This document shows, piece after piece, positions 1 to 56,682 of a stretch of DNA of 56,682 nucleotides. Made by a program: the position numbers and the translations under genes. The notes beneath the pieces were generated by a model. It worked only from the letters and a program-made list of their open reading frames with translations, was not told the origin of the DNA and made no database searches. Each line of letters begins with the position of its first letter. Position 1 is the first letter of the stretch. Source of the stretch: a virus; the IMG/VR virus record IMGVR_UViG_3300028780_000007, positions 1 to 56,682 of that record; one strand, written 5' to 3'.

Positions 1-84
1 CTTAGCGGCAGCGCAACATCCGTTGCGAAGTGGGGCGCATTGGAAGCTGTCGACGCAATAAATGCCATGCTCCAAAAAACTTAG
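1..84 (+). CDS. 3' end of an unidentified gene (partial)
   Basis: An open frame enters from the left edge and stops at TAG 82-84, giving 27 residues with an alanine-rich amphipathic C-terminus (GALEAVDAINAMLQKT). It runs in the same direction as the next gene and ends 10 bp before a promoter. Too short to assign a function; it may be the tail of a recombination gene given the neighbourhood, but that is only inferred from position. Confidence 0.45.
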   Translation, partial: LSGSATSVAKWGALEAVDAINAMLQKT

Positions 85-93
85 TACTAGTTC

Positions 94-122
94 TTGAAAA
101 ACAGCGAGCGTTGGAATAGAGT
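94..122 (+). promoter_or_regulatory. Promoter, reversed-core class
   Basis: TTGAAA (94-99), 17-bp spacer, TAGAGT (117-122). The spacer carries AACAGCGAGCG, the reverse complement of the core found in the forward promoter family (10929, 19106, 35095). It lies 27 bp upstream of the nuclease start at 149. Seen directly; activity is inferred. Confidence 0.55.
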
Positions 123-140
123 TCCATCTGAAAGGAAGGT

Positions 141-154
141 GTCCATATATGGAC
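141..154. promoter_or_regulatory. 14-bp palindromic operator-like site, copy 1
   Basis: Perfect palindrome GTCCATATATGGAC. Its right half contains the ATG (149) of the nuclease gene and it abuts the AAGGAAGG ribosome-binding site, so a bound protein, or base pairing in the mRNA, would cover translation initiation as well as the region just past the promoter. Followed by GAATCG, as at several other copies. Confidence 0.75.
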
Positions 155-1039
155 GAATCGAAAGCACCGCTTCTTTACACCAGTTGGGCCTCTTTTGAAG
201 TAACCGAGTTCACATATTCCCAGGCAAACGACATGGCCAAATGCGGGATGTATTCCAAGCTCTCTCGCATTGAAGGTTGGACCGACATCCACGAGCGCGC
301 GACCATGCAGTTTGGCAACTGCATTGAGGCTGGCGTCCGCAACTACTACATGAATGGCATCGATCCGATCCAATCGTTCGCGGACGAATGGGCGCGCCGC
401 AAGAAGTGGAACCTCGAGTACAACAAGAAGTCCGGAGATTGGTCCGAGATGGACGGCCTCGGCCGGAACTTGATGACTCAATTGCTCGCCAGCGACGGAA
501 AGATCACCGGGGACGACATGCAGGAGCATTCTCTTCAGGGCTTCACGTTCAATGAGAAGCTGACGAAGCCTGATTGGTACAAGGGAACGCCGCTTGTGTA
601 CATCGCGGACGCGTACAAGCCGGGCGAGATCGTTATTGATATCAAATGTTTAGGCGCGAAACTTTCCGACGAAGATAAATTTAAGGGTTTCGTTGCCCTC
701 GACCCACAACTTCGTACTGGTGCGCTAGTGAGCGGGGCTCGCCGGGTAGGATTCATGAATTTCATCCGCACAAAAACGAATCCACGGATTCAATGGAAAG
801 AGGTAGCGGTCACCGAAGACTTGATCGTCGACATCGATCTTTGGTTAAAAGATCAATACGACAAATTGATGGGAAGAAAATTCCACCGCAACGCTGGGAT
901 TCGCTTTCCTTCTTCTCAGTGCACTTTTTGTTCCATGCTGCCGATCTGCACGAACAACGAGACGCTGGCAAAAGAAACGTTGCGCAGAAAAGAGGCGCGT
1001 GACACGGAAACTGAATTTTTGAGTCTTGATGATGATTGA
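149..1039 (+). CDS. PD-(D/E)XK exonuclease with probable 4Fe-4S cluster (Cas4/RecB-like)
   Basis: 296 aa. A D-x-K element (D164-I-K166) following an acidic residue near 154 fits the PD-(D/E)XK nuclease core. One cysteine near the N-terminus (C32) and three near the C-terminus (C258, C261, C267) match the C...C-x2-C-x5-C layout that binds an iron-sulfur cluster in Cas4 and AddB-type exonucleases. Expected role: processing DNA ends for recombination, in line with RecA and a DEDD exonuclease downstream. The start is fixed by AAGGAAGG 8 bp upstream. The last ~20 residues are echoed by a stub at 1963-2037, so the 3' end has been duplicated or replaced. Confidence 0.8.
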   Translation: MDESKAPLLYTSWASFEVTEFTYSQANDMAKCGMYSKLSRIEGWTDIHERATMQFGNCIEAGVRNYYMNGIDPIQSFADEWARRKKWNLEYNKKSGDWSEMDGLGRNLMTQLLASDGKITGDDMQEHSLQGFTFNEKLTKPDWYKGTPLVYIADAYKPGEIVIDIKCLGAKLSDEDKFKGFVALDPQLRTGALVSGARRVGFMNFIRTKTNPRIQWKEVAVTEDLIVDIDLWLKDQYDKLMGRKFHRNAGIRFPSSQCTFCSMLPICTNNETLAKETLRRKEARDTETEFLSLDDD

Positions 1040-1045
1040 TTTTGT

Positions 1046-1140
1046 GGTGAGTCATGCCAAGGCTGGGCCTGGTGGGTTCAGGTAAGGCGAGATTTGGCGA
1101 GCAGCGGTCAGGTAAGTTATGGCGTGGTAAGGTCAAAAAT
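1046..1140 (+). repeat. Degenerate GGNNN pentamer array, block A
   Basis: From 1046 to about 1135 the sequence falls into 5-base units in strict register (GGTGA GTCAT GCCAA GGCTG ...). Most units begin with G or GG, while the other positions vary. It has no open frame of note and fills the gap between the nuclease gene and the 205-codon gene. A second, longer block follows that gene. Confidence 0.8.
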
Positions 1141-1154
1141 CTAAAGGAGAATAA

Positions 1155-1772
1155 ATGGCAACAGCACCAGTAACAGAAATAAACAACGTTTCAAATGATG
1201 CGGAGTTTACGATCGACATGAGCGTGCCGTACACGGCGTTCATAAAGGTCAAGGGAGTTTCTCCGTTTATTTTCCATAGGTGGTCCGTTGAAGATGTTGC
1301 GGCAAAGGGAGCGGCAGCGAAGGGCTCGAAGGCCAAGAAGGAAGACAATCTCGAGTCGTACGTGTATCGCGATGCAAAAGGGATCCTTTCAATTCCGGGG
1401 GAATATTTCCGCATGTCGATTATTCATGCGGCACGGTACAAACAAGATCCTCGGTCGCCGCGAAAAAGTGCGATGGATCTTTTCAAGGCCGGCATTGCTG
1501 TTCTCGAAGAATACTGTCCGCTTGGTTTTAAGGAATGGGATTACGTTGATCGGCGTCGTGTGGTGGTACAAAGGAATGGGATCACGCGCGCTCGGCCAAC
1601 GATGCGAGAGGGATGGGAGTGCAAGGTTCAACTTGAGGTTTTAACGCCGGAATATATTAGTCAAGCGCTTTTGAACGAAACCGTCGCGATGGCTGGCCGA
1701 CTGATCGGCGTTGGAGATTTCCGTCCGAGTTTTGGAAGGTTTCAGGTTGTCGATTTCAAGACAACTAGATAA
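1155..1772 (+). CDS. Conserved-type phage protein flanked by pentamer arrays, possible RAMP-like fold
   Basis: 205 aa, preceded by AAAGGAG (good spacing). Visible pieces: a basic linker around residues 50-60, an arginine-rich strand region around 135-150, and a C-terminal glycine-rich stretch (LIGVGDFRPSFGRF) that recalls the G-rich loops of Cas7/RAMP-like RNA-recognition folds. That resemblance is weak and I do not assign a function. It sits exactly between two GGNNN arrays and next to a partial duplicate of the nuclease tail, which suggests it arrived as a unit. A recombination-related role (ssDNA binding or annealing) is an alternative based only on position. Confidence 0.6.
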   Translation: MATAPVTEINNVSNDAEFTIDMSVPYTAFIKVKGVSPFIFHRWSVEDVAAKGAAAKGSKAKKEDNLESYVYRDAKGILSIPGEYFRMSIIHAARYKQDPRSPRKSAMDLFKAGIAVLEEYCPLGFKEWDYVDRRRVVVQRNGITRARPTMREGWECKVQLEVLTPEYISQALLNETVAMAGRLIGVGDFRPSFGRFQVVDFKTTR

Positions 1773-1784
1773 GTTTTCTGGCGG

Positions 1785-1974
1785 GGCGTGGTAGGTCGTT
1801 GTGGGGCACGGTGTGTTGAGGTTAGCTTTGGCATGGTGCGGTTCGGTGAGGCCCGGTTAGGCCCGGTGTGGTTCTTTTGGGACTGGTCGAGTGAGCTTTG
1901 GAATGGTGAGTCCGGGCAAGGTACGGCATGGTCCGTTCGGGCGGGGCGTGCTTAGGAGCGGTATGGCGAGGTTA
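1785..1974 (+). repeat. Degenerate GGNNN pentamer array, block B
   Basis: About 38 consecutive 5-base units in unbroken register (for example GGCAC GGTGT GTTGA GGTTA at 1805-1824). Most start GG followed by T or C. The strand is strongly G-rich over C. The last units run into the ATG of the nuclease-tail stub at 1963. Same character as block A on the other side of the 205-codon gene. Confidence 0.85.
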
Positions 1975-2037
1975 AATAAACGCAGAAAAGAGGGGAAAGA
2001 TACGGCCGACGAATTCGCAAGTTTGGACGAAGATTAG
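1963..2037 (+). pseudogene. Duplicate of the nuclease gene's 3' end
   Basis: A 24-codon frame whose sequence RRKEGKDTADEFASLDED matches the last residues of the 149-1039 nuclease (RRKEARDTETEFLSLDDD; 12 of 18 identical). The DNA shares CGCAGAAAAGAGG. It begins inside the end of pentamer block B. Best read as the original 3' end of the nuclease gene, displaced when the array-gene-array segment was inserted with its own replacement tail. It might still be translated, but has no clear ribosome-binding site. Confidence 0.65.
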
Positions 2038-2040
2038 CCG

Positions 2041-2127
2041 ATGAGCGCCCTCGGAGCCGCTGCGGTCGTGCTGTTCGTGCTGGCGGTTGGCGGAGCGATT
2101 TACGCGATTGGACGGAGGGGCCGATGA
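2041..2127 (+). CDS. Small single-helix membrane protein
   Basis: 28 aa, essentially one hydrophobic helix (residues 5-23) followed by GRRGR. Its stop overlaps the next start (ATGA, 2124-2127). The end of the gene, CGGAGGGGCCGATGA, supplies the ribosome-binding site for the next gene; the same 15 bases recur at 2352-2366. Function unknown. Confidence 0.6.
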   Translation: MSALGAAAVVLFVLAVGGAIYAIGRRGR

Positions 2128-2366
2128 CACTGACCGACACCCTAATCGGCGCGCTTGCTGCAACTATATTTGTAGCTTATTTCGTGGCGACGGGGGCTGT
2201 TCTGGAAAGATGGATAGAAGGCGCGTGGCCACATGGAACTGGCAATCATAACTATCTGAATACATCTGGAGCGTCGCTAGCACTCCACGTGTGTTTTGTG
2301 GCCTTTGTGATGGTGATCAATCTACTGGGACACTTCCTATACGAATTACTCCGGAGGGGCCGATGA
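2124..2366 (+). CDS. Small membrane protein, two predicted helices
   Basis: 80 aa. Two hydrophobic segments (about residues 8-28 and 50-73) separated by a polar loop containing an HGTGNHN stretch, with a basic tail (LLRRGR). Start coupled by ATGA to the gene before, stop coupled by ATGA to the gene after. No family recognised; position among early genes argues against a lysis role but does not exclude it. Confidence 0.65.
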   Translation: MTLTDTLIGALAATIFVAYFVATGAVLERWIEGAWPHGTGNHNYLNTSGASLALHVCFVAFVMVINLLGHFLYELLRRGR

Positions 2367-2554
2367 GCCGGAAGCCGAAGTTTCGTCGAGGGCAAGTCGT
2401 TGCGACGAAAGATAGCTTGGAGTTTTTTGAGCTCGCGTCATGGTGGTATGGCCACGACGGTGAAATCCGCTGGGATATTACGCAGGACAGTGGAATCCAT
2501 ATCAAGGAAAGCGCGCTGCGCCCGCTGACGCGCCGCGAGAAGGGAGAAACCTAG
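2363..2554 (+). CDS. Small SH3-like or KOW-like phage protein, unknown function
   Basis: 63 aa. Basic N-terminus (SRKPKFRRGQVV), a tryptophan-rich middle (ASWWYGHDGEIRWDI) and a C-terminal ALRPLTRRE motif. This layout (FRRGQVVA ... ESALRPLT) is common in small phage proteins that resemble a beta-barrel 'activity of X' domain; I do not know the function. Start chosen at 2363 because it overlaps the upstream stop and has CGGAGG upstream. Confidence 0.65.
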   Translation: MSRKPKFRRGQVVATKDSLEFFELASWWYGHDGEIRWDITQDSGIHIKESALRPLTRREKGET

Positions 2555-2557
2555 CCG

Positions 2558-2950
2558 ATGACGCTGGAGCAGACCATTCAGGCAACGCTGGCCGCACACT
2601 ATCGCGTGATGAACGTGGTCGGAGACTTTTCTTCGTACCGCTGTGCGTGCGGCGCGGAGCCGTGGCTCAACTCGCATCTCGCCTCAGAACTCTCGAAGGC
2701 GGTCGAGGGGCAGCGGGAGTACACGCAGGATGACATGGACGAGGGGCGCACCGAGGCTCACGCAGCCGGATATAAATTAGCGGAGTCTACGCGGTGCGAG
2801 CGCGAAGCGGCAGCCGTTGCCTCACTGATTGTGGCGCTGCGGCGAATTCAGGACATGATACCTAACACGAAGATGACTGACGACGTTCATGCGGTGATTC
2901 GGCTTGCGCTAGCTGCGGAGTCCGAGCGGCTGCGGGGCGAGGCGAAATGA
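2558..2950 (+). CDS. Phage protein of unknown function, helical
   Basis: 130 aa, predicted mostly alpha-helical, with a C-x-C pair near residue 29 (YRCACGAEPW) followed by a histidine, and alanine/glutamate-rich helices at the C-terminus. Begins 3 bp after the preceding stop and overlaps the next gene by ATGA. No family recognised. Confidence 0.65.
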   Translation: MTLEQTIQATLAAHYRVMNVVGDFSSYRCACGAEPWLNSHLASELSKAVEGQREYTQDDMDEGRTEAHAAGYKLAESTRCEREAAAVASLIVALRRIQDMIPNTKMTDDVHAVIRLALAAESERLRGEAK

Positions 2951-3237
2951 GCGAGACTAAGTCGCGTAATGTTTTGACCAAACGGCAGCGCGAGATTCTG
3001 ACGATCATGCGCGACAAAGACGAGGAGTTAATCTATGAGCACGGTCGCGGTTTCATTGGATGGTCATCCGTTGCCCCTCGAACTGTTTTTGCGCTGCTAC
3101 GGATGTGTGCGATTCATTCCGATTCAATGGACGACGTGTATTACCGTATCACGGGTACCGGCGTGAAGTTGCTGAACAACGACACGTCCGATCTGAAGCT
3201 GCTGGCCGAAGAGACATTGAAAGCGGTGCAGCCATGA
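2947..3237 (+). CDS. Possible winged-helix DNA-binding protein
   Basis: 96 aa. The N-terminal half (NVLTKRQREILTIMRDKDEE) looks like the first helices of a winged-helix 'LT..Q..IL..M' domain, followed by a segment ending YYRITGTGVKLL, which is typical of the recognition-wing end of MarR-like or phage wHTH proteins. Could bind DNA as a small regulator; inferred from pattern only. Coupled by ATGA to both neighbours. Confidence 0.6.
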   Translation: MSETKSRNVLTKRQREILTIMRDKDEELIYEHGRGFIGWSSVAPRTVFALLRMCAIHSDSMDDVYYRITGTGVKLLNNDTSDLKLLAEETLKAVQP

Positions 3238-3434
3238 CCGAGCCAACACACGCAGAATTAGTCGCTGCTCTGCGTTGGGCGTTGCGTGAAGGGCAAAAAG
3301 GATTCCACACCGTATCGCAAGGCGACGCGATTTGGTATCACTGCCGGTTCTGTCATGCTGTCGCTCGCGACCCGAAGAAACTGAACCATGAAGATAGTTG
3401 CGAATACTATCACGTAAAAAGGATGGCGGTATGA
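3234..3434 (+). CDS. Small zinc-finger protein
   Basis: 66 aa beginning MTEPTHAELVAALRWALREG. A helical N-terminus is followed by a C-x2-C...H...C...H cluster (WYHCRFCHAVARDP ... NHEDSCEYYH), consistent with one bound zinc. The first five residues are identical to those of the next gene, which may reflect duplication of the initiation region. ATGA overlap on both sides. Confidence 0.65.
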   Translation: MTEPTHAELVAALRWALREGQKGFHTVSQGDAIWYHCRFCHAVARDPKKLNHEDSCEYYHVKRMAV

Positions 3435-3637
3435 CCGAGCCAACTGTGACGCAGCGCGAGCTGAAGCCGTGTCCATTTTGTGGGGGCGAAGCCTACAAGA
3501 CCGAGAGTGTTAACGGCGATAACATGGTCTACGTAGGCTGTGGGCCGTGTGGCATTCACTTCAAGGCCCAGAAGGACTGCACAAATGGCAAGCTAACGCG
3601 TGACGTGATTGCCGCGTGGAATCGGAGAAACTCGTGA
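3431..3637 (+). CDS. Lar-like restriction alleviation protein
   Basis: 68 aa. Contains LKPCPFCGGEA, then VGCGPCGIHF, and ends DVIAAWNRR: the CPFCG...C-x2-C...WNRR signature of the Lar/restriction-alleviation family (Pfam Lar_restr_allev). Known members in lambdoid phages and Rac reduce type I restriction; many phage homologues are untested, so the functional label is by family only. Coupled by ATGA and GTGA to its neighbours. Confidence 0.75.
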   Translation: MTEPTVTQRELKPCPFCGGEAYKTESVNGDNMVYVGCGPCGIHFKAQKDCTNGKLTRDVIAAWNRRNS

Positions 3638-4107
3638 CCGAATACGAAGACGCTATCAGGCTGGCGAATCACATCCTTGATAGACCAAGCGGTGACCCAG
3701 ATGACGATTTGGCGGTTTTGTCGCGACAATTTCTACGCGCATTGGAGCGTGTCGAGCGTATCCGTGCCGAGGCCGAGGCAGCGATCCTGTTGGCGGCGGC
3801 TGACCGATGTGAAGCTTGGGCTATCAAGAATTACATGGATGATTTTGGTAGTTTCGTAGCGCGCAATGTGGCCGTCAACCTACGCGATGAAATCAAGGCC
3901 CTGCAATCCCCCGACGCCGCTGCCGCACTCACGCGACGGGACGCGGAGACACGGCTGGACGAAGGGCTAACTTGGTTCGAGCACGTTATCAGCTATCTGA
4001 AGCCAGCGGCGAACTCTTGGGACGACTGCGACCACACAACGTGGGCCAAGAACCGCATGGATACACTCACCCGCCAACTGGAGGCGCTCGATGCAAAGAA
4101 TGTGTGA
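3634..4107 (+). CDS. Helical phage protein of unknown function
   Basis: 157 aa from the GTG at 3634, which overlaps the upstream stop (GTGA); an alternative GTG lies at 3616. Predicted long helices with a glutamate/alanine-rich middle (ERVERIRAEAEAAILLAAADRCEAW) and a C-terminal SWDDCDHTTWAKNR motif. No family recognised. Confidence 0.65.
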   Translation: MTEYEDAIRLANHILDRPSGDPDDDLAVLSRQFLRALERVERIRAEAEAAILLAAADRCEAWAIKNYMDDFGSFVARNVAVNLRDEIKALQSPDAAAALTRRDAETRLDEGLTWFEHVISYLKPAANSWDDCDHTTWAKNRMDTLTRQLEALDAKNV

Positions 4108-4351
4108 GAAGTGCCGGGTCGATTACGATGACGCCGACTGTTCGACGATCTGTCCTCACAGTCAGATTATGTCGGATGAAAACTTGAAGCAGAAGAAGGC
4201 CGCGATCGAGCTATTTGGCCACGACGTGTGCTTTGCGCACGAGCCGAATGGCAAGCGGTATCACATCCAGGCAATGGGCTGGAACGGGATGCTCACGCTT
4301 GTTGGGATGTCCGGGGAATTCGCTCCGCATCTGTTTGTTAAAGCAAAATGA
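4091..4351 (+). CDS. Zinc-ribbon phage protein
   Basis: 86 aa. N-terminal C-x2-C ... C-x4-C-x-H cluster (CEKCRVDYDDADCSTICPH), then a compact domain with HDVCFAHEPNGKRYHIQAMGWNGM. The same 'C-x2-C-xVDYDDADCSTICPH' type of start occurs in many phage small proteins of unknown role. Overlaps the preceding gene by 17 bp. Confidence 0.65.
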   Translation: MQRMCEKCRVDYDDADCSTICPHSQIMSDENLKQKKAAIELFGHDVCFAHEPNGKRYHIQAMGWNGMLTLVGMSGEFAPHLFVKAK

Positions 4352-4455
4352 CGGCCGAAGAAATCACGTTTGTTTGGGTAATTGGAATAACTTGTGGTTT
4401 CGTCGGCCTTATAATTGGCGGCGTGATCGGCTACCACATAAAGAAGTGGGGATGA
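4348..4455 (+). CDS. Small single-helix membrane protein
   Basis: 35 aa: one hydrophobic helix (about residues 8-29, with GFVGLIIGGVIG) and a basic C-terminus (HIKKWG). ATGA overlap with both neighbours makes translation plausible. Function unknown. Confidence 0.6.
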   Translation: MTAEEITFVWVIGITCGFVGLIIGGVIGYHIKKWG

Positions 4456-5336
4456 AGATGAAGAACAGCGAACGATTACTGCGGTACGTGAACAAACGTC
4501 CAGATATGGACGTTTTGCCGCCGCGGCCTGGCGACAAGGTGGACGTCGTAGAGTTCTACGTGCGTCAGCTAAAGCTGCACAAGCCATTGGACATTCCGGA
4601 TCTTGTGTTGTCGAGGATGATATTGCATTCTTCGGGGTTGTGGGTATCCGAACGCAAGTCACTTGAGCTTACCGATCTTGCCCAGTTTCCAGTACCGCAG
4701 ATGCCACAATCCGGTTTTTTGTTTAGTATTGGTTCGGCCACTCCGTCTATGGTGTGGACGGGTGTTGACGAAGCAGAAAAGAATCCCATCCCTCCGGACT
4801 CTGCGTCATTTGAAATGAATCTGACCGAGGCGCTGGTTGGATGGCGAGTTTGGCATGTCGGTCGCGATGGATTTTTGCGATCGATTTATGCGCACAACGG
4901 TAAATTTAAGGCGAAATGGATGCCCGACGTACCGATGGAGTCAGCGTGCAAACACAACCATGAAGTCCCTGCCGAGTTCTGTCAGTGTGGCGTGTACGCC
5001 AGCGATTCTCGAGAGGAGGCCGAAGATCGGATAGTGGATCATGGGATTATTTTAATCGTTGGCGAGGTCTACGGTTGGGGTCGTTACGTCCGCGGCGACA
5101 GTGGATGGCGTGCGCAGTACGCGTATCCGAAAGCGTTTCACGTTGGTCGCGAAAGTTTTTCACCAGATGTCTTTGATAATTTGCGGCAATACCATGTCCC
5201 CGTTTACGTTGATCAGCCCACGTTGTTTTATAACCCGGAGGATGACGGATATGAAAATCGGCAAGAAGACACGTACGGGAATAGCGGAACCGATCCGGAG
5301 CCCGATGCCGGTGAAAGCGCCGGCGAAGACGCCTGA
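4452..5336 (+). CDS. Phage protein of unknown function with acidic tail
   Basis: 294 aa starting at the coupled ATG 4452. An N-terminal segment is interrupted at DNA level by an operator-like site (4498-4511, encoding RPDMD). The middle (VGWRVWHVGRDGFLRSIYAHNGKF ... ACKHNHEVPAEFCQCGVYA ... VYGWGRYVRGDSGWRAQYAYPKAF) is a pattern frequent in actinobacterial and phage proteins of unknown function, with a C-x-C and histidines that could hold a metal. The last 30 residues are acidic and overlap another reading frame (5251-5379). Confidence 0.65.
   Translation: MKMKNSERLLRYVNKRPDMDVLPPRPGDKVDVVEFYVRQLKLHKPLDIPDLVLSRMILHSSGLWVSERKSLELTDLAQFPVPQMPQSGFLFSIGSATPSMVWTGVDEAEKNPIPPDSASFEMNLTEALVGWRVWHVGRDGFLRSIYAHNGKFKAKWMPDVPMESACKHNHEVPAEFCQCGVYASDSREEAEDRIVDHGIILIVGEVYGWGRYVRGDSGWRAQYAYPKAFHVGRESFSPDVFDNLRQYHVPVYVDQPTLFYNPEDDGYENRQEDTYGNSGTDPEPDAGESAGEDA
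4498..4511. promoter_or_regulatory. 14-bp palindromic operator-like site, copy 2
   Basis: GTCCAGATATGGAC, inside the coding sequence 46 bp after the start at 4452. Flanked by ACG/CGT so the symmetric block extends to 18 bp. Confidence 0.65.
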
Positions 5337-5379
5337 AAAGGTTCCGACCGAGGCCGTGAAAGTCTTGAAGATAGTTTGA
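5251..5379 (+). CDS. Possible small basic protein overlapping the 3' end of the preceding gene
   Basis: 42 aa, lysine/proline-rich (MKIGKKTRTG ... VKAPAKTPEKVPTEAVKV). It is read in another frame across the last 86 bases of the 4452-5336 gene and has a strong GGAGG 9 bp upstream of its ATG. The composition is like other small basic phage proteins. Because it overlaps a longer frame, it could be chance; the ribosome-binding site favours translation. Confidence 0.45.
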   Translation: MKIGKKTRTGIAEPIRSPMPVKAPAKTPEKVPTEAVKVLKIV

Positions 5380-5392
5380 AAAGGAGACGGTG

Positions 5393-5719
5393 ATGAAAGT
5401 AGCGCTTGTTATTGTCGTGGCGGTTATATTTCTTTACGGAATCGGTTTCTTGATGACCGGAGGAGATCTGGTCATTTACCGATTCTGGGCGCCTAAACAG
5501 GAGAACGCGAAGCGCGTAGTGTTCGAGAACACGCAGAGCTACGTGCAGGGTAAACAAGAATACCTCTCACGTCTTTGCCAACAGTATAGGGACACCGCTT
5601 CAGCCGACCAGAAGGCTTCTCTGCGGACGATGATCTTGGATGAAGCTTCAACCGTAGACAACTCGAAATTATCTGGCAGCGTGCCGGCGTGCATTAACGC
5701 ATTGGGTGGTGGTCAATGA
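5393..5719 (+). CDS. Membrane-anchored phage protein (FENTQ.YV..K family)
   Basis: 108 aa; AAGGAG 6 bp before the ATG at 5393. One N-terminal membrane helix (residues 3-22), then a periplasm-facing helical domain containing FENTQSYVQGKQEYLSRL and SLRTMILDEASTVDN. I recognise this pattern from conserved phage hypothetical proteins that lie beside a second exported protein, as here, but no activity is known to me. Confidence 0.7.
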   Translation: MKVALVIVVAVIFLYGIGFLMTGGDLVIYRFWAPKQENAKRVVFENTQSYVQGKQEYLSRLCQQYRDTASADQKASLRTMILDEASTVDNSKLSGSVPACINALGGGQ

Positions 5720-6240
5720 AGTTAGGGATGATTGCGCTGCTTTTTGCGATGTGGTTGGGACAGCAAGGAAGCAGTTGCGACGATGCAACCCCGCCTTCAG
5801 ATAAAGCGCAAAGGGATCAGCAAGAGCAATTGAGCAACGAAAGTAACCGGCAGGTGGGAATGCCGGGGATCACCAACTTCACCGAGAAGAAAATTGTTCG
5901 CAAGCTTTACGAATTGCGGGACCAGAACATCGCTACGCACACTTATGTCATGGATCTGAATGGCAGATTATTTCATGTCTGCGAATCGATCGGGTATGGG
6001 CTGCCTTATGGTGTGCAGTTTTCAAACCCGGATAAAGTAATCCAGAGTTACAGTTCGTCCTTTGGCGCTATCCCGCAGTCGGAGCCCAACGGTTTGTTCA
6101 TGCCGCCGACCGCTGAAGGTACCTGGGTAATTTGTGCGAGTCACGAAAAGGCCGGCGACATAGCTCCGGTTTATGTTGAGCCGCGAGTTATTGTCAGTCC
6201 GTTTAAGTTGAAAGCAGTAGGTGAGTGGCAGGAACAATGA
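5716..6240 (+). CDS. Exported phage protein, lipoprotein-like, unknown function
   Basis: 174 aa. Short signal-like N-terminus (residues 1-16) and a cysteine at about 21, so it may be lipidated, though the lipobox (GSSC) is imperfect. The body ends with a PVYVEPRVIVSPF motif and contains HVCESIGYGLPYGVQFSNPDK. The pattern recurs in phage genomes next to the membrane protein encoded just upstream; ATGA overlap suggests the two work together at the envelope. Confidence 0.7.
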   Translation: MKLGMIALLFAMWLGQQGSSCDDATPPSDKAQRDQQEQLSNESNRQVGMPGITNFTEKKIVRKLYELRDQNIATHTYVMDLNGRLFHVCESIGYGLPYGVQFSNPDKVIQSYSSSFGAIPQSEPNGLFMPPTAEGTWVICASHEKAGDIAPVYVEPRVIVSPFKLKAVGEWQEQ

Positions 6241-6357
6241 TTGGGAAGTCTTGACTTTGAGAAGGCGCTCGCTGTAGTCTGTCGGTGTTTGCGGACGTTC
6301 TTTCCGGGGGGCGGTGGCCACATCCATCGCCCTTCAATCCTCATGTGGGAGGATGCG

Positions 6358-6783
6358 GTGAATCAATTTACAACTAAGGTTTTACTTTGGTACAGCATGA
6401 TGTACGGGTGTTTCAAGACACTACCGAATAAGGAAAAGAAAGCTCTCGAAAGATGGGAAACCTTCAACGGTTGTACATCTGATTGGCCCGGCTGGGAGAA
6501 ATACATTGGTAAGCGGCCGGCGCCGCCTCCTTGCGTAAAAATAAAAACAGCGTTCGTTTCATCGCACCTGAAGCTTTTAATTTTCAAACGCGACGGCTAT
6601 AAGTGCGTGTGGTGTTCCTCGGCAGTTGATCTGGTACCCGATCATATCGTTCCGAGCTCCCGTGGCGGCCCAACCACGATCGACAACCTTCGGACTCTTT
6701 GCGCAAAATGCAACAATTCCAAAGGCAGAAGGCTCGATAGTGAGATGAAAAAAGGGGGCGCGCGTGAGCTCGAAGGACGTTAA
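6358..6783 (+). CDS. HNH endonuclease
   Basis: 141 aa from the GTG at 6358, chosen because GGGAGG lies 5 bp upstream; in-frame TTG 6241 and ATG 6343 are alternatives. The C-terminal part has the HNH core: KLLIFKRDGYKCVWC, VPDHIVPSSRGG, then LCAKCNNSKGRR, with two C-x2-C zinc pairs. Likely cuts double-stranded DNA; could be a stand-alone homing-type nuclease or part of DNA metabolism. Its 3' end overlaps the replication-protein start by 20 bp. A weak TTGACT (6251) plus CGCTCGCTGT string lies just upstream. Confidence 0.75.
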   Translation: MNQFTTKVLLWYSMMYGCFKTLPNKEKKALERWETFNGCTSDWPGWEKYIGKRPAPPPCVKIKTAFVSSHLKLLIFKRDGYKCVWCSSAVDLVPDHIVPSSRGGPTTIDNLRTLCAKCNNSKGRRLDSEMKKGGARELEGR

Positions 6784-7747
6784 AAAGAACCTTTTGCCGT
6801 GGCTAGATCGCCCTGTTTCCTTCCATCGAATCCTCGCTAAAGCGTGCGGCGACGTCGCATCTGGACTCTTTCTCTCGCAGTGTATTTACTGGCAGTACGT
6901 GGTGCTCCCGGCGATGCCGGACGAGAAGAAAAACAAGCACCAACTCGAAGGCTGGTTCTATAAGACCCGCGAGGAATGGCGTGAGGAGACGTGTCTTAGC
7001 CGTCGAGAGCAGGAGGGCGCCCGCAAGAATCTGAGAAGCTTGGGGTTCTTGGAAGAAATGCTCGCCGACGTCCCTGCTAAACTCTATTTTCGGGTTAATC
7101 TTGAGGCTCTAAACATAGCTTTTGATCCCACCAACTTGCAGGGCGGAAACGTACCAACAAGGGAGCTCGATACGGACCAGCAAGAAGGTACTGAACGTAC
7201 CAGCAAGGAGGCTCAAAACGAGCCACCATTTAGTTCTTCAGAGAGTACCTCAGAGAGTGCGCCAGAGATTTCTCGCAGCGCCCCCCGAAGAAATAGAAAC
7301 TCACCCCCCCAAGGGGGTAAGTTTCTTACACCTTCTCAAGAAACCAGCAGCGAGGAAGACCTCAACAGCTTAGACGAGCCCCAGGCGGCGCCGGCGAACC
7401 CGGAGGAGTACGAGGGGGTGGACTTGCGGTTCTCGCAGGACATCGTGGCCTGGATGCGGGACGCGGCCGGGGTGTGCGGGAAGCACTGGAAGCACGGAGG
7501 GAAGCGCGGCAATAAGGGGCCGCATAAGGCCATGGAGTCGCCGATCAGGGAGAAAGAGCGGTTTGTGGGGCGGCGCAACTTTCGGTCGTGGTGGGTGGAT
7601 TTCTTGCGGTCGCCGCAAAGCGATGAGCCGATGTACCCGTACGGGGCATTCTTGGAGGGGCCGTACCAGGTTCGATTGAACCAGTTGCCGCCAGATCCAG
7701 CAGATGCACCGCCTGAAATTCCGGGAGCGAATGATCCGTTCGTGTGA
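6764..7747 (+). CDS. Phage replication initiator-like protein (winged-helix N-terminus)
   Basis: 327 aa, GTG start. Residues 1-110 (PVSFHRILAKACGDVASGLFLSQCIYWQ ... LEGWFYKTREEWREETCLSRREQEGARKNLRSLGF) form the winged-helix domain seen at the N-terminus of many phage DnaD-like or 'replisome organiser' proteins. A long low-complexity Ser/Glu/Pro linker (about 125-215) leads to a basic C-terminal domain. Expected to load the primase-helicase encoded two genes downstream. Homopolymer CCCCCC at about 7300 is a spot where sequencing errors would shift the frame. Confidence 0.65.
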   Translation: MSSKDVKKNLLPWLDRPVSFHRILAKACGDVASGLFLSQCIYWQYVVLPAMPDEKKNKHQLEGWFYKTREEWREETCLSRREQEGARKNLRSLGFLEEMLADVPAKLYFRVNLEALNIAFDPTNLQGGNVPTRELDTDQQEGTERTSKEAQNEPPFSSSESTSESAPEISRSAPRRNRNSPPQGGKFLTPSQETSSEEDLNSLDEPQAAPANPEEYEGVDLRFSQDIVAWMRDAAGVCGKHWKHGGKRGNKGPHKAMESPIREKERFVGRRNFRSWWVDFLRSPQSDEPMYPYGAFLEGPYQVRLNQLPPDPADAPPEIPGANDPFV

Positions 7748-7757
7748 AAGGGGAAAA

Positions 7758-8228
7758 ATGACTGAAGGATTAAAGCTCTTCAATGCAATTGCGGCAAAAG
7801 ATGCAGCGTACCAAGAACGCGATCGTCTTGTTGCTGCACTTTCAAAAATCTTTCCAGCTTTTCTTGAGCGTCATTCGGAAGAAGATAAAACATGGGACGA
7901 CGATTGGCGTTGGATCGTGTTTATTCTACTTCCGAGTGGGCAGGTAAGTTGGCATATCCATGATTCGGAATTAGGTATGTTTGATCATGTTCCACGTTTG
8001 GTTGGCCATAAATGGGATGGCCACACAACGCCAGAGAAGTATGAGCGTCTTGCAAAACTTCCTTGTGATCTTATTGAAGTTTGGAAAGAAATTAAGCGCA
8101 AAGCGCGAGAGCAGGTACTTGATATCGTCAACGATGAATTGGGCGATTGGGGCGGTCCAGAACGGCAGGTGATGTCTAACCGAGCCAAAGAAATTTTCAG
8201 GCGTACCGTCGAGCTCAACGCAGAATGA
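7758..8228 (+). CDS. Conserved-type phage protein of unknown function
   Basis: 156 aa; AAAGGGG before ATG 7758. Contains SWHIHDSELGMFDHVP followed by HKWDGHTTPEKYERL, a motif pair I associate with phage hypothetical proteins near replication genes. Rich in Trp/His/Asp but without a recognisable catalytic arrangement. ATGA overlap with the primase-helicase gene. Confidence 0.65.
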   Translation: MTEGLKLFNAIAAKDAAYQERDRLVAALSKIFPAFLERHSEEDKTWDDDWRWIVFILLPSGQVSWHIHDSELGMFDHVPRLVGHKWDGHTTPEKYERLAKLPCDLIEVWKEIKRKAREQVLDIVNDELGDWGGPERQVMSNRAKEIFRRTVELNAE

Positions 8229-10180
8229 GATCGGATTCCGAACTCAACGAGATTCGCAATCGCGTCTCGATCGTGGACGTCATTTCTCACTACACGCGCG
8301 TGGTGAAAGAGGGCGCCGGGTTCAAGGCCGTGTGTATCTTCCACGCGGACAAGAATCCGTCGATGAGTATCGATCCGGAGAAGCGAGTTTTTCACTGTTT
8401 CGGTTGTTCTGCGGCCGGTAATGTATTTCAGTTCGTTGAGAGAGCAGAGAAAATATCTTTTGAGGAAGCGGTAAAGAAGCTTGAAGGCGATCGTCCATAT
8501 CTGGACGAATCAAAAAAAGTTAGTTCCACGTTTCAGCGATTCTCAAACGCCGTGGAGTGGCCGATCGACAAGTGGATGCCGTGCCACAAAGCGGCGATGG
8601 AAAGTCAGGAGCTCGCCAAGGAATTCGCGGCGCGCGGGATTAAGTTCGAAACCATCTATCGTCATCACATCGGATTCATTCCTACCGGAGAGAAGTTGGT
8701 TTCCCAGAACGATGAAAGATTGGCATCGTTTCGCAAGAAGCCGTGGATTGGCTTCGCCTACGTGTACGGCCAAACCGTGCGGATGATCAAGTGGCGCCCG
8801 TTCTTTTCTGTCGGCAAGGAATTCATGCGCATCAAGGGCATGGCCGAAGTTCTTTACGTGGACAATCCGGAGCCCGATTCTTTGGAAGAAATTTTACTCG
8901 TTGAAGGAGAGATGGATGCCTTGACTTTATGGCAGTGTGGATACCGTGCGGCGTCGCTACCTTCGGGCTCGCAATCGAAGATCACTGGCGAGATGTCGGA
9001 TTACCTCGGTGGCTTCCGGAATATTTATCTTTGCGTGGACAACGACGACGCTGGAAAGCTTTGCCTTCGCCGGCTGTTGAAGATTCTCCCCGCGGATAAA
9101 ACGCGGATAGTTACCGTGCCGGCCGAGCATAAAGATGTGAATGGGATGTTTGTGAAGGGCTGCGGGGCCGACGATGGCGCGTTTCGTTTGGTGATGGACA
9201 AGCTTTTGAGCGAGGCTGAAAAGCCTTCGTCAGTAGCGTTCGAGTCGTTGGACAAAGCGTTTGAGGCGTACATCCGGTTTCTGGGAGATGAAGGAAACAA
9301 AGAGAAGTTTTTCGAGTTGCCGTGGCGCGCGGCGGACAACATGGTTGTGTTCGCGCCAGGTCAGACGGCCACGCTCGCGAGCACTCGGAGTAAGCAGGGC
9401 AAAACTTCGTTTATGATCCAAACGGCTATGCACAACGCGCTCTATCGCGCGCGGCGCATCGGCTACTACACCGCCGAAATGGATCTGGTCAAAGAAATGA
9501 TTCCTATGATCACCGCGCAAATCATGCGGCAGGATCGCAACCACCTGGAAGTGGACGACGTGGAGCAGGCACGCAATCGTTGCGTGGGCGCCGAGTTTTA
9601 CTTTGGTTACGATCCTGCGGCGCAGACCTGGGAAGACGTTGCGGCGCTGATTGACATGGCTGTTCGCCGGTTAGGTTTGGATGTGGTGATCATCGACCAC
9701 TTGGACTACATCATTCGCGAGCCGGATTTTCGCAAAGAGATGTCGGCGAAAAGCATGGCCATGAAGTATTTCAGCGAGCAGTTGGCCAAGAAGTACGGGA
9801 TCCTCGTGTGGATTTTGCGGCAATTCAACAAGCCGCATCAAACGAGCGGGAAAAAGCGAGATGAGCCTGGAGATATTTACAGCGTTCCCGGTTCGATTTC
9901 TGGAATTACGGACGTGCATCATGCGTTCATTCTTTGGCGCAAGATGGTTGCTTCGCTCGAGGAGAGCGGTTCCGGGGACGCGTACGAGAACGAATCGAAG
10001 CTGATTTTGGGGCTTACGCGCGCGAAAGGCACGGGCGGCCGTGTATGTAATTTGCAGTTTAATGGGAAATTTGCCAGATTCGATCGGCCGAACAGTAGTG
10101 ACGAAAAAGGCCCCGATGGAAAAGTCGTAGAGATGCCAGCGCCGCAAACTAATCTACCTTATCGGGATGCCCCGGATTAG
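8225..10180 (+). CDS. DNA primase-helicase (CHC2 zinc finger, TOPRIM, DnaB/RecA-like ATPase)
   Basis: 651 aa, organised like T7 gp4. Zinc finger C37-x2-H40...C58-x2-C61 at the N-terminus. A TOPRIM segment around 220-300 (LLVEGEMDALTLW ... NIYLCVDNDDAGK) carries the catalytic Glu and D-x-D. The C-terminal motor has a Walker A near 390 (STRSKQGKTSF), a Walker B-like VIIDHLDYI near 495 and an SGITDVHHAF sensor region. Synthesises primers and unwinds the fork. No DNA polymerase is in the window, so a host or distal phage polymerase must be used. An operator-like palindrome lies inside the gene at 8493. Confidence 0.9.
   Translation: MRSDSELNEIRNRVSIVDVISHYTRVVKEGAGFKAVCIFHADKNPSMSIDPEKRVFHCFGCSAAGNVFQFVERAEKISFEEAVKKLEGDRPYLDESKKVSSTFQRFSNAVEWPIDKWMPCHKAAMESQELAKEFAARGIKFETIYRHHIGFIPTGEKLVSQNDERLASFRKKPWIGFAYVYGQTVRMIKWRPFFSVGKEFMRIKGMAEVLYVDNPEPDSLEEILLVEGEMDALTLWQCGYRAASLPSGSQSKITGEMSDYLGGFRNIYLCVDNDDAGKLCLRRLLKILPADKTRIVTVPAEHKDVNGMFVKGCGADDGAFRLVMDKLLSEAEKPSSVAFESLDKAFEAYIRFLGDEGNKEKFFELPWRAADNMVVFAPGQTATLASTRSKQGKTSFMIQTAMHNALYRARRIGYYTAEMDLVKEMIPMITAQIMRQDRNHLEVDDVEQARNRCVGAEFYFGYDPAAQTWEDVAALIDMAVRRLGLDVVIIDHLDYIIREPDFRKEMSAKSMAMKYFSEQLAKKYGILVWILRQFNKPHQTSGKKRDEPGDIYSVPGSISGITDVHHAFILWRKMVASLEESGSGDAYENESKLILGLTRAKGTGGRVCNLQFNGKFARFDRPNSSDEKGPDGKVVEMPAPQTNLPYRDAPD
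8493..8506. promoter_or_regulatory. 14-bp palindromic operator-like site, copy 3
   Basis: GTCCATATCTGGAC followed by GAATC, inside the primase-helicase coding sequence (encodes PYLDES). An intragenic location points away from a simple promoter operator and toward a roadblock or structural function. Confidence 0.65.
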
Positions 10181-10184
10181 TCGG

Positions 10185-10367
10185 ATGGCGAGCAAGCGGC
10201 GGATTCGCCGAAGGCAGTGCGACGGAAAGATCAGGCACTTGACGATGACGGCGGCGTGCGCCGCGGCCAAGAGTTTGCGGAATCGTGGCCACGGATTGGT
10301 GACGGCGTACGGATGCCGGTGGTGCCACGGATTTCATGTTGGTCATAGAAAGGGGATCAGTTTATGA
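10185..10367 (+). CDS. Small basic zinc-binding phage protein
   Basis: 60 aa (alternative in-frame ATG 10167). KRRIRRRQCDGKIRHLT at the N-terminus and YGCRWCHGFHVGHRK at the C-terminus give a C...H...C-x2-C...H...H set, a compact zinc finger found in many small phage proteins. Likely binds nucleic acid; exact role unknown. ATGA overlap with the next gene. Confidence 0.65.
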   Translation: MASKRRIRRRQCDGKIRHLTMTAACAAAKSLRNRGHGLVTAYGCRWCHGFHVGHRKGISL

Positions 10368-10627
10368 GTTCTCGAAAGAAGAAATTCAACGTGGGTGGCC
10401 GGGAGATTATGGGGCAGGAAATAGCTTTCGAGGGCGAACGGGAGTCGTGGAGCACTTACACTCTCGATGATGGGACCACACTGCGATTGAAATGCGTTGT
10501 GTCAACCATTGTTCGGCTGGATGAATATTTGCCGAATGGCGATCCCGCGTATTGGGTTATGGCCACAAACGTAGTGGCAACGGATGTACCGGAGCAGTTG
10601 AGAAAAGACACCGCTGCTCCAAATTAG
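10364..10627 (+). CDS. Conserved-type small phage protein, beta-rich
   Basis: 87 aa. The segment SWSTYTLDDGTTLRLKCVVSTIVRLDEYLPNGDPAYWVMATNVV is the hallmark of a small phage protein family often found in structural or replication regions; function unknown. Basic N-terminus (SSRKKKFNVGG). Ends just before a strong purine-rich ribosome-binding site for the next frame. Confidence 0.65.
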   Translation: MSSRKKKFNVGGREIMGQEIAFEGERESWSTYTLDDGTTLRLKCVVSTIVRLDEYLPNGDPAYWVMATNVVATDVPEQLRKDTAAPN

Positions 10628-10645
10628 AAAGGGGGTGAACACACA

Positions 10646-10875
10646 ATGACACTGAGAAAAAGTCTGAGCCTAAGCAGGCTTCTGGAGATTGCGACGAGCG
10701 CACTGGTTTGTGCGTCACGACGAGCAGCATCACGTTTGATCAGCACGCCCCATTTCTGGTACCTGAGCATTACGAGTGTGCTGGCAAGTATGCTCTTGTT
10801 ACTCAGCATACCGACGATGGCGAGCAGTGGTCTTGCATTCCAATCCCAGAGCCTCCAGCTAAAAGCTCAGACTGA
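10646..10875 (+). CDS. Small protein whose start and body are in different frames (frameshift candidate)
   Basis: AGAAAGGGGGTG precedes ATG 10646, but that frame is leucine/serine-rich and runs through the downstream promoter, as a shadow frame would. The -1 frame from about 10654 to TGA 10873-10875 reads like a real 73-residue protein (for example ITFDQHAPFLVPEHYECAGK, then GEQWSCIPIPEPP) but has no start codon after an in-frame stop at 10636. A run of five A at 10657-10661 is where the frames could be joined. Either programmed -1 slippage, an indel, or sequencing error. Confidence 0.5.
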
Positions 10876-10928
10876 GCCGCGAACTGAGAGCCGGGTAGGT
10901 TCTGCGGCAAAAGTAACCGGCACACTCC

Positions 10929-10957
10929 TTGACACGCTCGCTGTTTTGATGTAGGTT
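10929..10957 (+). promoter_or_regulatory. Promoter, conserved-spacer class
   Basis: TTGACA (10929-10934), 17-bp spacer starting CGCTCGCTGTTTT, TAGGTT (10952-10957). The best match of the family to the sigma-70 -35 consensus. Would start RNA near 10964, upstream of the AAAGGA site of the gene at 10983. Confidence 0.75.
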
Positions 10958-10982
10958 TCCACACGCCCAGAAAGGAAATCCA

Positions 10983-11231
10983 ATGGCTCTTCGGCCTCCA
11001 GCTTTTCAGATCGACCCAAGCGACATCCTTGCGGTAGACATCCTCAGAACTTACAAACAGCGGTACAACGGGTTTCTCCAAATGCGTTGGGCGAGATGTA
11101 TTTCTCCGGAAGAGAAAAAGAAAGTGTCCGACACCATGATTCACCGCATCGAGGAAATCGAGGCGATGATTGTGGCGTATGAGAAATTCCAAAAAGAAAA
11201 TGAAGGGACTGTTGGATGGCGGGACAGTTAG
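10983..11231 (+). CDS. Small helical phage protein, unknown function
   Basis: 82 aa, AAAGGA before the ATG. Two amphipathic helices (residues 15-40 and 45-72; IEEIEAMIVAYEKFQKENEG) suggest a coiled coil or helical hairpin. First gene after the promoter at 10929, overlapping the next gene by 16 bp, so it opens the operon that carries the HTH-type protein, exonuclease and RecA. Confidence 0.65.
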   Translation: MALRPPAFQIDPSDILAVDILRTYKQRYNGFLQMRWARCISPEEKKKVSDTMIHRIEEIEAMIVAYEKFQKENEGTVGWRDS

Positions 11232-11932
11232 TTCGCTCGAACAGGGAGGCCGAGGAAACGCGCCAGGAGTTGCAGCAAGACCTGAAGCGTATGTCGGAGC
11301 TTCGGACCGAAGCCGACAAACTCATGCCGCGGGTAGGCTTCAACGTCGTGAAGATTCGCGACGAGAAGTGGTGGCGGTTGTGGACGTCGAAGAAAAGCAA
11401 GCATGCCTTCGAGAGTTTTGGCCAGTGGATTGAGGAAGAGGCGGAGCCGTTCGGCCTCGGGGCGCGCTCGAAAGTTTACGAACTGATCTCGATCGCTGAA
11501 AACCTGCGGGAAATTCCCAAGTCAAAAGTCATGGAGTTCGGCCATTCCAAATGCGTGCAGCTTGCGCGCGTGGCGCGCCACAAGCCGAAGCAGCTTGGAA
11601 AAGTCATTGGATTCCTCGAGAAGAATCCGGAGATGCCGGTCCGGGAAGTGATGGATGCGGTCGCAAACGTTTTGGCCGGCCAGCACCTTGAGAACCGCGT
11701 GTATCGCCAGATGAATTTCGCTTTGAACGCGGAGGATTACAAAGCAATCTCACAGGCGATTAAGGTCAAGCAGATCATGGATCCACTGCCCGATCCGGAT
11801 TCTTTCGCGGCGCCGGGGATCCACTTGGCGAACATGATTCGGGATTTCATGTCTGGGGCGGAGCAGATTTCGGTGCTTAAGCAGCTTGATAAGTACGGGA
11901 AGAAAAAGCCCGGATTTGTTTTGGAAGCATAA
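11216..11932 (+). CDS. Putative DNA-binding protein with ParB-like helical core
   Basis: 238 aa. N-terminal coiled coil (residues 5-40), then WWRLWTSKKSKHAFESFGQWIEEEAEPFGLGARSKVYELISIAENLREIPKSKVMEF, a helix-turn-helix-like run similar in style to KorB/ParB core helices, and a helical C-terminus. Likely a phage DNA-binding or partition-like accessory protein; assignment is by pattern only. Lies between two small genes in a RecA operon. Confidence 0.55.
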   Translation: MAGQLVRSNREAEETRQELQQDLKRMSELRTEADKLMPRVGFNVVKIRDEKWWRLWTSKKSKHAFESFGQWIEEEAEPFGLGARSKVYELISIAENLREIPKSKVMEFGHSKCVQLARVARHKPKQLGKVIGFLEKNPEMPVREVMDAVANVLAGQHLENRVYRQMNFALNAEDYKAISQAIKVKQIMDPLPDPDSFAAPGIHLANMIRDFMSGAEQISVLKQLDKYGKKKPGFVLEA

Positions 11933-11945
11933 AAAAGGAGGAACT

Positions 11946-12284
11946 ATGTTTTTCGGCAGGAAAATAGCAGAAGTAACAGAGGTGGTCAAATCGGGTTTTC
12001 CCCGACCGCCAGCCAACGTGGATGTTCGAACTTCAAAGCCGCCTGTCGAAATTCCCGTATATGGGGATCAGGCAGCGGGGCTCACTCAGTTCGGAACCAC
12101 TTGGCTTTGTTTGGATGACATTCAGGTTGTGGAATTTGGTCCCCCAGATGGTTGTGGGGCGGAGATTCAGTTTCGCGGGACTTCAGGCGAGAACGAGTGG
12201 CACATGCCTGTTGCGGATGGGCTTGCTTTGCGGGCTTATCTCGAAGGGATGAATCAAGCCAAAGAGGCTGTTGACAAGGGGTGA
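11946..12284 (+). CDS. Phage protein of unknown function, beta-rich
   Basis: 112 aa from ATG 11946 (AAAGGAGGAA upstream). A hydrophobic/beta pattern with FGTTWLCLDDIQVVEFGPPDGCGAEIQFRG and a final helix. Could be a small OB- or PH-like domain; no family recognised. GTGA overlap with the next gene. Confidence 0.6.
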   Translation: MFFGRKIAEVTEVVKSGFPRPPANVDVRTSKPPVEIPVYGDQAAGLTQFGTTWLCLDDIQVVEFGPPDGCGAEIQFRGTSGENEWHMPVADGLALRAYLEGMNQAKEAVDKG

Positions 12285-12511
12285 GCGATCGTCGGGACGA
12301 ACAAGATAGGCGTAAGCGTAGGGCCGAGCTTAAAGCCAACGGCCAGCCTTACCTAACCGACGAAGATGTGCGGGGAATTGTCACCGCAGGTAATGCACTC
12401 GCCGAAGCGTTGGACGACATTTTGTATCAAGAGGGCGCCAGTGGTTCTCTGAAAATGGAATGCGAGGCAGCGTTGACCACATGGAAGACCGCCTTAAGCG
12501 CGTTGTCCTAG
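12281..12511 (+). CDS. Small helical phage protein
   Basis: 76 aa, GTG start coupled to the preceding stop. Strongly charged N-terminus (SDRRDEQDRRKRRAELKANG) and a C-terminal helical pair. Its 3' end overlaps the HNH-start stub at 12481. No family recognised. Confidence 0.6.
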   Translation: MSDRRDEQDRRKRRAELKANGQPYLTDEDVRGIVTAGNALAEALDDILYQEGASGSLKMECEAALTTWKTALSALS

Positions 12512-12615
12512 ACCAAAAAGAATATCGGGAGTTGTGGAAAAAGTACTTCGATTCGTTTTGGAGGCATGATGGAAGATCACGTAGTGGTGGACGTCGAGAT
12601 TCAAAAGACGATTGA
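12481..12615 (+). pseudogene. Orphan copy of an HNH gene start
   Basis: The frame starting at ATG 12481 reads DRLKRVVLDQKEYRELWKKY, matching the N-terminus of the HNH protein at 13138 (DDLKRVVLTGPEYRELWWKKY; about 17 of 22 identical), then loses similarity at about 12550 and stops at 12615. It precedes the exonuclease gene, so that gene appears inserted at the 5' end of an HNH gene, leaving an old start upstream and a new complete copy downstream. Confidence 0.65.
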
Positions 12616-13141
12616 AGAAACACCCGGTGGGTGGGATGCGACCGATAAACTCGGCGTGGCTTGTGCTGTGGTGTACGAGTATATTGGCCAGCGATTTCGT
12701 ATTTATGGTCCGGATGACGTGAAAGCTTTGAAAGAGCGTCTTATGCGTGCCGATAGGATCAGTGGTTACAACATCTACCGCTTCGATTTTCCGGTAATTT
12801 TTGGGCTTTCTGGTCGTGGTCGAGTGTTGGAACTTCAGTCTAAGACAAATGATTTATTGATGCGAATTTGGCGTGCTCTTGGTTTGAATGATGACGCCGT
12901 GGATTTTACTGACCTTCACAAAGGCTGGAGTCTTGATGTTGTCACGAAGGGCACGCTTGGAATTGGGAAGATTGGTTTTGGTGGCGATGCCCCGAAGTGG
13001 TTTCAGGCTGGTCAATGGGGGCGTGTGGTGAATTACTGCGCCGATGATGTGGCGTTGGAGCGTGACTTGACGGATTTTGTGGATCGTTACGGTTTTGTGG
13101 TGAACGGAAAGACTAACCAAGTTTTGCGATTAAAAGATTGA
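12569..13141 (+). CDS. DEDD-family 3'-5' exonuclease (RNase H-like)
   Basis: 190 aa from ATG 12569 (GGAGG 4 bp upstream; ATG 12566 is the alternative). DEDD motifs: D8-x-E10 (VVDVEIQ), GYNIYRFDFPV around residues 67-77, and NYCADDVALE near 150. This is the RNase_H_2-type exonuclease seen in phages and in front of some helicases. Likely degrades or proofreads DNA during recombination/replication. Its stop overlaps the TTG start of the HNH gene (TTGA), and it interrupts what looks like an ancestral HNH gene start. Confidence 0.75.
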   Translation: MEDHVVVDVEIQKTIEETPGGWDATDKLGVACAVVYEYIGQRFRIYGPDDVKALKERLMRADRISGYNIYRFDFPVIFGLSGRGRVLELQSKTNDLLMRIWRALGLNDDAVDFTDLHKGWSLDVVTKGTLGIGKIGFGGDAPKWFQAGQWGRVVNYCADDVALERDLTDFVDRYGFVVNGKTNQVLRLKD

Positions 13142-13389
13142 ACGACGATCTCAAGCGCGTTGTTCTGACTGGTCCGGAATACCGCGAATTGTGGTGGAAG
13201 AAGTATTTTGAGCAGGAAGGGAAATGCGCGGATTGCGGGAAGTCTGGAGGGCTGCAATTACACCACATTCACGGCCGTGGGCTTGCTGGAGGCTTCAGAA
13301 GAGATACGGAGTTGGAGACAGTGCTTTTATGCCGTTCTTGCCACTCAAAGGAAGATCAATCCAGACCGTCTAAATATGCCGAAGAGTAA
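13138..13389 (+). CDS. HNH endonuclease (small)
   Basis: 83 aa from TTG 13138. HNH core: CADCGKSGGLQLHHIHGRGLAGG then TVLLCRSCHSKED, with paired C-x2-C zinc ligands and the HH catalytic element. Short members like this occur beside recombination genes in many phages. N-terminus duplicated at 12481. Overlaps the RecA gene by 14 bp. Confidence 0.8.
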   Translation: MNDDLKRVVLTGPEYRELWWKKYFEQEGKCADCGKSGGLQLHHIHGRGLAGGFRRDTELETVLLCRSCHSKEDQSRPSKYAEE

Positions 13390-14425
13390 AAAAGACGAAA
13401 AGAACGCTCGGATTGATTCCGCGCTCGCCACGATTACCAAGAAGTTCGGTGCCGGTACGGCCGTCCAGCTTGGGAAGCAGCCGCCAATGGAGCCGATCGA
13501 CAGTTTTTCTACTGGTTCGATTCTTGGCGATCACATGATTGGATGTGGGGGCATTCCGCGAGGACGTATCACTGAAGTAAATGGCCCAGATGGTGGGGGC
13601 AAGACCACGAGCGCTTTGCAGGTCGTTGCCAATGCGCAAGCACAGGGGGAAAACGCAGCGTACATCGACGGCGAGCAGGCTTTCGATCCCATCTACGCGG
13701 CTAAATTGGGAGTTAACGTTCCGGCGCTCTATCTCTCGCAACCAGAGTACGGCGAGAAAGCGATTGAGATTATTTTGACGCTTCTCGAAACGAAAGCGTT
13801 TGGAATCGTCGTTATGGACTCGGTGCCATCATTGATTCCCAAGGTTGTGCTCGAGAGCGACGTCGGCGATATGGGTTTTGCTTTGATTGCTCGCCTGTTG
13901 TCTGTTGAGCTTCCGAGGCAGCTTCCGATTTTGCGGAAGACAAACACGGCCATGATTTACATCAATCAGGTGCGCGATCGGATGAATGCGTATCCCGGTC
14001 AATCCACAACGCAAACTCCTGGCGGTCGTGCTTTTAAGCATTCCGCTTCGCTTCGCCTCGAGATTCGCCGGAAAGCTTCTCTGAAAGACGGCGATCGCGT
14101 GATTGGAGCTCGAACCGTCGTCAAGATGATCAAAAACAAAGTTGGCGGGGCGCCGTACACCACATTTGAGTACGACATGATTTACGGGTACGGGATCTCG
14201 CGCGAGGCGGAAGTAATCGAGCTTGGCGTGAAGTGTGGCGTTCTCGAGAAAGAAGGCTCGGTTATTATTTACAAGAATCAGCGTTTAGGGAACGGCCGCG
14301 AGGCCGCGCGCCGCTTCCTGGTGGATACTCCGGAGGTGATGGTCGAACTTTTGCCGCTGGTAAAAGAGGCTGTGAAGCACGACAAGGATTTGCAATTACC
14401 CTCGAGTCCGGCCGATGCAGAGTAA
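13376..14425 (+). CDS. recA: RecA-like recombinase
   Basis: 349 aa from ATG 13376. Walker A GPDGGGKTT near residue 70, Walker B-like FGIVVMDSVPSL near 145, an L1/L2-type region ending INQVRDRMNAYPGQSTTQTPGGRAFKHSASLRLEIRR, and a C-terminal domain. Length matches bacterial RecA. Some core residues differ (GPDGGG for the usual GPESSG), typical of phage RecA/UvsX divergence. With the nuclease, exonuclease and HNH genes it forms a recombination module. Confidence 0.9.
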   Translation: MPKSKKDEKNARIDSALATITKKFGAGTAVQLGKQPPMEPIDSFSTGSILGDHMIGCGGIPRGRITEVNGPDGGGKTTSALQVVANAQAQGENAAYIDGEQAFDPIYAAKLGVNVPALYLSQPEYGEKAIEIILTLLETKAFGIVVMDSVPSLIPKVVLESDVGDMGFALIARLLSVELPRQLPILRKTNTAMIYINQVRDRMNAYPGQSTTQTPGGRAFKHSASLRLEIRRKASLKDGDRVIGARTVVKMIKNKVGGAPYTTFEYDMIYGYGISREAEVIELGVKCGVLEKEGSVIIYKNQRLGNGREAARRFLVDTPEVMVELLPLVKEAVKHDKDLQLPSSPADAE

Positions 14426-14600
14426 GACTTGCGCGGATTGCGGCTGTCACTTGCTGACGATGAAGGATGGAAAGAGCGAGTGCTCGGCGTGCGGATCGAC
14501 GCGGCGGCGGTATTCAAAGCATCCGTTTGCGGTAGAGCAAAAGTGCCATTTTTGCAGGAAGGTCCCCACGGGGAAACTCTGCGCGATGCCAGTAAAGTGA
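14415..14600 (+). CDS. Small protein with three C-x2-C pairs
   Basis: 61 aa: CADCG, CSACG and CHFCR pairs plus another cysteine near the end, so at least one zinc ribbon. Overlaps the end of recA by 11 bp. A DNA- or RNA-binding role is likely; family unknown. Confidence 0.65.
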   Translation: MQSKTCADCGCHLLTMKDGKSECSACGSTRRRYSKHPFAVEQKCHFCRKVPTGKLCAMPVK

Positions 14601-14607
14601 GGTCGTG

Positions 14608-14751
14608 ATGGAATGTCAACACGATTGGAAGGAAGAGTATTACGGCTTCCGTTGCACAAAATGCGACCAATTTCATCCGTATGGTTTGGAACCATGGGCT
14701 TACTTCGACGAGTCGGAAGAAGAATTTCAAATGCGGGACGATGATGTGTAA
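14608..14751 (+). CDS. Small acidic zinc-finger protein
   Basis: 47 aa: C-x-H ... C-x2-C (MECQHDWKEEYYGFRCTKC) and a strongly acidic C-terminus (FDESEEEFQMRDDDV). Stop codon abuts the next ATG. No family recognised. Confidence 0.6.
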   Translation: MECQHDWKEEYYGFRCTKCDQFHPYGLEPWAYFDESEEEFQMRDDDV

Positions 14752-14955
14752 ATGAGCTACCACGAGCCCGGAAAATACGTAGTGAAGTGGGACAAAACTT
14801 TTGCTTTTTACTACGCGCGGTATCGCGTTTTGAGTTTGGCTGGTTTGGACAAAGATACGATTGCATCCTACAAGTCGTTACCGGAAGCTTTTGCCGATAT
14901 CGCCCGTGTGATTGAAAACAATAAGCGTGTTGAGCGTCAGCGTGGAGGTTTGTAA
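14752..14955 (+). CDS. Small phage protein of unknown function
   Basis: 67 aa, starts immediately after the previous stop and overlaps the next start (TAATG). Aromatic-rich N-terminal part (KWDKTFAFYYARYRVLSLAGL) and a C-terminal helix. No recognised motif. Confidence 0.6.
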   Translation: MSYHEPGKYVVKWDKTFAFYYARYRVLSLAGLDKDTIASYKSLPEAFADIARVIENNKRVERQRGGL

Positions 14956-15266
14956 TGCACCAAATGACTGATGGTCGAACGTGCAGATGGCCCGAGGGTC
15001 ATAGGGGTTGTTGTACTCTTTTTAAGCCTACTGTTTACGACGAAATTCGCCAGGAGCGGAAGGCGCAGGACAAGAAGTGGGGCGGCGCTGCGCACGATGA
15101 TGTGCATACGCAGTTTGATTGGTGTGAATTCATCCGACACCATACAAGCAGGGCCGTGGGTGGCCGTAAAAAGGACGATTACCGGAAGCAAATGATTCGA
15201 GTTGCAGCGCTCGCGGTTGCCGCCGTTCAATCGTTCGATCGAATCCACGGCAAAACGAAAGGATAA
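14955..15266 (+). CDS. Conserved phage protein (YDEI..ER..QD.KWGG family)
   Basis: 103 aa. N-terminal cysteine/histidine segment (CRWPEGHRGCC) followed by YDEIRQERKAQDKKWGGAAHDDVH, W..FI, and YRKQMIRVAALAVAAVQSFDR. I recognise this order from a widespread phage family of unknown function, sometimes next to nucleotide-pool enzymes, as here (MazG-like gene downstream). The tandem conserved D/H residues could bind a metal. Confidence 0.7.
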   Translation: MHQMTDGRTCRWPEGHRGCCTLFKPTVYDEIRQERKAQDKKWGGAAHDDVHTQFDWCEFIRHHTSRAVGGRKKDDYRKQMIRVAALAVAAVQSFDRIHGKTKG

Positions 15267-15271
15267 ATTTT

Positions 15272-15622
15272 ATGGATCTAAATGGTTACGCCAAGCAAGT
15301 TCACGTTGCTAACGAAAAGTGGTGGAAGGATGTGCGGACGGGCGAGCCGGTCGATCGCAATTTCGGAGAATTGATTGCCTTGTGTCATTCGGAGTTGTCG
15401 GAAGCGTTGGAAGGTCACCGCAAGGATTTGCAGGACGACAAACTACCAAACCGCAAAATGGTTGAGGTCGAGTTAGTGGACTGTATGATCAGGATTTTCG
15501 ACATGGGCGCTGGGCTTGGAATGGATCTCGAAGGCGCCTATCAAGAGAAAATGGCTTTCAACGCTGCCCGCGCGGACCACAAGCCAGAGAATCGCGTTCT
15601 ACCTGGTGGGAAAAAGTATTAG
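15272..15622 (+). CDS. MazG-like nucleotide pyrophosphohydrolase
   Basis: 116 aa. Two paired acidic motifs on helices, E-L-S-E-A-L-E (HSELSEALEGHRKDL) and E-V-E-L-V-D (VEVELVDCMIRIFD), are the metal-binding ExxE...ExxD pattern of all-alpha NTP pyrophosphatases. Known members hydrolyse NTPs or alarmones such as (p)ppGpp; here it probably adjusts nucleotide pools during infection. Confidence 0.75.
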   Translation: MDLNGYAKQVHVANEKWWKDVRTGEPVDRNFGELIALCHSELSEALEGHRKDLQDDKLPNRKMVEVELVDCMIRIFDMGAGLGMDLEGAYQEKMAFNAARADHKPENRVLPGGKKY

Positions 15623-15624
15623 AG

Positions 15625-16194
15625 ATGCTTGACCTTGCCCCATATCGAATCGCCGATGCGCAGGAGTCGGCAGACCTTCATCGACGTGCGCTCGGCGATT
15701 CGATCATCTACGACGGATCCTTCAAGCCTGTAACGCTCTCGCACAAGTTTGAGTTTGACTGCAAGCGTACCGGGAAGTGCTGCCGGCGCCGCGGGCCGGC
15801 GCAGAACTTCATTGGCATTACGTCCGACGTGCGGAGGATTAAGAACTATTGTGACGAGCACGGAATGGTGGTGGCCGGTTTGGTTCACGGGCGCGTGTTG
15901 AATCTTGACGGTTACTCGGAGAAGCGACGGCCGGTGGCGTACCTCGGCGGAGCGATTCTTGATTGCCAATTCTTGCGGGAGAATGACTGCTCGATTCATC
16001 CGGCGCGGCCGACGCTGTGCGCAACGATGCCGATTGGGTTCATTGTCGACCATCCCGCAAAACTGGTGGCGCTGGGATTTCAGACCAAGATGTTCGATAT
16101 CTGCCCGGAGTGTATGCAGGGGCCGTTGGTTTCGGTTGAGGATCACATTCGCGGCGTGATAACGCTGGAGTTGATTAAGGGGATGGAGGGTTGA
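15625..16194 (+). CDS. YkgJ-type cysteine-cluster protein
   Basis: 189 aa. Cysteines arranged as DCKRTGKCCRRRG and CQFLRENDCSIHPARPTLCATMP, then CPEC near the C-terminus: the UPF0153/YkgJ pattern that binds Zn or an Fe-S cluster. Function of the family is unsettled. Starts 2 bp after the MazG-like gene and ends in a TTGA overlap. Confidence 0.7.
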   Translation: MLDLAPYRIADAQESADLHRRALGDSIIYDGSFKPVTLSHKFEFDCKRTGKCCRRRGPAQNFIGITSDVRRIKNYCDEHGMVVAGLVHGRVLNLDGYSEKRRPVAYLGGAILDCQFLRENDCSIHPARPTLCATMPIGFIVDHPAKLVALGFQTKMFDICPECMQGPLVSVEDHIRGVITLELIKGMEG

Positions 16195-16370
16195 TTGACG
16201 ATATACGGAATTTCTCTGCGGCCGAGAGATGGATGGGGGTTCTGTTGACGTTCGCCGTTCTGGTTTTGTTCTGGATCTTTCTCGCTGTTCTTTGCGTCGT
16301 GTTTATCCCGCTTACGATATTGGGGCCGGCAGTGGGATCGGACTTTTACCACGAAAAGAGAATTCGATGA
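16191..16370 (+). CDS. Small membrane protein (TTG start)
   Basis: 59 aa beginning at TTG 16191, which overlaps the preceding stop, and ending in an ATGA overlap. A long hydrophobic stretch (residues 15-48) can make one long or two short helices; basic tail HEKRIR. Coupling on both sides supports reality. Confidence 0.6.
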   Translation: MIDDIRNFSAAERWMGVLLTFAVLVLFWIFLAVLCVVFIPLTILGPAVGSDFYHEKRIR

Positions 16371-16813
16371 ACACTGCGGCTAAAGGTCGGCGCCTTTTGA
16401 ACAAAACTGTGGCGAAGCTCAAGGAAATGGGCGCGCTTGCGGTTTTCCCGGCTAAAGGACTTCATCGCGGAGCTACGCATGGTGAGGGAATTCACCAAGT
16501 GGATTTAATCGCCTTCTTTGAAGATCATGTGGCGTGGGTGGAGTCGACCGACAAAAACCACCGTTCTCGAGCGCGAAAATACTTGCAAGCGTTGCCGGTA
16601 TTTCCCGTGATATACGTTTTGAGATTTATGGTTTTTGCTTGGGAAGAGAAGAATCCACACCCACTCATAGAAATTGTTCATGTTAAGCTACCGTCCATAT
16701 CTGGACGCGACTGGAGTAACGCCAATGCCGATGGTTCCAACGATGCTCGATTGCCCGACGTGCCTGAAGGAAGGGAAGCACAACCGTCTGAGCCGCGACG
16801 TACTGACGGATGA
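16367..16813 (+). CDS. Probable PD-(D/E)XK/VRR-type nuclease or Holliday-junction resolvase
   Basis: 148 aa. Basic N-terminus (KGRRLLNKTVAKLKE) and a middle HQVDLIAFFEDHVAWVESTDKNHRSRARKYLQALP, which follows the D...E-x-x resolvase layout (conserved D, then E two residues before K/T) and the 'R.RK.L..LP' tail of phage resolvases. The canonical lysine after E is shifted (E-S-T-D-K), so catalysis is unproven. The last 30 codons overlap the next gene and an operator-like site. Confidence 0.5.
   Translation: MNTAAKGRRLLNKTVAKLKEMGALAVFPAKGLHRGATHGEGIHQVDLIAFFEDHVAWVESTDKNHRSRARKYLQALPVFPVIYVLRFMVFAWEEKNPHPLIEIVHVKLPSISGRDWSNANADGSNDARLPDVPEGREAQPSEPRRTDG
16693..16706. promoter_or_regulatory. 14-bp palindromic operator-like site, copy 4
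   Basis: GTCCATATCTGGAC, inside the end of the resolvase-like gene and 19 bp before the ATG (16725) of the next gene, i.e. beside that gene's ribosome-binding site, as at copies 1, 5 and 6. Confidence 0.7.
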
Positions 16814-17207
16814 GCATTACTGTTTGGCCGATCACAAGTTTGCCGGCGAGCCGGCTGAGGCGGTAGCGGTCGCTCCGGATCCAGAGCCCGCGCGCGTGAA
16901 CGCGCCACCACCGGCGCCGCCAGTAAAGCCAGCGTCGGATGATCCTCCGCAGCCGCCAAGCGTGTTGACGCAGCAGGGTTTCGAGGTTCTTCGCGAGGCT
17001 GCCGCGAAAGAACTGGAAGATACATTTGGAAAGGCAATGAAACCAGAGGTCGAAGTAACTGCCGGCAACGATCGCCGCGTGACCGTCACGATTCCGGAAC
17101 GCGATTGGTCTGGGATCGTGGCATTAGCCGAGGAGAACAAAACATCGCCAGAACAGTACGTTCAAGATCGTATTGAGTATGGGTTGTCCAATGGCTGGTT
17201 CTTCTAA
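16725..17207 (+). CDS. Zinc-ribbon protein with a C-terminal 'GWF' domain (paralogue of 44974-45606)
   Basis: 160 aa from ATG 16725 (GGAG 8 bp upstream). N-terminal CPTC...C zinc ribbon (LDCPTCLKEGKHNR ... HYCLADHKF), a long proline/alanine linker (residues 50-90), and a C-terminal helical domain ending EQYVQDRIEYGLSNGWFF. The packaging-region protein at 44974 has the same order of ribbon and ending (YLQETILYALEQGWF), so the two are probably distant paralogues. Function unknown. Confidence 0.65.
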   Translation: MPMVPTMLDCPTCLKEGKHNRLSRDVLTDEHYCLADHKFAGEPAEAVAVAPDPEPARVNAPPPAPPVKPASDDPPQPPSVLTQQGFEVLREAAAKELEDTFGKAMKPEVEVTAGNDRRVTVTIPERDWSGIVALAEENKTSPEQYVQDRIEYGLSNGWFF

Positions 17208-17429
17208 ATGGCCGACGCCCGATTCAAGGCCGGGGATGTAACCGAGACGCTGATTCACGCCACTGAAAAAGCGTCGGAGATGGAAACCACGGATGTGTTG
17301 GTGCTTCTTTACAAGAGAGATCCCGATTCGGATAGTTTCCGTCTCAAGATCGTATGTTCGGATGATGTGACAATTGAGTGTGCGAACTGGTTGCTCGACA
17401 AAGCCAAAATGTTTTTGTTGAACGAATAA
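17208..17429 (+). CDS. Small phage protein of unknown function
   Basis: 73 aa, starts directly after the previous stop. Alpha-beta pattern with LVLLYKRDPDSDSFRLKIVCSDD, reminiscent of a small mixed domain that reports on a cellular state; no family known to me. Confidence 0.6.
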   Translation: MADARFKAGDVTETLIHATEKASEMETTDVLVLLYKRDPDSDSFRLKIVCSDDVTIECANWLLDKAKMFLLNE

Positions 17430-17447
17430 ATCTGATTGGAGGAAAGA

Positions 17448-17852
17448 ATGAGATTAGCATTGGCAAGTTTTTGGTTCGCTCTCACGATCACGATGATTGT
17501 TGTGCAGGATGTAAAGCCGCCCCAGGCGCCAGCGCCTCAAGCCGCGCCTGTACCGGTGCCGCCTGCAGCGCCGAAAGTTTATAAGCCCACCGAGGTTCAA
17601 GGGTTGAAGCTTCAGGTCGCCAAGGACCAAGTGGACATGGTGAAGATGCAGTATCAGAACGCCATGGGGCAGTTGAATTCAACCGTGGAGGCGGTCCGGA
17701 AGGAAGAGGGCTGGCCGGATACGGTGCTGTTCAACATGGACAGCATGACGTTCGTGGAAGGGCCGCCAAAGGCCGCCGCAGTGCCACCAACAACGCCGGC
17801 GCCAGCGAAGCCAGTGGAAGCTCCGAAGCCCGCTCCAAAGCCAAAGAGCTAA
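17448..17852 (+). CDS. Secreted or membrane-anchored proline-rich protein
   Basis: 134 aa; TTGGAGGAAAG before ATG 17448. Signal-anchor (residues 2-20), Pro/Ala-rich stretch, a helical central region (TEVQGLKLQVAKDQVDMVKMQYQNAMGQL) and a Pro/Lys-rich C-terminus. Likely spans the inner membrane with the body in the periplasm. Role unknown. Confidence 0.6.
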   Translation: MRLALASFWFALTITMIVVQDVKPPQAPAPQAAPVPVPPAAPKVYKPTEVQGLKLQVAKDQVDMVKMQYQNAMGQLNSTVEAVRKEEGWPDTVLFNMDSMTFVEGPPKAAAVPPTTPAPAKPVEAPKPAPKPKS

Positions 17853-17870
17853 ACGTGCCAGAGTAAAACC

Positions 17871-18221
17871 ATGCGGAATCTTTACCAAAACTATCCGTGG
17901 TCGGCCGAGGTTCCTGAAGAGAACGCGGCGTTTGATCATATCCGTTTGACGGCGTTTCATCGGGACACGGAAGATAAGATCAACCCTGAAACCGGCGAGG
18001 TTTGGCCTGCTACGTTTGAGTATTACGGCCGGATCCTCGCTGTTCGCAAGCGAGACGGAACCTTTTTCTACGTGAATATGACCTTGGACAAAGACTTCGC
18101 TGAGTGGCCGGAAGAAAAGCAGCAATCTTATTTGGATTCCAAGGTGATCATTTCGATGATGTTTCTAAACACGTTTGCGGATTGCGCTTGCACCGCGCAG
18201 CAGCCTTGTCCGCGGCATTAG
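17871..18221 (+). CDS. Phage protein of unknown function
   Basis: 116 aa. An alpha-beta domain with TFEYYGRILAVRKRDGTFFYVNMTLDKDF and a cysteine-rich tail (FADCACTAQQPC). Last plus-strand gene before the minus-strand block; 118 bp of apparently non-coding sequence separate it from the convergent gene at 18340. Confidence 0.6.
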   Translation: MRNLYQNYPWSAEVPEENAAFDHIRLTAFHRDTEDKINPETGEVWPATFEYYGRILAVRKRDGTFFYVNMTLDKDFAEWPEEKQQSYLDSKVIISMMFLNTFADCACTAQQPCPRH

Positions 18222-18339
18222 GTGGGAAGCGGAGGCGCTCGGGGGAGCGCCCCGCAGGGGTGTTCGGTTGTCCCGCGGTGAAGGGGACGGACTGAACGCT
18301 TCGAAAGATACCTTCAGTACTGGTACTGCGTCAAGCGGA

Positions 18340-18513
18340 TTAGCCGAGAAAAACGTCCAAGAACTTCTGCCATGCGCTCTTTGGAAGAGCCACAACGACT
18401 ACCGGCTCCTTTGTGAACACTCGAGCGGGGATGGCAGTGGGGGCGATCTCCGCGATTACGTGATGCTTCACCGGCTTCTTCGATTTTGGATGTTTCTTGT
18501 TGCGTTTGGGCAT
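18340..18513 (-). CDS. Small basic phage protein
   Basis: 57 aa; near-perfect AAAAAAGGAGG upstream of its ATG (complement of 18511-18513). Lysine-rich N-terminus (PKRNKKHPKSKKPVKHH) followed by a more hydrophobic half ending SAWQKFLDVFLG. Last gene of the minus-strand operon, 18 bp from the one before. Function unknown. Confidence 0.65.
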   Translation of the reverse strand: MPKRNKKHPKSKKPVKHHVIAEIAPTAIPARVFTKEPVVVVALPKSAWQKFLDVFLG

Positions 18514-18531
18514 GACAGCCTCCTTTTTTAA

Positions 18532-19032
18532 TTAAGAAACGAGATCGGGACCATCTTCAAGGGCACAACACGCTGTAGGAGCCACGCCAGCCGCCCAGAT
18601 CCGGCAAAATAAGGGCCTGCCGTCGTTATCTGGATGTTTGGCCTTATCTGCGTACTCGCAGCGCTTACAACCGAAGCCAAGGGCCTTGGGGCGCTCCGCG
18701 TAGCCGGCCATTTCCTTCGAGTATTTCTTGGATGGAACGGTGTCCGTGCCACGTTCGGCTTCCTCGCGCTTCCAGAACATGCAGGAGCCGGCTTCCATGG
18801 AAATCTTGCCTTCTACCCAAGTACAGCCGCTCGAGCCCTTCTTACGAATGCACTCACCGCACAGGTAATCTCCGTGGTGATCGTAGAAAGGGCCAAATTC
18901 GTAGTAAAACGCGGCGGTCTCCGCCTCGTGGCGCCGGCGAGACTCCGCGCCATAGTCGCGGTTTTTGGGCTCAAGGTAGCCCGAGGCGTTCTTGGTTAGC
19001 TGGTCGATCGCGACGTCGAAATCACGCGGCAT
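18532..19032 (-). CDS. Cysteine-rich phage protein
   Basis: 166 aa. Two cysteine groups: GDYLCGECIRKKGSSGCTWVEGKISMEAGSCMFW (four Cys spaced like a high-potential or metal site) and GFGCKRCEYADK ... LFCRIWAAGVAPTACC. The first resembles small ferredoxin-like/DUF motifs in phage 'virion-associated' hypotheticals, but I cannot name it. Charged, soluble. Confidence 0.65.
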   Translation of the reverse strand: MPRDFDVAIDQLTKNASGYLEPKNRDYGAESRRRHEAETAAFYYEFGPFYDHHGDYLCGECIRKKGSSGCTWVEGKISMEAGSCMFWKREEAERGTDTVPSKKYSKEMAGYAERPKALGFGCKRCEYADKAKHPDNDGRPLFCRIWAAGVAPTACCALEDGPDLVS

Positions 19033-19105
19033 GGCCAGAAGGGTAGCAAAGTGCAGGGATGGCTCAAAGAAATTCGTAGGGGTGTGGTTCTGTACGGTAA
19101 ACGGC

Positions 19106-19134
19106 TTGACGCGCTCGCTGTTTTGCCTTAGATT
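19106..19134 (+). promoter_or_regulatory. Promoter, conserved-spacer class, reading against the operon
   Basis: TTGACG (19106-19111), 17-bp spacer beginning CGCTCGCTGTTTT, TAGATT (19129-19134). It is on the plus strand inside a run of minus-strand genes and faces a hairpin terminator 22 bp away rather than a gene. Confidence 0.75.
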
Positions 19135-19140
19135 GCTTTG

Positions 19141-19209
19141 GGGACGTTTGGAAGGAACCGGGGAAGCTAATGAGCTCCCAAGCTTACCTTCCCCGGTTTA
19201 TTTCTTTCT
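19141..19209 (+). ncRNA. Candidate small RNA (promoter to terminator, ~65 nt)
   Basis: Predicted RNA from about 19141 to the U-rich end near 19205. No open frame fits. It is expressed from the promoter at 19106 and ends in the hairpin at 19156-19198. It is antisense to the last bases of the 19198-19431 gene, and the sequence between the two minus genes. Inferred from the arrangement; not verified. Confidence 0.5.
19156..19209 (+). terminator. Intrinsic terminator
   Basis: 11-bp stem AACCGGGGAAG (19156-19166) with CTTCCCCGGTT (19188-19198), 21-nt loop, then TTTATTTCTTTCT on the plus strand. The stem also overlaps the end of the minus-strand gene 19198-19431 and could help end that transcript, but the T-tract favours the plus direction. 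Confidence 0.65.
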
Positions 19210-19431
19210 GAAATCACTCGCATTCGGACACGAAACGAAATGCGGCTCGCGCACGTCGCCGGTAGCGTGCTGAATCGTGGCCGTGCTCTTCACGCTCATC
19301 GGCATTTTCTTCCCACCGTTTGTAATCCACCACTCAATTGTCTCGCCGCAGCCGCGACAATTTGCGTCCCCGGTGTACTCGTAGCCAGCAGCTTTCAGTT
19401 CGTCGGATGTCGCTGGAAATTTCAAAGCCAT
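19198..19431 (-). CDS. Small zinc-binding phage protein
   Basis: 77 aa; AAGGAG upstream of the ATG. C-x2-C near residue 25 (DANCRGCGETIEWWITNGGKKMPM) and H...H...C at the end (QHATGDVREPHFVSC), enough for one zinc. The motif CRGCG..I.W..T..GK.MP is frequent in phage proteins of unknown role. Confidence 0.7.
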   Translation of the reverse strand: MALKFPATSDELKAAGYEYTGDANCRGCGETIEWWITNGGKKMPMSVKSTATIQHATGDVREPHFVSCPNASDFRKK

Positions 19432-19454
19432 TCGGTTCTCCTTTTTTTGCGTTT

Positions 19455-19468
19455 GTCCATATATGGAC
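19455..19468. promoter_or_regulatory. 14-bp palindromic operator-like site, copy 5
   Basis: Perfect palindrome GTCCATATATGGAC in the 43-bp gap between two minus-strand genes, just upstream of the ribosome-binding site of 19198-19431. Flanked by GATTCG, the same extension as copies 1 and 6. Confidence 0.75.
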
Positions 19469-19474
19469 GATTCG

Positions 19475-19753
19475 TCAACCCGTGTAGCCTGGGGCGCCTG
19501 GAGTATTCCAGTTCACTTCGTCGCTTTTGATGTGGCGTTTCACGCGTTGCAGCGAGCCGAGATCGTCCGCGCGCACCAGGCGCCGACAGCACACCCACTT
19601 GATTTCCAGTTGGTTCATCAACAGTAATAGCATGTGGACGCCGCGCACGCGGTCCGCCTCGAGAACTTCCTTGACGTGGCCTTCGAAGCCGCGGCGGACC
19701 ACGGCGCTGCCGGGGAGGATGTCGCAGTTGCAGACGATGGGCTCGAGTTTCAT
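19475..19753 (-). CDS. Phage protein of unknown function
   Basis: 92 aa: C-x-C near the start (EPIVCNCDILPGSAVV), then a helical part with VHMLLLLMNQLEIKWVCCRRLVRADDLGSLQRVKRH. No family recognised. Start overlaps the stop of the small membrane gene before it (TAAATG). Confidence 0.6.
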   Translation of the reverse strand: MKLEPIVCNCDILPGSAVVRRGFEGHVKEVLEADRVRGVHMLLLLMNQLEIKWVCCRRLVRADDLGSLQRVKRHIKSDEVNWNTPGAPGYTG

Positions 19754-19852
19754 TTATCCTCGTAGCGGTGGTGGTGAGATTCTGTGAAAAACTAACGCCG
19801 CCGTTATAAAGATGGTCACGAAGATCAGGTTAATGGTGGCGAGTACCTTCAT
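19754..19852 (-). CDS. Small single-helix membrane protein
   Basis: 32 aa: one hydrophobic helix (LATINLIFVTIFITAALVF) and a proline-rich cytoplasmic tail. ATGA overlap with 19849-20091 upstream and TAAATG junction with the gene downstream support translation. One of several single-helix proteins in this phage. Confidence 0.55.
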   Translation of the reverse strand: MKVLATINLIFVTIFITAALVFHRISPPPLRG

Positions 19853-20091
19853 TGTTGGATGGTTACCTCGCCGACGAGACGAGCACGACCAAAGGCAGAA
19901 CAGTTTTCGAGTCGGTGCGAAACCATGGCCGTCAATAGTTCGGGAAGCGCTAACACGGCCAACGCTTCAAGGTCGCAATCGTGTGCGATGGTTGGAGGGA
20001 AGGGAACGGCTGCATTCGCCGATTCTTCTTCCGGTTCTTCGTGGAATCGTGCTCCGCAGAGCTCGCAAGAGTAAATGCCGAACTTTTTCAT
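19849..20091 (-). CDS. Small zinc-finger protein
   Basis: 80 aa. C-x2-C at the N-terminus (YSCELCGARFHEEPEEES) and H-x-C further on, then a helical C-terminus. Coupled by ATGA to neighbours on both sides. Function unknown. Confidence 0.6.
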   Translation of the reverse strand: MKKFGIYSCELCGARFHEEPEEESANAAVPFPPTIAHDCDLEALAVLALPELLTAMVSHRLENCSAFGRARLVGEVTIQQ

Positions 20092-20195
20092 CGTTTTCCT
20101 TTTGGCCAGAATTTACGGAATCCCCATAAAATAAACATGAACAGAAATGGGGTGAGTTTCAGCAAGCGTTCGTCGATTGGGATCAATAGATTCAT
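20088..20195 (-). CDS. Small single-helix membrane protein
   Basis: 35 aa, hydrophobic centre (LTPFLFMFILWGF) with a basic tail (RKFWPKGKR). ATGA overlaps on both sides. Not previously named as far as I can tell. Confidence 0.55.
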   Translation of the reverse strand: MNLLIPIDERLLKLTPFLFMFILWGFRKFWPKGKR

Positions 20196-20353
20196 GTTTT
20201 GCTTTCGAGTGTCATCGTGATTCGCGTTGGGAATGGGCGCGGCAGGTCTGCTTTCGGGATATAGATTTTGTATGCGCCACCGATGGAAGCGTCACCGTAA
20301 ATCACGGTGTTGGGTGTCTCGCGGATTGGGCCTAGCTCAGTGATTATTTTCAT
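20192..20353 (-). CDS. Small beta-rich phage protein
   Basis: 53 aa: MKIITELGPIRETPNTVIYG ... GGAYKIYIPKADLP. The pattern, with a conserved 'Y-x-P' ending, is of the type seen in small phage proteins next to ATPases. Overlaps the GHKL ATPase stop by ATGA. Confidence 0.6.
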   Translation of the reverse strand: MKIITELGPIRETPNTVIYGDASIGGAYKIYIPKADLPRPFPTRITMTLESKT

Positions 20354-21417
20354 GGTTGTGATGGGTCGAGGCTTTGGATGATCTCGTCGAGCTCCTGAAG
20401 CATGGTTGAATCCATATTCCACGAATAGCTTTCACGGAATGCGCGCAAGCGTTCGGCCGGCGTTTTGGTGCTTGGGATGAACCACGATTTAACTTTGCGA
20501 AGCAGCGTTTTGACTGTTTCGGGAACCAAAACCCATTTCATGCCGGCGCTGGTAGCGCGTTCGATTTCGTCTTGACTTGAAACTGGTACGGCTGCCGGGC
20601 CGTGCTTCGCAACGAAATACCGATATTGATGATTTACCAGCGGCTTTTCGGGACTGGCGTGTGCTTCAATGTAGCGAACATCCGGTGCCTGGGTGCGAAG
20701 AAGTTCAAGTGCGCGATTGCTTTTTCGGTCTACCCAGAGTCTCGAGGTTTCGTAGCTTAGATCGAAGCCGTTCACCATTCCGCGGTCGCGATCGAGCTTG
20801 ATGATTCCTGGTGGGAATGAATAACCGCAATGAAAATCCTTTGCGGTCGATACATATAAACTTCCAACGTAAATGCGGCCTTTTTCTTGCGGTTCTTCAA
20901 GGATCCAAGAAAGTTTGCTGTCTTTGGAAGAAGCGTGGATGTTCTTTTGAATCATTTTCCAGTCTGACGGCAGAATGCCGCCAACAAGGAATTGAACGCC
21001 TTTGTGTTCCTCGTGCGGTTCCGTGTAGATGTTCAGTACCGTGGAGTTGAAGGTTTCATCGTGCTCGAGTCGTGCCGTCCATTTTTCGCTGCCGCTCAGA
21101 ATCTCTACGCCGTGAGTTTTCAGACGGCACAAGACCAACAACGCCAGTTTGTAGCCTTCGCCAAACTTCCCGCGTTGATCCTGGTCGTCGCGCTTGGATG
21201 TTTTTCCCAGAACGAGAGTTTCCGGAGAGAGTTGTCCTTTCGAAGTGGTGATGCGCAGAATGCCTTGAGCAACGTCGTCCTCGTATTCAATCTTTGCGAT
21301 GCACGTCGGATCGTGCGTTTGCTCGTCGAGCGCATTCTGGTAAATCTCGCGTATCGCCTCCCAAAGCCCCCAGTGCGCAACGTACTCCGGAGAAATTGGC
21401 AACGTGAATTTGTTCAT
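20350..21417 (-). CDS. GHKL-type ATPase (HATPase fold)
   Basis: 355 aa. N-box helix WEAIREIYQNALDE (E24, N28, D31), a loop ending GKTSKRDDQDQRGKFGEGYKLALLVL (the G2-box type glycine loop with lid), and a strand before it (ILRITTSKGQL). These are the nucleotide-binding elements of the GyrB/Hsp90/MutL/histidine-kinase superfamily; no kinase dimerisation or receiver domain is present. MORC-like or Hsp90-like ATPases of this kind are often part of defence or counter-defence, so the role here is open. Encoded in a minus-strand operon of small accessory genes. Confidence 0.75.
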   Translation of the reverse strand: MNKFTLPISPEYVAHWGLWEAIREIYQNALDEQTHDPTCIAKIEYEDDVAQGILRITTSKGQLSPETLVLGKTSKRDDQDQRGKFGEGYKLALLVLCRLKTHGVEILSGSEKWTARLEHDETFNSTVLNIYTEPHEEHKGVQFLVGGILPSDWKMIQKNIHASSKDSKLSWILEEPQEKGRIYVGSLYVSTAKDFHCGYSFPPGIIKLDRDRGMVNGFDLSYETSRLWVDRKSNRALELLRTQAPDVRYIEAHASPEKPLVNHQYRYFVAKHGPAAVPVSSQDEIERATSAGMKWVLVPETVKTLLRKVKSWFIPSTKTPAERLRAFRESYSWNMDSTMLQELDEIIQSLDPSQP

Positions 21418-21650
21418 TCGCTAACCTCGTTTTTCTCAAGTTCCCAGGCCTTTACGGTCGCGTAAGCGCTGGCAATCGCAGTACTTACCACGTCGGCGCT
21501 GACGATAACGACCAGGAAAACGAGATAGAGAATCCCTAAGATCGCCGAGAGGATGTTGCGGCAAACATCGTTGTAAATAGCCTCCGGGCGCGGTCGGCTG
21601 GACGCCAAACGCTCGGTTGCCTCTTTCGCGCGGGCGAGAAGTGATGTCAT
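21414..21650 (-). CDS. Small membrane protein
   Basis: 78 aa with a long hydrophobic segment (residues 33-66, SAILGILYLVFLVVIVSADVVSTAIASAY) between charged ends. Likely one or two membrane helices. Directly upstream of, and overlapping, the GHKL ATPase gene; the two may cooperate at the membrane. Confidence 0.6.
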   Translation of the reverse strand: MTSLLARAKEATERLASSRPRPEAIYNDVCRNILSAILGILYLVFLVVIVSADVVSTAIASAYATVKAWELEKNEVSE

Positions 21651-21862
21651 TTTGCCCCCATGCTTTTTGCTGCGGCCAGAGCTTTTTCGAGCAGTCGTTC
21701 GATCATGGTTATTTCGACGATTTCGCCTTTTGGTCCCGGTTTGTTGACCATGAAGTTAGCCTCGCCACGCTGTCTTGCGGACAGCAAAATGCTCGATAAA
21801 ACGCCTAATTCGTATGCTGTCAGTCGTATAACGCGATCTTCAGGAAGCCAGTTCGATGCCAT
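21647..21862 (-). CDS. Small helical phage protein
   Basis: 71 aa. VIRLTAYELGVLSSILLSARQRGE and a C-terminal VEITMIERLLEKALAAAKS helix. Resembles small phage proteins of unknown role with 'LT.EE...L..ILL'. ATGA overlap with the gene downstream. Confidence 0.6.
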   Translation of the reverse strand: MASNWLPEDRVIRLTAYELGVLSSILLSARQRGEANFMVNKPGPKGEIVEITMIERLLEKALAAAKSMGAK

Positions 21863-21905
21863 TTTTCCTCTTTCTCCGTGTCGCTTTCACTTTTCCTCGT
21901 TACCT

Positions 21906-22091
21906 TCAAAGTGGTGGTCGCTTAAGCCCTTCTAAGTGCATTTTGTGCAAAATGTCCGCGAGGATCTCAAGATCGCTAAGAGTCGCTGGAATGTCCTGAA
22001 AACGCGCGGAGCGCAGAGCGTTCTTGAGCCATTCCGAAGTGCTGGAATTGGACAACAACCTCTCCGCTTCGAGTTGAGCTTTACTCTTCAC
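21906..22091 (-). CDS. Small helical phage protein (GTG start)
   Basis: 61 aa, GTG start inside the 3' end of the gene before it. Helical throughout; contains ATLSDLEILADILHKMHLEG. A 43-bp gap separates it from the next gene. Function unknown. Confidence 0.55.
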   Translation of the reverse strand: MKSKAQLEAERLLSNSSTSEWLKNALRSARFQDIPATLSDLEILADILHKMHLEGLKRPPL

Positions 22092-22266
22092 GTGTATCCC
22101 TGAGTAGGTTTTTGACTTTCACGCCAACGCTGCCGGCTTTGGCCTCGTCGATCAGGCAACCGCGCGGGCAAATTATTTCTCCGGTGATGGCTTCGTTGAG
22201 CATAGCCTTCTCCATTTCCGTGAAATTCTCTCGAATGCGGTTCCAATCTTCTGCTGTTAGCAACAT
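22081..22266 (-). CDS. Small phage protein
   Basis: 61 aa: LTAEDWNRIRENFTEMEKAMLNEAI, then a C-x3-C pair (IICPRGCLIDEAKAG). No family recognised. Overlaps the next gene by 11 bp. Confidence 0.6.
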   Translation of the reverse strand: MLLTAEDWNRIRENFTEMEKAMLNEAITGEIICPRGCLIDEAKAGSVGVKVKNLLRDTREE

Positions 22267-22276
22267 TTGTGGCCTC

Positions 22277-22474
22277 TCACTTGGGGATCGTGATTACCTC
22301 AACAACTGCGCTTTGGTGCGGTTTAACAAGTGCTGGTTTGTCGTGCGCGCCGCCCAAGTGGATGTAGAGTCTACCGTTTTCTTGGGACCAGCAAACGGTA
22401 ACTGCGGCCGCATTGAGCCCTTCATTGCGAACTTCAACGGATTTGACGCCTAATACCGGGAATGGTGCGGTCAC
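22277..22474 (-). CDS. Small beta-rich phage protein (GTG start)
   Basis: 65 aa from GTG (complement of 22472-22474) with AAAGGAG upstream. Strand-rich (VKSVEVRNEGLNAAAVTVCWSQENGRLYIHLGG). A perfect operator-like palindrome lies 12 bp upstream, beside the ribosome-binding site. Confidence 0.6.
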   Translation of the reverse strand: MTAPFPVLGVKSVEVRNEGLNAAAVTVCWSQENGRLYIHLGGAHDKPALVKPHQSAVVEVITIPK

Positions 22475-22485
22475 AATGCTCCTTT

Positions 22486-22499
22486 GTCCATATATGGAC
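22486..22499. promoter_or_regulatory. 14-bp palindromic operator-like site, copy 6
   Basis: GTCCATATATGGAC in a 28-bp gap between two minus-strand genes, flanked by GATTC on one side and AAAGGAG on the other, i.e. the same layout as copy 5. Confidence 0.75.
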
Positions 22500-22502
22500 G
22501 AT

Positions 22503-22979
22503 TCAGTTGATGAATTCCACCTGAATGCCGTTTACGGCGAAGAGTTCGGCGATCTTTTCCTCGCGTTGTTTTTCGGTTATAAGGCGGTTGTCGTTTGTGT
22601 CGTAAATTTCACTGATATTGCCATACGCCTTAAAAATCGCCCATTGAGGCCACAGTTTGGCTGTGTTTGCGCAACCGTATGCGGTTTGCACATCAAGAAG
22701 CACGTTGTCTGGGATTCCAAGAGCTTGACCAAAAATACCCACGCAACAGCGTTTCCCGTCATGGGTTAGTGATCCGCGCACGTATTTTGCGCAGAAAACG
22801 ATATCGTGGAAGTCTCGCAAATGAATAATAACTAGGTGTCTTTGCCGATGTGAGGCGAGCTCTACGAAGCATTCCAGGCAGAGAATCTTTTTCCACCATC
22901 GCCGCGCGAGCAATTTCCATCCCCGGTCGCCGATATGCCAAGAGATGACCATTTCGCGTTTGCAGTTAGCGCACTTCAC
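22503..22979 (-). CDS. Zinc-ribbon phage protein
   Basis: 158 aa. N-terminal C-x2-C (CANCKREMV) and C-x2-C about 30 residues later (ILCLECFVEL) form a ribbon; the rest is a mixed fold ending EEKIAELFAVNGIQVEFIN. Unknown function. Lies between an operator-like site and a related small gene. Confidence 0.6.
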   Translation of the reverse strand: MKCANCKREMVISWHIGDRGWKLLARRWWKKILCLECFVELASHRQRHLVIIHLRDFHDIVFCAKYVRGSLTHDGKRCCVGIFGQALGIPDNVLLDVQTAYGCANTAKLWPQWAIFKAYGNISEIYDTNDNRLITEKQREEKIAELFAVNGIQVEFIN

Positions 22980-22982
22980 GTT

Positions 22983-23246
22983 TTAGACTCCGAGCGCTTT
23001 GCGCGCTTTTTCGGGGATGTGGGCCTGAACTTTGGCAAGTGGGCCGCGAATGGTCTTTTTGCTGTCCGGAAGCGTCACTTCGAAGTAATCCTTGTAGTTG
23101 CAGCGGATCACCGTTGTGTACTTGAATACGCTTTTGCGTGCCTCCTGAACGAGTTTACGGGCTCCGTAGAGCGGAATGTGACAATAGATAATGCGGAGTC
23201 CGTCCGATCCAATAGCAAGGAAATCGTAAGCGTTTAGATTGCTCAA
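22983..23246 (-). CDS. Small phage protein
   Basis: 87 aa, mixed fold: YDFLAIGSDGLRIIYCHIPLYGARKLVQEARKSV and a C-terminal helix after a basic strand. Starts within the end of 23243-23482 (ATGA). No family recognised. Confidence 0.55.
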   Translation of the reverse strand: MSNLNAYDFLAIGSDGLRIIYCHIPLYGARKLVQEARKSVFKYTTVIRCNYKDYFEVTLPDSKKTIRGPLAKVQAHIPEKARKALGV

Positions 23247-23482
23247 AATAGGCTCGGTTGGAACAGGTGCGGCAGTTGGCCGGCAGCTTCCATGCGGTTA
23301 GTGAAGATGGCTACGGTCTTAACTTCGAGCTTGGCAGGTTCTTCGCCGGCACCAAATGCCGGAATGGGGATTTCGCTTCTCACGGCGATCTGCACGCGGG
23401 CGCATGTCGGACACCAGAATGCGCCGGTATCGCGCCCTTCGAGCGCTGGAGACATCGTTTTACCGTCAAAGACGCAGAACAT
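23243..23482 (-). CDS. Small phage protein with C-x2-C pair
   Basis: 79 aa: MFCVFDGKTMSPALEGRDTGAFWCPTCARVQIAV, giving one cysteine plus a C-x2-C pair, then a strand-rich C-terminus. Overlaps neighbours at both ends (one base with 23482-23718). Unknown function. Confidence 0.55.
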   Translation of the reverse strand: MFCVFDGKTMSPALEGRDTGAFWCPTCARVQIAVRSEIPIPAFGAGEEPAKLEVKTVAIFTNRMEAAGQLPHLFQPSLF

Positions 23483-23718
23483 TAGTTCACCTTCCTGGGT
23501 ACTTTTTCGCGCCAGCGCAACCCAATAGCTGCGCCTGCGGCTACGAGTGAACGGAAAATGCCCGCCGAGTTTGAGGTTGCGTCGGTAATGACCATCATAG
23601 ATGCGTTTTCGACCAATTTATTCAGTTCGGCGGGGTCAATTTTGAGCGCGGCGCACATTTCTGGCACAGTAGGCAAATTTTCTTCGGCCACGCCATCCAT
23701 CAGTTCAGGAATTGTCAT
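23482..23718 (-). CDS. Small phage protein with TM-like C-terminus
   Basis: 78 aa; AAGGAG upstream of ATG at 23718, directly downstream of the promoter 23741-23769. Helical, acidic N-terminal part (TIPELMDGVAEENLPTVPEMCAALKIDPAE) and a short hydrophobic stretch near residue 60 (AGIFRSLVAAGAAIGL). Unknown function. Confidence 0.6.
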   Translation of the reverse strand: MTIPELMDGVAEENLPTVPEMCAALKIDPAELNKLVENASMMVITDATSNSAGIFRSLVAAGAAIGLRWREKVPRKVN

Positions 23719-23740
23719 TGTGCTCCTTAACCTCGCGCTG

Positions 23741-23769
23741 ACAATAGCGCGGAAAACAGCGAGCGTCAA
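23741..23769 (-). promoter_or_regulatory. Promoter, conserved-spacer class
   Basis: On the minus strand: TTGACG (complement of 23764-23769), 17-bp spacer beginning CTCGCTGTTTT, TATTGT (complement of 23741-23746). It starts RNA near 23734 just ahead of the gene 23482-23718 and overlaps the 3' end of 23766-23954. Confidence 0.75.
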
Positions 23770-23954
23770 CTGCTTTTCGTGCGGATGCTGCGAATCATGC
23801 TGAACGGATGGAAAGGAACGAATTGCACGGGCCTCGCGCCCAGGTCAAAGTACCCAAGCGCGAGGTATCCGAGGCGCCACGCGTACGCTGACAGCGTAAC
23901 GTGGCCGGGGCAATTGCGGAGCGGAACCAGTATAAACGGTGGTTTAATCCTCAT
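23766..23954 (-). CDS. Small phage protein
   Basis: 62 aa, starts by ATGA overlap with the gene before it. Aromatic and basic (IKPPFILVPLRNCPGHVTLSAYAWRLGYLALGYFDLG); no family known. Its 3' end coincides with the -35 box of the promoter at 23741-23769. Confidence 0.5.
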   Translation of the reverse strand: MRIKPPFILVPLRNCPGHVTLSAYAWRLGYLALGYFDLGARPVQFVPFHPFSMIRSIRTKSS

Positions 23955-24334
23955 TCGAACTTTCCGAATAGTTTGGGTGGTTGAGATTCGATTACGTCGG
24001 CGATCTCCGCGAAAGACTTTCCAGTGTCATTAAGACCGATTAAACTTCGCTCGCCGCTGTCCAGCAGGGTGTTGTAAACGCCTGCCGTAGTGGCCAGTCC
24101 GAGCCATTCGGCGACTACAACCGGCAAATTGGTGCGTTGGTCGGCATAGAAAAACCGGCCTTCAGATTCTCTTGCCGGTGGAATTATGCCGGCATCAACA
24201 GCCAATTCGCACGCGACTCCTAAACAGCAATACCGTTTTTCGCCTTCTTCGCCGATCAGGCATAGCGAGGCGTGGGCTTGCTGGAATTTCCCGCTCCGTA
24301 GAGCTTCAATCCATTTCTTTGCATTTTCGTTCAT
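23951..24334 (-). CDS. Conserved phage protein (YCCLGVAC..., WLGL family)
   Basis: 127 aa. KKWIEALRSGKFQQAHASLCL, KRYCCLGVACELA, LPVVVAEWLGL and LIGLNDTGKSFAEIADVIE are the landmarks of a common phage hypothetical family. The conserved CC and the C-terminal helical pair might bind a ligand or metal, but its function is not known to me. Located in the minus-strand accessory operon. Confidence 0.75.
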   Translation of the reverse strand: MNENAKKWIEALRSGKFQQAHASLCLIGEEGEKRYCCLGVACELAVDAGIIPPARESEGRFFYADQRTNLPVVVAEWLGLATTAGVYNTLLDSGERSLIGLNDTGKSFAEIADVIESQPPKLFGKFE

Positions 24335-24343
24335 AACGCTCCT

Positions 24344-24562
24344 TTATTCACAGTTTAAGCGCTCTACGAGCGCATCAATTTGTACTTCGTTCAATGGCTG
24401 GTGATCTTCGAAAAACGGCATAAAATCGTTTTGGGTGTTCGCTTGGGCGGGCAGGTAATCCGGGCCGATCTTGGATTGCCAGAACCGCAACGCGGCCAGA
24501 ATGGTTGCAAACTCGCGCGGGTTGACATTGAATGTGTGAATCCTTCGTGGAAAACTAGCCAT
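24344..24562 (-). CDS. Small phage protein
   Basis: 72 aa. FATILAALRFWQ followed by a C-terminal helix, a pattern seen in small phage hypotheticals next to the WLGL-family gene, as here. Overlaps 24555-24893 by 8 bp. Confidence 0.6.
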   Translation of the reverse strand: MASFPRRIHTFNVNPREFATILAALRFWQSKIGPDYLPAQANTQNDFMPFFEDHQPLNEVQIDALVERLNCE

Positions 24563-24893
24563 TGATTCGTACCTCCGCTAGAAGTTTTTCTCTTGCATGG
24601 ATGAGCCTTACCACAAGCGCGCGAAATGTAATGTCCTGGGTGTTCTTCGCCTTTTCGTGCGCGTCGTCGAGATACTCAATCCAGGCCGAATGTCCGTCGC
24701 GTTCGTAGAAAACCACGTATCCGCCCGTATCCATTTTTCCGCGGTAAAGCGTGCCTAATAGCGTCCCTTCGTTTGCGATGTAATCATGGCCGCGCCGGGT
24801 TGTGATGTCGTGCAAGAACAGGGCTAGCAGGTTGTTCTTGTACTTTAGCTGCTGGATTTCTAAGATCAATTCGCCTCTGGTGATTTGTGGCAT
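24555..24893 (-). CDS. Phage protein of unknown function
   Basis: 112 aa. A helical N-terminus (ILEIQQLKYKNNLLALFLHDI) and a middle GYVVFYERDGHSAWIEYLDDA. No family recognised. Its start overlaps the stop of the methyltransferase remnant (TAATG). Confidence 0.6.
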   Translation of the reverse strand: MPQITRGELILEIQQLKYKNNLLALFLHDITTRRGHDYIANEGTLLGTLYRGKMDTGGYVVFYERDGHSAWIEYLDDAHEKAKNTQDITFRALVVRLIHAREKLLAEVRING

Positions 24894-25051
24894 TAACCCT
24901 CCACGACTAGCAGCGCCGTATTAACGTTGGTTCCCTGTTCTTTGAACGTGTCCGCTGGAAGTACTTCCCAAGTGCCGAGCGGTTTTAGTTGATCGTTTTG
25001 GCGTGGGCCGTTAGCGCAGATCGCCACGAGGCGGCCGCCCGGCTTCAGCAT
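24893..25051 (-). pseudogene. C-terminal remnant of a SAM-dependent DNA methyltransferase
   Basis: 52 codons: MLKPGGRLVAICANGPRQND ... TWEVLPADTFKEQGT ... NTALLVVEG. This matches the C-terminal strand-helix-strand of class I methyltransferases (motif '.LKPGGRLVAI', then '...LP..TFK..GT.VNT.L') found in phage DNA-methylase-like proteins. The upstream two thirds, including the SAM-binding GxGxG and catalytic residues, are absent; the frame only opens after a stop near 25100. A good ribosome-binding site points to an out-of-frame ATG (MFSDD...) 20 bp upstream, suggesting a deletion that broke the gene. Confidence 0.6.
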
Positions 25052-25067
25052 CGTCGCTAAACATGAT

Positions 25068-25349
25068 CTAGGCTCCTTTGCGTGTTTCCGGGTATTGAGT
25101 AGTGTTTACTTCTTTCTCGCGCTGGTCGGCCAGTTTATACGCGTGGCGCGTAGGTCGCTGTGGGACAATCCCATTCTCAAAGAGCACGCGCCATTCATAA
25201 GCAATCACGCGCTCCGCGATATCAAGCGCATCCCCGCCAGCACTCGCATAACTCACGGCCACCGCCGCCAGTACAGCCTTCGGCATCTCATCAAATAACT
25301 TGCCGAGTGCCTTCGAGTATTCGTTGTGCATAGTGTTTATCCCGCTCAT
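25068..25349 (-). CDS. Phage protein of unknown function
   Basis: 93 aa from ATG 25349 (AAGGGGAAGAAAGTA upstream). A helical first half (YSKALGKLFDEMPKAVLAAVAVSYASAGGD) then IAERVIAYEWRVLFENGIV. Possible role unknown; adjacent to the methyltransferase remnant. Confidence 0.6.
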   Translation of the reverse strand: MSGINTMHNEYSKALGKLFDEMPKAVLAAVAVSYASAGGDALDIAERVIAYEWRVLFENGIVPQRPTRHAYKLADQREKEVNTTQYPETRKGA

Positions 25350-25450
25350 TACTTTCTTCCCCTTCCGTACACCAATAAAAGAACTACATTGAGCCACCAG
25401 AACACAATCAAATACAGCCGATCTTCCAGCGCGAACACGCGTATATTCAT
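25349..25450 (-). CDS. Small single-helix membrane protein
   Basis: 33 aa with one hydrophobic helix (LYLIVFWWLNVVLLLVYG) and a basic C-terminus (RGRK). Stop overlaps the next start by one base and its start overlaps the previous stop (ATGA). Small helical proteins of this type recur in the window. Confidence 0.55.
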   Translation of the reverse strand: MNIRVFALEDRLYLIVFWWLNVVLLLVYGRGRK

Positions 25451-25929
25451 AGGTTTGCAAGAATATTGCGCGCTTCGGCGAGAGACTGACAAGCGGCCCA
25501 CCAATCAAGGATTTCAGGGCCACGGGAGCGGAGATATTCGGTTAAAGCGCGGCTGTATGAGCGTTCGAGCCAGTCAATACCCGCGTTGCGGCGGGTTGAG
25601 GTGAGGCGGAAGCCCTTCTCTGGGCAGAGAGTAGCAGGGCTTCCGGTTTGTGTGGCGGGAACGTCTGTAGGTAGGTGCGCTGAGGAATCGGTATTAAAGG
25701 ATGCTCCCCCGTCAAGTTGTGCGCTCGCGGTTACGCGCGTAACCTGTTGAGTAGCAGTAACTTGCCCCGTCGAAGCATCCATTGATACTGATTCTTGCAA
25801 TTCTTGAGGTAGAAACTTAATCGCTGTCCATGTGTCCTCCGCGTCCATATATGGACGCGGGGCTGTACCAGTACGCGCGTCTCCTTTGCCGCCGTCGAAC
25901 AGCCCCGCTTGAGAGTCTGTGTTTCTCAT
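25447..25929 (-). CDS. First gene of the minus-strand operon, unknown function
   Basis: 160 aa. Low-complexity Ser/Thr middle (QVTATQQVTRVTASAQLDGG) and a C-terminal WWAACQSLAEARNIL helix. Only about nine bases separate its ATG from the promoter -10 box, so the mRNA would be nearly leaderless and has no Shine-Dalgarno site; a later start is possible but none is better supported. An operator-like palindrome lies inside the gene at 25843. Confidence 0.6.
   Translation of the reverse strand: MRNTDSQAGLFDGGKGDARTGTAPRPYMDAEDTWTAIKFLPQELQESVSMDASTGQVTATQQVTRVTASAQLDGGASFNTDSSAHLPTDVPATQTGSPATLCPEKGFRLTSTRRNAGIDWLERSYSRALTEYLRSRGPEILDWWAACQSLAEARNILANL
25843..25856. promoter_or_regulatory. 14-bp palindromic operator-like site, copy 7
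   Basis: Perfect GTCCATATATGGAC flanked by CGC/GCG, so the palindrome extends to 20 bp. It lies inside the first gene of the minus operon, about 85 bp downstream of its promoter. Confidence 0.75.
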
Positions 25930-25938
25930 CGCACGCTG

Positions 25939-25967
25939 ACCGTAACGGAAAACAGCGAGCGTGTCAA
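25939..25967 (-). promoter_or_regulatory. Promoter, conserved-spacer class (minus-strand operon)
   Basis: On the minus strand: TTGACA (complement of 25962-25967), spacer starting CGCTCGCTGTTTT, TACGGT (complement of 25939-25944). Expected RNA start near 25933 for the whole minus-strand block (25929 down to about 18340). Confidence 0.75.
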
Positions 25968-26155
25968 GTACCAGGACTACGAATAGTCAAAGAAAGTTTA
26001 TAAGTAGGTACAGTACTCATAGTAGTACTAGTCTAATTTCCGCTTCTGCACTCTTATCAAGCTGTTTCGCGTCGATAATCGCACAAAATTGTCCAGATAT
26101 GGACGATCCTGAAACGTGAGTACTGGGCCTTGACTAGGGTGATACCCTCGGTGAA
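25968..26155. promoter_or_regulatory. Divergent control region
   Basis: 188 bp without a convincing gene between the minus operon and the plus-strand genes. It contains an interrupted repeat around 26018-26035 (GTACAGTACTCATAGTAGTACTAGT), operator-like copy 8 (26091-26104) and a possible plus promoter (TTGACT at 26130). The string AGTACTAGT also occurs upstream of the first gene (about 83-91). A natural site for early-gene control. Confidence 0.5.
26091..26104. promoter_or_regulatory. 14-bp palindromic operator-like site, copy 8
   Basis: GTCCAGATATGGAC followed by GATC, located in the divergent intergenic region 60 bp before the first plus-strand gene. Confidence 0.75.
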
Positions 26156-26266
26156 ATGGACGAATGCGAAAGGTCACAAGTGAAGCCTCTATTGATTGGG
26201 TTCGCCTGTGGGTTCCTGCTCGGTTGCTTCGTGTGTATGATTTGTTGGTTGCTGAGGATTACATGA
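26156..26266 (+). CDS. Small membrane protein with cysteine-rich helix
   Basis: 36 aa: a soluble cysteine near the start (MDECERSQ) and a hydrophobic helix rich in Cys (IGFACGFLLGCFVCMICWLL). ATGA overlap with the following gene supports it. No known family. Confidence 0.5.
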   Translation: MDECERSQVKPLLIGFACGFLLGCFVCMICWLLRIT

Positions 26267-26529
26267 GCACATTGCCGGAAGCGCTCCGCGCCCACAAGTA
26301 CGAAATCTGTCCTCAGTGTCACGGCGAAATCCGCCGGCGCCCAGGCCCACGGTGCCGCGTGCGCGGCGAGCTAACCCGCGCGTACCTTTATGGCTGTCGC
26401 TGCGGCGAGCGATTCTTCCTGGTCGAGTGGCCTGTACTGTCTGGATGCTACGTGGTCGGCTCACACATGCCGTTGCCGGGTGATATGGAAACGGATGTGT
26501 CCCTGCCGCTGCGCGGCTTCGTTAGTTAG
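26263..26529 (+). CDS. Zinc-finger phage protein
   Basis: 88 aa from ATG 26263. C-x2-C near residue 17 (ICPQCHGEIRRRPGPRC) and C-x-C later (YGCRCGERFF), consistent with a ribbon. An in-frame ATG at 26164 gives a longer, less likely version. Unknown function. Confidence 0.55.
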   Translation: MSTLPEALRAHKYEICPQCHGEIRRRPGPRCRVRGELTRAYLYGCRCGERFFLVEWPVLSGCYVVGSHMPLPGDMETDVSLPLRGFVS

Positions 26530-26680
26530 ATGGTGATCGGCTCCGCCGCTCCCGGCGCGCGTTGCTTCCCCATCGCGTGTGCCTACTCTCCGTCGTCGCT
26601 TGCGTCTGCTTGAGTGTGTGTGTCGCTCTCTAGGTGCGACGTGTGCGCGAAGGGGTTGAAGCCAGAAAACCACCGGCGAT

Positions 26681-26860
26681 ATGACAAACCCGATAATGGA
26701 GCGGACTTGTATAGTTTTGGGAGGGGGTGCGCTCGTTGTTATTTTTTTTGTTGCAATTTTTTTTATTCCTGATATTTTGATTTTGTGGAATTGGCTTATA
26801 AGAGAGTGGCACATTTCAAGAGATCGGCAACGTTGGAGGAGCGGTATTGGAACCACGTAA
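26681..26860 (+). CDS. Small membrane protein
   Basis: 59 aa; a long hydrophobic helix (residues 15-38, VLGGGALVVIFFVAIFFIPDIL) then an aromatic/basic C-terminus. Reads over a T-rich tract (26739-26765) that codes Phe/Ile. Overlaps the HNH gene; translation is uncertain. The 150 bp before it shows no other feature I can support. Confidence 0.4.
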   Translation: MTNPIMERTCIVLGGGALVVIFFVAIFFIPDILILWNWLIREWHISRDRQRWRSGIGTT

Positions 26861-27525
26861 TCAAGAACGGGGAGGGGTGCTGGGGGTGGGTGGGGAGCAC
26901 GCGGCTGGGGTACGGGAAGTTCATGTACGAGGGAAAGTGGATTTACGCGAGCCGATTCAGTTTAGAGAGGAAACTTGGGAGGAGGTTGAGGAAGGGGAAG
27001 TTGGCATTACACGAGTGCGATAATCCGCCGTGTTCGAAGCCTGAGCATTTGTACGAGGGGACGCACAAGAACAACGCGGATGATGCAATAAAGCGGGGGC
27101 GCTGGTCGAGGAGAGCGAATTTGACCGAGAAGCAGGTTTTAGAGATTCGGAAGATGCGTAGTCAGGGGATGAGATCGATTGAGATTTCAAGGGCGCTTGG
27201 GATTTCGTACGGGAATGTTTATGGTGTGGTGACAGGTCGGACGTGGAAGGAATTGGGACCGGTCAAGGCTGGAAAACGGAGATCGGTGGGCAAGAAATCA
27301 GAAACTAAATTTCGTTGTGTAGAGTGCGGAAAGATTTCTACTGGGAGGATACCGCACTCTGGTTGGATGCAGGGAGATTTGACTTTCCGATATCCGCGTC
27401 GGCATTTGGTGAATGGGGAACCGTGTCCGGGAATGTTGAAGGAGGCGGAGTGGGTAAGGGTAAGGGTTAGGGTGACGATCGAGATAAGAAAAGCGAAGAA
27501 AGGGGTGGTCGATGGAACCAAATGA
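26785..27525 (+). CDS. HNH homing-type endonuclease with C-terminal HTH
   Basis: 246 aa (GTG 26785; TTG 26833 would drop 16 residues). HNH_3-type core: CWGWVGSTRLGYGKFMYEGKWIYASRFSLERKLGR ... ALHECDNPPCSKPEHLYEGTHKNNADD, with the D-N-P-x-C and H residues expected. C-terminal half has a helix-turn-helix (LEIRKMRSQGMRSIEISRALGISYGNVYGVVTGRTW) and a zinc ribbon (CVECGK). Stand-alone HNH nucleases of this form are usually mobile. Its 5' end overlaps the membrane gene before it. Confidence 0.75.
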   Translation: MELAYKRVAHFKRSATLEERYWNHVIKNGEGCWGWVGSTRLGYGKFMYEGKWIYASRFSLERKLGRRLRKGKLALHECDNPPCSKPEHLYEGTHKNNADDAIKRGRWSRRANLTEKQVLEIRKMRSQGMRSIEISRALGISYGNVYGVVTGRTWKELGPVKAGKRRSVGKKSETKFRCVECGKISTGRIPHSGWMQGDLTFRYPRRHLVNGEPCPGMLKEAEWVRVRVRVTIEIRKAKKGVVDGTK

Positions 27526-28096
27526 ACGGGATTGGAAGACGGACGAGTTTGGCGGTGAGGAGATTTGCGGGGACGTTTGGGAGCCACCGGATGGAAGGCA
27601 GCGCCGGGTGTGCAACTACAGGAAATTCCCTCGTCATGACTATCATAGTGATGACAACGGTAAAAACTTTTGGAAGAGCGGGATGCCCAAAGGTGGGCTT
27701 GCGACGGTTCTCGGAACGCCGAAAGATCCCAGCCTGATTCCCGGTGGCCACAAGATTTTGGTGATTGAAGCGGGGAAGCCGAAAGTTCTGAATCTCGAGA
27801 ATCCGATTCATGTTGGCACGGTGCAATCGGACGGGTCGTTCACGATCGAGTGCGGGGACGGGTACGATTATTTCGTGCTCGGGGACGGGTCGGTGAGTGG
27901 ATGGGGGTACAACAAATACCGGGTTGGACGGGAAGAGGAAATGCAGTTGTTGCGGTCAGATGTGATGAGAGAGATGCGAATGATGGAGAAGACCATCGAC
28001 AATTTTGTGCGTGAGATGTATTTGGCGCGGAATAAGCCCACCTGGTGGTCGCGGCTGCGCGATAAGTTCGTCAAGTGGCGGGAGATGGCGGAATGA
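27512..28096 (+). CDS. Phage protein of unknown function
   Basis: 194 aa. N-terminal WKTDEFGGEEICGDVWEPP, a middle HKILVIEAGKPKVLNLENPIHVGTVQSDGSFTIECGDGYDYFVLGDGS, and a helical C-terminus. No family recognised. Follows the HNH gene by overlap and precedes the HTH/HerA pair by ATGA, so it may belong to their operon. Confidence 0.6.
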   Translation: MEPNERDWKTDEFGGEEICGDVWEPPDGRQRRVCNYRKFPRHDYHSDDNGKNFWKSGMPKGGLATVLGTPKDPSLIPGGHKILVIEAGKPKVLNLENPIHVGTVQSDGSFTIECGDGYDYFVLGDGSVSGWGYNKYRVGREEEMQLLRSDVMREMRMMEKTIDNFVREMYLARNKPTWWSRLRDKFVKWREMAE

Positions 28097-28263
28097 CCAG
28101 AACGCTAAAGGAAATCATTAAGGAAGCGGTGATCGGCGCCATGCTCGACGCGGAAAACAACGTGGCCAAGGCTGCGCGGATCTTGGGGGTCGGCCGGGCG
28201 ACCGTGTACCGGAGGCTCAAGGAATACGGGATGCTCAAAAGGAACGTGAGGTCGATTCGATAA
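28093..28263 (+). CDS. Fis-type helix-turn-helix DNA-binding protein
   Basis: 56 aa: IIKEAVIGAMLDAENNVAKAARILGVGRATVYRRLKEYGML is the HTH_8/Fis signature (NNVAKAARILGVGRATVYRRLK). Small enough to be the DNA-binding part of a regulator or nucleoid protein. Coupled by ATGA to 27512 and by TAATG to the HerA-like gene, so it is probably co-expressed and may help load it. Confidence 0.75.
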   Translation: MTRTLKEIIKEAVIGAMLDAENNVAKAARILGVGRATVYRRLKEYGMLKRNVRSIR

Positions 28264-30011
28264 TGAGTTACATCGTGCTCGGAAAATCGGGAGCGCATAA
28301 CGCGAAGCTTGATATCGACATCTTGCTTCGCACGCGCCTTCTCATTCAGGCCAATTCCGGTGGTGGCAAATCCTATTTGCTGCGGAGAATTGCCGAGCAA
28401 CTCTTCGGGAAAGTCCCCGTTATCATCATCGATCCGGAAGGTGAGTTCGCCACGCTGCGCGAGAAGTTTGGGTTTGTTTTGGTCGGCAAAGGTGGCGAGA
28501 CACCGGCAGACCCGCGGTCCGCGGCGCTTGTAGCTCATAAGCTACTCGAGCTCCGCGCCTCCGCGGTGTGCGATTTGTACGAGATGAAGCCTTCGGAGCG
28601 GCATCGGTGGGTGCGATTGTTCGCTGAAGCGATTGTGGACGCACCAAAAAAGCTGTGGCGGCCGACGATTTTCATCGTGGATGAGGTTCACACGTTCGCT
28701 CCAGAGCGCGGCGCCGGCGAGAGTGAAGCGTCGGAAGCGCTAATTGGGATGGCCACGCGCGGCCGGAAACGGCGTTTTTGCTCGATTTGGGCTACGCAGA
28801 GGCTTGGGAAAGTCCGGAAGGACGCTACCGCGGAGTTCTTGAATCGCCTCGTTGGGTCGACGTTTGAGGACGTCGACTTGAAGCGTGCGGCTGAATTGCT
28901 GAGTATTCGTCCAGAAGATCGGCGCGAGTTCGATGCTGAGATGCGCGTGCTGGAGCCTGGCAATTTCTACGGGCTCGGTCGAGCGATCGCGAAAGAGCGG
29001 ATTTTGATTCACATTGGCCCGGTTGAAACGAGCCATGAAGTTGAGGATGCGAAGTACGGCGATGCGCCGCCCCCGGCACCGGATGAAATCCAGAAGCTTT
29101 TGCCGAAGCTGGCGGACTTGCCGAAGGAAGCCGAGGAGAAGGCGAAGACCGAGGCGGAATTGCGTACAGAGATTCGATCTCTCAAAGCGCAGTTGCGTAG
29201 TCAGCCGACCCATAAAATTGAAACGAAGCAGCCTGACAATTCGCAGTGGAATGAAATACAAAGGTACAAGGCTGGCGAAGCTCATCACAAAAAAGAATTC
29301 GAGGATTTATTGAGCATCACGCGGCAAGTCGTAAACGGCGTGGGGCAACTTTCGGTGCTGGCAAGTGAATTGGCAAGAATGAGGATTCCTAAGAGGTTCA
29401 ATATTCCCCGATCGTCAAATTTGCCGAAGGTAAGAGTTTCTAGTGATGATCCACCAAAGCCGTCGCCGCTTCCTCCGCTGCCGAAGCTTGAGAAGTTTCC
29501 GCCAATTGAGCGGGATGCGTCGAACGGAGATTTGGGTGGACCGGAGAAAAAGATTCTTCGCGCACTCTCCGAACTGCGCTCGATCGGGAAAGAAACTCCG
29601 CCGAAAGAAATGGTTGCAGCTTGGGCTTTGTATTCGCCGAACGGTGGGGCGTTTGTGAATCCGCTCGGGAAACTGCGGACACTCGGGCTTGTGGAGTATC
29701 CGGCGCCGGGAGTTGTTTCTCTTACAGCTAGCGGACTTTCCACCATCGGAGAGATTCCGCCGCCTGATTCCGAAGAGATTATGCGGAGGCTTCAGAGTAT
29801 TTGCAGTGGCCCTGAGTGGAAAATCCTCTATGCGCTATTCAAGGAAAGTGGCCAAGAGGAAGTGTCGCGTGCGGATCTCGCGATGCGGAGCGGGTACGAA
29901 GTAAAAGGCGGAGCGTTCGTAAATCCTTTGGGCGCGTTGCGGACCAAGGGGATACTCGATTACCCGCGGCCGGGATTTGTGAAAGCCGCAGATTGGATCT
30001 TCGTGGAATGA
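28263..30011 (+). CDS. HerA/FtsK-like DNA-translocating ATPase with tandem C-terminal domains
   Basis: 582 aa. Walker A near residue 31-37 (ANSGGGKSYLL), Walker B near 137-146 (TIFIVDEVHTF), and ATRGRKRRFCSIWATQRLGKV: the layout of HerA/DUF87-type hexameric ATPases. A long charged helix (about 290-350) leads to a duplicated winged-helix-like C-terminus: 'GGAFVNPLGKLRTLGLVEYPAPGVV' is repeated as 'GGAFVNPLGALRTKGILDYPRPGFV'. HerA-like enzymes pump DNA or act in DNA repair/defence; in a phage this could be a packaging accessory or part of a defence-related system. No NurA nuclease is adjacent. Confidence 0.75.
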   Translation: MSYIVLGKSGAHNAKLDIDILLRTRLLIQANSGGGKSYLLRRIAEQLFGKVPVIIIDPEGEFATLREKFGFVLVGKGGETPADPRSAALVAHKLLELRASAVCDLYEMKPSERHRWVRLFAEAIVDAPKKLWRPTIFIVDEVHTFAPERGAGESEASEALIGMATRGRKRRFCSIWATQRLGKVRKDATAEFLNRLVGSTFEDVDLKRAAELLSIRPEDRREFDAEMRVLEPGNFYGLGRAIAKERILIHIGPVETSHEVEDAKYGDAPPPAPDEIQKLLPKLADLPKEAEEKAKTEAELRTEIRSLKAQLRSQPTHKIETKQPDNSQWNEIQRYKAGEAHHKKEFEDLLSITRQVVNGVGQLSVLASELARMRIPKRFNIPRSSNLPKVRVSSDDPPKPSPLPPLPKLEKFPPIERDASNGDLGGPEKKILRALSELRSIGKETPPKEMVAAWALYSPNGGAFVNPLGKLRTLGLVEYPAPGVVSLTASGLSTIGEIPPPDSEEIMRRLQSICSGPEWKILYALFKESGQEEVSRADLAMRSGYEVKGGAFVNPLGALRTKGILDYPRPGFVKAADWIFVE

Positions 30012-30418
30012 AAGCACTTTCTATGACGCAGCCGTGGGCATCGTTGGTAGCGCTCGAAGAAAAGCGAATCGAGACGCGCTCGTGGAAAACACCGTACCGA
30101 GGGCCGTTGGCAATCCATGCGGCGAAAACGTATCCAGGATGGGCGAAGGAATGGTGCAAGGAACCCACGTTCGCTAAGGCGCTAGGCAATTGCTGCCCAG
30201 AACTCTATCGCGGCTCGATCGTGTGTGTGACGAGTTTGCTGGATTGTGTTCGGACAGAAGACATCCGTGACAAATTGGAGTCAAAGGAAATAGCGTTTGG
30301 CGATTACGGGATGGCTCGGTGGGCATGGATTCTCGGTCCAGTGGTAAAGCGGTTTGGAAGCGTCGAGTTTCCGGCAACCGGGCATTTGGGATTGTGGGAG
30401 TGGGACGAACGCTCGTAG
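30008..30418 (+). CDS. ASCH-domain protein
   Basis: 136 aa. KALSMTQPWASLVALEEKRIETRSWKTPYRGPLAIHAAKTYP is the ASCH start (S..QPWA..I..G.K..E.R.W.T.YRG...IHA). ASCH domains bind RNA or modified nucleosides; some act as amidases or translation regulators. ATGA overlap with the HerA-like gene. Confidence 0.75.
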   Translation: MKALSMTQPWASLVALEEKRIETRSWKTPYRGPLAIHAAKTYPGWAKEWCKEPTFAKALGNCCPELYRGSIVCVTSLLDCVRTEDIRDKLESKEIAFGDYGMARWAWILGPVVKRFGSVEFPATGHLGLWEWDERS

Positions 30419-30425
30419 TTTATTC

Positions 30426-30454
30426 TTGACTATATTTCTGGTCGGAGGTAGATT
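30426..30454 (+). promoter_or_regulatory. Possible promoter for a nearly leaderless mRNA
   Basis: TTGACT (30426-30431), 17-bp spacer, TAGATT (30449-30454). RNA would start at or next to the ATG at 30461. A GGAGG also lies in the spacer at unusual distance (12 bp) from the ATG, so it may act as ribosome-binding site from an upstream transcript instead. Confidence 0.4.
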
Positions 30455-30460
30455 TCGAAC

Positions 30461-30991
30461 ATGCAACGGCTATCAGATGCGATTATGCTTGGATCAACGT
30501 TGAAAAAGCATGGGCGTAGAGGAATGTTGTTTGACGATGACGGTGGGGCTTGTGCGGTAGGAATGGCATATACCGCCATTGGTATGACGAGGGAAATTTA
30601 TTTTGCTACTCCGCCAGAATACGTAACTAAATTTATAAGGAACCAGGGATGGTTTTGGTGTTTTGACAAAACTGCAATGCTTCCATCGTGGGCATTGAAA
30701 TGGACGCCGGGTGAGGTGGAGGATTATCGCGTCTCTGACATCATTACCTATTTGTACGATCACTATGTTTCCACAGACAAGGCTACGCTCGAGATGCTGG
30801 TTGATTGGGTTCGCTCCGTCGAGGACGAGCTTGGCGTCTATGCAAATGGATCGTCCGAAGGTCTGGACGACAAGGTTCCTAGCGATAGTCCTAAATTGGA
30901 CTGTTTGCCGGAAGAAGGTGCCGTAACATTGGGTACTGCGGGAAACTGTGTGGTGAACACGGCTCCTGCGTCAGTAACGCTAGTGACGTAA
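30461..30991 (+). CDS. Conserved-type phage protein (LG..G.CA.GMA)
   Basis: 176 aa. LKKHGRRGMLFDDDGGACAVGMAYTAIG and a C-terminal LVDWVRSVEDELG match a frequent phage hypothetical family (G.CA.GA......I......IADWV..LE). Function unknown. A structured-looking, repeat-free gap of 76 bp follows. Confidence 0.65.
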   Translation: MQRLSDAIMLGSTLKKHGRRGMLFDDDGGACAVGMAYTAIGMTREIYFATPPEYVTKFIRNQGWFWCFDKTAMLPSWALKWTPGEVEDYRVSDIITYLYDHYVSTDKATLEMLVDWVRSVEDELGVYANGSSEGLDDKVPSDSPKLDCLPEEGAVTLGTAGNCVVNTAPASVTLVT

Positions 30992-31067
30992 ACTCGCAGC
31001 GGCACCAAAAAGTTTGGTACAGAGCATCACCTGGTTGTAAAAATTTATCAAGAAAGGAGGACAACCG

Positions 31068-31187
31068 ATGGCTTTGAATTCAACCGAAACTGCTCGCCTT
31101 GCTGACCTGGTGAAAATTCCAGTGGCCCAGCGTACTCCAGCACAAACGAAAGAGATTTCGGATCTACAATCAAGACAGAATAGCTAA
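31068..31187 (+). CDS. Small phage protein
   Basis: 39 aa preceded by a perfect AAAGGAGG. Polar, helical (TARLADLVKIPVAQRTPAQTKEI). Last gene before the operator/tRNA region. Unknown function. Confidence 0.55.
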   Translation: MALNSTETARLADLVKIPVAQRTPAQTKEISDLQSRQNS

Positions 31188-31239
31188 GGTTTGCACGTCA
31201 GGTGATGTTCTGTACTTATGTAATTCCCTAAAGTTCGCC

Positions 31240-31253
31240 GTCCATATCTGGAC
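31240..31253. promoter_or_regulatory. 14-bp palindromic operator-like site, copy 9
   Basis: GTCCATATCTGGAC flanked by GCC/GGC, extending the symmetric block to about 20 bp. It lies 13 bp before the ATG of 31267-31602, next to its AGGAG ribosome-binding site. Confidence 0.75.
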
Positions 31254-31266
31254 GGCAGGAGAAAAA

Positions 31267-31602
31267 ATGGAAACCCCGATGAATGAAAACGAGATCCAGA
31301 TTCGTTCGCACGAATTGAGTCTTTTGGGCGATCACCTGACGCGCCACGGTTTGACCGATCCGGTCATTCGGAAGTATATCGACGACCGCGGGAAGGCGCT
31401 GCGTTACGTGGCGCCGGCCGAGAAGCGCGCGTTCGTGCGGCGCGAAGGCCCGGTTCCTGCGGACAAGATGTTCAAGCCGTATCCGCTTGCGGGCGGGCCG
31501 CGTGGCGGATCGCCGACACCGATTTCCGGAACTGGCGCAAAGCCGTTCACTCCGTATCCGGTCGCACCGGCCGCGCAACAGCCCGGAAAGAGCGCGCGAT
31601 AA
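31267..31602 (+). CDS. Phage protein of unknown function, basic
   Basis: 111 aa: helical N-terminus (SHELSLLGDHLTRHGLTDPVIRKYIDDRGKALRY) and a proline/glycine-rich basic C-terminus (PYPVAPAAQQPGKSAR). First gene before the tRNA array. Confidence 0.6.
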   Translation: METPMNENEIQIRSHELSLLGDHLTRHGLTDPVIRKYIDDRGKALRYVAPAEKRAFVRREGPVPADKMFKPYPLAGGPRGGSPTPISGTGAKPFTPYPVAPAAQQPGKSAR

Positions 31603-31606
31603 TTTC

Positions 31607-31682
31607 GCCAGCGTAGTTCAACGGTAAGAACGCTTCTCTCATAAGGAAGAAATGCACGGTCCAATTCCGGCCGCTGGTACCA
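31607..31682 (+). tRNA. tRNA-Met or -Ile2 (CAT)
   Basis: Acceptor GCCAGCG/CGCTGGT, D-arm GTTC..GAAC, anticodon arm CTTCT-CTCATAA-GGAAG (CAT), CCA encoded. The T-stem pairs poorly and the T-loop is TCCAATT, so it may be divergent or inactive. CAT could also be the tilS-type Ile anticodon. Confidence 0.7.
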
Positions 31683-31701
31683 CTAACCTCGAAAGGACAC
31701 T

Positions 31702-32061
31702 ATGAAAGCTGAACAGGTTGCAAGGGTTTGCCATGAGGCCAATCGGGCCTACTGTGAGGCGATCGGCGATAACTCGCAGGTACGGTGGGAAGATGCTCCG
31801 ACGTGGCAACGCCAGTCGGCCATCACTGGCGTTGAGTTCGTTTTAAAGTCGCTGAGAGAATCAAAAACACTTCCGAGCCCGAGCATGTCGCACGAAAGTT
31901 GGTTGCGGGAGAAGACGAAGGATGGATGGAAATACGGGCCAGTGAAGGACGTCGAGAAGAAAGAGCATCCGTGTTTTGTTTCTTACGATCAATTGCCGCC
32001 GCAGCAGCGCGCGAAAGATTTTCTGTTTCTGGCGGTCGTGGAAGCGTTGTACAATTTCTGA
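31702..32061 (+). CDS. RyR-domain phage protein
   Basis: 119 aa. ARVCHEANRAYCEAIGDNSQVRWEDAPTWQRQSAITGVEF, then SHESWLREKTKDGWKYGPVKDVEKKEHPCFVSYDQLP and a KDFLFLAVVEAL end are the RyR-domain landmarks (small helical domain, also used in T4-like phage proteins). Known members bind nucleotide-like ligands in a few cases; role here unknown. Lies inside the tRNA array. Confidence 0.75.
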   Translation: MKAEQVARVCHEANRAYCEAIGDNSQVRWEDAPTWQRQSAITGVEFVLKSLRESKTLPSPSMSHESWLREKTKDGWKYGPVKDVEKKEHPCFVSYDQLPPQQRAKDFLFLAVVEALYNF

Positions 32062-32062
32062 C

Positions 32063-32139
32063 GCGGACATTGAGCTACGGTGCGCTCGCATCTCTCATAA
32101 GGATGGCCTTATCTGGTTCAACTCCAGAGTCCGCAACCA
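32063..32139 (+). tRNA. tRNA-Met (CAT), second copy
   Basis: Anticodon arm CATCT-CTCATAA-GGATG, T-arm TCTGG-TTCAACT-CCAGA, CCA encoded. Acceptor pairs 6 of 7. Distinct from the 31607 copy, so one may be the initiator and one the elongator or Ile2 type. Confidence 0.75.
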
Positions 32140-32141
32140 AC

Positions 32142-32215
32142 TGGGAAGTCGGCCAAAGGTAGGCCGCTGGGCCTTGGACTCAGCTATCCACGTTCGAGTC
32201 GTGGCTTCCCAGCCA
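32142..32215 (+). tRNA. tRNA-Gln (TTG), C33
   Basis: Acceptor TGGGAAG/CTTCCCA, D-stem GGCC/GGCC, anticodon arm CTGGG-CCTTGGA-CTCAG, CCA encoded. The anticodon loop has C at position 33 instead of the near-universal U. Confidence 0.75.
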
Positions 32216-32222
32216 AATTTTT

Positions 32223-32296
32223 GCGCAGTTAGGTCAGTGGTAGACCGCCCGCCTCCAAATCGGGAAACGGAAGTTCGATCCTTTCGCTGCGCGCCA
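32223..32296 (+). tRNA. tRNA-Trp (CCA)
   Basis: Anticodon arm CCCGC-CTCCAAA-TCGGG (U33 present, CCA anticodon), acceptor GCGCAG/CTGCGC, CCA encoded. Confidence 0.8.
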
Positions 32297-32297
32297 C

Positions 32298-32387
32298 GGA
32301 GAAATGCTCGAGAGGCTGAAGAGGTCCGACTGCTACTCGGACGTGCTGTAAAAGGCACCGTTGGTTCGAATCCAACTTTCTCCGCCA
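32298..32387 (+). tRNA. tRNA-Ser (GCT)
   Basis: Anticodon arm TCCGA-CTGCTAC-TCGGA, long variable arm (class II), acceptor GGAGAAA pairing with TTTCTCC, CCA encoded. A second Ser tRNA (TGA) follows at 34446. Confidence 0.85.
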
Positions 32388-32391
32388 GTTC

Positions 32392-32467
32392 GGTCCCGTA
32401 GCTCAATTGGAAAGAGTTCCAGATTACGAATCTGGCGATCGCGGTTCGAATCCGTGCGGGACCGCCA
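32392..32467 (+). tRNA. tRNA-Arg (ACG)
   Basis: Acceptor GGTCCCG/CGGGACC, anticodon arm CCAGA-TTACGAA-TCTGG, T-loop TTCGAAT, CCA encoded. One of four Arg isoacceptors. Confidence 0.85.
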
Positions 32468-32472
32468 AGTTT

Positions 32473-32560
32473 GGAGCAATGGCACAGCGGCAACTGCCCC
32501 GGACTGTAAATCCGGTGTCCCTTCGGGACTACGAAGGTTCGAGTCCTTCTTGCTCCACCA
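32473..32560 (+). tRNA. tRNA-Tyr (GTA)
   Basis: Class II form with anticodon arm CCGGA-CTGTAAA-TCCGG, variable stem GTCCC/GGGAC, CCA encoded. Confidence 0.85.
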
Positions 32561-32565
32561 TTTTC

Positions 32566-32641
32566 GGTTCCGTCGTCCAATTGCACAGGACACTACCCTC
32601 CGAAGGTAAAAATTCCGGTTGGAATCCGGACGGGACCGCCA
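32566..32641 (+). tRNA. tRNA-Arg (CCG)
   Basis: Acceptor GGTTCCG/CGGGACC, anticodon arm with loop CTCCGAA, CCA encoded. One stem end pair is a mismatch. Confidence 0.75.
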
Positions 32642-32649
32642 AATAACTA

Positions 32650-32678
32650 TTGCAAGCCTGAAGTCTTTCCTGTAAAAC
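32650..32678 (+). promoter_or_regulatory. Possible promoter, reversed-core neighbour
   Basis: TTGCAA (32650-32655), 17-bp spacer, TAAAAC (32673-32678), 10 bp before tRNA-Arg(CCT). AAAACAGCAAGCG, the reverse of the family core with one change, begins at the -10 box and ends just before the tRNA. Weak by itself; the shared core makes it credible. Confidence 0.4.
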
Positions 32679-32687
32679 AGCAAGCGT

Positions 32688-32762
32688 GCTCTCGTGGCCG
32701 AATGGACTAGGCGCTCGAGTCCTAATCGAGTAACGCGAGTTCGAATCTCGCCGAGAGCTCCA
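32688..32762 (+). tRNA. tRNA-Arg (CCT)
   Basis: Anticodon arm CTCGA-GTCCTAA-TCGAG, acceptor GCTCTCG/CGAGAGC, T-loop TTCGAAT, CCA encoded. Confidence 0.85.
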
Positions 32763-32763
32763 T

Positions 32764-32840
32764 GCGAGCGTGGTGCAACTGGTAGACACGGTGACCCCAA
32801 AAGTCATTTTTTGCGAGTTCGAATCTCGCCGCTCGCACCA
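32764..32840 (+). tRNA. tRNA-Leu (CAA), C33, short variable arm
   Basis: Leu-like D-arm (GTGGTGCAACTGGTAGACAC), anticodon arm GTGAC-CCCAAAA-GTCAT, T-arm GCGAG-TTCGAAT-CTCGC, CCA encoded. Position 33 is C and the variable region is only about five nt, unlike ordinary class II Leu tRNAs. Confidence 0.7.
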
Positions 32841-32854
32841 ATATTGGAGGGGTG

Positions 32855-32995
32855 ATGGGAACTACTTGTAAGCACGGAACGGACAATATGTTTACGTGTC
32901 CTCATTGCCGAAAAGAATTTAAGGTTTCCGAAGCGATCAGGGAGCCGAGAAAAGAAGAGAAGTCGATGGAAGAGCAGCAACGAGAAGTTGAGTGA
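32855..32995 (+). CDS. Small zinc-finger protein inside the tRNA array
   Basis: 46 aa; GGAGGGGTG upstream. C-x-H then C-x2-H-C (CKHGTDNMFTCPHCRKEF) and a charged helical tail. No family recognised. Confidence 0.6.
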   Translation: MGTTCKHGTDNMFTCPHCRKEFKVSEAIREPRKEEKSMEEQQREVE

Positions 32996-32999
32996 CATT

Positions 33000-33082
33000 G
33001 CGCGAGTGGTGGAATGCATACACATCAGCCTTAGAAGCTGACGCCTTCGGGATTGGGGGTTCGACTCCCTCCTCGCGCACCA
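33000..33082 (+). tRNA. tRNA-Leu (TAG)
   Basis: Class II with variable arm CGCCTTCGGG, anticodon arm TCAGC-CTTAGAA-GCTGA, acceptor GCGCGAG/CTCGCGC, CCA encoded. Confidence 0.85.
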
Positions 33083-33092
33083 AATTTAGAAT

Positions 33093-33169
33093 GCGCCACT
33101 ATCCCAACTGGAAGAGGACGTGGACTTAAAATCCACTAGATCGGAGTTCGAATCTCCGGTGGCGCACCA
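33093..33169 (+). tRNA. tRNA with TAA anticodon (Leu), class I shape
   Basis: Acceptor GCGCCAC/GTGGCGC, anticodon arm GTGGA-CTTAAAA-TCCAC, T-arm CGGAG-TTCGAAT-CTCCG, CCA encoded. TAA predicts Leu, but the variable region is short as in class I tRNAs, so its charging identity is less certain. Confidence 0.75.
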
Positions 33170-33179
33170 AAATCGTGCC

Positions 33180-33431
33180 ATGAAATCAGCGTGCCCAAAT
33201 TGCTTAACTCCGAGCGATCTCCCGGTAAACATACGGCCGGATTGGTTCGTTCTCTGCTTTTCCTGCGCGTTCATTGGGGTTCTCGCGGCGGATATGAGCG
33301 TGCGAGAGGCAACCGATAGGGATTTCGCCGAGGCGACCGAGTACGCTAGGGGCTGGATGTATCGCAAACAGAACCTCGTGTTGATAAATATTTACAGAAA
33401 AAGGTTTGCACGGCACGCGGACATGAATTAA
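33180..33431 (+). CDS. Small zinc-ribbon protein inside the tRNA array
   Basis: 83 aa. C-x2-C (SACPNCLTPS) and C-x2-C (LCFSCAFIG) flank a short hydrophobic stretch; basic C-terminus. No family recognised. Confidence 0.6.
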   Translation: MKSACPNCLTPSDLPVNIRPDWFVLCFSCAFIGVLAADMSVREATDRDFAEATEYARGWMYRKQNLVLINIYRKRFARHADMN

Positions 33432-33439
33432 ATTTCTTT

Positions 33440-33517
33440 GGGGCTGTGCGGTAAGGGACATCCGGCCCGTCTTCTAAGCGGGATAATTTGAGAGTTCGAA
33501 TCTCTCCAGCCCCACCA
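33440..33517 (+). tRNA. tRNA-Arg (TCT)
   Basis: Anticodon arm CCCGT-CTTCTAA-GCGGG, acceptor GGGGCTG/CAGCCCC, T-loop TTCGAAT, CCA encoded. Confidence 0.85.
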
Positions 33518-33519
33518 GT

Positions 33520-33594
33520 GGCGCGGTAGCCAAGTGGGAAGGTTGGGGCCTGCAAAGTCCCGATGAGCGTGTTCGATTCACGCCCGCGCCTCCA
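33520..33594 (+). tRNA. tRNA-Cys (GCA)
   Basis: Anticodon arm GGGGC-CTGCAAA-GTCCC, acceptor GGCGCGG/CCGCGCC, CCA encoded. Confidence 0.85.
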
Positions 33595-33618
33595 AGATTC
33601 GTAAGGGAGGAAAAAGTA

Positions 33619-33819
33619 ATGTTTTTGACTCCTGTAGTTACAGTGCTTGAAAAGATTGCCGTGTCGATCAACAGGCTTACAACTGCTGTCGATACGAGAG
33701 GAGAACAGATTTCTAATGTTCTCGGTCAAATCTTGAAGGCACTTCAGAAGCAACCACAAGTACCTGGGGAGGCGGTTTCCCTGAAACTCACCCTCGGTAA
33801 AGCAGTGCAACAGAAGTAA
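33619..33819 (+). CDS. Small helical phage protein
   Basis: 66 aa, AAGGGAGG upstream. Predicted helical: VVTVLEKIAVSINRLTTAVDTRGEQISNVLGQILKALQ, compatible with a small coiled coil. Unknown function. Confidence 0.6.
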   Translation: MFLTPVVTVLEKIAVSINRLTTAVDTRGEQISNVLGQILKALQKQPQVPGEAVSLKLTLGKAVQQK

Positions 33820-33840
33820 AATTCACGGAGGAAAAACGAA

Positions 33841-34221
33841 ATGGCAAACCCACAGATTGGAGATACCCAGCAGGCGCCTTATTCTGTAACCGGTTTGGAC
33901 GCGGACGGACAGCCGGCGCAGCTTGAACCAGGTGATGTGGTAACTGTCACGTCTTCGGCCCCAGCATCGCTTTCGGTTGTTCCCGACGCAACGCCGGCTC
34001 CGGGCTCGCTCGCTTCCGGTCAGTTGGTTGGCGGAACGACGCTTGCGGTTGGAGTGACGATCACGGCGGTCATCACGCACACGGACGGCACTTCGGCAAC
34101 GGCGACGGATACGATTGACGTCGTTTCCGGTGAGGCTGCAACGTTGGCAATCGGGCTCGGCGCACCTGTGTCGCAGACGCAGCCACCGGCGCCGGCTTCG
34201 GCTCGTCAGGCTGGTCGGTAA
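33841..34221 (+). CDS. Ig-like-fold phage protein
   Basis: 126 aa. Repeated beta pattern with DADGQPAQLEPGDVVTVTSSAP and VGVTITAVITHTDGTSATATDTIDVV, like bacterial Ig (Big) domains used as decoration on phage capsids and tails. No signal peptide. Probably a virion surface protein despite lying in the tRNA region. Confidence 0.6.
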   Translation: MANPQIGDTQQAPYSVTGLDADGQPAQLEPGDVVTVTSSAPASLSVVPDATPAPGSLASGQLVGGTTLAVGVTITAVITHTDGTSATATDTIDVVSGEAATLAIGLGAPVSQTQPPAPASARQAGR

Positions 34222-34242
34222 CATCGTTTCGTAGTTTGGGTT

Positions 34243-34345
34243 GGGGTACGCGAAGGGCAAGCCGTGTAGACGGCGCGTACCCCGGCCATCATTCAAGTTT
34301 GTTTTAATAGGCCGATCCTTGTTAAAGGAAACGGCCTATAATTTT
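34243..34345 (+). ncRNA. Structured RNA segment, two long hairpins
   Basis: First hairpin: 10-bp stem GGGGTACGCG (34243-34252)/CGCGTACCCC (34274-34283) with an inner CCGT-GTAG-ACGG hairpin. Second: ATAGGCCG (34307-34314)/CGGCCTAT (34332-34339) topped by TCCTT-GTTA-AAGGA, then ATAATTTTAAT. It ends seven bp before the next tRNA. Could be a processing or termination element, or an independent RNA. Confidence 0.6.
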
Positions 34346-34351
34346 AATATG

Positions 34352-34443
34352 GGTCGCCAGCACTGGGTGCGGGTTCGGCTTATACCCGAGCGAGATTCCC
34401 GGATTGGGGAGACGGCACGGATCGTAACCGTGGGCGACCACCA
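34352..34443 (+). tRNA. Unusual tRNA-like gene, isotype unresolved
   Basis: Perfect 7-bp acceptor GGTCGCC/GGCGACC, discriminator A, encoded CCA, and T-arm CACGG-ATCGTAA-CCGTG (same odd T-loop as tRNA-Thr(TGT) at 37013). Between them the D-arm is compact, and the anticodon arm can be drawn as TTCGG-CTTATAC-CCGAG (anticodon TAT, Ile) with a 25-nt extra arm, or as GGGTT-CGGCTTA-TACCC (GCT). The isotype cannot be decided by eye. Confidence 0.5.
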
Positions 34444-34445
34444 TC

Positions 34446-34533
34446 GGAAGGCACTGCTGCAAGGGCGGCAACTGGCCCTGAAAGCCAGGGCGTCTCCAAC
34501 GGGACGGGGGTTCGAATCCTCTGCCTTCCGCCA
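34446..34533 (+). tRNA. tRNA-Ser (TGA), C33
   Basis: Class II with anticodon arm CTGGC-CCTGAAA-GCCAG; position 33 is C. Acceptor GGAAGGC pairs with GCCTTCC, T-loop TTCGAAT, CCA encoded. Confidence 0.8.
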
Positions 34534-34543
34534 AATTTCATTT

Positions 34544-34557
34544 GTCCAGATATGGAC
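34544..34557. promoter_or_regulatory. 14-bp palindromic operator-like site, copy 10
   Basis: GTCCAGATATGGAC followed by GAAT, in the 28-bp gap between tRNA-Ser(TGA) and tRNA-Ile(GAT). Its place inside a tRNA transcript argues for a function other than, or beyond, promoter repression. Confidence 0.75.
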
Positions 34558-34561
34558 GAAT

Positions 34562-34635
34562 GGTGGCGTAGCTCAGTGGCAGAGCTCGCGGTCGATAACC
34601 GCGCGACGGGTGTTCGATTCACCACGTCACCACCA
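34562..34635 (+). tRNA. tRNA-Ile (GAT), C33
   Basis: Anticodon arm CGCGG-TCGATAA-CCGCG with C33; acceptor GGTGGCG/CGTCACC; CCA encoded. Confidence 0.8.
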
Positions 34636-34637
34636 AC

Positions 34638-34711
34638 GCTGACTTCGTACAATGGAAGTACTCTCGTTTGAAGCACGAGCAACGTCCGTTCGATTCGGAC
34701 AGTCAGCGCCA
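34638..34711 (+). tRNA. tRNA-Phe (GAA)
   Basis: Anticodon arm CTCGT-TTGAAGC-ACGAG, acceptor GCTGACT/AGTCAGC, CCA encoded. Confidence 0.85.
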
Positions 34712-34726
34712 CTCTTAGGAGGAGCA

Positions 34727-35098
34727 ATGAAAAAGCCGTATGAGTATGCTGACGAATTGGTGACCACCGGTGGAAAGGATGCTCTTGAGCACCTTGAAAC
34801 GAATATCAAAACTCACACGACTCGTTTTCGCTTGTACACTGCAATTCACAGCTATTCAATTTCAATGATTCTCCCGTCGCCAGAGAAGCCAAACGGTTAT
34901 ATGGGTTGTATTGCATCTTGTCGCGCTCCGTATCCCGGAGAGACGCACACGCGAGGGAATGATTTGCCGGATGGGCCGTACAGCGATGAAACGTGGCACG
35001 CAATCCTGGCTGCCATTGTGAGGTATGAGATTTTGCCGCTCTATCGGAGTTCTGGGTTTATTCCAGTGCGAAACACGGGTACTGAAGCGAATGCTTGA
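34727..35098 (+). CDS. Phage protein of unknown function
   Basis: 123 aa, AGGAGGAGC upstream. Contains HLETNIKTHTTRFRLYTAIHSYSISMILPSPEKPNGYMGCIASCR and DGPYSDETWHAILAAIVRYEIL. Its stop overlaps the -35 box of the promoter at 35095. No family recognised. Confidence 0.6.
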   Translation: MKKPYEYADELVTTGGKDALEHLETNIKTHTTRFRLYTAIHSYSISMILPSPEKPNGYMGCIASCRAPYPGETHTRGNDLPDGPYSDETWHAILAAIVRYEILPLYRSSGFIPVRNTGTEANA

Positions 35099-35123
35099 CG
35101 GTCGCTCGCTGTTTAGATACCAT
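35095..35123 (+). promoter_or_regulatory. Promoter, conserved-spacer class (tRNA cluster)
   Basis: TTGACG (35095-35100), 17-bp spacer with CGCTCGCTGTTT, TACCAT (35118-35123). RNA would start near 35130, two bases before tRNA-Val(TAC), so this promoter is dedicated to tRNA expression. Confidence 0.7.
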
Positions 35124-35131
35124 TCATTTCG

Positions 35132-35202
35132 CCGGCCTTGTCGTCTGGTGACGGCCCTCCCCTTACAAGGGAGTTAAGCAGGATTCGATTTCCTGGGTCG
35201 GT
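35132..35202 (+). tRNA. tRNA-Val (TAC)
   Basis: Acceptor CCGGCCT/GGGTCGG, anticodon arm CTCCC-CTTACAA-GGGAG, T-arm CAGGA-TTCGATT-TCCTG. CCA is not encoded. First RNA after the promoter. Confidence 0.8.
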
Positions 35203-35204
35203 AC

Positions 35205-35277
35205 GCCGGCATAGCTTAGTGACAAAGCATCGCATCGGTAATGCGACGACCTGAGTTTGATTCTCAGTGCTGGCTCC
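35205..35277 (+). tRNA. tRNA-Thr (GGT), C33
   Basis: Acceptor GCCGGCA/TGCTGGC, anticodon arm TCGCA-TCGGTAA-TGCGA with C33, T-arm CTGAG-TTTGATT-CTCAG. The 3' end is TCCG rather than a full CCA. Confidence 0.75.
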
Positions 35278-35351
35278 GGGAGTGTAATTCAGTGGAAGAA
35301 GCCCTCTCTCTTAAAGAGGAAACGAGTGTTCGATTCACTCCACTCCCACCA
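35278..35351 (+). tRNA. tRNA-Lys (CTT)
   Basis: Anticodon arm CCTCT-CTCTTAA-AGAGG, acceptor GGGAGTG/CACTCCC, CCA encoded. Directly abuts the preceding tRNA. Confidence 0.85.
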
Positions 35352-35358
35352 AGTTTAT

Positions 35359-35434
35359 TGGGCAGTAGCATAATTGGTATTGCGTTCCGCTGTTACCGGA
35401 AAGGATGACCGTTCGAATCGGTCCTGCCCAGCCA
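35359..35434 (+). tRNA. tRNA-Asn (GTT)
   Basis: Anticodon arm TTCCG-CTGTTAC-CGGAA, acceptor TGGGCAG/CTGCCCA, CCA encoded. Confidence 0.85.
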
Positions 35435-35463
35435 ATTTTGTTGATTGTGATCGAGGAGGAAAT

Positions 35464-35835
35464 ATGAAATCGAAATACAAGTCGTTGCTCGTGTTCTTCG
35501 GCTTCTTGCTGTTCGCAACGGTTTTGATGGCGCAGACAGCGCCATCGGCGCCGGCCGCTCCAACGCAGTCGATGGGCATTGCGCAGACTGTCATCGTTCT
35601 TGCTGGGGTGGTTGCCTCGATACTGCAAGGCGTGAAGCAACTGGTCCCGCAGATTAACGGGAAGGTTGCCATAGCCATCAGCATCGCCGCGTCGCTTGCA
35701 TTGGCTTATGCCGCCGCGCAGCCTGGGCAGGTGATCAGCATTCAATTTCTTATCACCACGCTCGGCACGGCGTTAGGCTCTAACGGCATTTACGATTTCT
35801 TGAAGAAACCAAAAGCGCCAGTACCAGCGGCGTAA
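35464..35835 (+). CDS. Putative holin-like membrane protein
   Basis: 123 aa; GAGGAGG upstream. Signal-like helix at the N-terminus (residues 7-22), then two more hydrophobic segments (about 40-58 and 68-84) and a short tail containing TALGSNGIYDFLKK, an ending common in phage holins. The arrangement fits pore formation at lysis, but no endolysin is seen in this window, so the label is tentative. Confidence 0.55.
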   Translation: MKSKYKSLLVFFGFLLFATVLMAQTAPSAPAAPTQSMGIAQTVIVLAGVVASILQGVKQLVPQINGKVAIAISIAASLALAYAAAQPGQVISIQFLITTLGTALGSNGIYDFLKKPKAPVPAA

Positions 35836-35861
35836 CCGGAGGTAGTCATGAGAGGTGACCG

Positions 35862-36047
35862 ATGATTTTGCTTATCATTGTGCTGATTCTGGTGTTCGGT
35901 GTGGGCGGCGGTTATTACGGCAATAGCCGCTGGGGAGCGCAGGGCGGGTTCGGGATGGGGCTGGGCACGATCCTGATAATCCTTTTGATTCTGTATCTGC
36001 TAGGTGCCTTTGGCGGCGGTGGCTTCGGGCACGGCAGATTGTTCTAA
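35862..36047 (+). CDS. Small glycine-rich membrane protein (DUF3309-like)
   Basis: 61 aa: a hydrophobic N-terminus (MILLIIVLILVFGVGGGYYG), a GGFGMGLGTILIILLILYLLGAF helix, and a glycine-rich end. The 'RWG..GG.G.GL..ILLIL.LL' pattern is that of DUF3309 small membrane proteins. Often in bacterial genomes; the copy next to the holin-like gene could be lysis related. Confidence 0.55.
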   Translation: MILLIIVLILVFGVGGGYYGNSRWGAQGGFGMGLGTILIILLILYLLGAFGGGGFGHGRLF

Positions 36048-36053
36048 GAGTGG

Positions 36054-36178
36054 CGCGTTCCGCGTGTTGACCCGAGCGCGGATTCACCGCGGGCTTAACA
36101 GCCCACATCGGGTCCAGAACGGGAAGCAGCTACCAAAAGTGCTGCGATGCGGCTAATACCGCCTAGCGGCGCGTCAAC
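36054..36178 (+). ncRNA. Structured RNA segment with cloverleaf-like fold
   Basis: A 7-bp stem GACCCGA (36069-36075)/TCGGGTC (36108-36114) encloses CGCGG-ATTCA-CCGCG (36077-36091) and GGGCT-TAAC-AGCCC (36091-36104). Two more hairpins follow: GCAGC (36126-36130)/GCTGC (36141-36145) and GCGG-CTAATA-CCGC (36149-36162). GTTGAC (36066)/GTCAAC (36173) can close the whole segment. It has no credible open frame and ends right at tRNA-Lys(TTT). Confidence 0.6.
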
Positions 36179-36252
36179 GGGCGATTAATTTAGTGGGAAA
36201 AGATCGGGCTTTTACCCCGAGAACGAAGGTTCGATTCCTTCATCGCCCACCA
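36179..36252 (+). tRNA. tRNA-Lys (TTT)
   Basis: Anticodon arm TCGGG-CTTTTAC-CCCGA, acceptor GGGCGAT/ATCGCCC, CCA encoded. Confidence 0.85.
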
Positions 36253-36253
36253 A

Positions 36254-36327
36254 GCGGGTGTCGTATAGTGGAATTACCCCTGTCTTCCAAACAGGTGACG
36301 AGTGTTCGATTCACTCCATCCGCTCCA
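36254..36327 (+). tRNA. tRNA-Gly (TCC)
   Basis: Anticodon arm CCTGT-CTTCCAA-ACAGG, acceptor GCGGGTG/CATCCGC, CCA encoded. Confidence 0.85.
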
Positions 36328-36331
36328 TTTC

Positions 36332-36405
36332 GCCGATGTCGTCCAGTGGGAAGACGTCGATCTCGTACATCGAAGACGACTGTTCGATTCAGTCCATCGG
36401 CTCCA
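36332..36405 (+). tRNA. tRNA-Thr (CGT)
   Basis: Anticodon arm TCGAT-CTCGTAC-ATCGA, acceptor GCCGATG/CATCGGC, CCA encoded. One of three Thr isoacceptors. Confidence 0.85.
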
Positions 36406-36423
36406 ATTTCAGAAAGGATCGCC

Positions 36424-36834
36424 ATGACCGAAGCTCAAATCGAAGATGTCGGCGAAGCTTTGAACCGGCGCGTTCCGAAAAAATATCACGAGGGAGCTCC
36501 TCATCCGCGTCCAATTGGCAGGCCGTTTTTCACGGGTTTCAAAACCAATGTTCCCGCACAGAATTTGTCGGAGGAAGAAAACGCGAAGTTGGTGGCGGCC
36601 GTAGAAAAGCCCGGCGATTTAGGGTATGTGGCGCAATTTGTTTTTTACGCAAAGATTGCGGGGGGGCCGTTCTTTTACGTGAATCTTCCTAATATGAAGG
36701 GCGGCAGGTACGAGATCGGCGAAAGCTTCGACATCGGCGAGGAGCGAGTGCATTGCGATATCTCGCAGCGGGATTTAGAGTCGATGTTGGAAGCTGGCTA
36801 CAAAAAGATTTGTGAGATTTCTGGGGTTGTCTGA
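36424..36834 (+). CDS. Phage protein of unknown function
   Basis: 136 aa. Helical N-terminus, then PFFTGFKTNVPAQNLSEEE and a beta region GGPFFYVNLPNMKGGRYEIGESFDIGEERVHC. Its last 12 bp overlap the tRNA-Glu(CTC) 5' end, so translation and RNA processing compete. No family recognised. Confidence 0.6.
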   Translation: MTEAQIEDVGEALNRRVPKKYHEGAPHPRPIGRPFFTGFKTNVPAQNLSEEENAKLVAAVEKPGDLGYVAQFVFYAKIAGGPFFYVNLPNMKGGRYEIGESFDIGEERVHCDISQRDLESMLEAGYKKICEISGVV

Positions 36835-36896
36835 CAGTGGAAGTCAATCTCCCTCTCGAGGAGAAAACGCGGGTTCGATTCCCGCCAACCCTACCA
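36823..36896 (+). tRNA. tRNA-Glu (CTC)
   Basis: Anticodon arm TCTCC-CTCTCGA-GGAGA, acceptor GGGGTTG/CAACCCT, T-loop TTCGATT, CCA encoded. Starts 12 bp before the stop of the preceding gene. Confidence 0.85.
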
Positions 36897-36899
36897 AGT

Positions 36900-37001
36900 T
36901 CGCGGCGAGGGGGATACCGTTTGAATATTTTTGGTGAATAAAACGGCCGCTTGGCGGATGTTACGGTCCAAGCGCGTACCGCCCTACTTAGCTCGCCGCG
37001 A
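36900..37001 (+). ncRNA. Structured RNA with 10-bp closing stem and two arms
   Basis: TCGCGGCGAG (36900-36909) pairs with CTCGCCGCGA (36992-37001). Inside are CCGTTT (36917-36922)/AAACGG (36941-36946) and CGCTTGG (36948-36954)/CCAAGCG (36968-36974), a three-way junction. No credible open frame. Lies between tRNA-Glu(CTC) and tRNA-Thr(TGT). Confidence 0.6.
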
Positions 37002-37012
37002 TTTAATTTCAC

Positions 37013-37087
37013 GCCGCCATAGCTCAATTGGTAGAGCCTCTCACTTGTAACGAGAAGACGAGGGATCGTAACCTTCTGGCGGCTCCA
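37013..37087 (+). tRNA. tRNA-Thr (TGT)
   Basis: Anticodon arm TCTCA-CTTGTAA-CGAGA, acceptor GCCGCCA/TGGCGGC, CCA encoded. T-loop is ATCGTAA instead of TTCGANT, shared with the odd tRNA at 34352. Confidence 0.75.
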
Positions 37088-37103
37088 GTTTTGAGGGGTT
37101 TAT

Positions 37104-37562
37104 ATGGCAGACGTAATTGAAATGCAGCCGAAACAAGAACGGCATTCGCTTGAGAAGAAACGGAATGACGGTTACGTGATCGTTGAGGAGGTCGTCGATG
37201 GTAAGACGACCGGCAAACGATTCCATTGCGAGCACAATGTCTTAGAAGTCGATGAGCGCCGCGGGGTGGTGATATGCAAGACCTGTGGTGACGAAATGTC
37301 TCCGCTTGAAGCTCTAAAGCTTCTCTATCGCACGATTTGGTGGGAAGAGAACACGCGCGAGCGGCAAATTGAGTACGATCAAAAGCGCGTTTCGAAGGTT
37401 CAAGTCGCGGCGCTTATTTGTCTTTACGAGGCCGGTGTGACGCCAGAGAAGTACGCCGAGCGGTGGAACAAAGAACACGCGCGCCGCGCTACGCTGGAAA
37501 TTGCGAAGGTTGCGGAGAAGCAAGTGGCGATTGACGGCGGGTCAGAAAAGCCAGTAGCCTAA
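37104..37562 (+). CDS. Zinc-binding phage protein
   Basis: 152 aa. RFHCEHNVLEVDERRGVVICKTCGDEMSPLEAL gives C-x-H ... C-x2-C around residues 40-65, followed by a long helix. Pattern common to phage hypotheticals in virion or tRNA regions. Ends just before the promoter at 37569. Confidence 0.65.
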   Translation: MADVIEMQPKQERHSLEKKRNDGYVIVEEVVDGKTTGKRFHCEHNVLEVDERRGVVICKTCGDEMSPLEALKLLYRTIWWEENTRERQIEYDQKRVSKVQVAALICLYEAGVTPEKYAERWNKEHARRATLEIAKVAEKQVAIDGGSEKPVA

Positions 37563-37568
37563 AAAAAG

Positions 37569-37597
37569 TTGCAAAACAGCAAGCGCTGTGCAATTCT
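37569..37597 (+). promoter_or_regulatory. Promoter, reversed-core class (tRNA cluster)
   Basis: TTGCAA (37569-37574), spacer AACAGCAAGCGCTGTGC, AATTCT (37592-37597). RNA would start near 37603, one base before tRNA-Glu(TTC). The spacer has the reversed core AACAGC(A/G)AGCG as at 94. Confidence 0.55.
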
Positions 37598-37603
37598 CTT
37601 TTC

Positions 37604-37680
37604 GGGGTTATCGTCTAGACGGCCCAGGATCCAAGATTTTCACTCTTGAGACGCCGGTTCGAATCCGGCTAACCCTGCCA
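37604..37680 (+). tRNA. tRNA-Glu (TTC)
   Basis: Anticodon arm CAAGA-TTTTCAC-TCTTG, acceptor GGGGTTA/TAACCCT, T-loop TTCGAAT, CCA encoded. Confidence 0.85.
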
Positions 37681-37682
37681 AT

Positions 37683-37757
37683 GGGGGCGTAGTGACAAAG
37701 TGAACACGGCTCGCTTGCACCGAGCAAAAGCCCGTTAGAATCGGGTCGCCTCCACCA
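37683..37757 (+). tRNA. tRNA-Ala (TGC)
   Basis: Anticodon arm GCTCG-CTTGCAC-CGAGC, acceptor GGGGGCG/CGCCTCC, T-loop TTAGAAT, CCA encoded. Confidence 0.8.
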
Positions 37758-37828
37758 AGATCGACGCAGTATTTAGCGTCAACGAGCGAGGTCAAGTGCG
37801 ATGGTCGGGCGCGCACAGGGACCAATTT

Positions 37829-37865
37829 ATCCGCTTCGGCCCGCTAGATTGTAGAAGGGGCGGAT
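37829..37865 (+). promoter_or_regulatory. Hairpin sequestering the ribosome-binding site of 37866
   Basis: ATCCGCTTC (37829-37837) pairs with GAAG...GCGGAT (37854-37865, 3-nt bulge), so the GAAGGGG ribosome-binding site and the base before ATG 37866 are inside the stem. Translation would need unwinding, ligand or coupling. A second hairpin, GACGC/GCGTC (37763-37780), lies upstream in the same 108-bp leader. Confidence 0.5.
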
Positions 37866-38129
37866 ATGACAAATCTGAAGGGAGCTTTGCCGATGCCAGC
37901 GCCAGGATTTCAGGGAATCACGGAACAAAATTTGAAGAACTGGTTTACGTACCACAAGCCCACCGAGGGGCAGAACGAACAGTACCTTGCCATCCGCGAA
38001 GCGGCGCTTATTTTCGCGCGCACGATCGTGGCGAACACGCCAGTGAGCGCGGACCAGTCTTCTGCGATTCGGCATGTTCGTATGGCGACGATGGAAGCGA
38101 ATCAATCGATCGCTTGTGGCGGACACTAA
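37866..38129 (+). CDS. Acb2-like anti-CBASS protein
   Basis: 87 aa, all-helical: TEQNLKNWFTYHKPTEGQNEQYLAIREAALIFARTIVANTPVSADQSSAIRHVRMATMEANQSIACGG. The NWFTYH motif, the A.IF..L..P.S.(D/E).S.AI..V...M..AN..IA end and total length match the Acb2/Tad1 helical hairpin family. Known Acb2 proteins form hexamers that bind cyclic di- and trinucleotides and block CBASS and related immunity. Ribosome-binding site sequestered in a hairpin, so its timing may be controlled. Confidence 0.7.
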   Translation: MTNLKGALPMPAPGFQGITEQNLKNWFTYHKPTEGQNEQYLAIREAALIFARTIVANTPVSADQSSAIRHVRMATMEANQSIACGGH

Positions 38130-38136
38130 AAAGTTC

Positions 38137-38213
38137 GGAGGCGTAGAGGAGTGGCCGTCCTCGGCTCACTGTCTATGAGCAAACCGTGGGTTCGAATCCC
38201 ATCGTCTCCGCCA
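38137..38213 (+). tRNA. tRNA-Asp (GTC)
   Basis: Anticodon arm GCTCA-CTGTCTA-TGAGC, acceptor GGAGGCG/CGTCTCC, CCA encoded. Confidence 0.85.
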
Positions 38214-38215
38214 AT

Positions 38216-38291
38216 GGTAGATGAAGCCAAACGGTGCGGCGCCTGATTGTGGATCAGGTTCTAGTGGGTCCGACTCCCATCTTCTACCCCA
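38216..38291 (+). tRNA. tRNA-His (GTG)
   Basis: Anticodon arm CCTGA-TTGTGGA-TCAGG, extra 5' G (G-1) opposite discriminator C73, the tRNA-His hallmark, CCA encoded. Confidence 0.85.
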
Positions 38292-38297
38292 AGTTTC

Positions 38298-38373
38298 GGC
38301 GGAGTAGGGTAACGGCTATCCCACCTGCTTTGGGAGCAGGGAACTGCGAGTTCGAATCTCGCCTCTGCCACCA
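38298..38373 (+). tRNA. tRNA-Pro (TGG)
   Basis: Anticodon arm CCTGC-TTTGGGA-GCAGG, acceptor GGCGGAG/CTCTGCC, CCA encoded. Confidence 0.85.
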
Positions 38374-38395
38374 ATTTCCACATACCACACAGAGA

Positions 38396-38480
38396 GGGGC
38401 AGGGAGGCGTAAAACCGCGGGCGAGAACCGAGGCGAAAGCCAAAGTACACCTGTTGGGTAGTGCGCGCCTCCCCAGTCCC
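38396..38480 (+). ncRNA. Structured RNA segment
   Basis: GGGAGGCG (38402-38409) pairs with CGCCTCCC (38466-38473), extended outside by GGG/CCC. Inside are a GGC-GAAA-GCC tetraloop hairpin (38432-38441) and weaker CGG/CCG pairing. Between tRNA-Pro(TGG) and tRNA-Pro(CGG). No credible open frame. Confidence 0.5.
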
Positions 38481-38490
38481 GTTTAAGATT

Positions 38491-38565
38491 CGAGGCGTAG
38501 CGAAGAGGAAACGCGCAGCTTTCGGGAAGCTGAGATCGCCAGTTCGAGTCTGGCCGCCTCGACCA
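38491..38565 (+). tRNA. tRNA-Pro (CGG)
   Basis: Anticodon arm CAGCT-TTCGGGA-AGCTG, acceptor CGAGGCG/CGCCTCG, CCA encoded. Confidence 0.85.
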
Positions 38566-38584
38566 AATTGGAGGTTTCGATGTC

Positions 38585-39013
38585 ATGGCTTTTACGCGCA
38601 AAGAAATCCAGCTGAGATATAGACTCAGGCATCCTGGTTATTGGAAGAAAGATGCGGCGCGTGCGGCAAAATGGGCGCGAGACAATCCGGAATGGTTTAA
38701 AAACTATCGAAATACCCATAGAATTAAATTTCGCGAGTGGAGACGTAACAGTAAGATTAAACGAAAATACGGCATCAGTGCGGCTGAATATGGTTCTTTG
38801 TTGAAAGCGCAGAATAATATTTGCGCAGTATGTAAGAAGCCATTTGCAGGTAATCTTCGATGTGGCACCGATCCAGTTCTTGATCATCGGCATGGTGGCA
38901 AGATAAGAGAATTCATCCATCGCAAGTGCAATGTGGCGATTGGGTTTTTGTGTGATGATCCAGTGTTGTGTCGTTTGGCCGCTGAATATCTGGAAAAGCA
39001 CGCTAGCTTTTGA
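38585..39013 (+). CDS. Recombination endonuclease VII-like protein
   Basis: 142 aa. Basic N-terminus, then YGSLLKAQNNICAVCKKPF, LDHRHGGKIREFIHRKCNVAIGFLCDD: the Endonuclease VII motif set (C-x2-C, DH.H..GK.R..(C/H)..CN..IG..DD) of T4 gp49. T4 Endo VII resolves branched DNA during packaging. Fits with recombination genes upstream and terminase downstream. The GGAGG site is about 10 bp from the ATG. Confidence 0.8.
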   Translation: MAFTRKEIQLRYRLRHPGYWKKDAARAAKWARDNPEWFKNYRNTHRIKFREWRRNSKIKRKYGISAAEYGSLLKAQNNICAVCKKPFAGNLRCGTDPVLDHRHGGKIREFIHRKCNVAIGFLCDDPVLCRLAAEYLEKHASF

Positions 39014-39125
39014 TGATTTCATGGGGTATCCCCCAGTCGAGCCAATGCTGTTGCGGTTGTAAAACAAAAAGAACTGACAACAAAATGGAACTACCTCTCG
39101 CGGCCTAACGGCTAGCGAGGCGCTT

Positions 39126-39151
39126 CCCGGTGAGCGAAATCACCGGGTTTT
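39126..39151 (+). terminator. Intrinsic terminator within the tRNA array
   Basis: CCCGGTGA-GCGAAA-TCACCGGG (39126-39147) then TTTT. Preceded by a second hairpin CTCGC GGCC-TAAC-GGCT A GCGAG (39097-39119). Ends the run after the endonuclease VII gene; tRNA-Gln(CTG) follows five bases after the T-run. Confidence 0.7.
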
Positions 39152-39155
39152 CAAT

Positions 39156-39231
39156 TCCGGGGTCGTCTAATTCGACAGGATAATCGCCTCTGAAGCGATC
39201 GATAAAGGTTTGAATCCTTTCCCCGGAGCCA
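39156..39231 (+). tRNA. tRNA-Gln (CTG)
   Basis: Anticodon arm ATCGC-CTCTGAA-GCGAT, acceptor TCCGGGG/CCCCGGA, CCA encoded. Lies after the terminator, so needs its own promoter or read-through. Last tRNA in the array. Confidence 0.85.
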
Positions 39232-39242
39232 AATCCCTTGCT

Positions 39243-39256
39243 GTCCATATATGGAC
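39243..39256. promoter_or_regulatory. 14-bp palindromic operator-like site, copy 11
   Basis: GTCCATATATGGAC followed by AAGC, between tRNA-Gln and the first gene of the packaging region, 17 bp before ATG 39274. Confidence 0.75.
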
Positions 39257-39273
39257 AAGCGTAAACTCGCCGT

Positions 39274-39567
39274 ATGGCAGACCCAGTAATTGGCCAGCAG
39301 ATCCCGAATACACCGCAGCAGCGTGAGTACACTCAGCCTGGCGGCATAGGTACTCCGACCTTCCCGCAGCAAACCACCGACGAAATGAACGGCCGGTATT
39401 ATCCCGGCTGCGGCCATTCCATCACGGCGTACGATGTGCGCCAGCAAGGGATTGGCGACCCTCCTGTTTCTTCCGCGCTCGCGTGCTGTCCACTTTGCGG
39501 TTTCCTTCAGACGATCATCACACCGTATTCCGATTTCATTAACAGCGACACCATCTTTCTCGCATGA
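39274..39567 (+). CDS. Phage protein of unknown function
   Basis: 97 aa, no clear Shine-Dalgarno. Proline/glutamine-rich N-terminus; C..H and C-x2-C (YYPGCGHS, CCPLCGFLQ) suggest a small zinc site near the end. First gene after the operator copy 11. Confidence 0.6.
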   Translation: MADPVIGQQIPNTPQQREYTQPGGIGTPTFPQQTTDEMNGRYYPGCGHSITAYDVRQQGIGDPPVSSALACCPLCGFLQTIITPYSDFINSDTIFLA

Positions 39568-39740
39568 GCGAAATTTGCAAATGCGGGCATCACGTCGACG
39601 ACCATTTTGGAATGTGTGCGGTTCTTGGATGTCTGTGCGAGGAGTTTGATGCCTCTGACGGTTCTACCGAGGATGCGCGTATCGCTCTCGCGATTTCTGA
39701 GCAAGAAGAGCAATACTGGAAAGCTTGGCTGCGTGGCTAA
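39564..39740 (+). CDS. Small zinc-finger protein
   Basis: 58 aa, ATGA coupled. C-x-C-x-H-H ... H...C...C-x-C (ICKCGHHVDDHFGMCAVLGCLCEEF), then an acidic tail. The 'C.CGH....H....C....C.C..F' order is common among small phage or actinobacterial proteins; function unknown. Confidence 0.6.
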   Translation: MSEICKCGHHVDDHFGMCAVLGCLCEEFDASDGSTEDARIALAISEQEEQYWKAWLRG

Positions 39741-39766
39741 GATTTCCAGGGCAGAGGGAAGGGAGT

Positions 39767-40393
39767 GTGGATCCGGCTGAACGTGAAGTGGTGCGGTGTC
39801 GGCTTTGCAAGTTGAACCAGTTCAAGCTCAATAGTGGGAAGTGTCGCCGCTGCAATTGCGTGCTTGTGCTGCCCGTTGTTACGCTCGCGGAGCGGGTGAT
39901 TCGGAAGCATATTTTCCCGTTGCAGTACGGGGATGCTGTTCGGCGAGTCACTTCGAATCTTAGAATAATTTTCTATATGTACGGCCTGGGAATGAACGGA
40001 GCGGCTTCGCTGATTGGAGTGAAGCGCAATTACGTTTATCGGGTCGAGAAGGGCTATTACAAGCTAAGGCTCGATTTTCTGTTCAAGGTGGCTGACGCCC
40101 TCGGGATCACAGTTCACGATATTTTGACGCTAAACATGTGCATCGTGAAAAACGATGAGTTCATGCGCGAGGTCGCCGGGCTGATACACAGAGTCGATCC
40201 GGCACAGTTCGTGAACATTCTCCGGTGTATGGACGACCTTCGGCAATTAGAAGGGCCGCGAAAGAGGAATACGCTTGCTGTTTTAAGGTTCCGTGTGTTA
40301 GAAAAGACGAAGGCCAATGAGCAAGCCAATTTCTCCCAAACACTTCCAGTCCAAATGCGAGCTCGCCGCGTCAGTGCTGCGGGACGAACCTGA
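39767..40393 (+). CDS. XRE-type regulator with N-terminal zinc ribbon
   Basis: 208 aa from GTG 39767 (GGAAGGGAG upstream). Zinc ribbon: VRCRLCKLNQFKLNSGKCRRCNCVL (two C-x2-C). Then GDAVRRVTSNLRIIFYMYGLGMNGAASLIGVKRNYVYRVEKGYYKLRLDFLFKVADALGITVHDIL, an HTH_3/Cro-C1 helix-turn-helix. Only full-sized HTH regulator of this class in the window, so a candidate for binding the 14-bp palindromes or the promoter core. Its 3' end overlaps the next gene by 77 bp. Confidence 0.7.
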   Translation: MDPAEREVVRCRLCKLNQFKLNSGKCRRCNCVLVLPVVTLAERVIRKHIFPLQYGDAVRRVTSNLRIIFYMYGLGMNGAASLIGVKRNYVYRVEKGYYKLRLDFLFKVADALGITVHDILTLNMCIVKNDEFMREVAGLIHRVDPAQFVNILRCMDDLRQLEGPRKRNTLAVLRFRVLEKTKANEQANFSQTLPVQMRARRVSAAGRT

Positions 40394-40634
40394 TATTACC
40401 TTCATCGTCTGCGCGTTTCCGAACGTGGAAGACAAGGGCAAACAATTCTCAATTGGCGGTATCTACACGAATTTGCATCGGCATACGGAGGACGAAGAGA
40501 CGGGGAAGTTGAAAATCGAGCCAGCGACGATCGGCGATTTTGTGGATTTGATGATTCGTTGTCGGCATCAGATTAAGCCGCAGGAAATAAACGTCGAGGA
40601 GTTTCGAGATCCTGAGTCAAAATTGAAACAGTGA
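40317..40634 (+). CDS. Phage protein of unknown function
   Basis: 105 aa. ITFIVCAFPNVEDKGKQFSIGGIYTNLHRH then IGDFVDLMIRCRHQIK. The overlap with the XRE gene end suggests translational coupling. No family recognised. Confidence 0.6.
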   Translation: MSKPISPKHFQSKCELAASVLRDEPDITFIVCAFPNVEDKGKQFSIGGIYTNLHRHTEDEETGKLKIEPATIGDFVDLMIRCRHQIKPQEINVEEFRDPESKLKQ

Positions 40635-40644
40635 AAGGGGAATT

Positions 40645-40959
40645 ATGTGGGATCAACAGATCCGATCAGTTGTTTGCAGTAATGTCGGGCATAAGTTTGA
40701 GACATTCGCCACTCATGTTTGGGATTCGAAGGCTGGATGTCTTGTTCCGACCGACCAGAAAATCATGTGTACGGCGTGCGGCGGAACACTTGAGGAATTG
40801 ATCAGGCCACTGAAGAAAACTCGCGTGGCGAAGCCGAGGACGACCGCGGTGCCAGCACAACAGGAAGCCCAGCCAGAAAACCAAGAAGCTCAAAGTTCAT
40901 TCGTCGCCCCACCGCCGTCCGGAACGGAAGAAAATCTCGAACAGCTTGACCAAAGTTAG
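40645..40959 (+). CDS. Zinc-binding phage protein
   Basis: 104 aa, GAAAGGGG upstream. C...H...C-x2-C (SNVGHKFETFATHVWDSKAGC ... IMCTACGGTLEEL) then a proline/glutamine-rich tail. Preceding packaging genes; unknown function. Confidence 0.6.
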   Translation: MWDQQIRSVVCSNVGHKFETFATHVWDSKAGCLVPTDQKIMCTACGGTLEELIRPLKKTRVAKPRTTAVPAQQEAQPENQEAQSSFVAPPPSGTEENLEQLDQS

Positions 40960-40967
40960 GAGATCCA

Positions 40968-41279
40968 ATGTCCAAGGCTCCAGGTTTTGCCCCGATCAAG
41001 GTGCCGCTGATGATTTGCAGCGAGTGTGGCGATCAGATGCGGCTCGAGATCGAGTGTCAGAAGAACGGGAAAATTGTAGGCACAAAATATTACTGCGATG
41101 CGTGTGAGTACTGTTTTGTGGCCAGTTTCGATTACGCTTACGGCAGTACGTTCACGAATTTGTATCGGAAGCCACCAGAAGGATACAAGGCGCCGAATTT
41201 GCCGTGGATCCGGAAGGTGGATATCAGCGTCAGCCAGAAAGATGACAAGAAGGCGCTGGCCACAGTCCAGTCGAAGTAA
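40968..41279 (+). CDS. Zinc-ribbon phage protein
   Basis: 103 aa: C-x2-C (MICSECGDQM) and C-x2-C-x2-C (YYCDACEYCFV) form a ribbon; a hydrophobic-aromatic C-terminal half. TAATG overlap with the next gene. No family recognised. Confidence 0.65.
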   Translation: MSKAPGFAPIKVPLMICSECGDQMRLEIECQKNGKIVGTKYYCDACEYCFVASFDYAYGSTFTNLYRKPPEGYKAPNLPWIRKVDISVSQKDDKKALATVQSK

Positions 41280-41548
41280 TGCTCGGTCTGGACATTCTCG
41301 ATGAGGACATCCATAACTTCAAGCGTGAGGGCGGCGCTGTTTTGATCATCGAGTCGGCTTTGGGTCGCGTGGCGATCGTTCCGGAACGTCGGCCGAAGCC
41401 GTTTTTCTTGGAAGCGGTCGAGTATGTTCCAGAGGAAGTGCGCGCGCTGCTTGATTTCGAGAGCCCGGACGTCGAGAAAGTTCATCGTTTCAAGGCCGTG
41501 TTTGGCGGCTGTTTAAGGCGGAAGGGAGAAGAAAGTGCCTCTCTGTGA
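41279..41548 (+). CDS. Small phage protein, unknown
   Basis: 89 aa, start shares a base with the previous stop. ALGRVAIVPERRPKPFFLEAVEYVPEEVRALLDFESPD; a mixed fold. Unknown function. Overlaps 41535 by 14 bp. Confidence 0.6.
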   Translation: MLGLDILDEDIHNFKREGGAVLIIESALGRVAIVPERRPKPFFLEAVEYVPEEVRALLDFESPDVEKVHRFKAVFGGCLRRKGEESASL

Positions 41549-41813
41549 CAGGAAGGGCCGGCCGTTCAAGGTTGGCCGGAAGGTTGTTCTTCACATCAAT
41601 CGATCGATCGAGGCCGAGATTACGGCCGTACATAATAGCGAAGGGCTTGTGATTCAGCGTGGCGACGATCAGGTTTTGCAGATCGCCAACATCATCATTC
41701 GGCCGAACGACATCATTTGTCCGCAGACGAATCCAGCTAGCCCGGTTTTCGACGGAATGTGGATTGTTGAAGATCCGGACAATCCCATTGTTCCGGCCAA
41801 GAAGGAAGGTTAA
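41535..41813 (+). CDS. Small beta-barrel-like phage protein
   Basis: 92 aa, GTG start. GRPFKVGRKVVLHINRSIEAEITAVHNSEGLVIQRGDDQVLQIANI looks like a KOW/SH3-like barrel. Might bind RNA or DNA or protein. TAATG overlap with the next gene. Confidence 0.55.
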   Translation: MPLCDRKGRPFKVGRKVVLHINRSIEAEITAVHNSEGLVIQRGDDQVLQIANIIIRPNDIICPQTNPASPVFDGMWIVEDPDNPIVPAKKEG

Positions 41814-42304
41814 TGGAAACCGCTCTTGGGGTTCTGCTTGGTTTTTGTATTGCCGCGCTCACGGCTTTCTGCGTGATTACGCTTCTTCAATTCAGTGCTG
41901 CGCGGAAGCAGATGGCTGTTCTCGCCGAGGAAACCAAGAAGACCAGAGAATCCCTTGAGGTTTTGCAACAAATTCCCGCAGCGGTTTCGACGTTACAGCA
42001 ATCCATTGCGCAGCTTTCGAGAGCCTTTGCTGCGTGCGAAAAGATGATCCCGCTTGGCGAGAAGATGTTTATTCAGATGGGGATTCTCGCCCAAGTGACC
42101 GGGAAATTCTATCTTGCTGTCGTCAAGGACGCTGGCGCCAAAAACGGCGGCGGAGATCAAAGCGATTTCCTTGCGTACGATGAAGCTAACGCTTACAGGA
42201 AAGAAGTGGAAGAGCTCGCCAAGAAAATGGGAGTCAAAGTCAACGAGGAGCCCGGCGAAGAAATTCCCTTGGAGAGCATGAAGGGCGCCGGCGAGTCATC
42301 GTAG
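41813..42304 (+). CDS. Membrane-anchored coiled-coil protein
   Basis: 163 aa. Residues 3-27 form a membrane helix; residues 30-80 (QMAVLAEETKKTRESLEVLQQIPAAVSTLQQSIAQLSRAF) are a heptad coiled coil. Last gene before the terminase; could help virion or envelope functions. Not assigned. Confidence 0.6.
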   Translation: METALGVLLGFCIAALTAFCVITLLQFSAARKQMAVLAEETKKTRESLEVLQQIPAAVSTLQQSIAQLSRAFAACEKMIPLGEKMFIQMGILAQVTGKFYLAVVKDAGAKNGGGDQSDFLAYDEANAYRKEVEELAKKMGVKVNEEPGEEIPLESMKGAGESS

Positions 42305-42925
42305 ATGCGAGGAAAGGGCAGAACCGCGGTTACGACGAAGCGCGATGCGCTTGCGGTTCGTGACAAGATTCGCAACGTCGACAAAGAGCCGATTCATCGT
42401 TATCGGTTGACGCGCTTTCGGAATGGTTCGAAGCTCGACGCGATCGCCACGGAAGATAACTGTTCCATGGAGGATGTCAAGAAGTCGATCGCCATGGTGC
42501 AGACGCACGACGCGATATTCAGCGTTCCAGCGCTCGAGAATGCCGAAGTGAAGATGTTTTTGGATGTTTTGGAGTTGGAGCGCAAGGCGCTCGAGGGCGC
42601 GCTCACGGCCACAAAGAAGGTATTTGCGGAAGTCAGCGATCCGGATACAGGTGAAAAGACGTTGGAACTGGCGAGCGAGGAGCCAGATTACGATACTCAG
42701 CTTCGGTGTTTCGAGGCTAATACTGGTCGGATTGCCTCCATCATGGGGAAGAAGGACAAGGGGGCGCCGATCAATTTGGGCATTGGGGTGACGGTCAACA
42801 ACGAATCTTCATCTTCGAGAGACAGTTTCGAAAGCCGCTTGCGCGATATTCAGGCTCGACGTGCTGGCGGCGGAACTGTCATCGAAGCTACTGCGGTGGA
42901 GGGGGACGGCAACGAGTCTCCCTAG
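42305..42925 (+). CDS. terS: Terminase small subunit
   Basis: 206 aa, starts directly after the previous stop. N-terminal HTH-like helices (DALAVRDKIRNVDKEPIHRYRLTRFRNGSKLDAIATEDNC), central coiled helix (NAEVKMFLDVLELERKALEGALTATKKVF) and a basic C-terminus. Position just before the large terminase and this fold pattern support recognition of packaging DNA. Confidence 0.8.
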   Translation: MRGKGRTAVTTKRDALAVRDKIRNVDKEPIHRYRLTRFRNGSKLDAIATEDNCSMEDVKKSIAMVQTHDAIFSVPALENAEVKMFLDVLELERKALEGALTATKKVFAEVSDPDTGEKTLELASEEPDYDTQLRCFEANTGRIASIMGKKDKGAPINLGIGVTVNNESSSSRDSFESRLRDIQARRAGGGTVIEATAVEGDGNESP

Positions 42926-44961
42926 TGCGCCTTAATCGCAAAGATCCATATCTGGACGATGCGCTCGAATTGCTGGATCGCCATATCGAGAAGGCCAATG
43001 GCGATTTCCGGCTGGCGTATACCTTTCTTACTCCGCACGAATTAGTTTTCATCGACGGCGAGATTGAGAAATGTGTTTCAAACTTCCGCTACTACGCTGA
43101 AAATTACCACGTTATCGCTTCGGAATATGAAGGCCACAAAGTTCTCCATCCTTGGTGGGATAGTCAAGAAATCTTCTATGAAAAAGTTTTCGAGATTCAA
43201 ATTGCAGGGAAACCGGTTCGCATTATCGTTCTGAAAGCGCGTCAGCTTGGCCTGTCCACAATTTGCCAAGCGCTTACTTTCCACAAAACGATTTTCACGC
43301 CTAGTTGTAATACTTTGATCATCGCGCAGGATCCTGGACAAGCCGACTATCTCTTTAGCATGTCTCGTACGGCGTACGAAAGTTTGCCGTGGTGGATGCG
43401 GCCAGAAACCCGTTACGAAGCCAAGTCAAGGTATATGGTCTTCGATCGCAAGGATCCTACTGAGCGCATGATGAGTCCTGGATTGCGATCGCAGATTTTC
43501 GTCGATGCGGCCAACAAAATGACTGGTGCTGCCGTTGGAAAAACTATCCGTGCGGTTCACATGAGCGAGTTGAGTGAATGGGACAATGCCTCGATTTTGA
43601 CCGAGAACCTTTTCCCGACCATGAACGCACCTGATGAATTGGCAATCATGGAGTCTACGGCGCGCGGAACCGTTGGTTTTTGGTACAGGTTTTGGAAGTC
43701 GGCGATGGAGGGAAAGACCGACTGGCAACCAGTTTTCATTGAGTTTTTCCGGGTTAAGAAATATTCGACTTCAATTCCGGCCGGCGAGAAATTTGAGCTT
43801 ACGCCGGAAGAGGTTGCGCTTCGCGGGAAGGTTAAGAAAGAAGCAAACTTTGATTTGGCTGACGAGCAACTCAAGTGGCGTCGAGACAAGATCAACGAGT
43901 TCATTGCGGCTGATGGGGAAGAATGGGGATTCTATCAGGAGTATCCGGGCGCCACATGGCTCGAGGCGTTTCAGGGCAGTGGTTTGTGTGCTTTTGACAA
44001 AAGGAAGCTTCAGACAATGCTCGAGACGCAGTGTTGCCCTCCGATTTTGTTTGGTGAAATTGATTTGGACCGAGAAAAAGACGGAAAGCTTCGGCCTCAC
44101 CTAAAGGCCATGCGCAAGGTTGACAGGAACACGCTTATTCCGCCGCAAGAAAACTACGGATCAAGGCTTCACATCTGGGAGAAACCGATAGCTGGGGAAA
44201 GATATTCTATCGGAGCCGACGTCGCCCAGGGAATTCTGGGTGGCAATTATTCTTGTGCCCAGGTTTTCAAGATCGGCAAAGGAATGAAAAAAGACGAACA
44301 GGTCGCCGAATGGCATGGGTTAATCAACCCAACGCCGTACGCTTCCGTTCTTGCTGGGCTTGGTTTTTATTACAACACCGCTGAAATCGCCGTCGAGTGC
44401 AACAACGACGTTGGCGGAACGACCAACAACCAATTGTTGCGTGTGATCGAATACCCGAATATGTTCCGGTGGAAGCACTACGACAAGATCAAGAATTACT
44501 TCTCCGACTTCATGGGCTGGTACACCAATTCCAAGACTCGCGGTCAGATCATCACAAAGATGCGGGAGAGCATCAGCGACGGGACGATTATAATTCGCAG
44601 CGAGGCTATGATTGAGGAAATGCGGAACTTCGCTAGGGAAGAGGGAGAGCGAAGGTATGAGGGTCAGGGGACCGACGACGACCGTGTAATGTCCGGGATG
44701 ATTTGTATTTTCTGCCCGCACGATATGGATTGGGGCGTGGACAAGACCGAATCGGAGGAAGAGGACGAAGAGACGATCCGGAAAAGGAAGAGAGAGGATT
44801 ACATCAACACCGATTACGCGCCGGCTTTCGAGGGGTCGAGGAAGAAGAACCTTCCGCCAGGGAAAGCACAGTTGCCCAGCGAGCTTGGTTTGCCGACAGA
44901 TATGACCACTTCGCAGATTCGTTCCGATGTGCCCGAAGAAGATCAGTGGAAGCTTCTTTAG
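42925..44961 (+). CDS. terL: Terminase large subunit
   Basis: 678 aa from GTG 42925. ATPase motor: adenine/Walker A region IIVLKARQLGLSTICQ, Walker B-like and coupling motifs around MSELSEWDNASILTENLFP and IMESTARGTVGFW. Nuclease domain: RYSIGADVAQG, GTTNNQLLRV, and DDDRVMSGMICIF with catalytic Asp residues. It drives DNA into the capsid and cuts it. An operator-like site (copy 12) covers codons 7-12. Confidence 0.9.
   Translation: MRLNRKDPYLDDALELLDRHIEKANGDFRLAYTFLTPHELVFIDGEIEKCVSNFRYYAENYHVIASEYEGHKVLHPWWDSQEIFYEKVFEIQIAGKPVRIIVLKARQLGLSTICQALTFHKTIFTPSCNTLIIAQDPGQADYLFSMSRTAYESLPWWMRPETRYEAKSRYMVFDRKDPTERMMSPGLRSQIFVDAANKMTGAAVGKTIRAVHMSELSEWDNASILTENLFPTMNAPDELAIMESTARGTVGFWYRFWKSAMEGKTDWQPVFIEFFRVKKYSTSIPAGEKFELTPEEVALRGKVKKEANFDLADEQLKWRRDKINEFIAADGEEWGFYQEYPGATWLEAFQGSGLCAFDKRKLQTMLETQCCPPILFGEIDLDREKDGKLRPHLKAMRKVDRNTLIPPQENYGSRLHIWEKPIAGERYSIGADVAQGILGGNYSCAQVFKIGKGMKKDEQVAEWHGLINPTPYASVLAGLGFYYNTAEIAVECNNDVGGTTNNQLLRVIEYPNMFRWKHYDKIKNYFSDFMGWYTNSKTRGQIITKMRESISDGTIIIRSEAMIEEMRNFAREEGERRYEGQGTDDDRVMSGMICIFCPHDMDWGVDKTESEEEDEETIRKRKREDYINTDYAPAFEGSRKKNLPPGKAQLPSELGLPTDMTTSQIRSDVPEEDQWKLL
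42944..42957. promoter_or_regulatory. 14-bp palindromic operator-like site, copy 12
   Basis: ATCCATATCTGGAC, one mismatch (A for the first G) from the consensus, at the start of the terL coding sequence, followed by GATG. The weakest copy; retained because of its near-start position as in copies 1 and 4. Confidence 0.5.
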
Positions 44962-44973
44962 AAAGGAAATCTC

Positions 44974-45606
44974 ATGCCTGAAGTAGTGACGAGCAATTTG
45001 GAGTGCCCGGAGTGCGCGAAAAGGGGGGTTGAAGGTATTCGCCTCAAAAACGTACAGGGGCGAAACGAGTATTACTGTGATGCCGGGGGGCACAAGTTTC
45101 GGGATACCGAAGAATTGATGGCAATGAAGCCACGGATGCTGACTTTTATTCCGCCTGTCAAGAGGCCGCCAGAAGGCGCCGCAACGCTCACGATTCCGAT
45201 CAACGGAGAAGCGCTGACAAAACTTCGAGAAAGGTTTGGCGTAAAGCTTGAGGGGGCTGTCGTTTCCGTGATGGGGAGTCTCTTGGAGCCTGACTCTTTT
45301 GTTGTGGATCACCGAGCGGCAAAGAAGATGGAGGACGTTTTTGGTAAGAAGCCTCGTTACTCCGATGAGTTAGCTGGGATGGTTTTCGCTTTGAACGTGG
45401 AGAAGGTTCAAGCACTATCGGACCTGAAGGACGCGCGTGCCGCGGCTGGCGGTGGTGGTCAGCAAGTTGTGATTGGTGGAATCACTTTGGCTTTTGAGCC
45501 CGAAATAGTCGCAAAGCTTGTCGAGAGGGCGACTTTCAACGGCAAGAAAGTTGTGCCGTATTTGCAGGAAACCATTCTTTATGCGTTAGAGCAGGGCTGG
45601 TTCTAA
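44974..45606 (+). CDS. Zinc-ribbon protein with C-terminal 'QGWF' domain (paralogue of 16725-17207)
   Basis: 210 aa; AGAAAGGAAA upstream. Ribbon CPECAKRGVEGIRLKNVQGRNEYYCDAGGHKF, then two strand-helix repeats (TLTIPINGEALTKLRERFGVKLEGAVVSVMGSLLE and VVIGGITLAFEPEIVAKLVERATFNGKKVVPYLQETILYALEQGWF). It resembles the 160-aa protein at 16725 in the ribbon and ending. Between the terminase and portal, so a virion-related role is likely for this copy. Confidence 0.65.
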   Translation: MPEVVTSNLECPECAKRGVEGIRLKNVQGRNEYYCDAGGHKFRDTEELMAMKPRMLTFIPPVKRPPEGAATLTIPINGEALTKLRERFGVKLEGAVVSVMGSLLEPDSFVVDHRAAKKMEDVFGKKPRYSDELAGMVFALNVEKVQALSDLKDARAAAGGGGQQVVIGGITLAFEPEIVAKLVERATFNGKKVVPYLQETILYALEQGWF

Positions 45607-45609
45607 AAC

Positions 45610-47553
45610 ATGGCTTCGAATTTCCTTCCTCGAGAACTGACGCCGAATATCGCCGACGCTGGCGGAGAGCAGATCATCCACGGTACCGGCGACAAGGTTA
45701 ACGATTACCGGCAACAGATTGGATATTGGTTGAGCGGCGCTTACGAGGAAGCGAAGTTCGACATGAACCAGAACGACGATATCCGCCGTGGCGGTCAGTA
45801 CATTGAGTACATTACCGGAAAGCAGTGGCCGGGAGCTCGTCCTTCCTATCGCACATCTCCTGTAAACAACCGCATCTGGCGCCTCGTTTGGGAATTGGTT
45901 GCCACTCTCACCGACATCCGGCCGGTCTTTGAAATCAAAGCCACGAATCCGGATTACGACAAGCACGCCAATATGATCAACAAGGTCACGCGGGCGTGGT
46001 GGACGGAATCGAATTGCGAATCTAGCTTGGCGATGATCATCCTGTATTCGATTCTCTGTACGGGGTACGGAAAGCTTCAATGGAATCCGGAGTTGCGCGG
46101 CGGAGAAGGTGATTTTGAGATTTTGTATCTTGGTCCGACTGAGGTTTTGCCGTTAAAGCCGACGACGGATCTTCAGTCTTCGCAGATGGTGATTTTGGAG
46201 CAAGCGAAGCCGTTGAGTTGGTTCCGTAGGAAATTCCCCCTTGTTGGCTCGATGGTTAAAGCCGACATGGATCTCTCGCGTTATTCGCTTCCTTCCCAGG
46301 CGCCGGGTCACATCCCACAGGTTCTTTTTGAGGTTCTTTCTCCGCAGATGCAGCGCATGGTAGGACGTCCAGAGAAATCCTTTCAGACCGTGTTTCCAGT
46401 CGCTCGCTATCGCGAGTTTTGGTTCAAGGATTGGACTGTTAACGCGTCGAATGTGCCTGTTGTGATGGGCGATCCGACAACGAATTGGTCTTACATAGCG
46501 CAGCCGAATGAACTTCTTTATCCTCGCGGGCGCGTGATTTGTACGGGCGGAGAAAAGAATTACGTCGTTTACGACGGTCCAAACCCTTATTGGCACGGGA
46601 TGTATCCGTTCGAAGCCCTTCGTTTGAATGCGGTGCCGTGGCAATTCTTGGGAGTGTCCGAACTTCGGCCGCTGATTCCGTTGCAGGACATCATCAACAA
46701 CACTTTGGCTGGCATCTTGGACATGATCAAGAAGGCCGTGAACCCAGGATTCTTGGCGCCGAAGAACGCTTTTAGCGATGCGCACTTGAACAGCATCGAC
46801 TGGTCGATGCCTGGCGCGAAAGGCGTTTATAGCGCGCTTTCACCGCACCAGCCGCAGTTTGTTCCCCAGCCTCAGTTGCCATCGTTCGTCCTGCAAGTTT
46901 TGCTTATGGCTGCGCGGGAAATGGATCAATCTTCCGGCATTGCGGCCGTCGACGAAGCGGTAAGAAAGAATCAGGTTCCGAGCGGAGACACGCTCGACCA
47001 AATTAAAGATTCGAAGCAAACCCCGTTGCGGCTGAAGGGAAAGAATATCGAGGGGTTTTTGCGCACCCTTGGACAGCAAACGATCTCCAACGTTTTCCAG
47101 TTTTACAGCATGAAGCGCAGAATGTTCATGGTCGGTAAAGAAGCGCTCACGTTCGAAGATTTCGATTGGAATCCAGGAAGTGTTATCCCTCAAGGTACGA
47201 AACCAGAAGAGTTCGCGCGCCGATTTGTGTTCCTGATTCAGAGCGGCTCGCTGCTAAACATCAATCGCGTGGAGCGCGCGGCCACATTGCAGCGTTTGCG
47301 CATGATGAAGGACATCGATCGCCGCACGTTGATCGAGGGGTTGGATATGGGCATTAACATCCCTGAAGTCGAGATGCGGCTGAAGAAAGAAGCGATGGAC
47401 CAGGCTGACACGGCAGCAAAGCAGCGTACGATCTTAATGGCTGCACAAGCGATGCTTCAGCAGCAGCAAAATCCTTTCGCGCAGATGATTGTTAAATTGC
47501 TGTCGAGCGACCAGAATCCACCGGAAGGAACGGCGCAATTGACCAATGCCTAG
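45610..47553 (+). CDS. Portal protein
   Basis: 647 aa. Position between terminase and scaffold/capsid, length and pattern (INGVDGKF-like core: WLSGAYEEAKFDMNQNDDIRRGGQYIEYITGKQWP, IWRLVWELVATLTDIRPVFEIKAT, LGPTEVLPLKPTTDLQSSQMVILEQ) fit a portal. Long C-terminal helical and glutamine-rich part (LMAAQAMLQQQQNPFAQ). Forms the ring through which DNA enters the head. Confidence 0.85.
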   Translation: MASNFLPRELTPNIADAGGEQIIHGTGDKVNDYRQQIGYWLSGAYEEAKFDMNQNDDIRRGGQYIEYITGKQWPGARPSYRTSPVNNRIWRLVWELVATLTDIRPVFEIKATNPDYDKHANMINKVTRAWWTESNCESSLAMIILYSILCTGYGKLQWNPELRGGEGDFEILYLGPTEVLPLKPTTDLQSSQMVILEQAKPLSWFRRKFPLVGSMVKADMDLSRYSLPSQAPGHIPQVLFEVLSPQMQRMVGRPEKSFQTVFPVARYREFWFKDWTVNASNVPVVMGDPTTNWSYIAQPNELLYPRGRVICTGGEKNYVVYDGPNPYWHGMYPFEALRLNAVPWQFLGVSELRPLIPLQDIINNTLAGILDMIKKAVNPGFLAPKNAFSDAHLNSIDWSMPGAKGVYSALSPHQPQFVPQPQLPSFVLQVLLMAAREMDQSSGIAAVDEAVRKNQVPSGDTLDQIKDSKQTPLRLKGKNIEGFLRTLGQQTISNVFQFYSMKRRMFMVGKEALTFEDFDWNPGSVIPQGTKPEEFARRFVFLIQSGSLLNINRVERAATLQRLRMMKDIDRRTLIEGLDMGINIPEVEMRLKKEAMDQADTAAKQRTILMAAQAMLQQQQNPFAQMIVKLLSSDQNPPEGTAQLTNA

Positions 47554-47743
47554 CATAAAGCCGATGCCGGCGAAATTGTCTTTGGATGGAGTTGATATCG
47601 AACTTCCGCGCGAGGCTTTTGAGTGCGCGTTTTTCTTGATTGGTGATACTCAAGGCACAAAAAAGTCTGGATCTTTGACGATTCATTTCCGCGACGGGGT
47701 TCCTGTTGGCGTCGACTCGGTTACAAAAAAGGTCTATAAGTGA
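47546..47743 (+). CDS. Small phage protein, overlaps portal stop
   Basis: 65 aa starting 8 bp before the end of the portal gene. PAKLSLDGVDIELPREAFECAFFLIGD; mixed fold. Unknown function; adjacent to head genes. Confidence 0.6.
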   Translation: MPSIKPMPAKLSLDGVDIELPREAFECAFFLIGDTQGTKKSGSLTIHFRDGVPVGVDSVTKKVYK

Positions 47744-47797
47744 TTTTAGTTGTTGACGTTTAATCTGTACGTTCTGCAAGATGAACGCGACCTGGTA

Positions 47798-47875
47798 ATT
47801 TGAGCTCGGATTGAAGTCCCGAAAGGGCCGACTTCAATGGCTCGCTAACAGAAGATTGTTGGCGGGCTTTTTTTA
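47798..47875 (+). ncRNA. Structured RNA ending in an intrinsic terminator
   Basis: 9-bp hairpin ATTGAAGTC/GACTTCAAT (47810-47838) with GAGC/GCTC closing it (47802-47805/47840-47843). Then a terminator stem GCTCGCTAAC (47840-47849)/GTTGGCGGGC (47858-47867) and seven T. GCTC belongs to both structures, so they compete. Could be a small RNA or a leader/attenuator for the downstream genes; a TTGACG (47753) lies upstream. Confidence 0.6.
47840..47874 (+). terminator. Intrinsic terminator
   Basis: 10-bp stem GCTCGCTAAC/GTTGGCGGGC, 8-nt loop, then TTTTTTT (47868-47874). Ends portal-region transcripts, or attenuates the downstream head genes, since a gene begins only 13 bp later. Confidence 0.75.
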
Positions 47876-47887
47876 TTTGGAGACGAC

Positions 47888-48094
47888 ATGGCTGAAAGGC
47901 ACAAAGATTTTAAGCCTGTCAAACGGCCGGGGGCGCTTACCAAGAAAGCCAATCGTGCTGGCGAGAGTAATCAAGAATTTGCCAGTAAGCATTACAACGA
48001 TAGTGGGCTTACTGGTGAGCAAGCGCGCTTCGCGAAGATTGCCAAGACCTGGCGCCACAAGGGTCGGGAATCAAAGCGAGGCGGTGGTCGCTGA
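47888..48094 (+). CDS. Small basic phage protein
   Basis: 68 aa: MAERHKDFKPVKRPGALTKKANRAGESNQEFASKHYNDSGLTGEQARFAKIAKTWRH. Lysine/arginine-rich with a conserved-looking AKTWRHK end. First of several small basic genes downstream of the terminator; may be a DNA-binding virion protein. Confidence 0.55.
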   Translation: MAERHKDFKPVKRPGALTKKANRAGESNQEFASKHYNDSGLTGEQARFAKIAKTWRHKGRESKRGGGR

Positions 48095-48253
48095 ATGCCG
48101 CTAACGCCGGGAAATTCGAGAGCAGCCGTCAGTAGCAATATTTCGCAACTTGTAAAAGAGGGAAGACCACAAAAGCAAGCTGTGGCGATTTCTCTTAGCA
48201 ACGCGCGCAGGAAAGGCCGTTCGAGGTCCGGACGGAAAACTTCTGGGAGGTAA
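48095..48253 (+). CDS. Small basic phage protein (PGNSRAAVS..N..LVKEGRPQKQAVAI type)
   Basis: 52 aa. TPGNSRAAVSSNISQLVKEGRPQKQAVAISLSNARRKGRS is the conserved element of a phage family ('SR..VS.NI.....GRPQKQAVAIALS.AR..'). Highly basic C-terminus. Unknown function, probably virion or DNA associated. Confidence 0.65.
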   Translation: MPLTPGNSRAAVSSNISQLVKEGRPQKQAVAISLSNARRKGRSRSGRKTSGR

Positions 48254-48258
48254 TTGAA

Positions 48259-48390
48259 ATGGCACACGAAGAAGAGAAGCGCGAAGAGAAGAAAGAGCAC
48301 AAGCGCGAAGAGAAGAAAGAGCACAAGCGCCACGGCAAGCGTGAGCGCTCTCTTCACCGCGGCGAGAAGGGTCGTAAGGAAAGCCGCTAA
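48259..48390 (+). CDS. Small highly charged repeat protein
   Basis: 43 aa, Lys/Glu/His/Arg only for most of its length. KREEKKEH is present twice (residues 8-23). Basic end SLHRGEKGRKESR. Low complexity; translation supported by TAATTGAAATGG spacing only. Unknown role. Confidence 0.5.
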   Translation: MAHEEEKREEKKEHKREEKKEHKRHGKRERSLHRGEKGRKESR

Positions 48391-48436
48391 CTCTGTGCGT
48401 TTTGGCTTTTAGGATCCCAGTTTTTGGAGGTAACAA

Positions 48437-48625
48437 ATGGCTACAAAGAAAACACCGATGAGCAAGGAATACGAAGGCCACGGCGAAGATAGCAAGGTGG
48501 TTTTCGGCGTTTCGAAGGGCGAGTACATACAGGTTGGAACCGTTGCCCCGCTTACTACCGATAACGGCACGAGCGTGAATACGAAGACGCCGCGGGAAGA
48601 TCACGGCGCCGGTGAGAAAATCTAA
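48437..48625 (+). CDS. Small phage protein
   Basis: 62 aa; TTTGGAGGTAAC upstream. Soluble, with KVVFGVSKGEYIQVGTVAPLTTDNGTSVNTKTPRED. Unknown function, just before an operator-like site. Confidence 0.6.
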   Translation: MATKKTPMSKEYEGHGEDSKVVFGVSKGEYIQVGTVAPLTTDNGTSVNTKTPREDHGAGEKI

Positions 48626-48627
48626 CC

Positions 48628-48641
48628 GTCCATATCTGGAC
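48628..48641. promoter_or_regulatory. 14-bp palindromic operator-like site, copy 13
   Basis: GTCCATATCTGGAC flanked by CC/G, 12 bp before the ATG at 48654 and 2 bp after the previous stop. Confidence 0.75.
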
Positions 48642-48653
48642 GTTTGAGGGTCA

Positions 48654-49097
48654 ATGGCAAGTCCAGCTTCACCGATGGTTGGCGGTCCACCGCCACAACC
48701 GCCGAGCGTTACCGGTCAGCAAGGCGCTCCCTTGGCAAGTGTCGCTCAGGGGATTGCCGCGCGCGCCGCACAGGGCGGTGGTGGTACGCCGGGCGTGGAC
48801 GACCAGAGCAAGAACGCGATCGACAAGAGCTATGCAGCCCATCCTAAAGGCGCCTTCCTGGCGCAGACCGAAATCTTGAGAAAATCGCTCGAGCAAATCG
48901 GCAAGACCGAAGAGGCTTTTGCCCCATTTGCGCAGCGCATGATCGAGATTATGCGGATGGGCGTCGATCAGGTCGCGAAGAGTAATCCCGATGCAGGGCC
49001 GCCTGCAGGCGCCGGCCAAACGGCCGGTGGGCCAGTGGCGACCAAGCCTCCGGATGGAAGTCAGGTGGGTGCTACGGCGCCCGGTTTCCCTGGGTAG
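48654..49097 (+). CDS. Phage protein, proline/glycine-rich with a helical core
   Basis: 147 aa. Pro/Gly-rich first third, helical middle (GAFLAQTEILRKSLEQIGKTEEAFAPFAQRMIEIMRMGVDQVAK) and a Gly/Pro-rich end. Precedes the scaffold-like gene; may be a head-maturation accessory. No family recognised. Confidence 0.6.
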   Translation: MASPASPMVGGPPPQPPSVTGQQGAPLASVAQGIAARAAQGGGGTPGVDDQSKNAIDKSYAAHPKGAFLAQTEILRKSLEQIGKTEEAFAPFAQRMIEIMRMGVDQVAKSNPDAGPPAGAGQTAGGPVATKPPDGSQVGATAPGFPG

Positions 49098-49170
49098 TAA
49101 CTCCATGAAGGTGAGGCGCAGCCCCAGCACTTCGGGGAAGCCAACCGCAGCCTGGAGAAAGGACAAGTAA

Positions 49171-50100
49171 ATGCCAGATGCTTTTGACGAATTGATTGCG
49201 ACGATCACGGACGAGGGAGACAGGAATTCCCTGCTCGCCATGTCCACGCGGCACAAGATTCTTCGAGAGGGATACCTTCGCCAGTCCGATTACGATCGGA
49301 TGATGAACGAGGCCAAAAAAGCTAACGATAAATTGAAGGCCGATTACGACGCGAAGGTTAAGGCGGCTGATGACAAAACCAAAGAGGCCACTGAGCTAGT
49401 GGACAAGAACAAGAAGTGGTGGGCAGAAACGGAACCGATTTTCACAAAGGCAAAAACCACTCAAGCGGAGCGGGACAGTCTCTTCGAAGAAAAGAAGAAG
49501 CTCGAAGCCAAAATTACCGAATTGTCCGCGGCTGCGGCTAGCGGCAAGGGGAGCGAGGGTAGCGTCGTGGACCAGGCCGAACTTGCAAAAGCGGTGGAAG
49601 AGCGCGTGAAGGGCATGGGGTTCGTGTCCGAATCGAAGCTGATGGAAATCGTTTTGCAGGAAGCTGGCAAACAGCGCGACACCTTCCTTAAGGAAACCCT
49701 TCCGGCCACGATGGAATACATTTTCAGCGTGAACGATATCGCAATGCGGCACCGCGAGGAGTTCCACGAGCCGTTCGATCGCGTGGCTTATTTGAAGTTC
49801 ATTCACGAGAACCAGCTTGGCAATTTGCTCCCGGACAAGGCTTACGACCAGTACATCTCCGAAAAGCGCGGGAAGAACAACGAAGCCAAGATGCGCGAGG
49901 AGATCGAGAAAGACATCCGTACCAAGATGTCGATCCCCGGAACCGGAACCGTTACCGGGCCGCCGACTGGTTCGATCCCGGAAGAAGGCAGCGCGCTTGT
50001 CGAGTACATCAAGGCCACCGCTGCGAAGGACGACGGCGGAACGATGTCCGGAGCGATGGCAGCCGCGGCCGAGTTGAGGAAAGAAGGCAAGGCCGCATAA
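49171..50100 (+). CDS. Scaffold-like protein
   Basis: 309 aa, directly before the major capsid. Charged coiled coil (residues 30-115, EAKKANDKLKADYDAKVKAADDKTKEATEL ... ERDSLFEEKKKLEAKITEL), low-complexity acidic/helical composition and Gly/Pro/Ala ends fit a phage scaffold. The assignment is by position and composition. Ends just before the structured leader of the capsid gene. Confidence 0.65.
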   Translation: MPDAFDELIATITDEGDRNSLLAMSTRHKILREGYLRQSDYDRMMNEAKKANDKLKADYDAKVKAADDKTKEATELVDKNKKWWAETEPIFTKAKTTQAERDSLFEEKKKLEAKITELSAAAASGKGSEGSVVDQAELAKAVEERVKGMGFVSESKLMEIVLQEAGKQRDTFLKETLPATMEYIFSVNDIAMRHREEFHEPFDRVAYLKFIHENQLGNLLPDKAYDQYISEKRGKNNEAKMREEIEKDIRTKMSIPGTGTVTGPPTGSIPEEGSALVEYIKATAAKDDGGTMSGAMAAAAELRKEGKAA

Positions 50101-50108
50101 CAAGTTTC

Positions 50109-50147
50109 GGCTTTACCGGAAGGGGAAACCCGCAGTCGGTAAGAGCC
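50109..50147 (+). promoter_or_regulatory. Strong hairpin in the major capsid leader
   Basis: GGCTTTACCG (50109-50118) pairs with CGGTAAGAGCC (50137-50147, one bulged A), enclosing GGG-GAAA-CCC (50122-50131). No T-run follows, so a processing or stability element is more likely than termination. It lies in the 133-bp gap before the capsid gene. Confidence 0.55.
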
Positions 50148-50233
50148 AGTGGATGTGAAGACTGAAGGGAAGCCGAGTGGCGCAGCCTGAAGGTCTGGGG
50201 TTGTTGAATTAAATTCAGCGGAGGAACGAGAAA

Positions 50234-51196
50234 ATGGCCCTTACGTACGATGACATCACCTCTAAAACAAACAAGTTCATCGTTCCGCGCCTAGTTGACA
50301 ACGTTTACAAGTCTTCCCCAATCTTCACTAGGCTGCGCACGAAGAACGCAGAAAAGTTCGAGGGTGGCACGACGATTCGGCACCCGATCATGTATGCCGC
50401 GTTGAAGGGCGGTCCCTTCACTCGCGGTGCAACGTTTGACATCACGTACGTGCAGACGGACACCGCACTCGAGGTGAACGTCAAGTACTACTACGTGAAC
50501 ATCACTCTCTACGGCACGGATAACGTGCTCAACCGCGGCCCCGAGGCCGCAATGTCGTACGTCGAATCCAAGATGGTGAACGCTGCCGGCCGGATGGCGC
50601 AATTGCTCGGCACCGATCTCTTCTTGGACGGCCAGGGCACGCTTAGTCCAACGATTTCGTTGGACGGCTTGACCGCGGCCGTGGACGACGGAACGAACTA
50701 CGCCACCTACGGTGGCATCACCCGGACGGACATCGCCACGGGCGACAACGTGGGAATCAACGGCTATTACGCAAGCGTTCCAACGCTTTCGTTGGCGGCC
50801 GTGCAAACGGCGTTCGGCGCAACCTGGTTCGGAAACGAACGCACGGACTTGATGCCGACCGACCAAAACACCTGGAACATTCTGTGGAACAAGATCCAGC
50901 CGCAACAGCGGTTCAACGAGACGTCTTCGGACGTCGCGAAGATCGGCTTCCAGTCGTTGCAGTACAACGGCGCGCAGGTCGTGGTTGACCAGTACGCCCC
51001 GGCTGGCGTGCTCTGGTTCTTGAACACGAAGTACATCCAGTTCTGGATCTCCACCATGCGGAAATACCAATTCGGTTTCACCGGATGGAAAGAGGCCCAG
51101 AACACAGACGACGTTGCCGGTCAGTACATGTTCGGCGGCAACTTGCTCGTGGTAGCGCCACGTTTGATGGGGCGCATCGCGGGCATCACCGGCTAA
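50234..51196 (+). CDS. Major capsid protein
   Basis: 320 aa. Conserved patterns: IVPRLVDNVYKSSPIFTRLRTKN, FEGGTTIRHPIMYAALKGGPFTRGA, TDTALEVNVKYYYVNITLYGTDNVLNRGP, and GTDLFLDGQG, as in HK97-fold coat proteins of this group. Position after the scaffold and strong ribosome-binding site (GGAGGAACG) agree. Builds the head. Confidence 0.85.
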   Translation: MALTYDDITSKTNKFIVPRLVDNVYKSSPIFTRLRTKNAEKFEGGTTIRHPIMYAALKGGPFTRGATFDITYVQTDTALEVNVKYYYVNITLYGTDNVLNRGPEAAMSYVESKMVNAAGRMAQLLGTDLFLDGQGTLSPTISLDGLTAAVDDGTNYATYGGITRTDIATGDNVGINGYYASVPTLSLAAVQTAFGATWFGNERTDLMPTDQNTWNILWNKIQPQQRFNETSSDVAKIGFQSLQYNGAQVVVDQYAPAGVLWFLNTKYIQFWISTMRKYQFGFTGWKEAQNTDDVAGQYMFGGNLLVVAPRLMGRIAGITG

Positions 51197-51211
51197 GGGG
51201 GAGGAACTCAC

Positions 51212-51793
51212 ATGGCCTTCGCGATACCAAGCGATTACGCAACATCAGTACAAACCGCCGAAGTGTACACGGGCGCTTTCTCGACCGTGAACGACGCCTA
51301 CATCGCTTCTCCGGGCTTGTCCCAGGGAGCGATTGGGCTTACCAACGGCGCGCGCAACCCTCTTGGCCGAACGGTGTACTCAACCGATTTGACAACCGGA
51401 CGTCGTTTCAAAAACAAGTACGTCCGGTTGAATTCGACCACCACGGCAACTCTCATCGTCGGTCCTGTGTATTACAAGGACGAAACGTTTGAAGTTGTCA
51501 CCATCCAATCCAGCGAATCGCAGTTCGGAGTCAACGGCATCGCCGGCATCTTGTTGAACGTCAACGCCACAAACGGGAATTACGTTTACATTCTCACGAA
51601 CGGAATTCTCGCGGGCGTGGCGGTTCCGGCTTCAACAGCGGCAGGTGACTGCTTGATCGGTGCAGCCGGCGCGCAGGCACTTGCCCGCGTGGCGGCAAAC
51701 ACCGCTCCGACCAACCGGAAGTGCGCTTGGGCGCTCACTGCGGTTGCAAGCGGCGTTTCGGATATCTACGTCGAAGTCGACGACCTCGGCTAA
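51212..51793 (+). CDS. Structural protein downstream of capsid (decoration-like)
   Basis: 193 aa, beta-rich, Thr/Ala/Gly-rich: YVRLNSTTTATLIVGPVYYKDETFEVV, ILLNVNATNGNYVYILTNG. Many phages place a head decoration or minor capsid protein here; no family match certain. Confidence 0.6.
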   Translation: MAFAIPSDYATSVQTAEVYTGAFSTVNDAYIASPGLSQGAIGLTNGARNPLGRTVYSTDLTTGRRFKNKYVRLNSTTTATLIVGPVYYKDETFEVVTIQSSESQFGVNGIAGILLNVNATNGNYVYILTNGILAGVAVPASTAAGDCLIGAAGAQALARVAANTAPTNRKCAWALTAVASGVSDIYVEVDDLG

Positions 51794-51807
51794 AAGGGGA
51801 GGACAGC

Positions 51808-52143
51808 ATGGCGATCGGAATAACTCTAATAGCCGATGGAAACGATGTTTGGGGAAGGACCAGGATTCAGCAATTCCTGGCGGCTCTCGACACTTCGTAT
51901 CCGACTGGCGGGTATCCAATCACGCCCGCGCAACTTGCGTTGCGAACCATCTTGGGCATTATCGTTCGTGCGGTGAATACCGGATTCGTGACTAATTCGG
52001 CGACGTTTGCCGGGTTAATTCCGGTCTGGAATACCACCACCGGGAAGCTGCAACTTATTGTGGCTTCAACCGGCGCGGAGTTGGCTAACGCCTCGAACGT
52101 AAGCGCAACAGTTCTTACCTTGGAAGCTGCCGGTCCTGGGTAA
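51808..52143 (+). CDS. Small virion structural protein
   Basis: 111 aa (ATG 51808, AAGGGGAGG upstream). Helix then strands: GGYPITPAQLALRTILGIIVRAVNTG, GKLQLIVASTGAELANASNVSATVLT. Its C-terminal 'GKLQ......G.EL......A.V' pattern recurs in head/tail-proximal phage proteins. Unknown precise role. Confidence 0.55.
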   Translation: MAIGITLIADGNDVWGRTRIQQFLAALDTSYPTGGYPITPAQLALRTILGIIVRAVNTGFVTNSATFAGLIPVWNTTTGKLQLIVASTGAELANASNVSATVLTLEAAGPG

Positions 52144-52198
52144 AGAAAAGATCTTTCGGGGCGCACGCAACGGCCCGGAAGTAGAGACACCGGATTTG

Positions 52199-52231
52199 GC
52201 GGACCATCTGCACTGCCCGCAGATGGTCCGC
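52199..52231 (+). promoter_or_regulatory. 13-bp perfect hairpin upstream of 52251
   Basis: GCGGACCATCTGC (52199-52211), 7-nt loop, GCAGATGGTCCGC (52219-52231). Followed by TGTAATCCTGG, without a T-run. The strongest simple hairpin in the window; could be an RNA processing site or a weak terminator. Confidence 0.6.
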
Positions 52232-52250
52232 TGTAATCCTGGAGGTTCCC

Positions 52251-52559
52251 ATGGGCGGTTTTGACCCTTCTGCTGGTCTTGATCCATCGGCGCTTGCAAG
52301 CAGCATTTCCGGATCTCCGTCCGGAGCTATGGGCGGTGATTCTGCGGCCGTTAGTTCCGGCCGGAACGCTCAGATGACCGATCGAATGCTCCCGAGGATG
52401 CCGGGCGCGCGCGCTCGAGCTCCGAAGGGACCGTCTTCAAAGCCTCGATCGAAAAATCCTGGGGCTTCCATGCGTGGAGCGATCAAGAGGATCGGTAAGC
52501 CGCGGCGCCGTACAGGAATCCGCTTGTCGGGCGGCGGTGGTCGTAGGCCAAAGTTTTGA
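52251..52559 (+). CDS. Small basic phage protein
   Basis: 102 aa. Ser/Gly-rich first half, then Arg/Lys/Gly-rich (GARARAPKGPSSKPRSKN ... RRTGIRLSGGGGRR). Probably a virion DNA-binding or disordered protein. Unknown. Confidence 0.55.
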   Translation: MGGFDPSAGLDPSALASSISGSPSGAMGGDSAAVSSGRNAQMTDRMLPRMPGARARAPKGPSSKPRSKNPGASMRGAIKRIGKPRRRTGIRLSGGGGRRPKF

Positions 52560-52566
52560 GGCTGGA

Positions 52567-52686
52567 ATGTCCAATGGTGTCTTCAGAATTCCGCAACGCG
52601 GTCCCACGCGCCTGAAAGGGCGTTTTGCTATTTCCTTCCAAACGTCCAGATATGGACGAATCGTAAAGCAGGTTTCATGCCGGTAA
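52567..52686 (+). CDS. Possible small basic protein
   Basis: 39 aa, Arg/Lys-rich (GVFRIPQRGPTRLKGRF). Contains operator-like copy 14 in its coding sequence and overlaps the next gene by 10 bp. May be spurious. Confidence 0.35.
   Translation: MSNGVFRIPQRGPTRLKGRFAISFQTSRYGRIVKQVSCR
52644..52657. promoter_or_regulatory. 14-bp palindromic operator-like site, copy 14
   Basis: GTCCAGATATGGAC followed by GAATCG, 20 bp before ATG 52677. Matches the extended site (GAATCG) seen at copies 1 and 3. Confidence 0.75.
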
Positions 52687-53627
52687 CTGTCTTAACTTCG
52701 CCGAATACTCAGGCGCCGAGCACGCAGCTTAATGCTGCGCAGATGTGGGGCGAGGTGCTTCAGTGGAATCCGGACGCGCCGATAATGATGGCGAAGCGCT
52801 GGATCCAGAACAGCTATCGCAAAATCATCGATTTCCGTTTGTGGTCTGGGCTGGTTTACAAGGGCCAGGTAATTGTGCCGGCGTCTTACACGACCGGGAC
52901 GGTGACGGTAGTTACTGGTTCGAATTCGGTGCAGGGAGTTGGAACGGCCTTCACTTCGTCGATGGTGGGCGAGCAGTTCCGCGTGGGATTTACGAACCCG
53001 ATTTACACGATCAATCAAGTCAATGTGGGCTCTCAGGTTCTCACATTGGATTTGCCGTACGGGGGAACGTCGATCGCTCAAACCGGCTATCAGATTTTCC
53101 AGAACTTGGTGAACTTCGGACCGAATCTGAAATATCTTTTTCAGTGCGTGAATCAGAAACAGGGCTACGCAATGCAGTTGAATGTGCCGCAGAACGTTTT
53201 GAATATCCGAGATACATGGAGGACGGCGACCGGTTGGACATATCTAGTTTCTGATCGCGAGATGTCGCCAGCCGGCATTCCGCAAAAAGAACTCTATCCG
53301 ATTCCAACGTTCGCGCAGTCGTTTCCGTTTTTGGCGTACGCGCAGCCGCCAGATTTGAATGGCCCGGAAGATTTTCCGTATCCGTTTATCCGCTCGGATG
53401 TGATTGTGCTTGGCGCCATTGCTGACGCGCTCGTGTTCCGCGGGAAAAACTCGAAGTATTACGACCCGCAGACTTCGATGATGAAACGGAACGAGCAAGC
53501 GCTCGAGATGCAGATGATGGGCGTAAGAGACAACGAACAGATCCAGAAAGATTTGATTTGGGAATTCGATCGCTGGCCGCTTTACCAGATGGGCGCAGAT
53601 TTTTTTCAAACTCACGACGCGGAGTGA
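52677..53627 (+). CDS. Head-to-tail connector or adaptor-like protein
   Basis: 316 aa. MWGEVLQWNPDAPIMMAKRWIQNSYRKIID at the N-terminus, a central beta domain (QVIVPASYTTGTVTVVTGSNSVQGVGTAFTSSMVGEQFRVG) and a helical C-terminal half (PFIRSDVIVLGAIADALVFRGKNSKYYDPQTSMMKRNEQALEMQMMG). This layout fits P22 gp4-like head-completion/adaptor proteins. Function by position and pattern. Confidence 0.6.
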   Translation: MPVTVLTSPNTQAPSTQLNAAQMWGEVLQWNPDAPIMMAKRWIQNSYRKIIDFRLWSGLVYKGQVIVPASYTTGTVTVVTGSNSVQGVGTAFTSSMVGEQFRVGFTNPIYTINQVNVGSQVLTLDLPYGGTSIAQTGYQIFQNLVNFGPNLKYLFQCVNQKQGYAMQLNVPQNVLNIRDTWRTATGWTYLVSDREMSPAGIPQKELYPIPTFAQSFPFLAYAQPPDLNGPEDFPYPFIRSDVIVLGAIADALVFRGKNSKYYDPQTSMMKRNEQALEMQMMGVRDNEQIQKDLIWEFDRWPLYQMGADFFQTHDAE

Positions 53628-53631
53628 TTTT

Positions 53632-53787
53632 ATGGCACACGGTAAGAAAGAAACGCCGGCCGACGAAATGCGCGAGCAGCGCCAAGGAAAGCACGGGAGG
53701 GGAATCCTTCTTCTCGTCATCCATCACGGCGGCGGGCGCAAGGACGCTGGCAAGCGCATGAAGGCGCCGCGCGGCGGGAGGCGGTAA
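53632..53787 (+). CDS. Small basic phage protein
   Basis: 51 aa: MAHGKKETPADEMREQRQGKHGRG, hydrophobic LLLVIHH centre, then Arg/Lys-rich. TAATG overlap with the next gene. Belongs in the run of small basic genes. Confidence 0.55.
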   Translation: MAHGKKETPADEMREQRQGKHGRGILLLVIHHGGGRKDAGKRMKAPRGGRR

Positions 53788-53975
53788 TGCCGGGCGGCGG
53801 CACAGGGCTCGTAAGCGGGAACATCAATATGTCCGCTGATGTGGCGCCGTCGCACGGCGGCAATTTCAATTTCCCGTCCATGAAGAAGGGCGGACGAATC
53901 AAGAAGACCGGGGTGTATCGCTTGCATCGCGGCGAACGGGTCGTGCCGGCGCGTAAAGCTGGTCGGAGGAAGTAA
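53787..53975 (+). CDS. Small basic protein, paralogue family member 1
   Basis: 62 aa. Gly/Ser-rich start, then the family motif FPSMKKGGRIKKTGVYRLHRGERVVPA and an Arg/Lys tail. 'KKGGR.KKTG.Y..H.GERV' is conserved in many phage virion or DNA-associated proteins. TAATG overlap with the next copy. Confidence 0.7.
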   Translation: MPGGGTGLVSGNINMSADVAPSHGGNFNFPSMKKGGRIKKTGVYRLHRGERVVPARKAGRRK

Positions 53976-54145
53976 TGGGCGCAACGAATCCAAATCAGGC
54001 TCAATTGGAAGAGATGGCCATCGGCAATGCGATGGGCTCTTTCAAGCGTGGTGGCAAGGTGAAGAAGACCGGCCGGTATCTCGTCCATAAGGGTGAACGG
54101 GTGGAGAAGGGTCGTAAGAAGGAACGGTCTGATAGGAGGAAATAA
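53975..54145 (+). CDS. Small basic protein, paralogue family member 2
   Basis: 56 aa: NAMGSFKRGGKVKKTGRYLVHKGERVEKGRKKER. Same core as the previous gene, so a tandem duplicate. Basic throughout. Confidence 0.7.
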   Translation: MGATNPNQAQLEEMAIGNAMGSFKRGGKVKKTGRYLVHKGERVEKGRKKERSDRRK

Positions 54146-54147
54146 TC

Positions 54148-54258
54148 ATGCGCATCATGGCTGCTGGTGGTGGTCTTGGTGGTCCCGGTAGTTCTAAGGG
54201 TGGTCCGGTAAAAAAGACGCGTCCCGCAAAGAAAGACCGTGGCGGTCGGAGGAAATAA
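54148..54258 (+). CDS. Small basic protein, divergent family member 3
   Basis: 36 aa, glycine-rich start (AAGGGLGGPG) then GGPVKKTRPAKKDRGGRRK. Keeps only part of the family core (GG.VKKT). TAATG overlap with the next gene. Confidence 0.55.
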   Translation: MRIMAAGGGLGGPGSSKGGPVKKTRPAKKDRGGRRK

Positions 54259-54611
54259 TGGAAATCCCAACTGCGGCAACAACGGATGATGCAGCGCTTT
54301 CATCGGGGATGAAAGACAAGGCGCGCTCGGCGGGGATTAAGGCCGGGCTGGCGTCGGCTGGAAAGACTCTTTCTTCCGAGATGAACAAACGGCCTTCCAG
54401 TGCTCCTCGATCGGGCGGTTCTTCCGGTGGTGGGGGCGGCCCGGTTTCTGGCCCGGTGGGACGTCCGATGCCGGCAATGCCAGCGATTGGATCGTTCAAG
54501 AAGGGCGGTCGCGTCAAGAAGACTGGTAATTATCGCGTCCACAAGGGTGAAAGAGTCGAGAAGGGGCGCAAGGGCGAACGTAAGAGCGAGCGCAAGGGTG
54601 GACGGCGGTGA
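54258..54611 (+). CDS. Small basic protein, paralogue family member 4
   Basis: 117 aa. N-terminal alanine/serine-rich domain, Gly/Pro linker, then IGSFKKGGRVKKTGNYRVHKGERVEKGRKGER and more Arg/Lys. Longest copy of the family; the extra N-terminal domain may be a specificity module. Confidence 0.7.
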   Translation: MEIPTAATTDDAALSSGMKDKARSAGIKAGLASAGKTLSSEMNKRPSSAPRSGGSSGGGGGPVSGPVGRPMPAMPAIGSFKKGGRVKKTGNYRVHKGERVEKGRKGERKSERKGGRR

Positions 54612-54847
54612 GGCGTACCGGGTTCCCCGGCCTCTCCTCCGCGAAGCTCAATACGCCAACGCGCGAAGGGATCGGCAAGGGGAAGTTGGCTACTGAGGCT
54701 GCTGGAACGCGCACGGAAGCTAGGAAGCCGATGGGATCGTTTAAGCACGGTGGCCGGGTGAAGAAGACGGGGCCTTACAAATTGCATCGCGGCGAGCGAG
54801 TCGAAAGGAAAGAACATGGAAGGGACGGCGGACGGTCTAGGCGTTGA
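54608..54847 (+). CDS. Small basic protein, paralogue family member 5 (GTG start)
   Basis: 79 aa: RTGFPGLSSAKLNTPTREGIGKGKLATEAAG, then MGSFKHGGRVKKTGPYKLHRGERVERKEHG. Same core; GTGA overlap with the previous copy. Confidence 0.65.
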   Translation: MRRTGFPGLSSAKLNTPTREGIGKGKLATEAAGTRTEARKPMGSFKHGGRVKKTGPYKLHRGERVERKEHGRDGGRSRR

Positions 54848-55118
54848 TTGTGCTGGTTGCGGCAAGCGAGTGCGGCATTATTTCGTGATCGTCGGGAAAG
54901 GCGATTTTTGTTCTGCGTGCGCGCCGGTTGCCAGATACCAGGGCAAATCAACTTTTCCGTTTACGACCACGAATATCAACGGGAAGTCGATTGAGGTTCA
55001 ATCGCTAAAACATCTTCGGAGTTTGGAGAAAGAACACGGTGTCCAATCTTTCGCTTACAACATGGACAATCCGGAAGCGCCGAGACACAACCGAGAGGTA
55101 AGGGAGGTACGGAAATGA
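54816..55118 (+). CDS. Zinc-binding phage protein
   Basis: 100 aa. C-x2-C (VDCAGCGKRVRHYFVIVGKGDFCSACAPVAR, two pairs) gives a zinc ribbon. Overlaps the previous gene by 32 bp. May be a structural or DNA-binding accessory. Confidence 0.6.
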   Translation: MEGTADGLGVDCAGCGKRVRHYFVIVGKGDFCSACAPVARYQGKSTFPFTTTNINGKSIEVQSLKHLRSLEKEHGVQSFAYNMDNPEAPRHNREVREVRK

Positions 55119-55396
55119 AACCCAAGGGCACACATTTGGATTTGTTGGGATCTCCGGAGAGTCTTTTAGACGACAAGTCTCCGATGAACGACATCCCGGC
55201 CGGCGCGCAGATGGGCGAGGACGATTGCCGCCATCACATTCGCCGGAAGAACTTTTTGAACGAGGGAGAGGAGGTTACAAACTCTCTCGGGCTGCGCGCG
55301 TCGGTGTCTACCGATTGCGGGCAGACGAAGACGGAGCCGGATGAGAACGGGGCGTACGGCGGTTTTATGACGCATTCGCACACGAAGGGTGAGTAA
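55115..55396 (+). CDS. Phage protein of unknown function
   Basis: 93 aa, ATGA coupled. Acidic/polar with MGEDDCRHHIRRKNFLNEGEEV and TDCGQTKTEPDENGAYGGF. No family recognised. Confidence 0.55.
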   Translation: MKPKGTHLDLLGSPESLLDDKSPMNDIPAGAQMGEDDCRHHIRRKNFLNEGEEVTNSLGLRASVSTDCGQTKTEPDENGAYGGFMTHSHTKGE

Positions 55397-55407
55397 GGGA
55401 GGAAGAT

Positions 55408-55950
55408 ATGGCGCAGCGCGCGACTCGCTATTATGCAATTGCGGCCGGTGGATCGCCGCAGCCAGTTTTTGGGACGAAACTGACGGCCGCGGCTGCGGCT
55501 TCTAAAAACCCTGTCACTCTCGTGGTGGCTGACAGTTCGCCGTTTTTTGTGAACGAGTTCGCGGTTCTTGAACCCTTGGCTTCTTTCCCAGAACGTCAAA
55601 GGGTAACTGCAATTCCAGATTCCACGCACGTCACGGTCGCGGGACTTCAGTTTGCTCACGCGAGCGGTGTTTACGTTGCGCTCGGCGCGCAGTTGAGCAG
55701 TCTCTACATTCAAGCCAAAGACGGAAATGTTGGGGCGCTTTATATTGGAAACAATCCAAATTTGAAGAAGGATACTGGATCACCGGCCGGGCAGTCTTTG
55801 ATTGTGAAACTTCAAGTTGTTGGAGCCGGTGGCCAGCCGTTCGATTTCAATTCCACGACGTCGGGAATCACGGATGCTGGGTCGGCGTCCGAGTGGTGGA
55901 TCGACGGAACGACCGGCGATCTTTATCTTCCTTCTTTCACGCAGGTATAA
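55408..55950 (+). CDS. Virion-like structural protein
   Basis: 180 aa, beta-rich, Ala/Thr/Ser-rich. VGALYIGNNPNLKKDTGSPAG and SEWWIDGTTGDLYLPSFTQV are of the sort found in phage tail or baseplate proteins. Directly upstream of the lipoprotein-like gene. Confidence 0.55.
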   Translation: MAQRATRYYAIAAGGSPQPVFGTKLTAAAAASKNPVTLVVADSSPFFVNEFAVLEPLASFPERQRVTAIPDSTHVTVAGLQFAHASGVYVALGAQLSSLYIQAKDGNVGALYIGNNPNLKKDTGSPAGQSLIVKLQVVGAGGQPFDFNSTTSGITDAGSASEWWIDGTTGDLYLPSFTQV

Positions 55951-55952
55951 CG

Positions 55953-56682
55953 ATGAAAAAGATCATCGGATTTTTGATTCTGGTCCTCGCTTCTTGCTCG
56001 TCCATATATGGACAAACAAGCGGCGGGGGAGGGGGCGGCCAAGTTGGCGGCGGCAATGTCACGGTGCAAGGAACCGTGACACCGAACGATTGCGCGAAGT
56101 TCGTTTCGCCAAACGTCATTACGGACACTGGGGCGACCTGTAGCGGAGGCGGCGGGGGCAGCGTCACCGTCGTTACTGGCACCACGAACCAAATAGACGT
56201 AGCGACTGGAACGACGACGCCGGTTGTGTCGCTTGACCCGAACATCATCGGCAATTTTACAAACTACACTTCTTCGGGAATGTCTTTCCCTGCCGTCACG
56301 GTGACACCGACAGGAGGCACGCAAGGTTCGGTCAGTTGTACGAGCAATTGCTATATCTATTACGTGGTCGCAACGGATTCTCAAGGGTTGACTCGCACTG
56401 TGTCAGGCTCAACCAGCGCGGGACCGACGACTCTCAGCGGTGCCGCTTACAACACCGTCACCGTGGCGGCGTTCACTGGGGCGGACTCGCCCGTAGGGAC
56501 TTGCACGGTTTACAGGTCACTAGGCCAAAATCCCCCAACGATTCAGGGCAGCATCGGTACAATCGCATCCTGCGCTGCTGGTGGAACCCTTGTAGACACT
56601 GGTTTGACAGCCACCGCTGGCAGTCCTCCGAGTGATTCAAGCGGCGTACTGACTGCGATAGGAGCAATCAACCCTTCGTCGA
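55953..56682 (+). CDS. Lipoprotein-like secreted protein, Gly/Thr-rich (partial)
   Basis: At least 243 aa, runs off the window. N-terminus MKKIIGFLILVLASCSSIYG is a lipoprotein signal (L-A-S-C lipobox, Cys15). Then a glycine-rich run and a beta-rich Thr/Ser/Gly body (VVTGTTNQIDVATGTTTPVVSLDP, SGSTSAGPTTLSGAAYNTVTV) resembling tail-fibre or adhesin repeats. A lipoprotein signal on what looks like a virion fibre is unusual and could instead mean an envelope-located receptor-masking protein. Operator-like copy 15 lies at codons 17-21. Confidence 0.6.
   Translation, partial: MKKIIGFLILVLASCSSIYGQTSGGGGGGQVGGGNVTVQGTVTPNDCAKFVSPNVITDTGATCSGGGGGSVTVVTGTTNQIDVATGTTTPVVSLDPNIIGNFTNYTSSGMSFPAVTVTPTGGTQGSVSCTSNCYIYYVVATDSQGLTRTVSGSTSAGPTTLSGAAYNTVTVAAFTGADSPVGTCTVYRSLGQNPPTIQGSIGTIASCAAGGTLVDTGLTATAGSPPSDSSGVLTAIGAINPSS
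56000..56013. promoter_or_regulatory. 14-bp palindromic operator-like site, copy 15
   Basis: Perfect GTCCATATATGGAC inside the signal-peptide coding region of the last gene, 48 bp after its start. Confidence 0.7.

Follow-up and report, generated by a model that had tools for sequence, protein, structure and literature searches.

Why would a phage carry a block of tRNA genes large enough to serve all 20 amino acids? We addressed this question for an uncultivated phage, of which a 56,682-nt stretch (the window) was analyzed. The window is part of a larger genome of at least 84.5 kb, and genes for TerL, portal and major capsid proteins alongside the tRNA array identify the contig as phage.

Gene content and coding capacity of the array

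ARAGORN and Rfam together place 34 tRNA genes, all on the + strand, within 7.6 kb (31607-39231; Table 1), adjoining the packaging and structural modules. The count comprises 33 ARAGORN calls and tRNA-His(GUG), contributed by Rfam; in the remaining 49 kb of the window ARAGORN reports zero tRNAs. This bears out the 34 genes and 20 amino acids of the preliminary description, and most genes also hold under automated prediction: 30, including tRNA-His(GUG), score above the gathering threshold of RF00005, and four ARAGORN calls score below it, namely Ser(UGA), the Met tRNA at 32062, Ile(UAU) and Val(UAC). The single tRNA listed there as unresolved is probably Ile(UAU). A contig of another record (L004/L007) carries an array that is 99.97-99.98% identical and yields identical ARAGORN calls, so the array is no assembly artefact.

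Table 1. Features of the tRNA array, all on the + strand, in window coordinates
Feature	Position	Evidence
tRNA-Met(CAU), elongator-type	31607..31682	ARAGORN; Rfam 53.0 bits
ORF 119 aa, phrog_5154/18865 family; RyR domain annotated in homologues from phages	31702..32061	
tRNA-Met(CAU), initiator-like	32062..32139	ARAGORN; no Rfam tRNA match
tRNA-Gln(UUG), C33	32142..32215	ARAGORN, Rfam
tRNA-Trp(CCA)	32223..32296	ARAGORN, Rfam
tRNA-Ser(GCU)	32298..32387	ARAGORN, Rfam
tRNA-Arg(ACG)	32392..32467	ARAGORN, Rfam
tRNA-Tyr(GUA)	32473..32560	ARAGORN, Rfam
tRNA-Arg(CCG)	32566..32641	ARAGORN, Rfam
tRNA-Arg(CCU)	32688..32762	ARAGORN, Rfam
tRNA-Leu(CAA), short variable loop (5 nt), C33	32764..32840	ARAGORN, Rfam
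tRNA-Leu(UAG), long variable arm	33000..33082	ARAGORN, Rfam
tRNA-Leu(UAA), short variable loop (5 nt)	33093..33169	ARAGORN, Rfam
tRNA-Arg(UCU)	33440..33517	ARAGORN, Rfam
tRNA-Cys(GCA)	33520..33594	ARAGORN, Rfam
ORF 126 aa, no PHROG match	33841..34221	
Candidate structured RNA	34222..34290	fold z -3.9
tRNA(UAU), non-canonical, A73, CCA	34352..34443	ARAGORN, covariation, model matches; no Rfam tRNA match
tRNA-Ser(UGA), drawn with 8/4 acceptor/T stems, C33	34446..34533	ARAGORN; tRNA-Sec model 42.8 bits
tRNA-Ile(GAU), C33	34562..34635	ARAGORN, Rfam
tRNA-Phe(GAA)	34638..34711	ARAGORN, Rfam
ORF 123 aa, no PHROG match	34727..35098	
tRNA-Val(UAC), without encoded CCA	35131..35204	ARAGORN; no Rfam tRNA match
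tRNA-Thr(GGU), C33	35205..35277	ARAGORN, Rfam
tRNA-Lys(CUU)	35278..35351	ARAGORN, Rfam
tRNA-Asn(GUU)	35359..35434	ARAGORN, Rfam
ORF 123 aa, hydrophobic; putatively membrane/holin-like from composition	35464..35835	
ORF 61 aa, hydrophobic	35862..36047	
Candidate structured RNA	36049..36176	fold z -3.7
tRNA-Lys(UUU)	36179..36252	ARAGORN, Rfam
tRNA-Gly(UCC)	36254..36327	ARAGORN, Rfam
tRNA-Thr(CGU)	36332..36405	ARAGORN, Rfam
ORF 136 aa, ATG, AAGGA upstream; 12-nt overlap with tRNA-Glu(CUC)	36424..36834	sequence
tRNA-Glu(CUC)	36823..36896	ARAGORN, Rfam
tRNA-Thr(UGU), T-loop AUCGUAA	37013..37087	ARAGORN, Rfam
ORF 152 aa, phrog_4865 (function not known)	37104..37562	
tRNA-Glu(UUC)	37604..37680	ARAGORN, Rfam
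tRNA-Ala(UGC)	37683..37757	ARAGORN, Rfam
tRNA-Asp(GUC)	38137..38213	ARAGORN, Rfam
tRNA-His(GUG), no ARAGORN call	38217..38288	Rfam 43.0 bits
tRNA-Pro(UGG)	38298..38373	ARAGORN, Rfam
Candidate structured RNA	38385..38482	fold z -3.6
tRNA-Pro(CGG)	38491..38565	ARAGORN, Rfam
HNH endonuclease, recombination endonuclease VII family	38585..39013	PF02945 1.3e-12; phrog_2914
Candidate structured RNA with terminator-like hairpin 39126-39147	39060..39150	fold z -3.9
tRNA-Gln(CUG)	39156..39231	ARAGORN, Rfam

Under standard wobble rules the set is predicted to read 61 of 61 sense codons, and the only repeated anticodon is CAU, shared by an elongator-type and an initiator-like tRNA. The latter (Met 32062), set against an Acidobacteriota initiator tRNA, has the initiator hallmark C1:A72 and lacks the GGG/CCC anticodon-stem pairs. 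Neither it nor Ile(UAU) nor Val(UAC) gave a significant Rfam tRNA match, short-segment scans included; on inspection the cloverleaves of Met 32062 and Val(UAC) are acceptable. Ser(UGA) comes near the Rfam tRNA-Sec model (cut-off 47 bits); its A8:U could form an eighth acceptor pair, which has a G-C counterpart in an Acidobacteriota array, and a 7/5 fold is possible as well. CCA is encoded by nearly all array tRNAs. Leu tRNAs with short variable loops, considered as a clade-specific trait, also occur in KVP40 and Karimac, and CcrColossus likewise has long-arm class I tRNAs. Small ORFs, an HNH gene and candidate structured RNAs, the last from folding alone (z about -3.6 to -3.9), interrupt the array.

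A non-canonical tRNA with anticodon UAU

In tRNA(UAU) a one-nucleotide linker (A8) separates acceptor and D stems, the D-arm is minimal and the anticodon stem can reach 6 bp; the tRNA also has a long variable arm, A73 and an encoded CCA, and the acceptor and T stems are canonical (7/5). It thereby departs from class I tRNA-Ile, with its two-nucleotide linker, 5-bp anticodon stem and variable loop of 4-5 nt. Across the aligned copies, 20 of 27 pairs are changed on both sides and 96.6% of pair cells are standard, with a covariation score of 0.70 (0.07-0.14 for slid partners); in the 7/5 fold, double changes occur at 7/7 acceptor pairs and 4/5 T-stem pairs. Judged by this covariation, Ile(UAU) is a real, though non-canonical, tRNA.

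Other identities were considered and rejected. The 12-bp acceptor branch of an allo-tRNA (8/4 or 9/3) is contradicted, as A8 faces G or C, and SerRS identity by the missing G73 (A73 in 12/12 aligned copies); tRNA-Sec, with its UCA anticodon and 13-bp acceptor branch, disagrees in both geometry and identity bases. At 39 aligned positions, AUA codons of phages with tRNA(UAU) face isoleucine, valine and leucine (I 0.41, V 0.15, L 0.13), a profile like that of AUU. By these codon alignments AUA still means isoleucine in these phages, and codon-position analysis rules out missense decoding or recoding of AUA as Ser or Leu. We propose that tRNA(UAU), an isoleucine-type tRNA of distinct structure, is the predicted AUA reader of the array, which would dispense with lysidine modification of a CAU anticodon.

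Its shape is strongly conserved and common to the tRNA arrays of at least 12 other phage contigs: with the anticodon left unconstrained, the core matched in 13 viral contigs, and the anticodon is UAU in 13/13. An Acidobacteriota chromosome has a divergent copy within an array of 20 tRNAs. Of the Acidobacteriota genomes screened with the model, 1 of 396 was positive; for the phylum of an Alphaproteobacteria MAG considered below, in a search that had no positive control, the figure was 0 of 398. The model found nothing in T5, the Aeromonas phage 65 tRNA region, KVP40, CcrColossus, GAP32, Karimac or Ankus, and blastn against phage and plasmid collections gave no match, a negative that carries little weight when the RNA is so short and divergent. 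The analysis thus yields a structure backed by covariation, and a model that can be used in searches, for an unusual tRNA predicted to read AUA and overlooked by standard annotation.

Proposed selection on the array

Our preferred reading, to which we assign a probability of roughly 55%, is that the co-oriented cluster, covering every sense codon and including an initiator-like tRNA, would let synthesis of phage proteins continue after depletion or cleavage of the host's tRNAs. Transcripts would probably span several tRNAs each and rely on host enzymes for maturation, with Val and Thr(GGU) needing CCA addition or completion; the count of Sigma-70 promoters across the array is not above that in shuffled sequences. 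The most likely selection would be tRNA-cleaving anti-phage immunity or host tRNA loss during infection. Transcription, charging, cleavage resistance and benefit of the array are what we infer, and translational autonomy combined with counter-defence is a plausible, if indirect, reading of it. Against this reading stand the three of 34 tRNAs outside the Rfam tRNA models and the dispensability of the array in the clade (see below).

Codon use bears on a common explanation of phage tRNAs, codon compensation, by which tRNAs are carried because phage and host codon use differ and phage translation is tRNA-limited. Among 13,903 phage codons AUA (49, 0.35%), UUA (66), CUA (65) and AGA (68) are rare. 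The array includes tRNAs for rare codons, as compensation would have it, but very rare codons, AUA among them, have dedicated tRNAs and are served as well as common ones, the most-used codons have no duplicates, and the complete, non-redundant set is not focused on abundant phage codons. Compensation hence appears unlikely, and independence from the host pool fits better because the set is complete and non-redundant and rare codons have tRNAs of their own. The earlier suggestion that a full set sustains translation upon host tRNA degradation is partly supported by these features; its counter-defence part stays conditional.

The anticodon loops bear on a somewhat less probable explanation, that late in infection the array adds to the overall amount of tRNA, irrespective of nucleases or codon bias. 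U33 is near-universal in tRNA anticodon loops, and Gln(UUG), Leu(CAA), Ser(UGA), Ile(GAU) and Thr(GGU) of the array have C33. U33 is missing in 10.3% of clade array tRNAs versus 0/37 sampled Acidobacteriota chromosomal tRNAs, a difference that falls short of significance when all arrays are set against this small chromosomal set (p=0.16). What is significant is the isotype bias within arrays alone, with losses across unrelated arrays concentrated in tRNA-Ile(GAU) (10/19) and tRNA-Val(UAC) (6/17). A co-oriented multi-gene array beside packaging and structural modules would suit such a boost in supply, but biased U33 loss is not expected from it, and it would favour duplicates of high-demand tRNAs, of which the array has none. 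The bias is in keeping with selection acting on the loops, an idea put forward for phage tRNAs that resist nucleases (PMC10264068).

Relatives whose capsid proteins are 58-84% identical have between 0 and about 34 tRNAs. Several carry large non-redundant arrays, five of them with 24-32 tRNAs each, no repeated anticodon and differing gene orders; many close relatives have few or none (G027, 108 kb, 2; G036, 79 kb, 1; G044, 79 kb, 0), and the array is therefore dispensable in the clade. The phage collection holds no near match to the lineage, and among bacterial genomes its capsid gene, used as a pointer to the host, was found only on two small MAG contigs, from Acidobacteriota and Alphaproteobacteria. 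That homing endonucleases and recombination build up and rearrange the arrays while the phage gains little is improbable: the HNH gene inside the array, the variable gene orders, the dispensability and the comparable Acidobacteriota chromosomal array agree with it, but the stem-preserving compensatory changes in tRNA(UAU) and the near-complete non-redundant sets of several relatives imply selection for function. Such sets in related uncultivated phages strengthen the case for phage tRNA self-sufficiency.

Comparison with known systems

Allo-tRNA(UAU) has been described from soil metagenomes and Edaphobacter (Mukai 2017, reviewed in PMC7609411). Our tRNA(UAU) has its anticodon, a long variable arm, an anticodon stem likewise extended and a link to Acidobacteriota in common with it, and differs from the published description in its 7/5 stems, A73 and one-nucleotide linker. 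Tentatively, and with somewhat less than even confidence, we suggest that tRNA(UAU) is an undescribed structural family of isoleucine tRNA that escapes standard tRNA models and would decode AUA with no need of TilS. The family would be confined to mobile arrays, those of phages (including contigs of 71-360 kb) and one in an Acidobacteriota chromosome; the 'allo-tRNA(UAU)' of peat and forest soil, irregular and apparently non-functional, and the tRNA polycistrons found there would then be phage tRNA arrays. This gives the puzzling soil RNAs a testable phage origin and offers a means of studying AUA decoding without lysidine. The reviewed soil UAU allo-tRNAs were unused in E. coli translation (PMC7609411), which would count against tRNA(UAU) function if the RNAs are identical. 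With tRNA-Pyl, tRNA(UAU) shares the single acceptor/D nucleotide, the small D-arm and the anticodon stem that may extend to 6 bp; that identity was rejected, the anticodon being UAU not CUA, the variable arm 20+ nt not 3 nt, and the discriminator A73 not G73.

The T5 tRNA region (AY543070) is similar in layout, with small ORFs, genes for HNH endonucleases and stable RNAs between the tRNAs, and has no sequence relation to this array, where the HNH gene is present and the fold-only candidates are possible counterparts of the stable RNAs. T5 likewise has an annotated initiator tRNA, matched here by the initiator-like Met, whereas for AUA it annotates a CAU tRNA-Ile2 in place of UAU. T5 tRNAs defeat PARIS (PMC12409363), so that counter-defence is demonstrated for T5, whereas for this array we infer it from sequence.

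The array itself adds a member to a known class of system, the phage tRNA gene cluster, for which a viral genome must have 15 or more tRNA genes at a density of no less than 2 per kb (here 34 in 7.6 kb). The clusters of Morgado and Vicente 2019 contain 15-37 tRNAs in genomes of 72-617 kb, with all 20 isotypes in 8 of 228 (PMC6409571). In tRNA number, isotypes and genome size the present array is like them; unlike them, it is predicted to cover every sense codon with CAU as its sole repeat, and it includes the non-canonical tRNA(UAU).

Gene content of the array

The preliminary description had counted 34 tRNA genes covering all 20 amino acids. ARAGORN, one of the checks it had named, called 33 tRNA genes across the whole window, all on the plus strand at 31607-39231 and none elsewhere; Rfam confirmed 29 of these at gathering and added a tRNA-His(GUG), so that both the number and the full amino acid set were borne out. 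Ser(UGA) matched the tRNA-Sec model (42.8 bits), while Met, Ile(UAU) and Val (see table) matched none of the tRNA models of Rfam, even when the scans were made permissive. This Met gene carries a C1:A72 mismatch, as in initiators, also seen in one sampled chromosomal Acidobacteriota initiator. Under standard wobble rules the array can read 61/61 sense codons, and CAU (twice) is the sole repeated anticodon. The entire array recurs at 99.97% identity in a contig of another record.

Features of the window and of other tRNA arrays
Feature	Location	Description
Met	32062	
tRNA(UAU)	34352-34443	7-bp acceptor, single A8, mini D-arm (GCAC..GUGC), GG linker; anticodon stem up to 6 bp, loop CUUAUA(A/C/G); GAGA, variable stem with GAUU cap, (A/G)ACGG, 5-bp T stem, A73
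Val	35131	
tRNA-His(GUG)	38217-38288	
Endonuclease VII HNH gene		within tRNA array
P22-like portal, large terminase, major capsid, primase-helicase, RecA, HerA-like ATPase		window genes
Palindrome	141, 4498, 8493, 16693, 19455, 22486, 25843, 26091, 31240, 34544, 39243, 48628, 52644, 56000	
Palindrome	42944	with mismatch
Long-arm CUA tRNA	L110:13313-13408, L109:3084-3179	loop CCCUAAA
CAU tRNA	L132:172-245, L113:6799-6867	odd D-arm
Acidobacteriota array	L140-L142, genome G106, contig C21, about 303-309 kb	20 tRNAs within chromosomal sequence

Genome context and relatives

The window is a single viral record without a near match in the phage collection. Another contig overlaps it from 38842 (98% identity over the overlap) and runs ~28 kb beyond its right end, so the genome measures at least 84.5 kb. 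Two conspecific contigs cease matching at 56122, and the differing stretch 56122-56682 suggests either that a gene at the right end is variable or that the assembly switches there. A 14-bp palindrome, GTCCA[TG]AT[AC]TGGAC, occurs 15 times in the window against 0.31 expected, in several cases immediately upstream of ORFs; six further copies lie in the conspecific contig that overlaps the window (L037, L038), and none in sampled relatives. The motif resembles an operator or stoperator site scattered along the genome.

The window's capsid retrieved 68 IMG/VR loci. Rfam-model tRNAs per large record among these relatives numbered 32, 28, 24, 23, 22, 10, 2, 1 or 0, and the array is therefore a variable trait within the clade. 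In six relatives read gene by gene, five (L106, L107, L108, L110, L113) repeat no anticodon and L114 repeats only CAU, as does the window. The large tRNA array of contig L128 (164,879 bp) comes with a permuted tmRNA (71 bits), together with weak matches that resemble Y RNA.

A non-canonical tRNA(UAU)

Pattern scans of IMG/VR located tRNA(UAU) on 13 contigs, one from the window's phage species, and an anticodon-free scan returned the same contigs (13/13 UAU); the copies examined lie inside or adjoin tRNA arrays. Compensatory changes are extensive: across 11 aligned copies, from which the structure itself was drawn by eye, standard pairs fill 96.6% of pair cells, double changes occur at 20 of 27 pairs, and covariation reaches 0.70, compared with at most 0.14 in slid controls. 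The loop-closing anticodon-stem pair is mismatched in 6/11 copies. A covariance model scores members at 87-108 bits and ordinary tRNAs at no more than about 31 bits; it also recovered a divergent UAU copy in L110 (54.6 bits) and one of 53.5 bits in the 20-tRNA array of an Acidobacteriota contig (634 kb), where the flanks are chromosomal and adjoining ORFs by eye resemble an HNH endonuclease and a Ro60-type (Ro60/TROVE-like) protein. In relatives with the UAU tRNA, AUA codons align with Ile just like AUU codons, which would make isoleucine its likeliest identity.

The CAU tRNA with an odd D-arm stands directly upstream of the UAU tRNA in two arrays. In L110 and L109, a long-arm tRNA, for which ARAGORN made no call, has a CUA (amber suppressor) anticodon.

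Anticodon loops, proposed role and known systems

C33 replaces U33 in five window tRNAs and in 4/20 tRNAs of the Acidobacteriota array. Over all arrays examined, and with kinship uncorrected, C33 is enriched in tRNA-Ile(GAU) (10/19 vs 27/542 remaining tRNAs, p=3e-8) and tRNA-Val(UAC) (6/17, p=4e-4), a bias spanning unrelated phages and one Acidobacteriota array; the overall contrast with chromosomal tRNAs (39/561 vs 0/37) is not significant. Position 8 of tRNA-Ser(UGA) is pairable (A:U or G:C) in the unrelated arrays L118 (T5), L107, L110 and L141, allowing an 8/4 fold.

The best-supported reading is that the array forms a complete spare set of tRNAs. That this set is complete and non-redundant and serves rare codons favours replacement of the host tRNA pool over codon compensation. 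In T5, several phage tRNAs can jointly overcome immunity that works by tRNA cleavage (PMC12409363). Altered anticodon loops in phage tRNAs have been suggested to confer resistance to nucleases (PMC10264068). For the window array, such a causal role is inferred.

Arrays of this type are already known, since 8/228 phage tRNA clusters hold all 20 isotypes (PMC6409571). Compared with the soil allo-tRNA(UAU) as described in a review (PMC7609411), which could be the same RNA in another fold, tRNA(UAU) lacks the 8/4 or 9/3 geometry and the G73 that define that RNA, but shares the anticodon, long arm and Acidobacteriota link. Two of the three window Leu tRNAs have 5-nt variable loops, as do Leu tRNAs in KVP40 and Karimac. 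As in the T5 tRNA region, the tRNAs of the window array are interspersed with small ORFs, an HNH gene and candidate structured RNAs, the last of these in four array gaps (fold z -3.6 to -3.9).

Follow-up and report, generated by a model that had tools for sequence, protein, structure and literature searches.

Uridine at position 33, directly 5' of the anticodon, is near-universal in tRNA, and the occurrence of cytidine at this position in five tRNA genes of one uncultured phage raises the question of what allows, or favours, such a substitution. The genes are found in a 56,682-nucleotide stretch of viral DNA (IMG/VR record IMGVR_UViG_3300028780_000007), the whole of which is referred to here as the window. 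A preliminary description of the sequence reported the five C33 tRNAs and proposed a functional change, such as evasion of anticodon nucleases or C-to-U editing. ARAGORN called 33 tRNA genes between positions 31607 and 39231, every one on the plus strand, and Rfam added a tRNA-His; the resulting 34 tRNAs serve all 20 amino acids. The features considered are the following, anticodon loops and stems being those given by ARAGORN:

31607..39231, plus strand: tRNA array of 34 tRNA genes, interleaved with small ORFs (ARAGORN and Rfam).
32142..32215, plus strand: tRNA-Gln(TTG), C33 at 32173, loop CCTTGGA between CTGGG and CTCAG (ARAGORN; Rfam RF00005, 50.3 bits).
32764..32840, plus strand: tRNA-Leu(CAA), C33 at 32797, loop CCCAAAA between GTGAC and GTCAT, short variable loop (ARAGORN; Rfam, 53.0 bits).
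34446..34533, plus strand: tRNA-Ser(TGA), C33 at 34478, loop CCTGAAA between CTGGC and GCCAG (ARAGORN; fails RF00005).
34562..34635, plus strand: tRNA-Ile(GAT), C33 at 34593, loop TCGATAA between CGCGG and CCGCG (ARAGORN; Rfam, 52.9 bits).
35205..35277, plus strand: tRNA-Thr(GGT), C33 at 35236, loop TCGGTAA between TCGCA and TGCGA, CCA not encoded (ARAGORN; Rfam, 58.7 bits).
38217..38288, plus strand: tRNA-His(GTG), U33, C55 in the T-loop (Rfam, 43.0 bits; not called by ARAGORN).

By ARAGORN, the five tRNAs originally named, and no others, have C33; U33 is indeed present in the other 29 of the 34 (28 ARAGORN calls and the tRNA-His found by Rfam). Each of the five has the cloverleaf, the 7-nt anticodon loop and the paired anticodon stem (5/5 pairs) of a canonical elongator and lacks its U33, in agreement with the earlier statement that the anticodon arms are otherwise well paired. 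Since the stems are fully paired, no refold places U at this position. With a gathering score of 29, the Rfam tRNA model recognizes all but one of the five (50.3-58.7 bits). The least regular is tRNA-Ser(TGA), since it fails RF00005 and its best match, the tRNA-Sec model at 42.8 bits, lies under that model's gathering score of 47. Sequencing error, already doubted in the preliminary description, is excluded because the same five C33 tRNAs are present in a separate assembly, contig L070, which carries the array at 99.99% identity over 8508 bases with one mismatch; contig L096 carries it likewise.

A comparison set of 3,347 distinct tRNAs from IMG/VR phage contigs contains C33 in 143 cases (4.3%), G33 in 10 and A33 in 5. 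C33 is scattered over most isotypes, usually as the sole change in an otherwise normal loop and with no accompanying change at positions 32 or 38; a dependence on the wobble base was rejected, the share of C33 being 3.3-4.4% whichever base occupies position 34. Comparison with other phage tRNAs, suggested at the outset, reveals a minority state found in many phages rather than a peculiarity of this one. Among isolate phages, one of 19 tRNAs has C33 in Cronobacter phage CR9 and one of 19 in Caulobacter phage CcrBL9, and none of 20 in T5 (39% GC). On the bacterial side, U33 occupies 110 of 111 Acidobacteriota tRNAs, a search of 297 genomes for the Ile-GAT C33 pattern gave a single match, at a place that does not resemble a tRNA, and one bacterial chromosome carries a Val-GAC tRNA with C33 flanked by ordinary chromosomal genes. 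A literature search on C33 in phage tRNAs found no paper describing this pattern. The load of the window (5 of the 33 ARAGORN calls) exceeds the 3.4-5.2% expected from phages of matched GC (binomial P about 0.005-0.03), and other phage contigs bear comparable loads (6/40, 6/18, 5/16 and 4/12), so that this phage is above background yet not outlandish.

The frequency of C33 follows base composition. Its share rises with contig GC from <35% to >60% through 0, 0.6, 1.3, 3.6, 7.5, 9.7 and 9.7% (Spearman 0.52, p=6e-17), and when logit(C33) is regressed against the logit of GC at fourfold-degenerate sites, without full phylogenetic correction and with GC a possible proxy for host lineage, the slope is 1.26 [1.01, 1.59] (bootstrap over contigs) and the offset lies near -3 in every GC bin. 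Such a slope is as expected for U-to-C mutation working against a mild constant penalty. Similar slopes characterize other transitions at conserved tRNA positions, namely T55-to-C (1.00), A58-to-G (1.31) and T54-to-C (0.74), and C33 is the mildest of them because the others are rarer, with intercepts of -4.7 to -5.7 versus -3.1. The original argument from repetition thus holds in part: C33 does recur in unrelated tRNAs, but the step from there to a functional change peculiar to this phage is not supported, since C33 is widespread and tracks GC.

The tRNAs that carry C33 are otherwise intact. In the phage set, their T-loops deviate no more than those of U33 tRNAs and their anticodon stems are better paired. 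Nor are they spare copies, a possibility rejected because C33 tRNAs are not preferentially redundant (at high GC, 9.6% of non-redundant and 7.9% of redundant tRNAs have C33). Most C33 events are independent: for most isotypes, the nearest tRNA with the same anticodon has U33, which led us to reject transfer of a single C33 tRNA for these isotypes, and within the head-protein family the closest ortholog of a C33 tRNA mostly has U33. For Ile-GAT, the nearest neighbour of a C33 tRNA is likewise C33 in 85 of 102 cases, which implies long-lived lineages and possibly some spread by transfer; parsimony on a rough tree still needs 36 changes.

Recurrence in many phage tRNAs, commoner at higher GC, makes C33 look like a mildly tolerated recurrent mutation, and the reading we prefer, with a probability of about 60%, is that phage tRNA genes repeatedly undergo U33-to-C transitions, which are held in mutation-selection balance under GC bias. 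Position 33 would require a pyrimidine, with C only mildly worse than U, and for this reason C would build up in proportion to the mutational GC bias of the phage. The penalty is probably mild, and C33 tRNAs, being otherwise intact, probably still function in decoding, perhaps less efficiently; phages may accept the substitution because each of their tRNA genes would be under weaker selection than those of the host.

Several observations count against this balance as the full account. A GC slope is absent for N32, T8 and Y60. After GC control, C33 exceeds expectation in Val-GAC (10 observed versus 1.7 expected), Val-TAC (10 versus 2.8) and Ile-GAT (7 versus 1.7) and, more weakly, in Ala-GGC, and it is depleted in Met, Gln-CTG, Ser-GCT and Gly; the richness of G34 and C34 isoacceptors in four-codon boxes is partly a GC effect. 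The family of this phage has roughly two-fold more C33 than GC-matched phages (22/214 versus 19/441, p=0.005), and C33 is more clustered within contigs than in a GC-stratified shuffle (p=0.0065). The penalty on C33 appears close to nil in Val-GAC, Val-UAC and Ile-GAU. It is conceivable, though we consider it doubtful, that in these three tRNAs C33 is a selected alternative form of the loop, serving either to withstand a tRNA nuclease of the host or to alter decoding and persisting as stable lineages in Ile-GAU at least, with C33 in the other isotypes as background.

One selective pressure is that initially proposed, whereby C33 would shield the tRNAs of the phage from anticodon nucleases of the host that recognize the U-turn or cut 3' of U33, and translation would continue once the host tRNAs are cut. 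PrrC cuts 3' of U33, a site that RloC shares (PMC2610378), and an escape from VapC, PrrC and colicin-type nucleases has been proposed for phage tRNAs with variant anticodon loops (PMC10264068). The near absence of C33 in Acidobacteriota tRNAs, its concentration in particular isotypes and an array serving all 20 amino acids, as expected with depleted host tRNAs, are consistent with evasion, which may apply to the Val and Ile-GAU tRNAs, where C33 is over-represented. As a general explanation it is nonetheless unlikely: it does not predict the GC dependence, A33 or G33 would equally abolish U33 yet the two together are ten times rarer than C33, positions 32 and 38 are unchanged, Lys, the target of PrrC, is not enriched, and C33 is spread across most isotypes. 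Pfam found no tRNA-repair gene among 60 window ORFs. Evasion is also not needed, because GC-tracking mutation with a mild penalty accounts for C33. An adjustment of decoding, in which C33 would loosen the U-turn and tune ribosome affinity or wobble in Val, Ile-GAU and Ala-GGC tRNAs, would explain isotype-specific enrichment at equal GC, the stable Ile-GAT lineages and the chromosomal Val-GAC gene; however, four of the five tRNAs of the window (Gln, Leu-CAA, Ser-TGA and Thr-GGT) lie outside the significantly enriched set and a change of U33 is reported to lower translational efficiency, which would be a cost (PMC3664417), and we regard this as quite unlikely.

Decay of the phage tRNA genes into pseudogenes would fit the rarity of C33, the lack of close C33 neighbours for most such tRNAs outside Ile-GAT and the poor Rfam score of tRNA-Ser(TGA). 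This reading was rejected as highly improbable in view of conserved positions and stems equal to or better than those of U33 tRNAs, the absence of preferential redundancy and the 50-59 bits reached by four of the five tRNAs of the window. Editing of C to U, which would restore U33 in the mature tRNA and agree with its replacement by C but hardly ever by A or G, is scarcely credible: transitions account for the C-only pattern, and Pfam found no cytidine deaminase among 60 ORFs of the phage window. We know of no editing at tRNA position 33 in bacteria or phages.

Relatives that likewise carry C33 tRNAs were found with the following gene:

50234..51196, plus strand: major head protein gene (PHROG 9953, E=2e-40).

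A head protein with 71% identity is encoded on one Acidobacteriota MAG contig. Comparison by DNA gave no named relative in the phage collection and comparison by head protein only distant ones (<=28% identity), and relatives by the terminase-like protein (28263-30011) have almost no tRNAs in the DNA examined, except for the same phage. The same C33 in the same isotype is found in tRNA-Ile(GAU) of CR9, CcrBL9 and contig L151, the last being 100% identical there to Aeromonas phage 31; these are unrelated phages, usually with only a single C33 tRNA over the sequence read, and the gene is annotated plainly as tRNA-Ile.

Cluster C1 mycobacteriophages likewise carry dense arrays, with 33 tRNA genes on average and up to 36, whose anticodon loops differ from those of bacterial tRNAs (van den Berg et al. 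2023, PMC10264068). There, however, the changes fall at established nuclease sites of a host that is known, whereas here the change tracks GC; that text makes no mention of U33, C33 or position 33. The anticodon loops of Shigella phage Sf14 also differ from those of its host, chiefly at the first and seventh positions of the loop and in some cases the sixth, with none named at position 33, and its authors judge nuclease evasion unlikely (PMC12482277). C33 in an otherwise normal tRNA is known from mammalian initiator tRNA-Met (PMC8080527) and Sulfolobales tRNA-Cys(GCA) (PMC7668247), but in those cases it is fixed in one isotype of one lineage, while in phages it is scattered over many elongator isotypes.

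Phage arrays relax the near-invariant U33 to C at a predictable rate, and the natural U33 and C33 tRNAs provide a means to test how U33 matters to the ribosome and to anticodon nucleases. In GC-rich phages, differences in anticodon loops need a GC-matched background before they are read as nuclease evasion, and it is the surplus of C33 among Val and Ile-GAU tRNAs that deserves experiment.

The 56,682-base DNA, an IMG/VR virus record, carries phage replication, packaging and head genes, and 33 tRNA genes were predicted by ARAGORN on its plus strand between positions 31607 and 39231. A tRNA-His(GTG) at 38217-38288, missed by ARAGORN and matched by Rfam, brings the array to 34 tRNAs that cover all 20 amino acids; this tRNA, which completes the set, has C55 in its T-loop (GTCCGA). 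C replaces the near-universal U at position 33 (C33) in exactly five window tRNAs, those for Gln-TTG, Leu-CAA, Ser-TGA, Ile-GAT and Thr-GGT. The anticodon stems of all five are fully paired, so that no other register gives U33, and L070, a separately assembled contig from a different data set, matches the array over 8.5 kb but for one mismatch, all five C33 included. Together with the ARAGORN predictions, this bears out the preliminary description of five C33 tRNAs.

A long variable arm is the usual state of tRNA-Leu in bacteria; tRNA-Leu(CAA) (32764-32840) and tRNA-Leu(TAA) (33093-33169) of the window are both 77 nt long with short, class-I-like variable loops, and relatives too have Leu tRNAs of only 75-79 nt (Leu-TAG in locus L128, Leu-TAA in L129, all three Leu tRNAs in L130). 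The window tRNA-Ile(TAT) (34352-34443), 92 nt long and under the Rfam tRNA threshold, has an apparent long variable arm, unusual for Ile, and Ile-TAT genes of 93-94 nt are found in L129, L130 and L134. With the Rfam tRNA-Sec model, tRNA-Ser(TGA) (34446-34533) scores 42.8 bits, which is under the threshold of that model and still a better match than with the general tRNA model, even though it has the Ser anticodon TGA instead of TCA. Pfam matches among 60 window ORFs, resolved to the ORF set and not to coordinates per family, include RecA, primase-helicase, HNH or endonuclease VII genes and one ORF each with an ASCH, RyR and CxxCxxCC domain.

The occurrence of C33 across phages was assessed on tRNA-bearing IMG/VR contigs fetched by pattern scans (Ile-GAT with C33, with U33 or with either, generic tRNA, and Val-GAC). 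Among 3,347 distinct tRNAs, a count that excludes the anticodon used for fetching, 3,189 have U33, 143 C33, 10 G33 and five A33. The C33 fraction rises from 0% in phages below 35% GC to 9.7% above 55% GC. In the Ile-GAT sample, selected at position 33 only for a pyrimidine, C33 was found in 19 of 80 tRNAs (0/17 below 40% GC, 15/35 at 45% GC or more). Isolated phages, e.g. Cronobacter CR9 and Caulobacter CcrBL9, also have C33 tRNA-Ile; phage T5 (39% GC) has none among 20 tRNAs.

The log-odds of C33 follow GC at fourfold-degenerate sites with a slope of 1.26 (95% interval 1.01-1.59, bootstrap over contigs) and an offset that hardly varies from about -3. A balance between T-to-C transition and selection with a fixed small penalty would predict a slope of 1 and a constant offset. 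The changes T55-to-C, A58-to-G and T54-to-C have similar slopes at lower frequencies, which argues that U33-to-C is the least penalised among them; a slope of this kind is absent at N32, T8 and Y60, so a drift in tRNA composition as a whole does not account for the effect. Decay is rejected as the source of C33, since T-loop deviations are no more frequent in C33 than in U33 tRNAs and anticodon stems are better paired; the make-up of N32 and N38 is similar in both. Nor is C33 enriched where another tRNA of the same array reads the same codons, and the idea of C33 tRNAs as spare copies is rejected too.

A search with the window head protein (gene 50234..51196, plus strand) gave 68 loci. The relatives with tRNA arrays have C33 in 4/32, 2/28, 1/24, 3/31, 2/10, 5/28 and 0/28 tRNAs (22/214 when pooled with the window), mostly in different isotypes. 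Since same-anticodon tRNAs in this family share only 53-77% identity and the nearest orthologs of C33 tRNAs mostly have U33, the changes are mostly independent. The sole A33 tRNA among these relatives is tRNA-Ile(TAT) of L136 (loop CATATAA).

One Acidobacteriota MAG contig, which may itself be phage DNA, encodes the sole cellular relative of the head protein. Among 111 Acidobacteriota tRNAs from 14 genomes, chosen for consensus letters in the D- and T-arms and all from this one phylum, which may not be that of the phage host, 110 have U33. The exception lies at 65.6% GC near CPSase and RecA genes:

L660 (locus of Acidobacteriota genome G052), 9649-9725: tRNA-Val(GAC) with C33, loop CCGACGA, ordinary chromosomal genes around

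Its isotype is also the most C33-rich one in phages. Of 297 genomes, 44 have the Ile-GAT U33 pattern; its C33 counterpart matches at a single site, whose letters do not resemble a tRNA. Phage arrays of at least 50% GC have about 9% C33 (92/1009) versus 1/111 in Acidobacteriota (Fisher p=8e-4). In other bacteria as well, U33 is generally regarded as near-universal.

At constant GC, C33 occurs in more tRNAs than expected for Val-GAC (10, expected 1.7), Val-TAC (10, expected 2.8) and Ile-GAT (7, expected 1.7), the last with stable C33 lineages, and in fewer for Met, Gln-CTG, Ser-GCT and Gly. Moreover, C33 is clustered within contigs (p=0.0065) and about two-fold more frequent in the head-protein family than in GC-matched phages (p=0.005). 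Given these patterns, isotype-specific tolerance, decoding effects or nuclease evasion may contribute.

U33 bonds through its N3-H to the phosphate of residue 36; mammalian initiator tRNA carries C33 (PMC8080527), as does Sulfolobales tRNA-Cys (PMC7668247). The nuclease PrrC cuts 3' of U33 (PMC2610378). Degraded translational efficiency has been reported upon U33 mutation (PMC3664417), and U33C in human mitochondrial tRNA-Thr had no significant effect on t6A formation (PMC7102964). We infer that C33 would reduce decoding without abolishing it and that phages would bear a small fitness cost, with mutation towards C in GC-rich genomes probably maintaining C33 in a predictable share of tRNAs. The initial observation is sound; the data do not call for reading it as an evasion or editing feature that evolved in this phage. 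The general phage pattern, of which a literature search found no earlier description, is of modest interest for tRNA biology.
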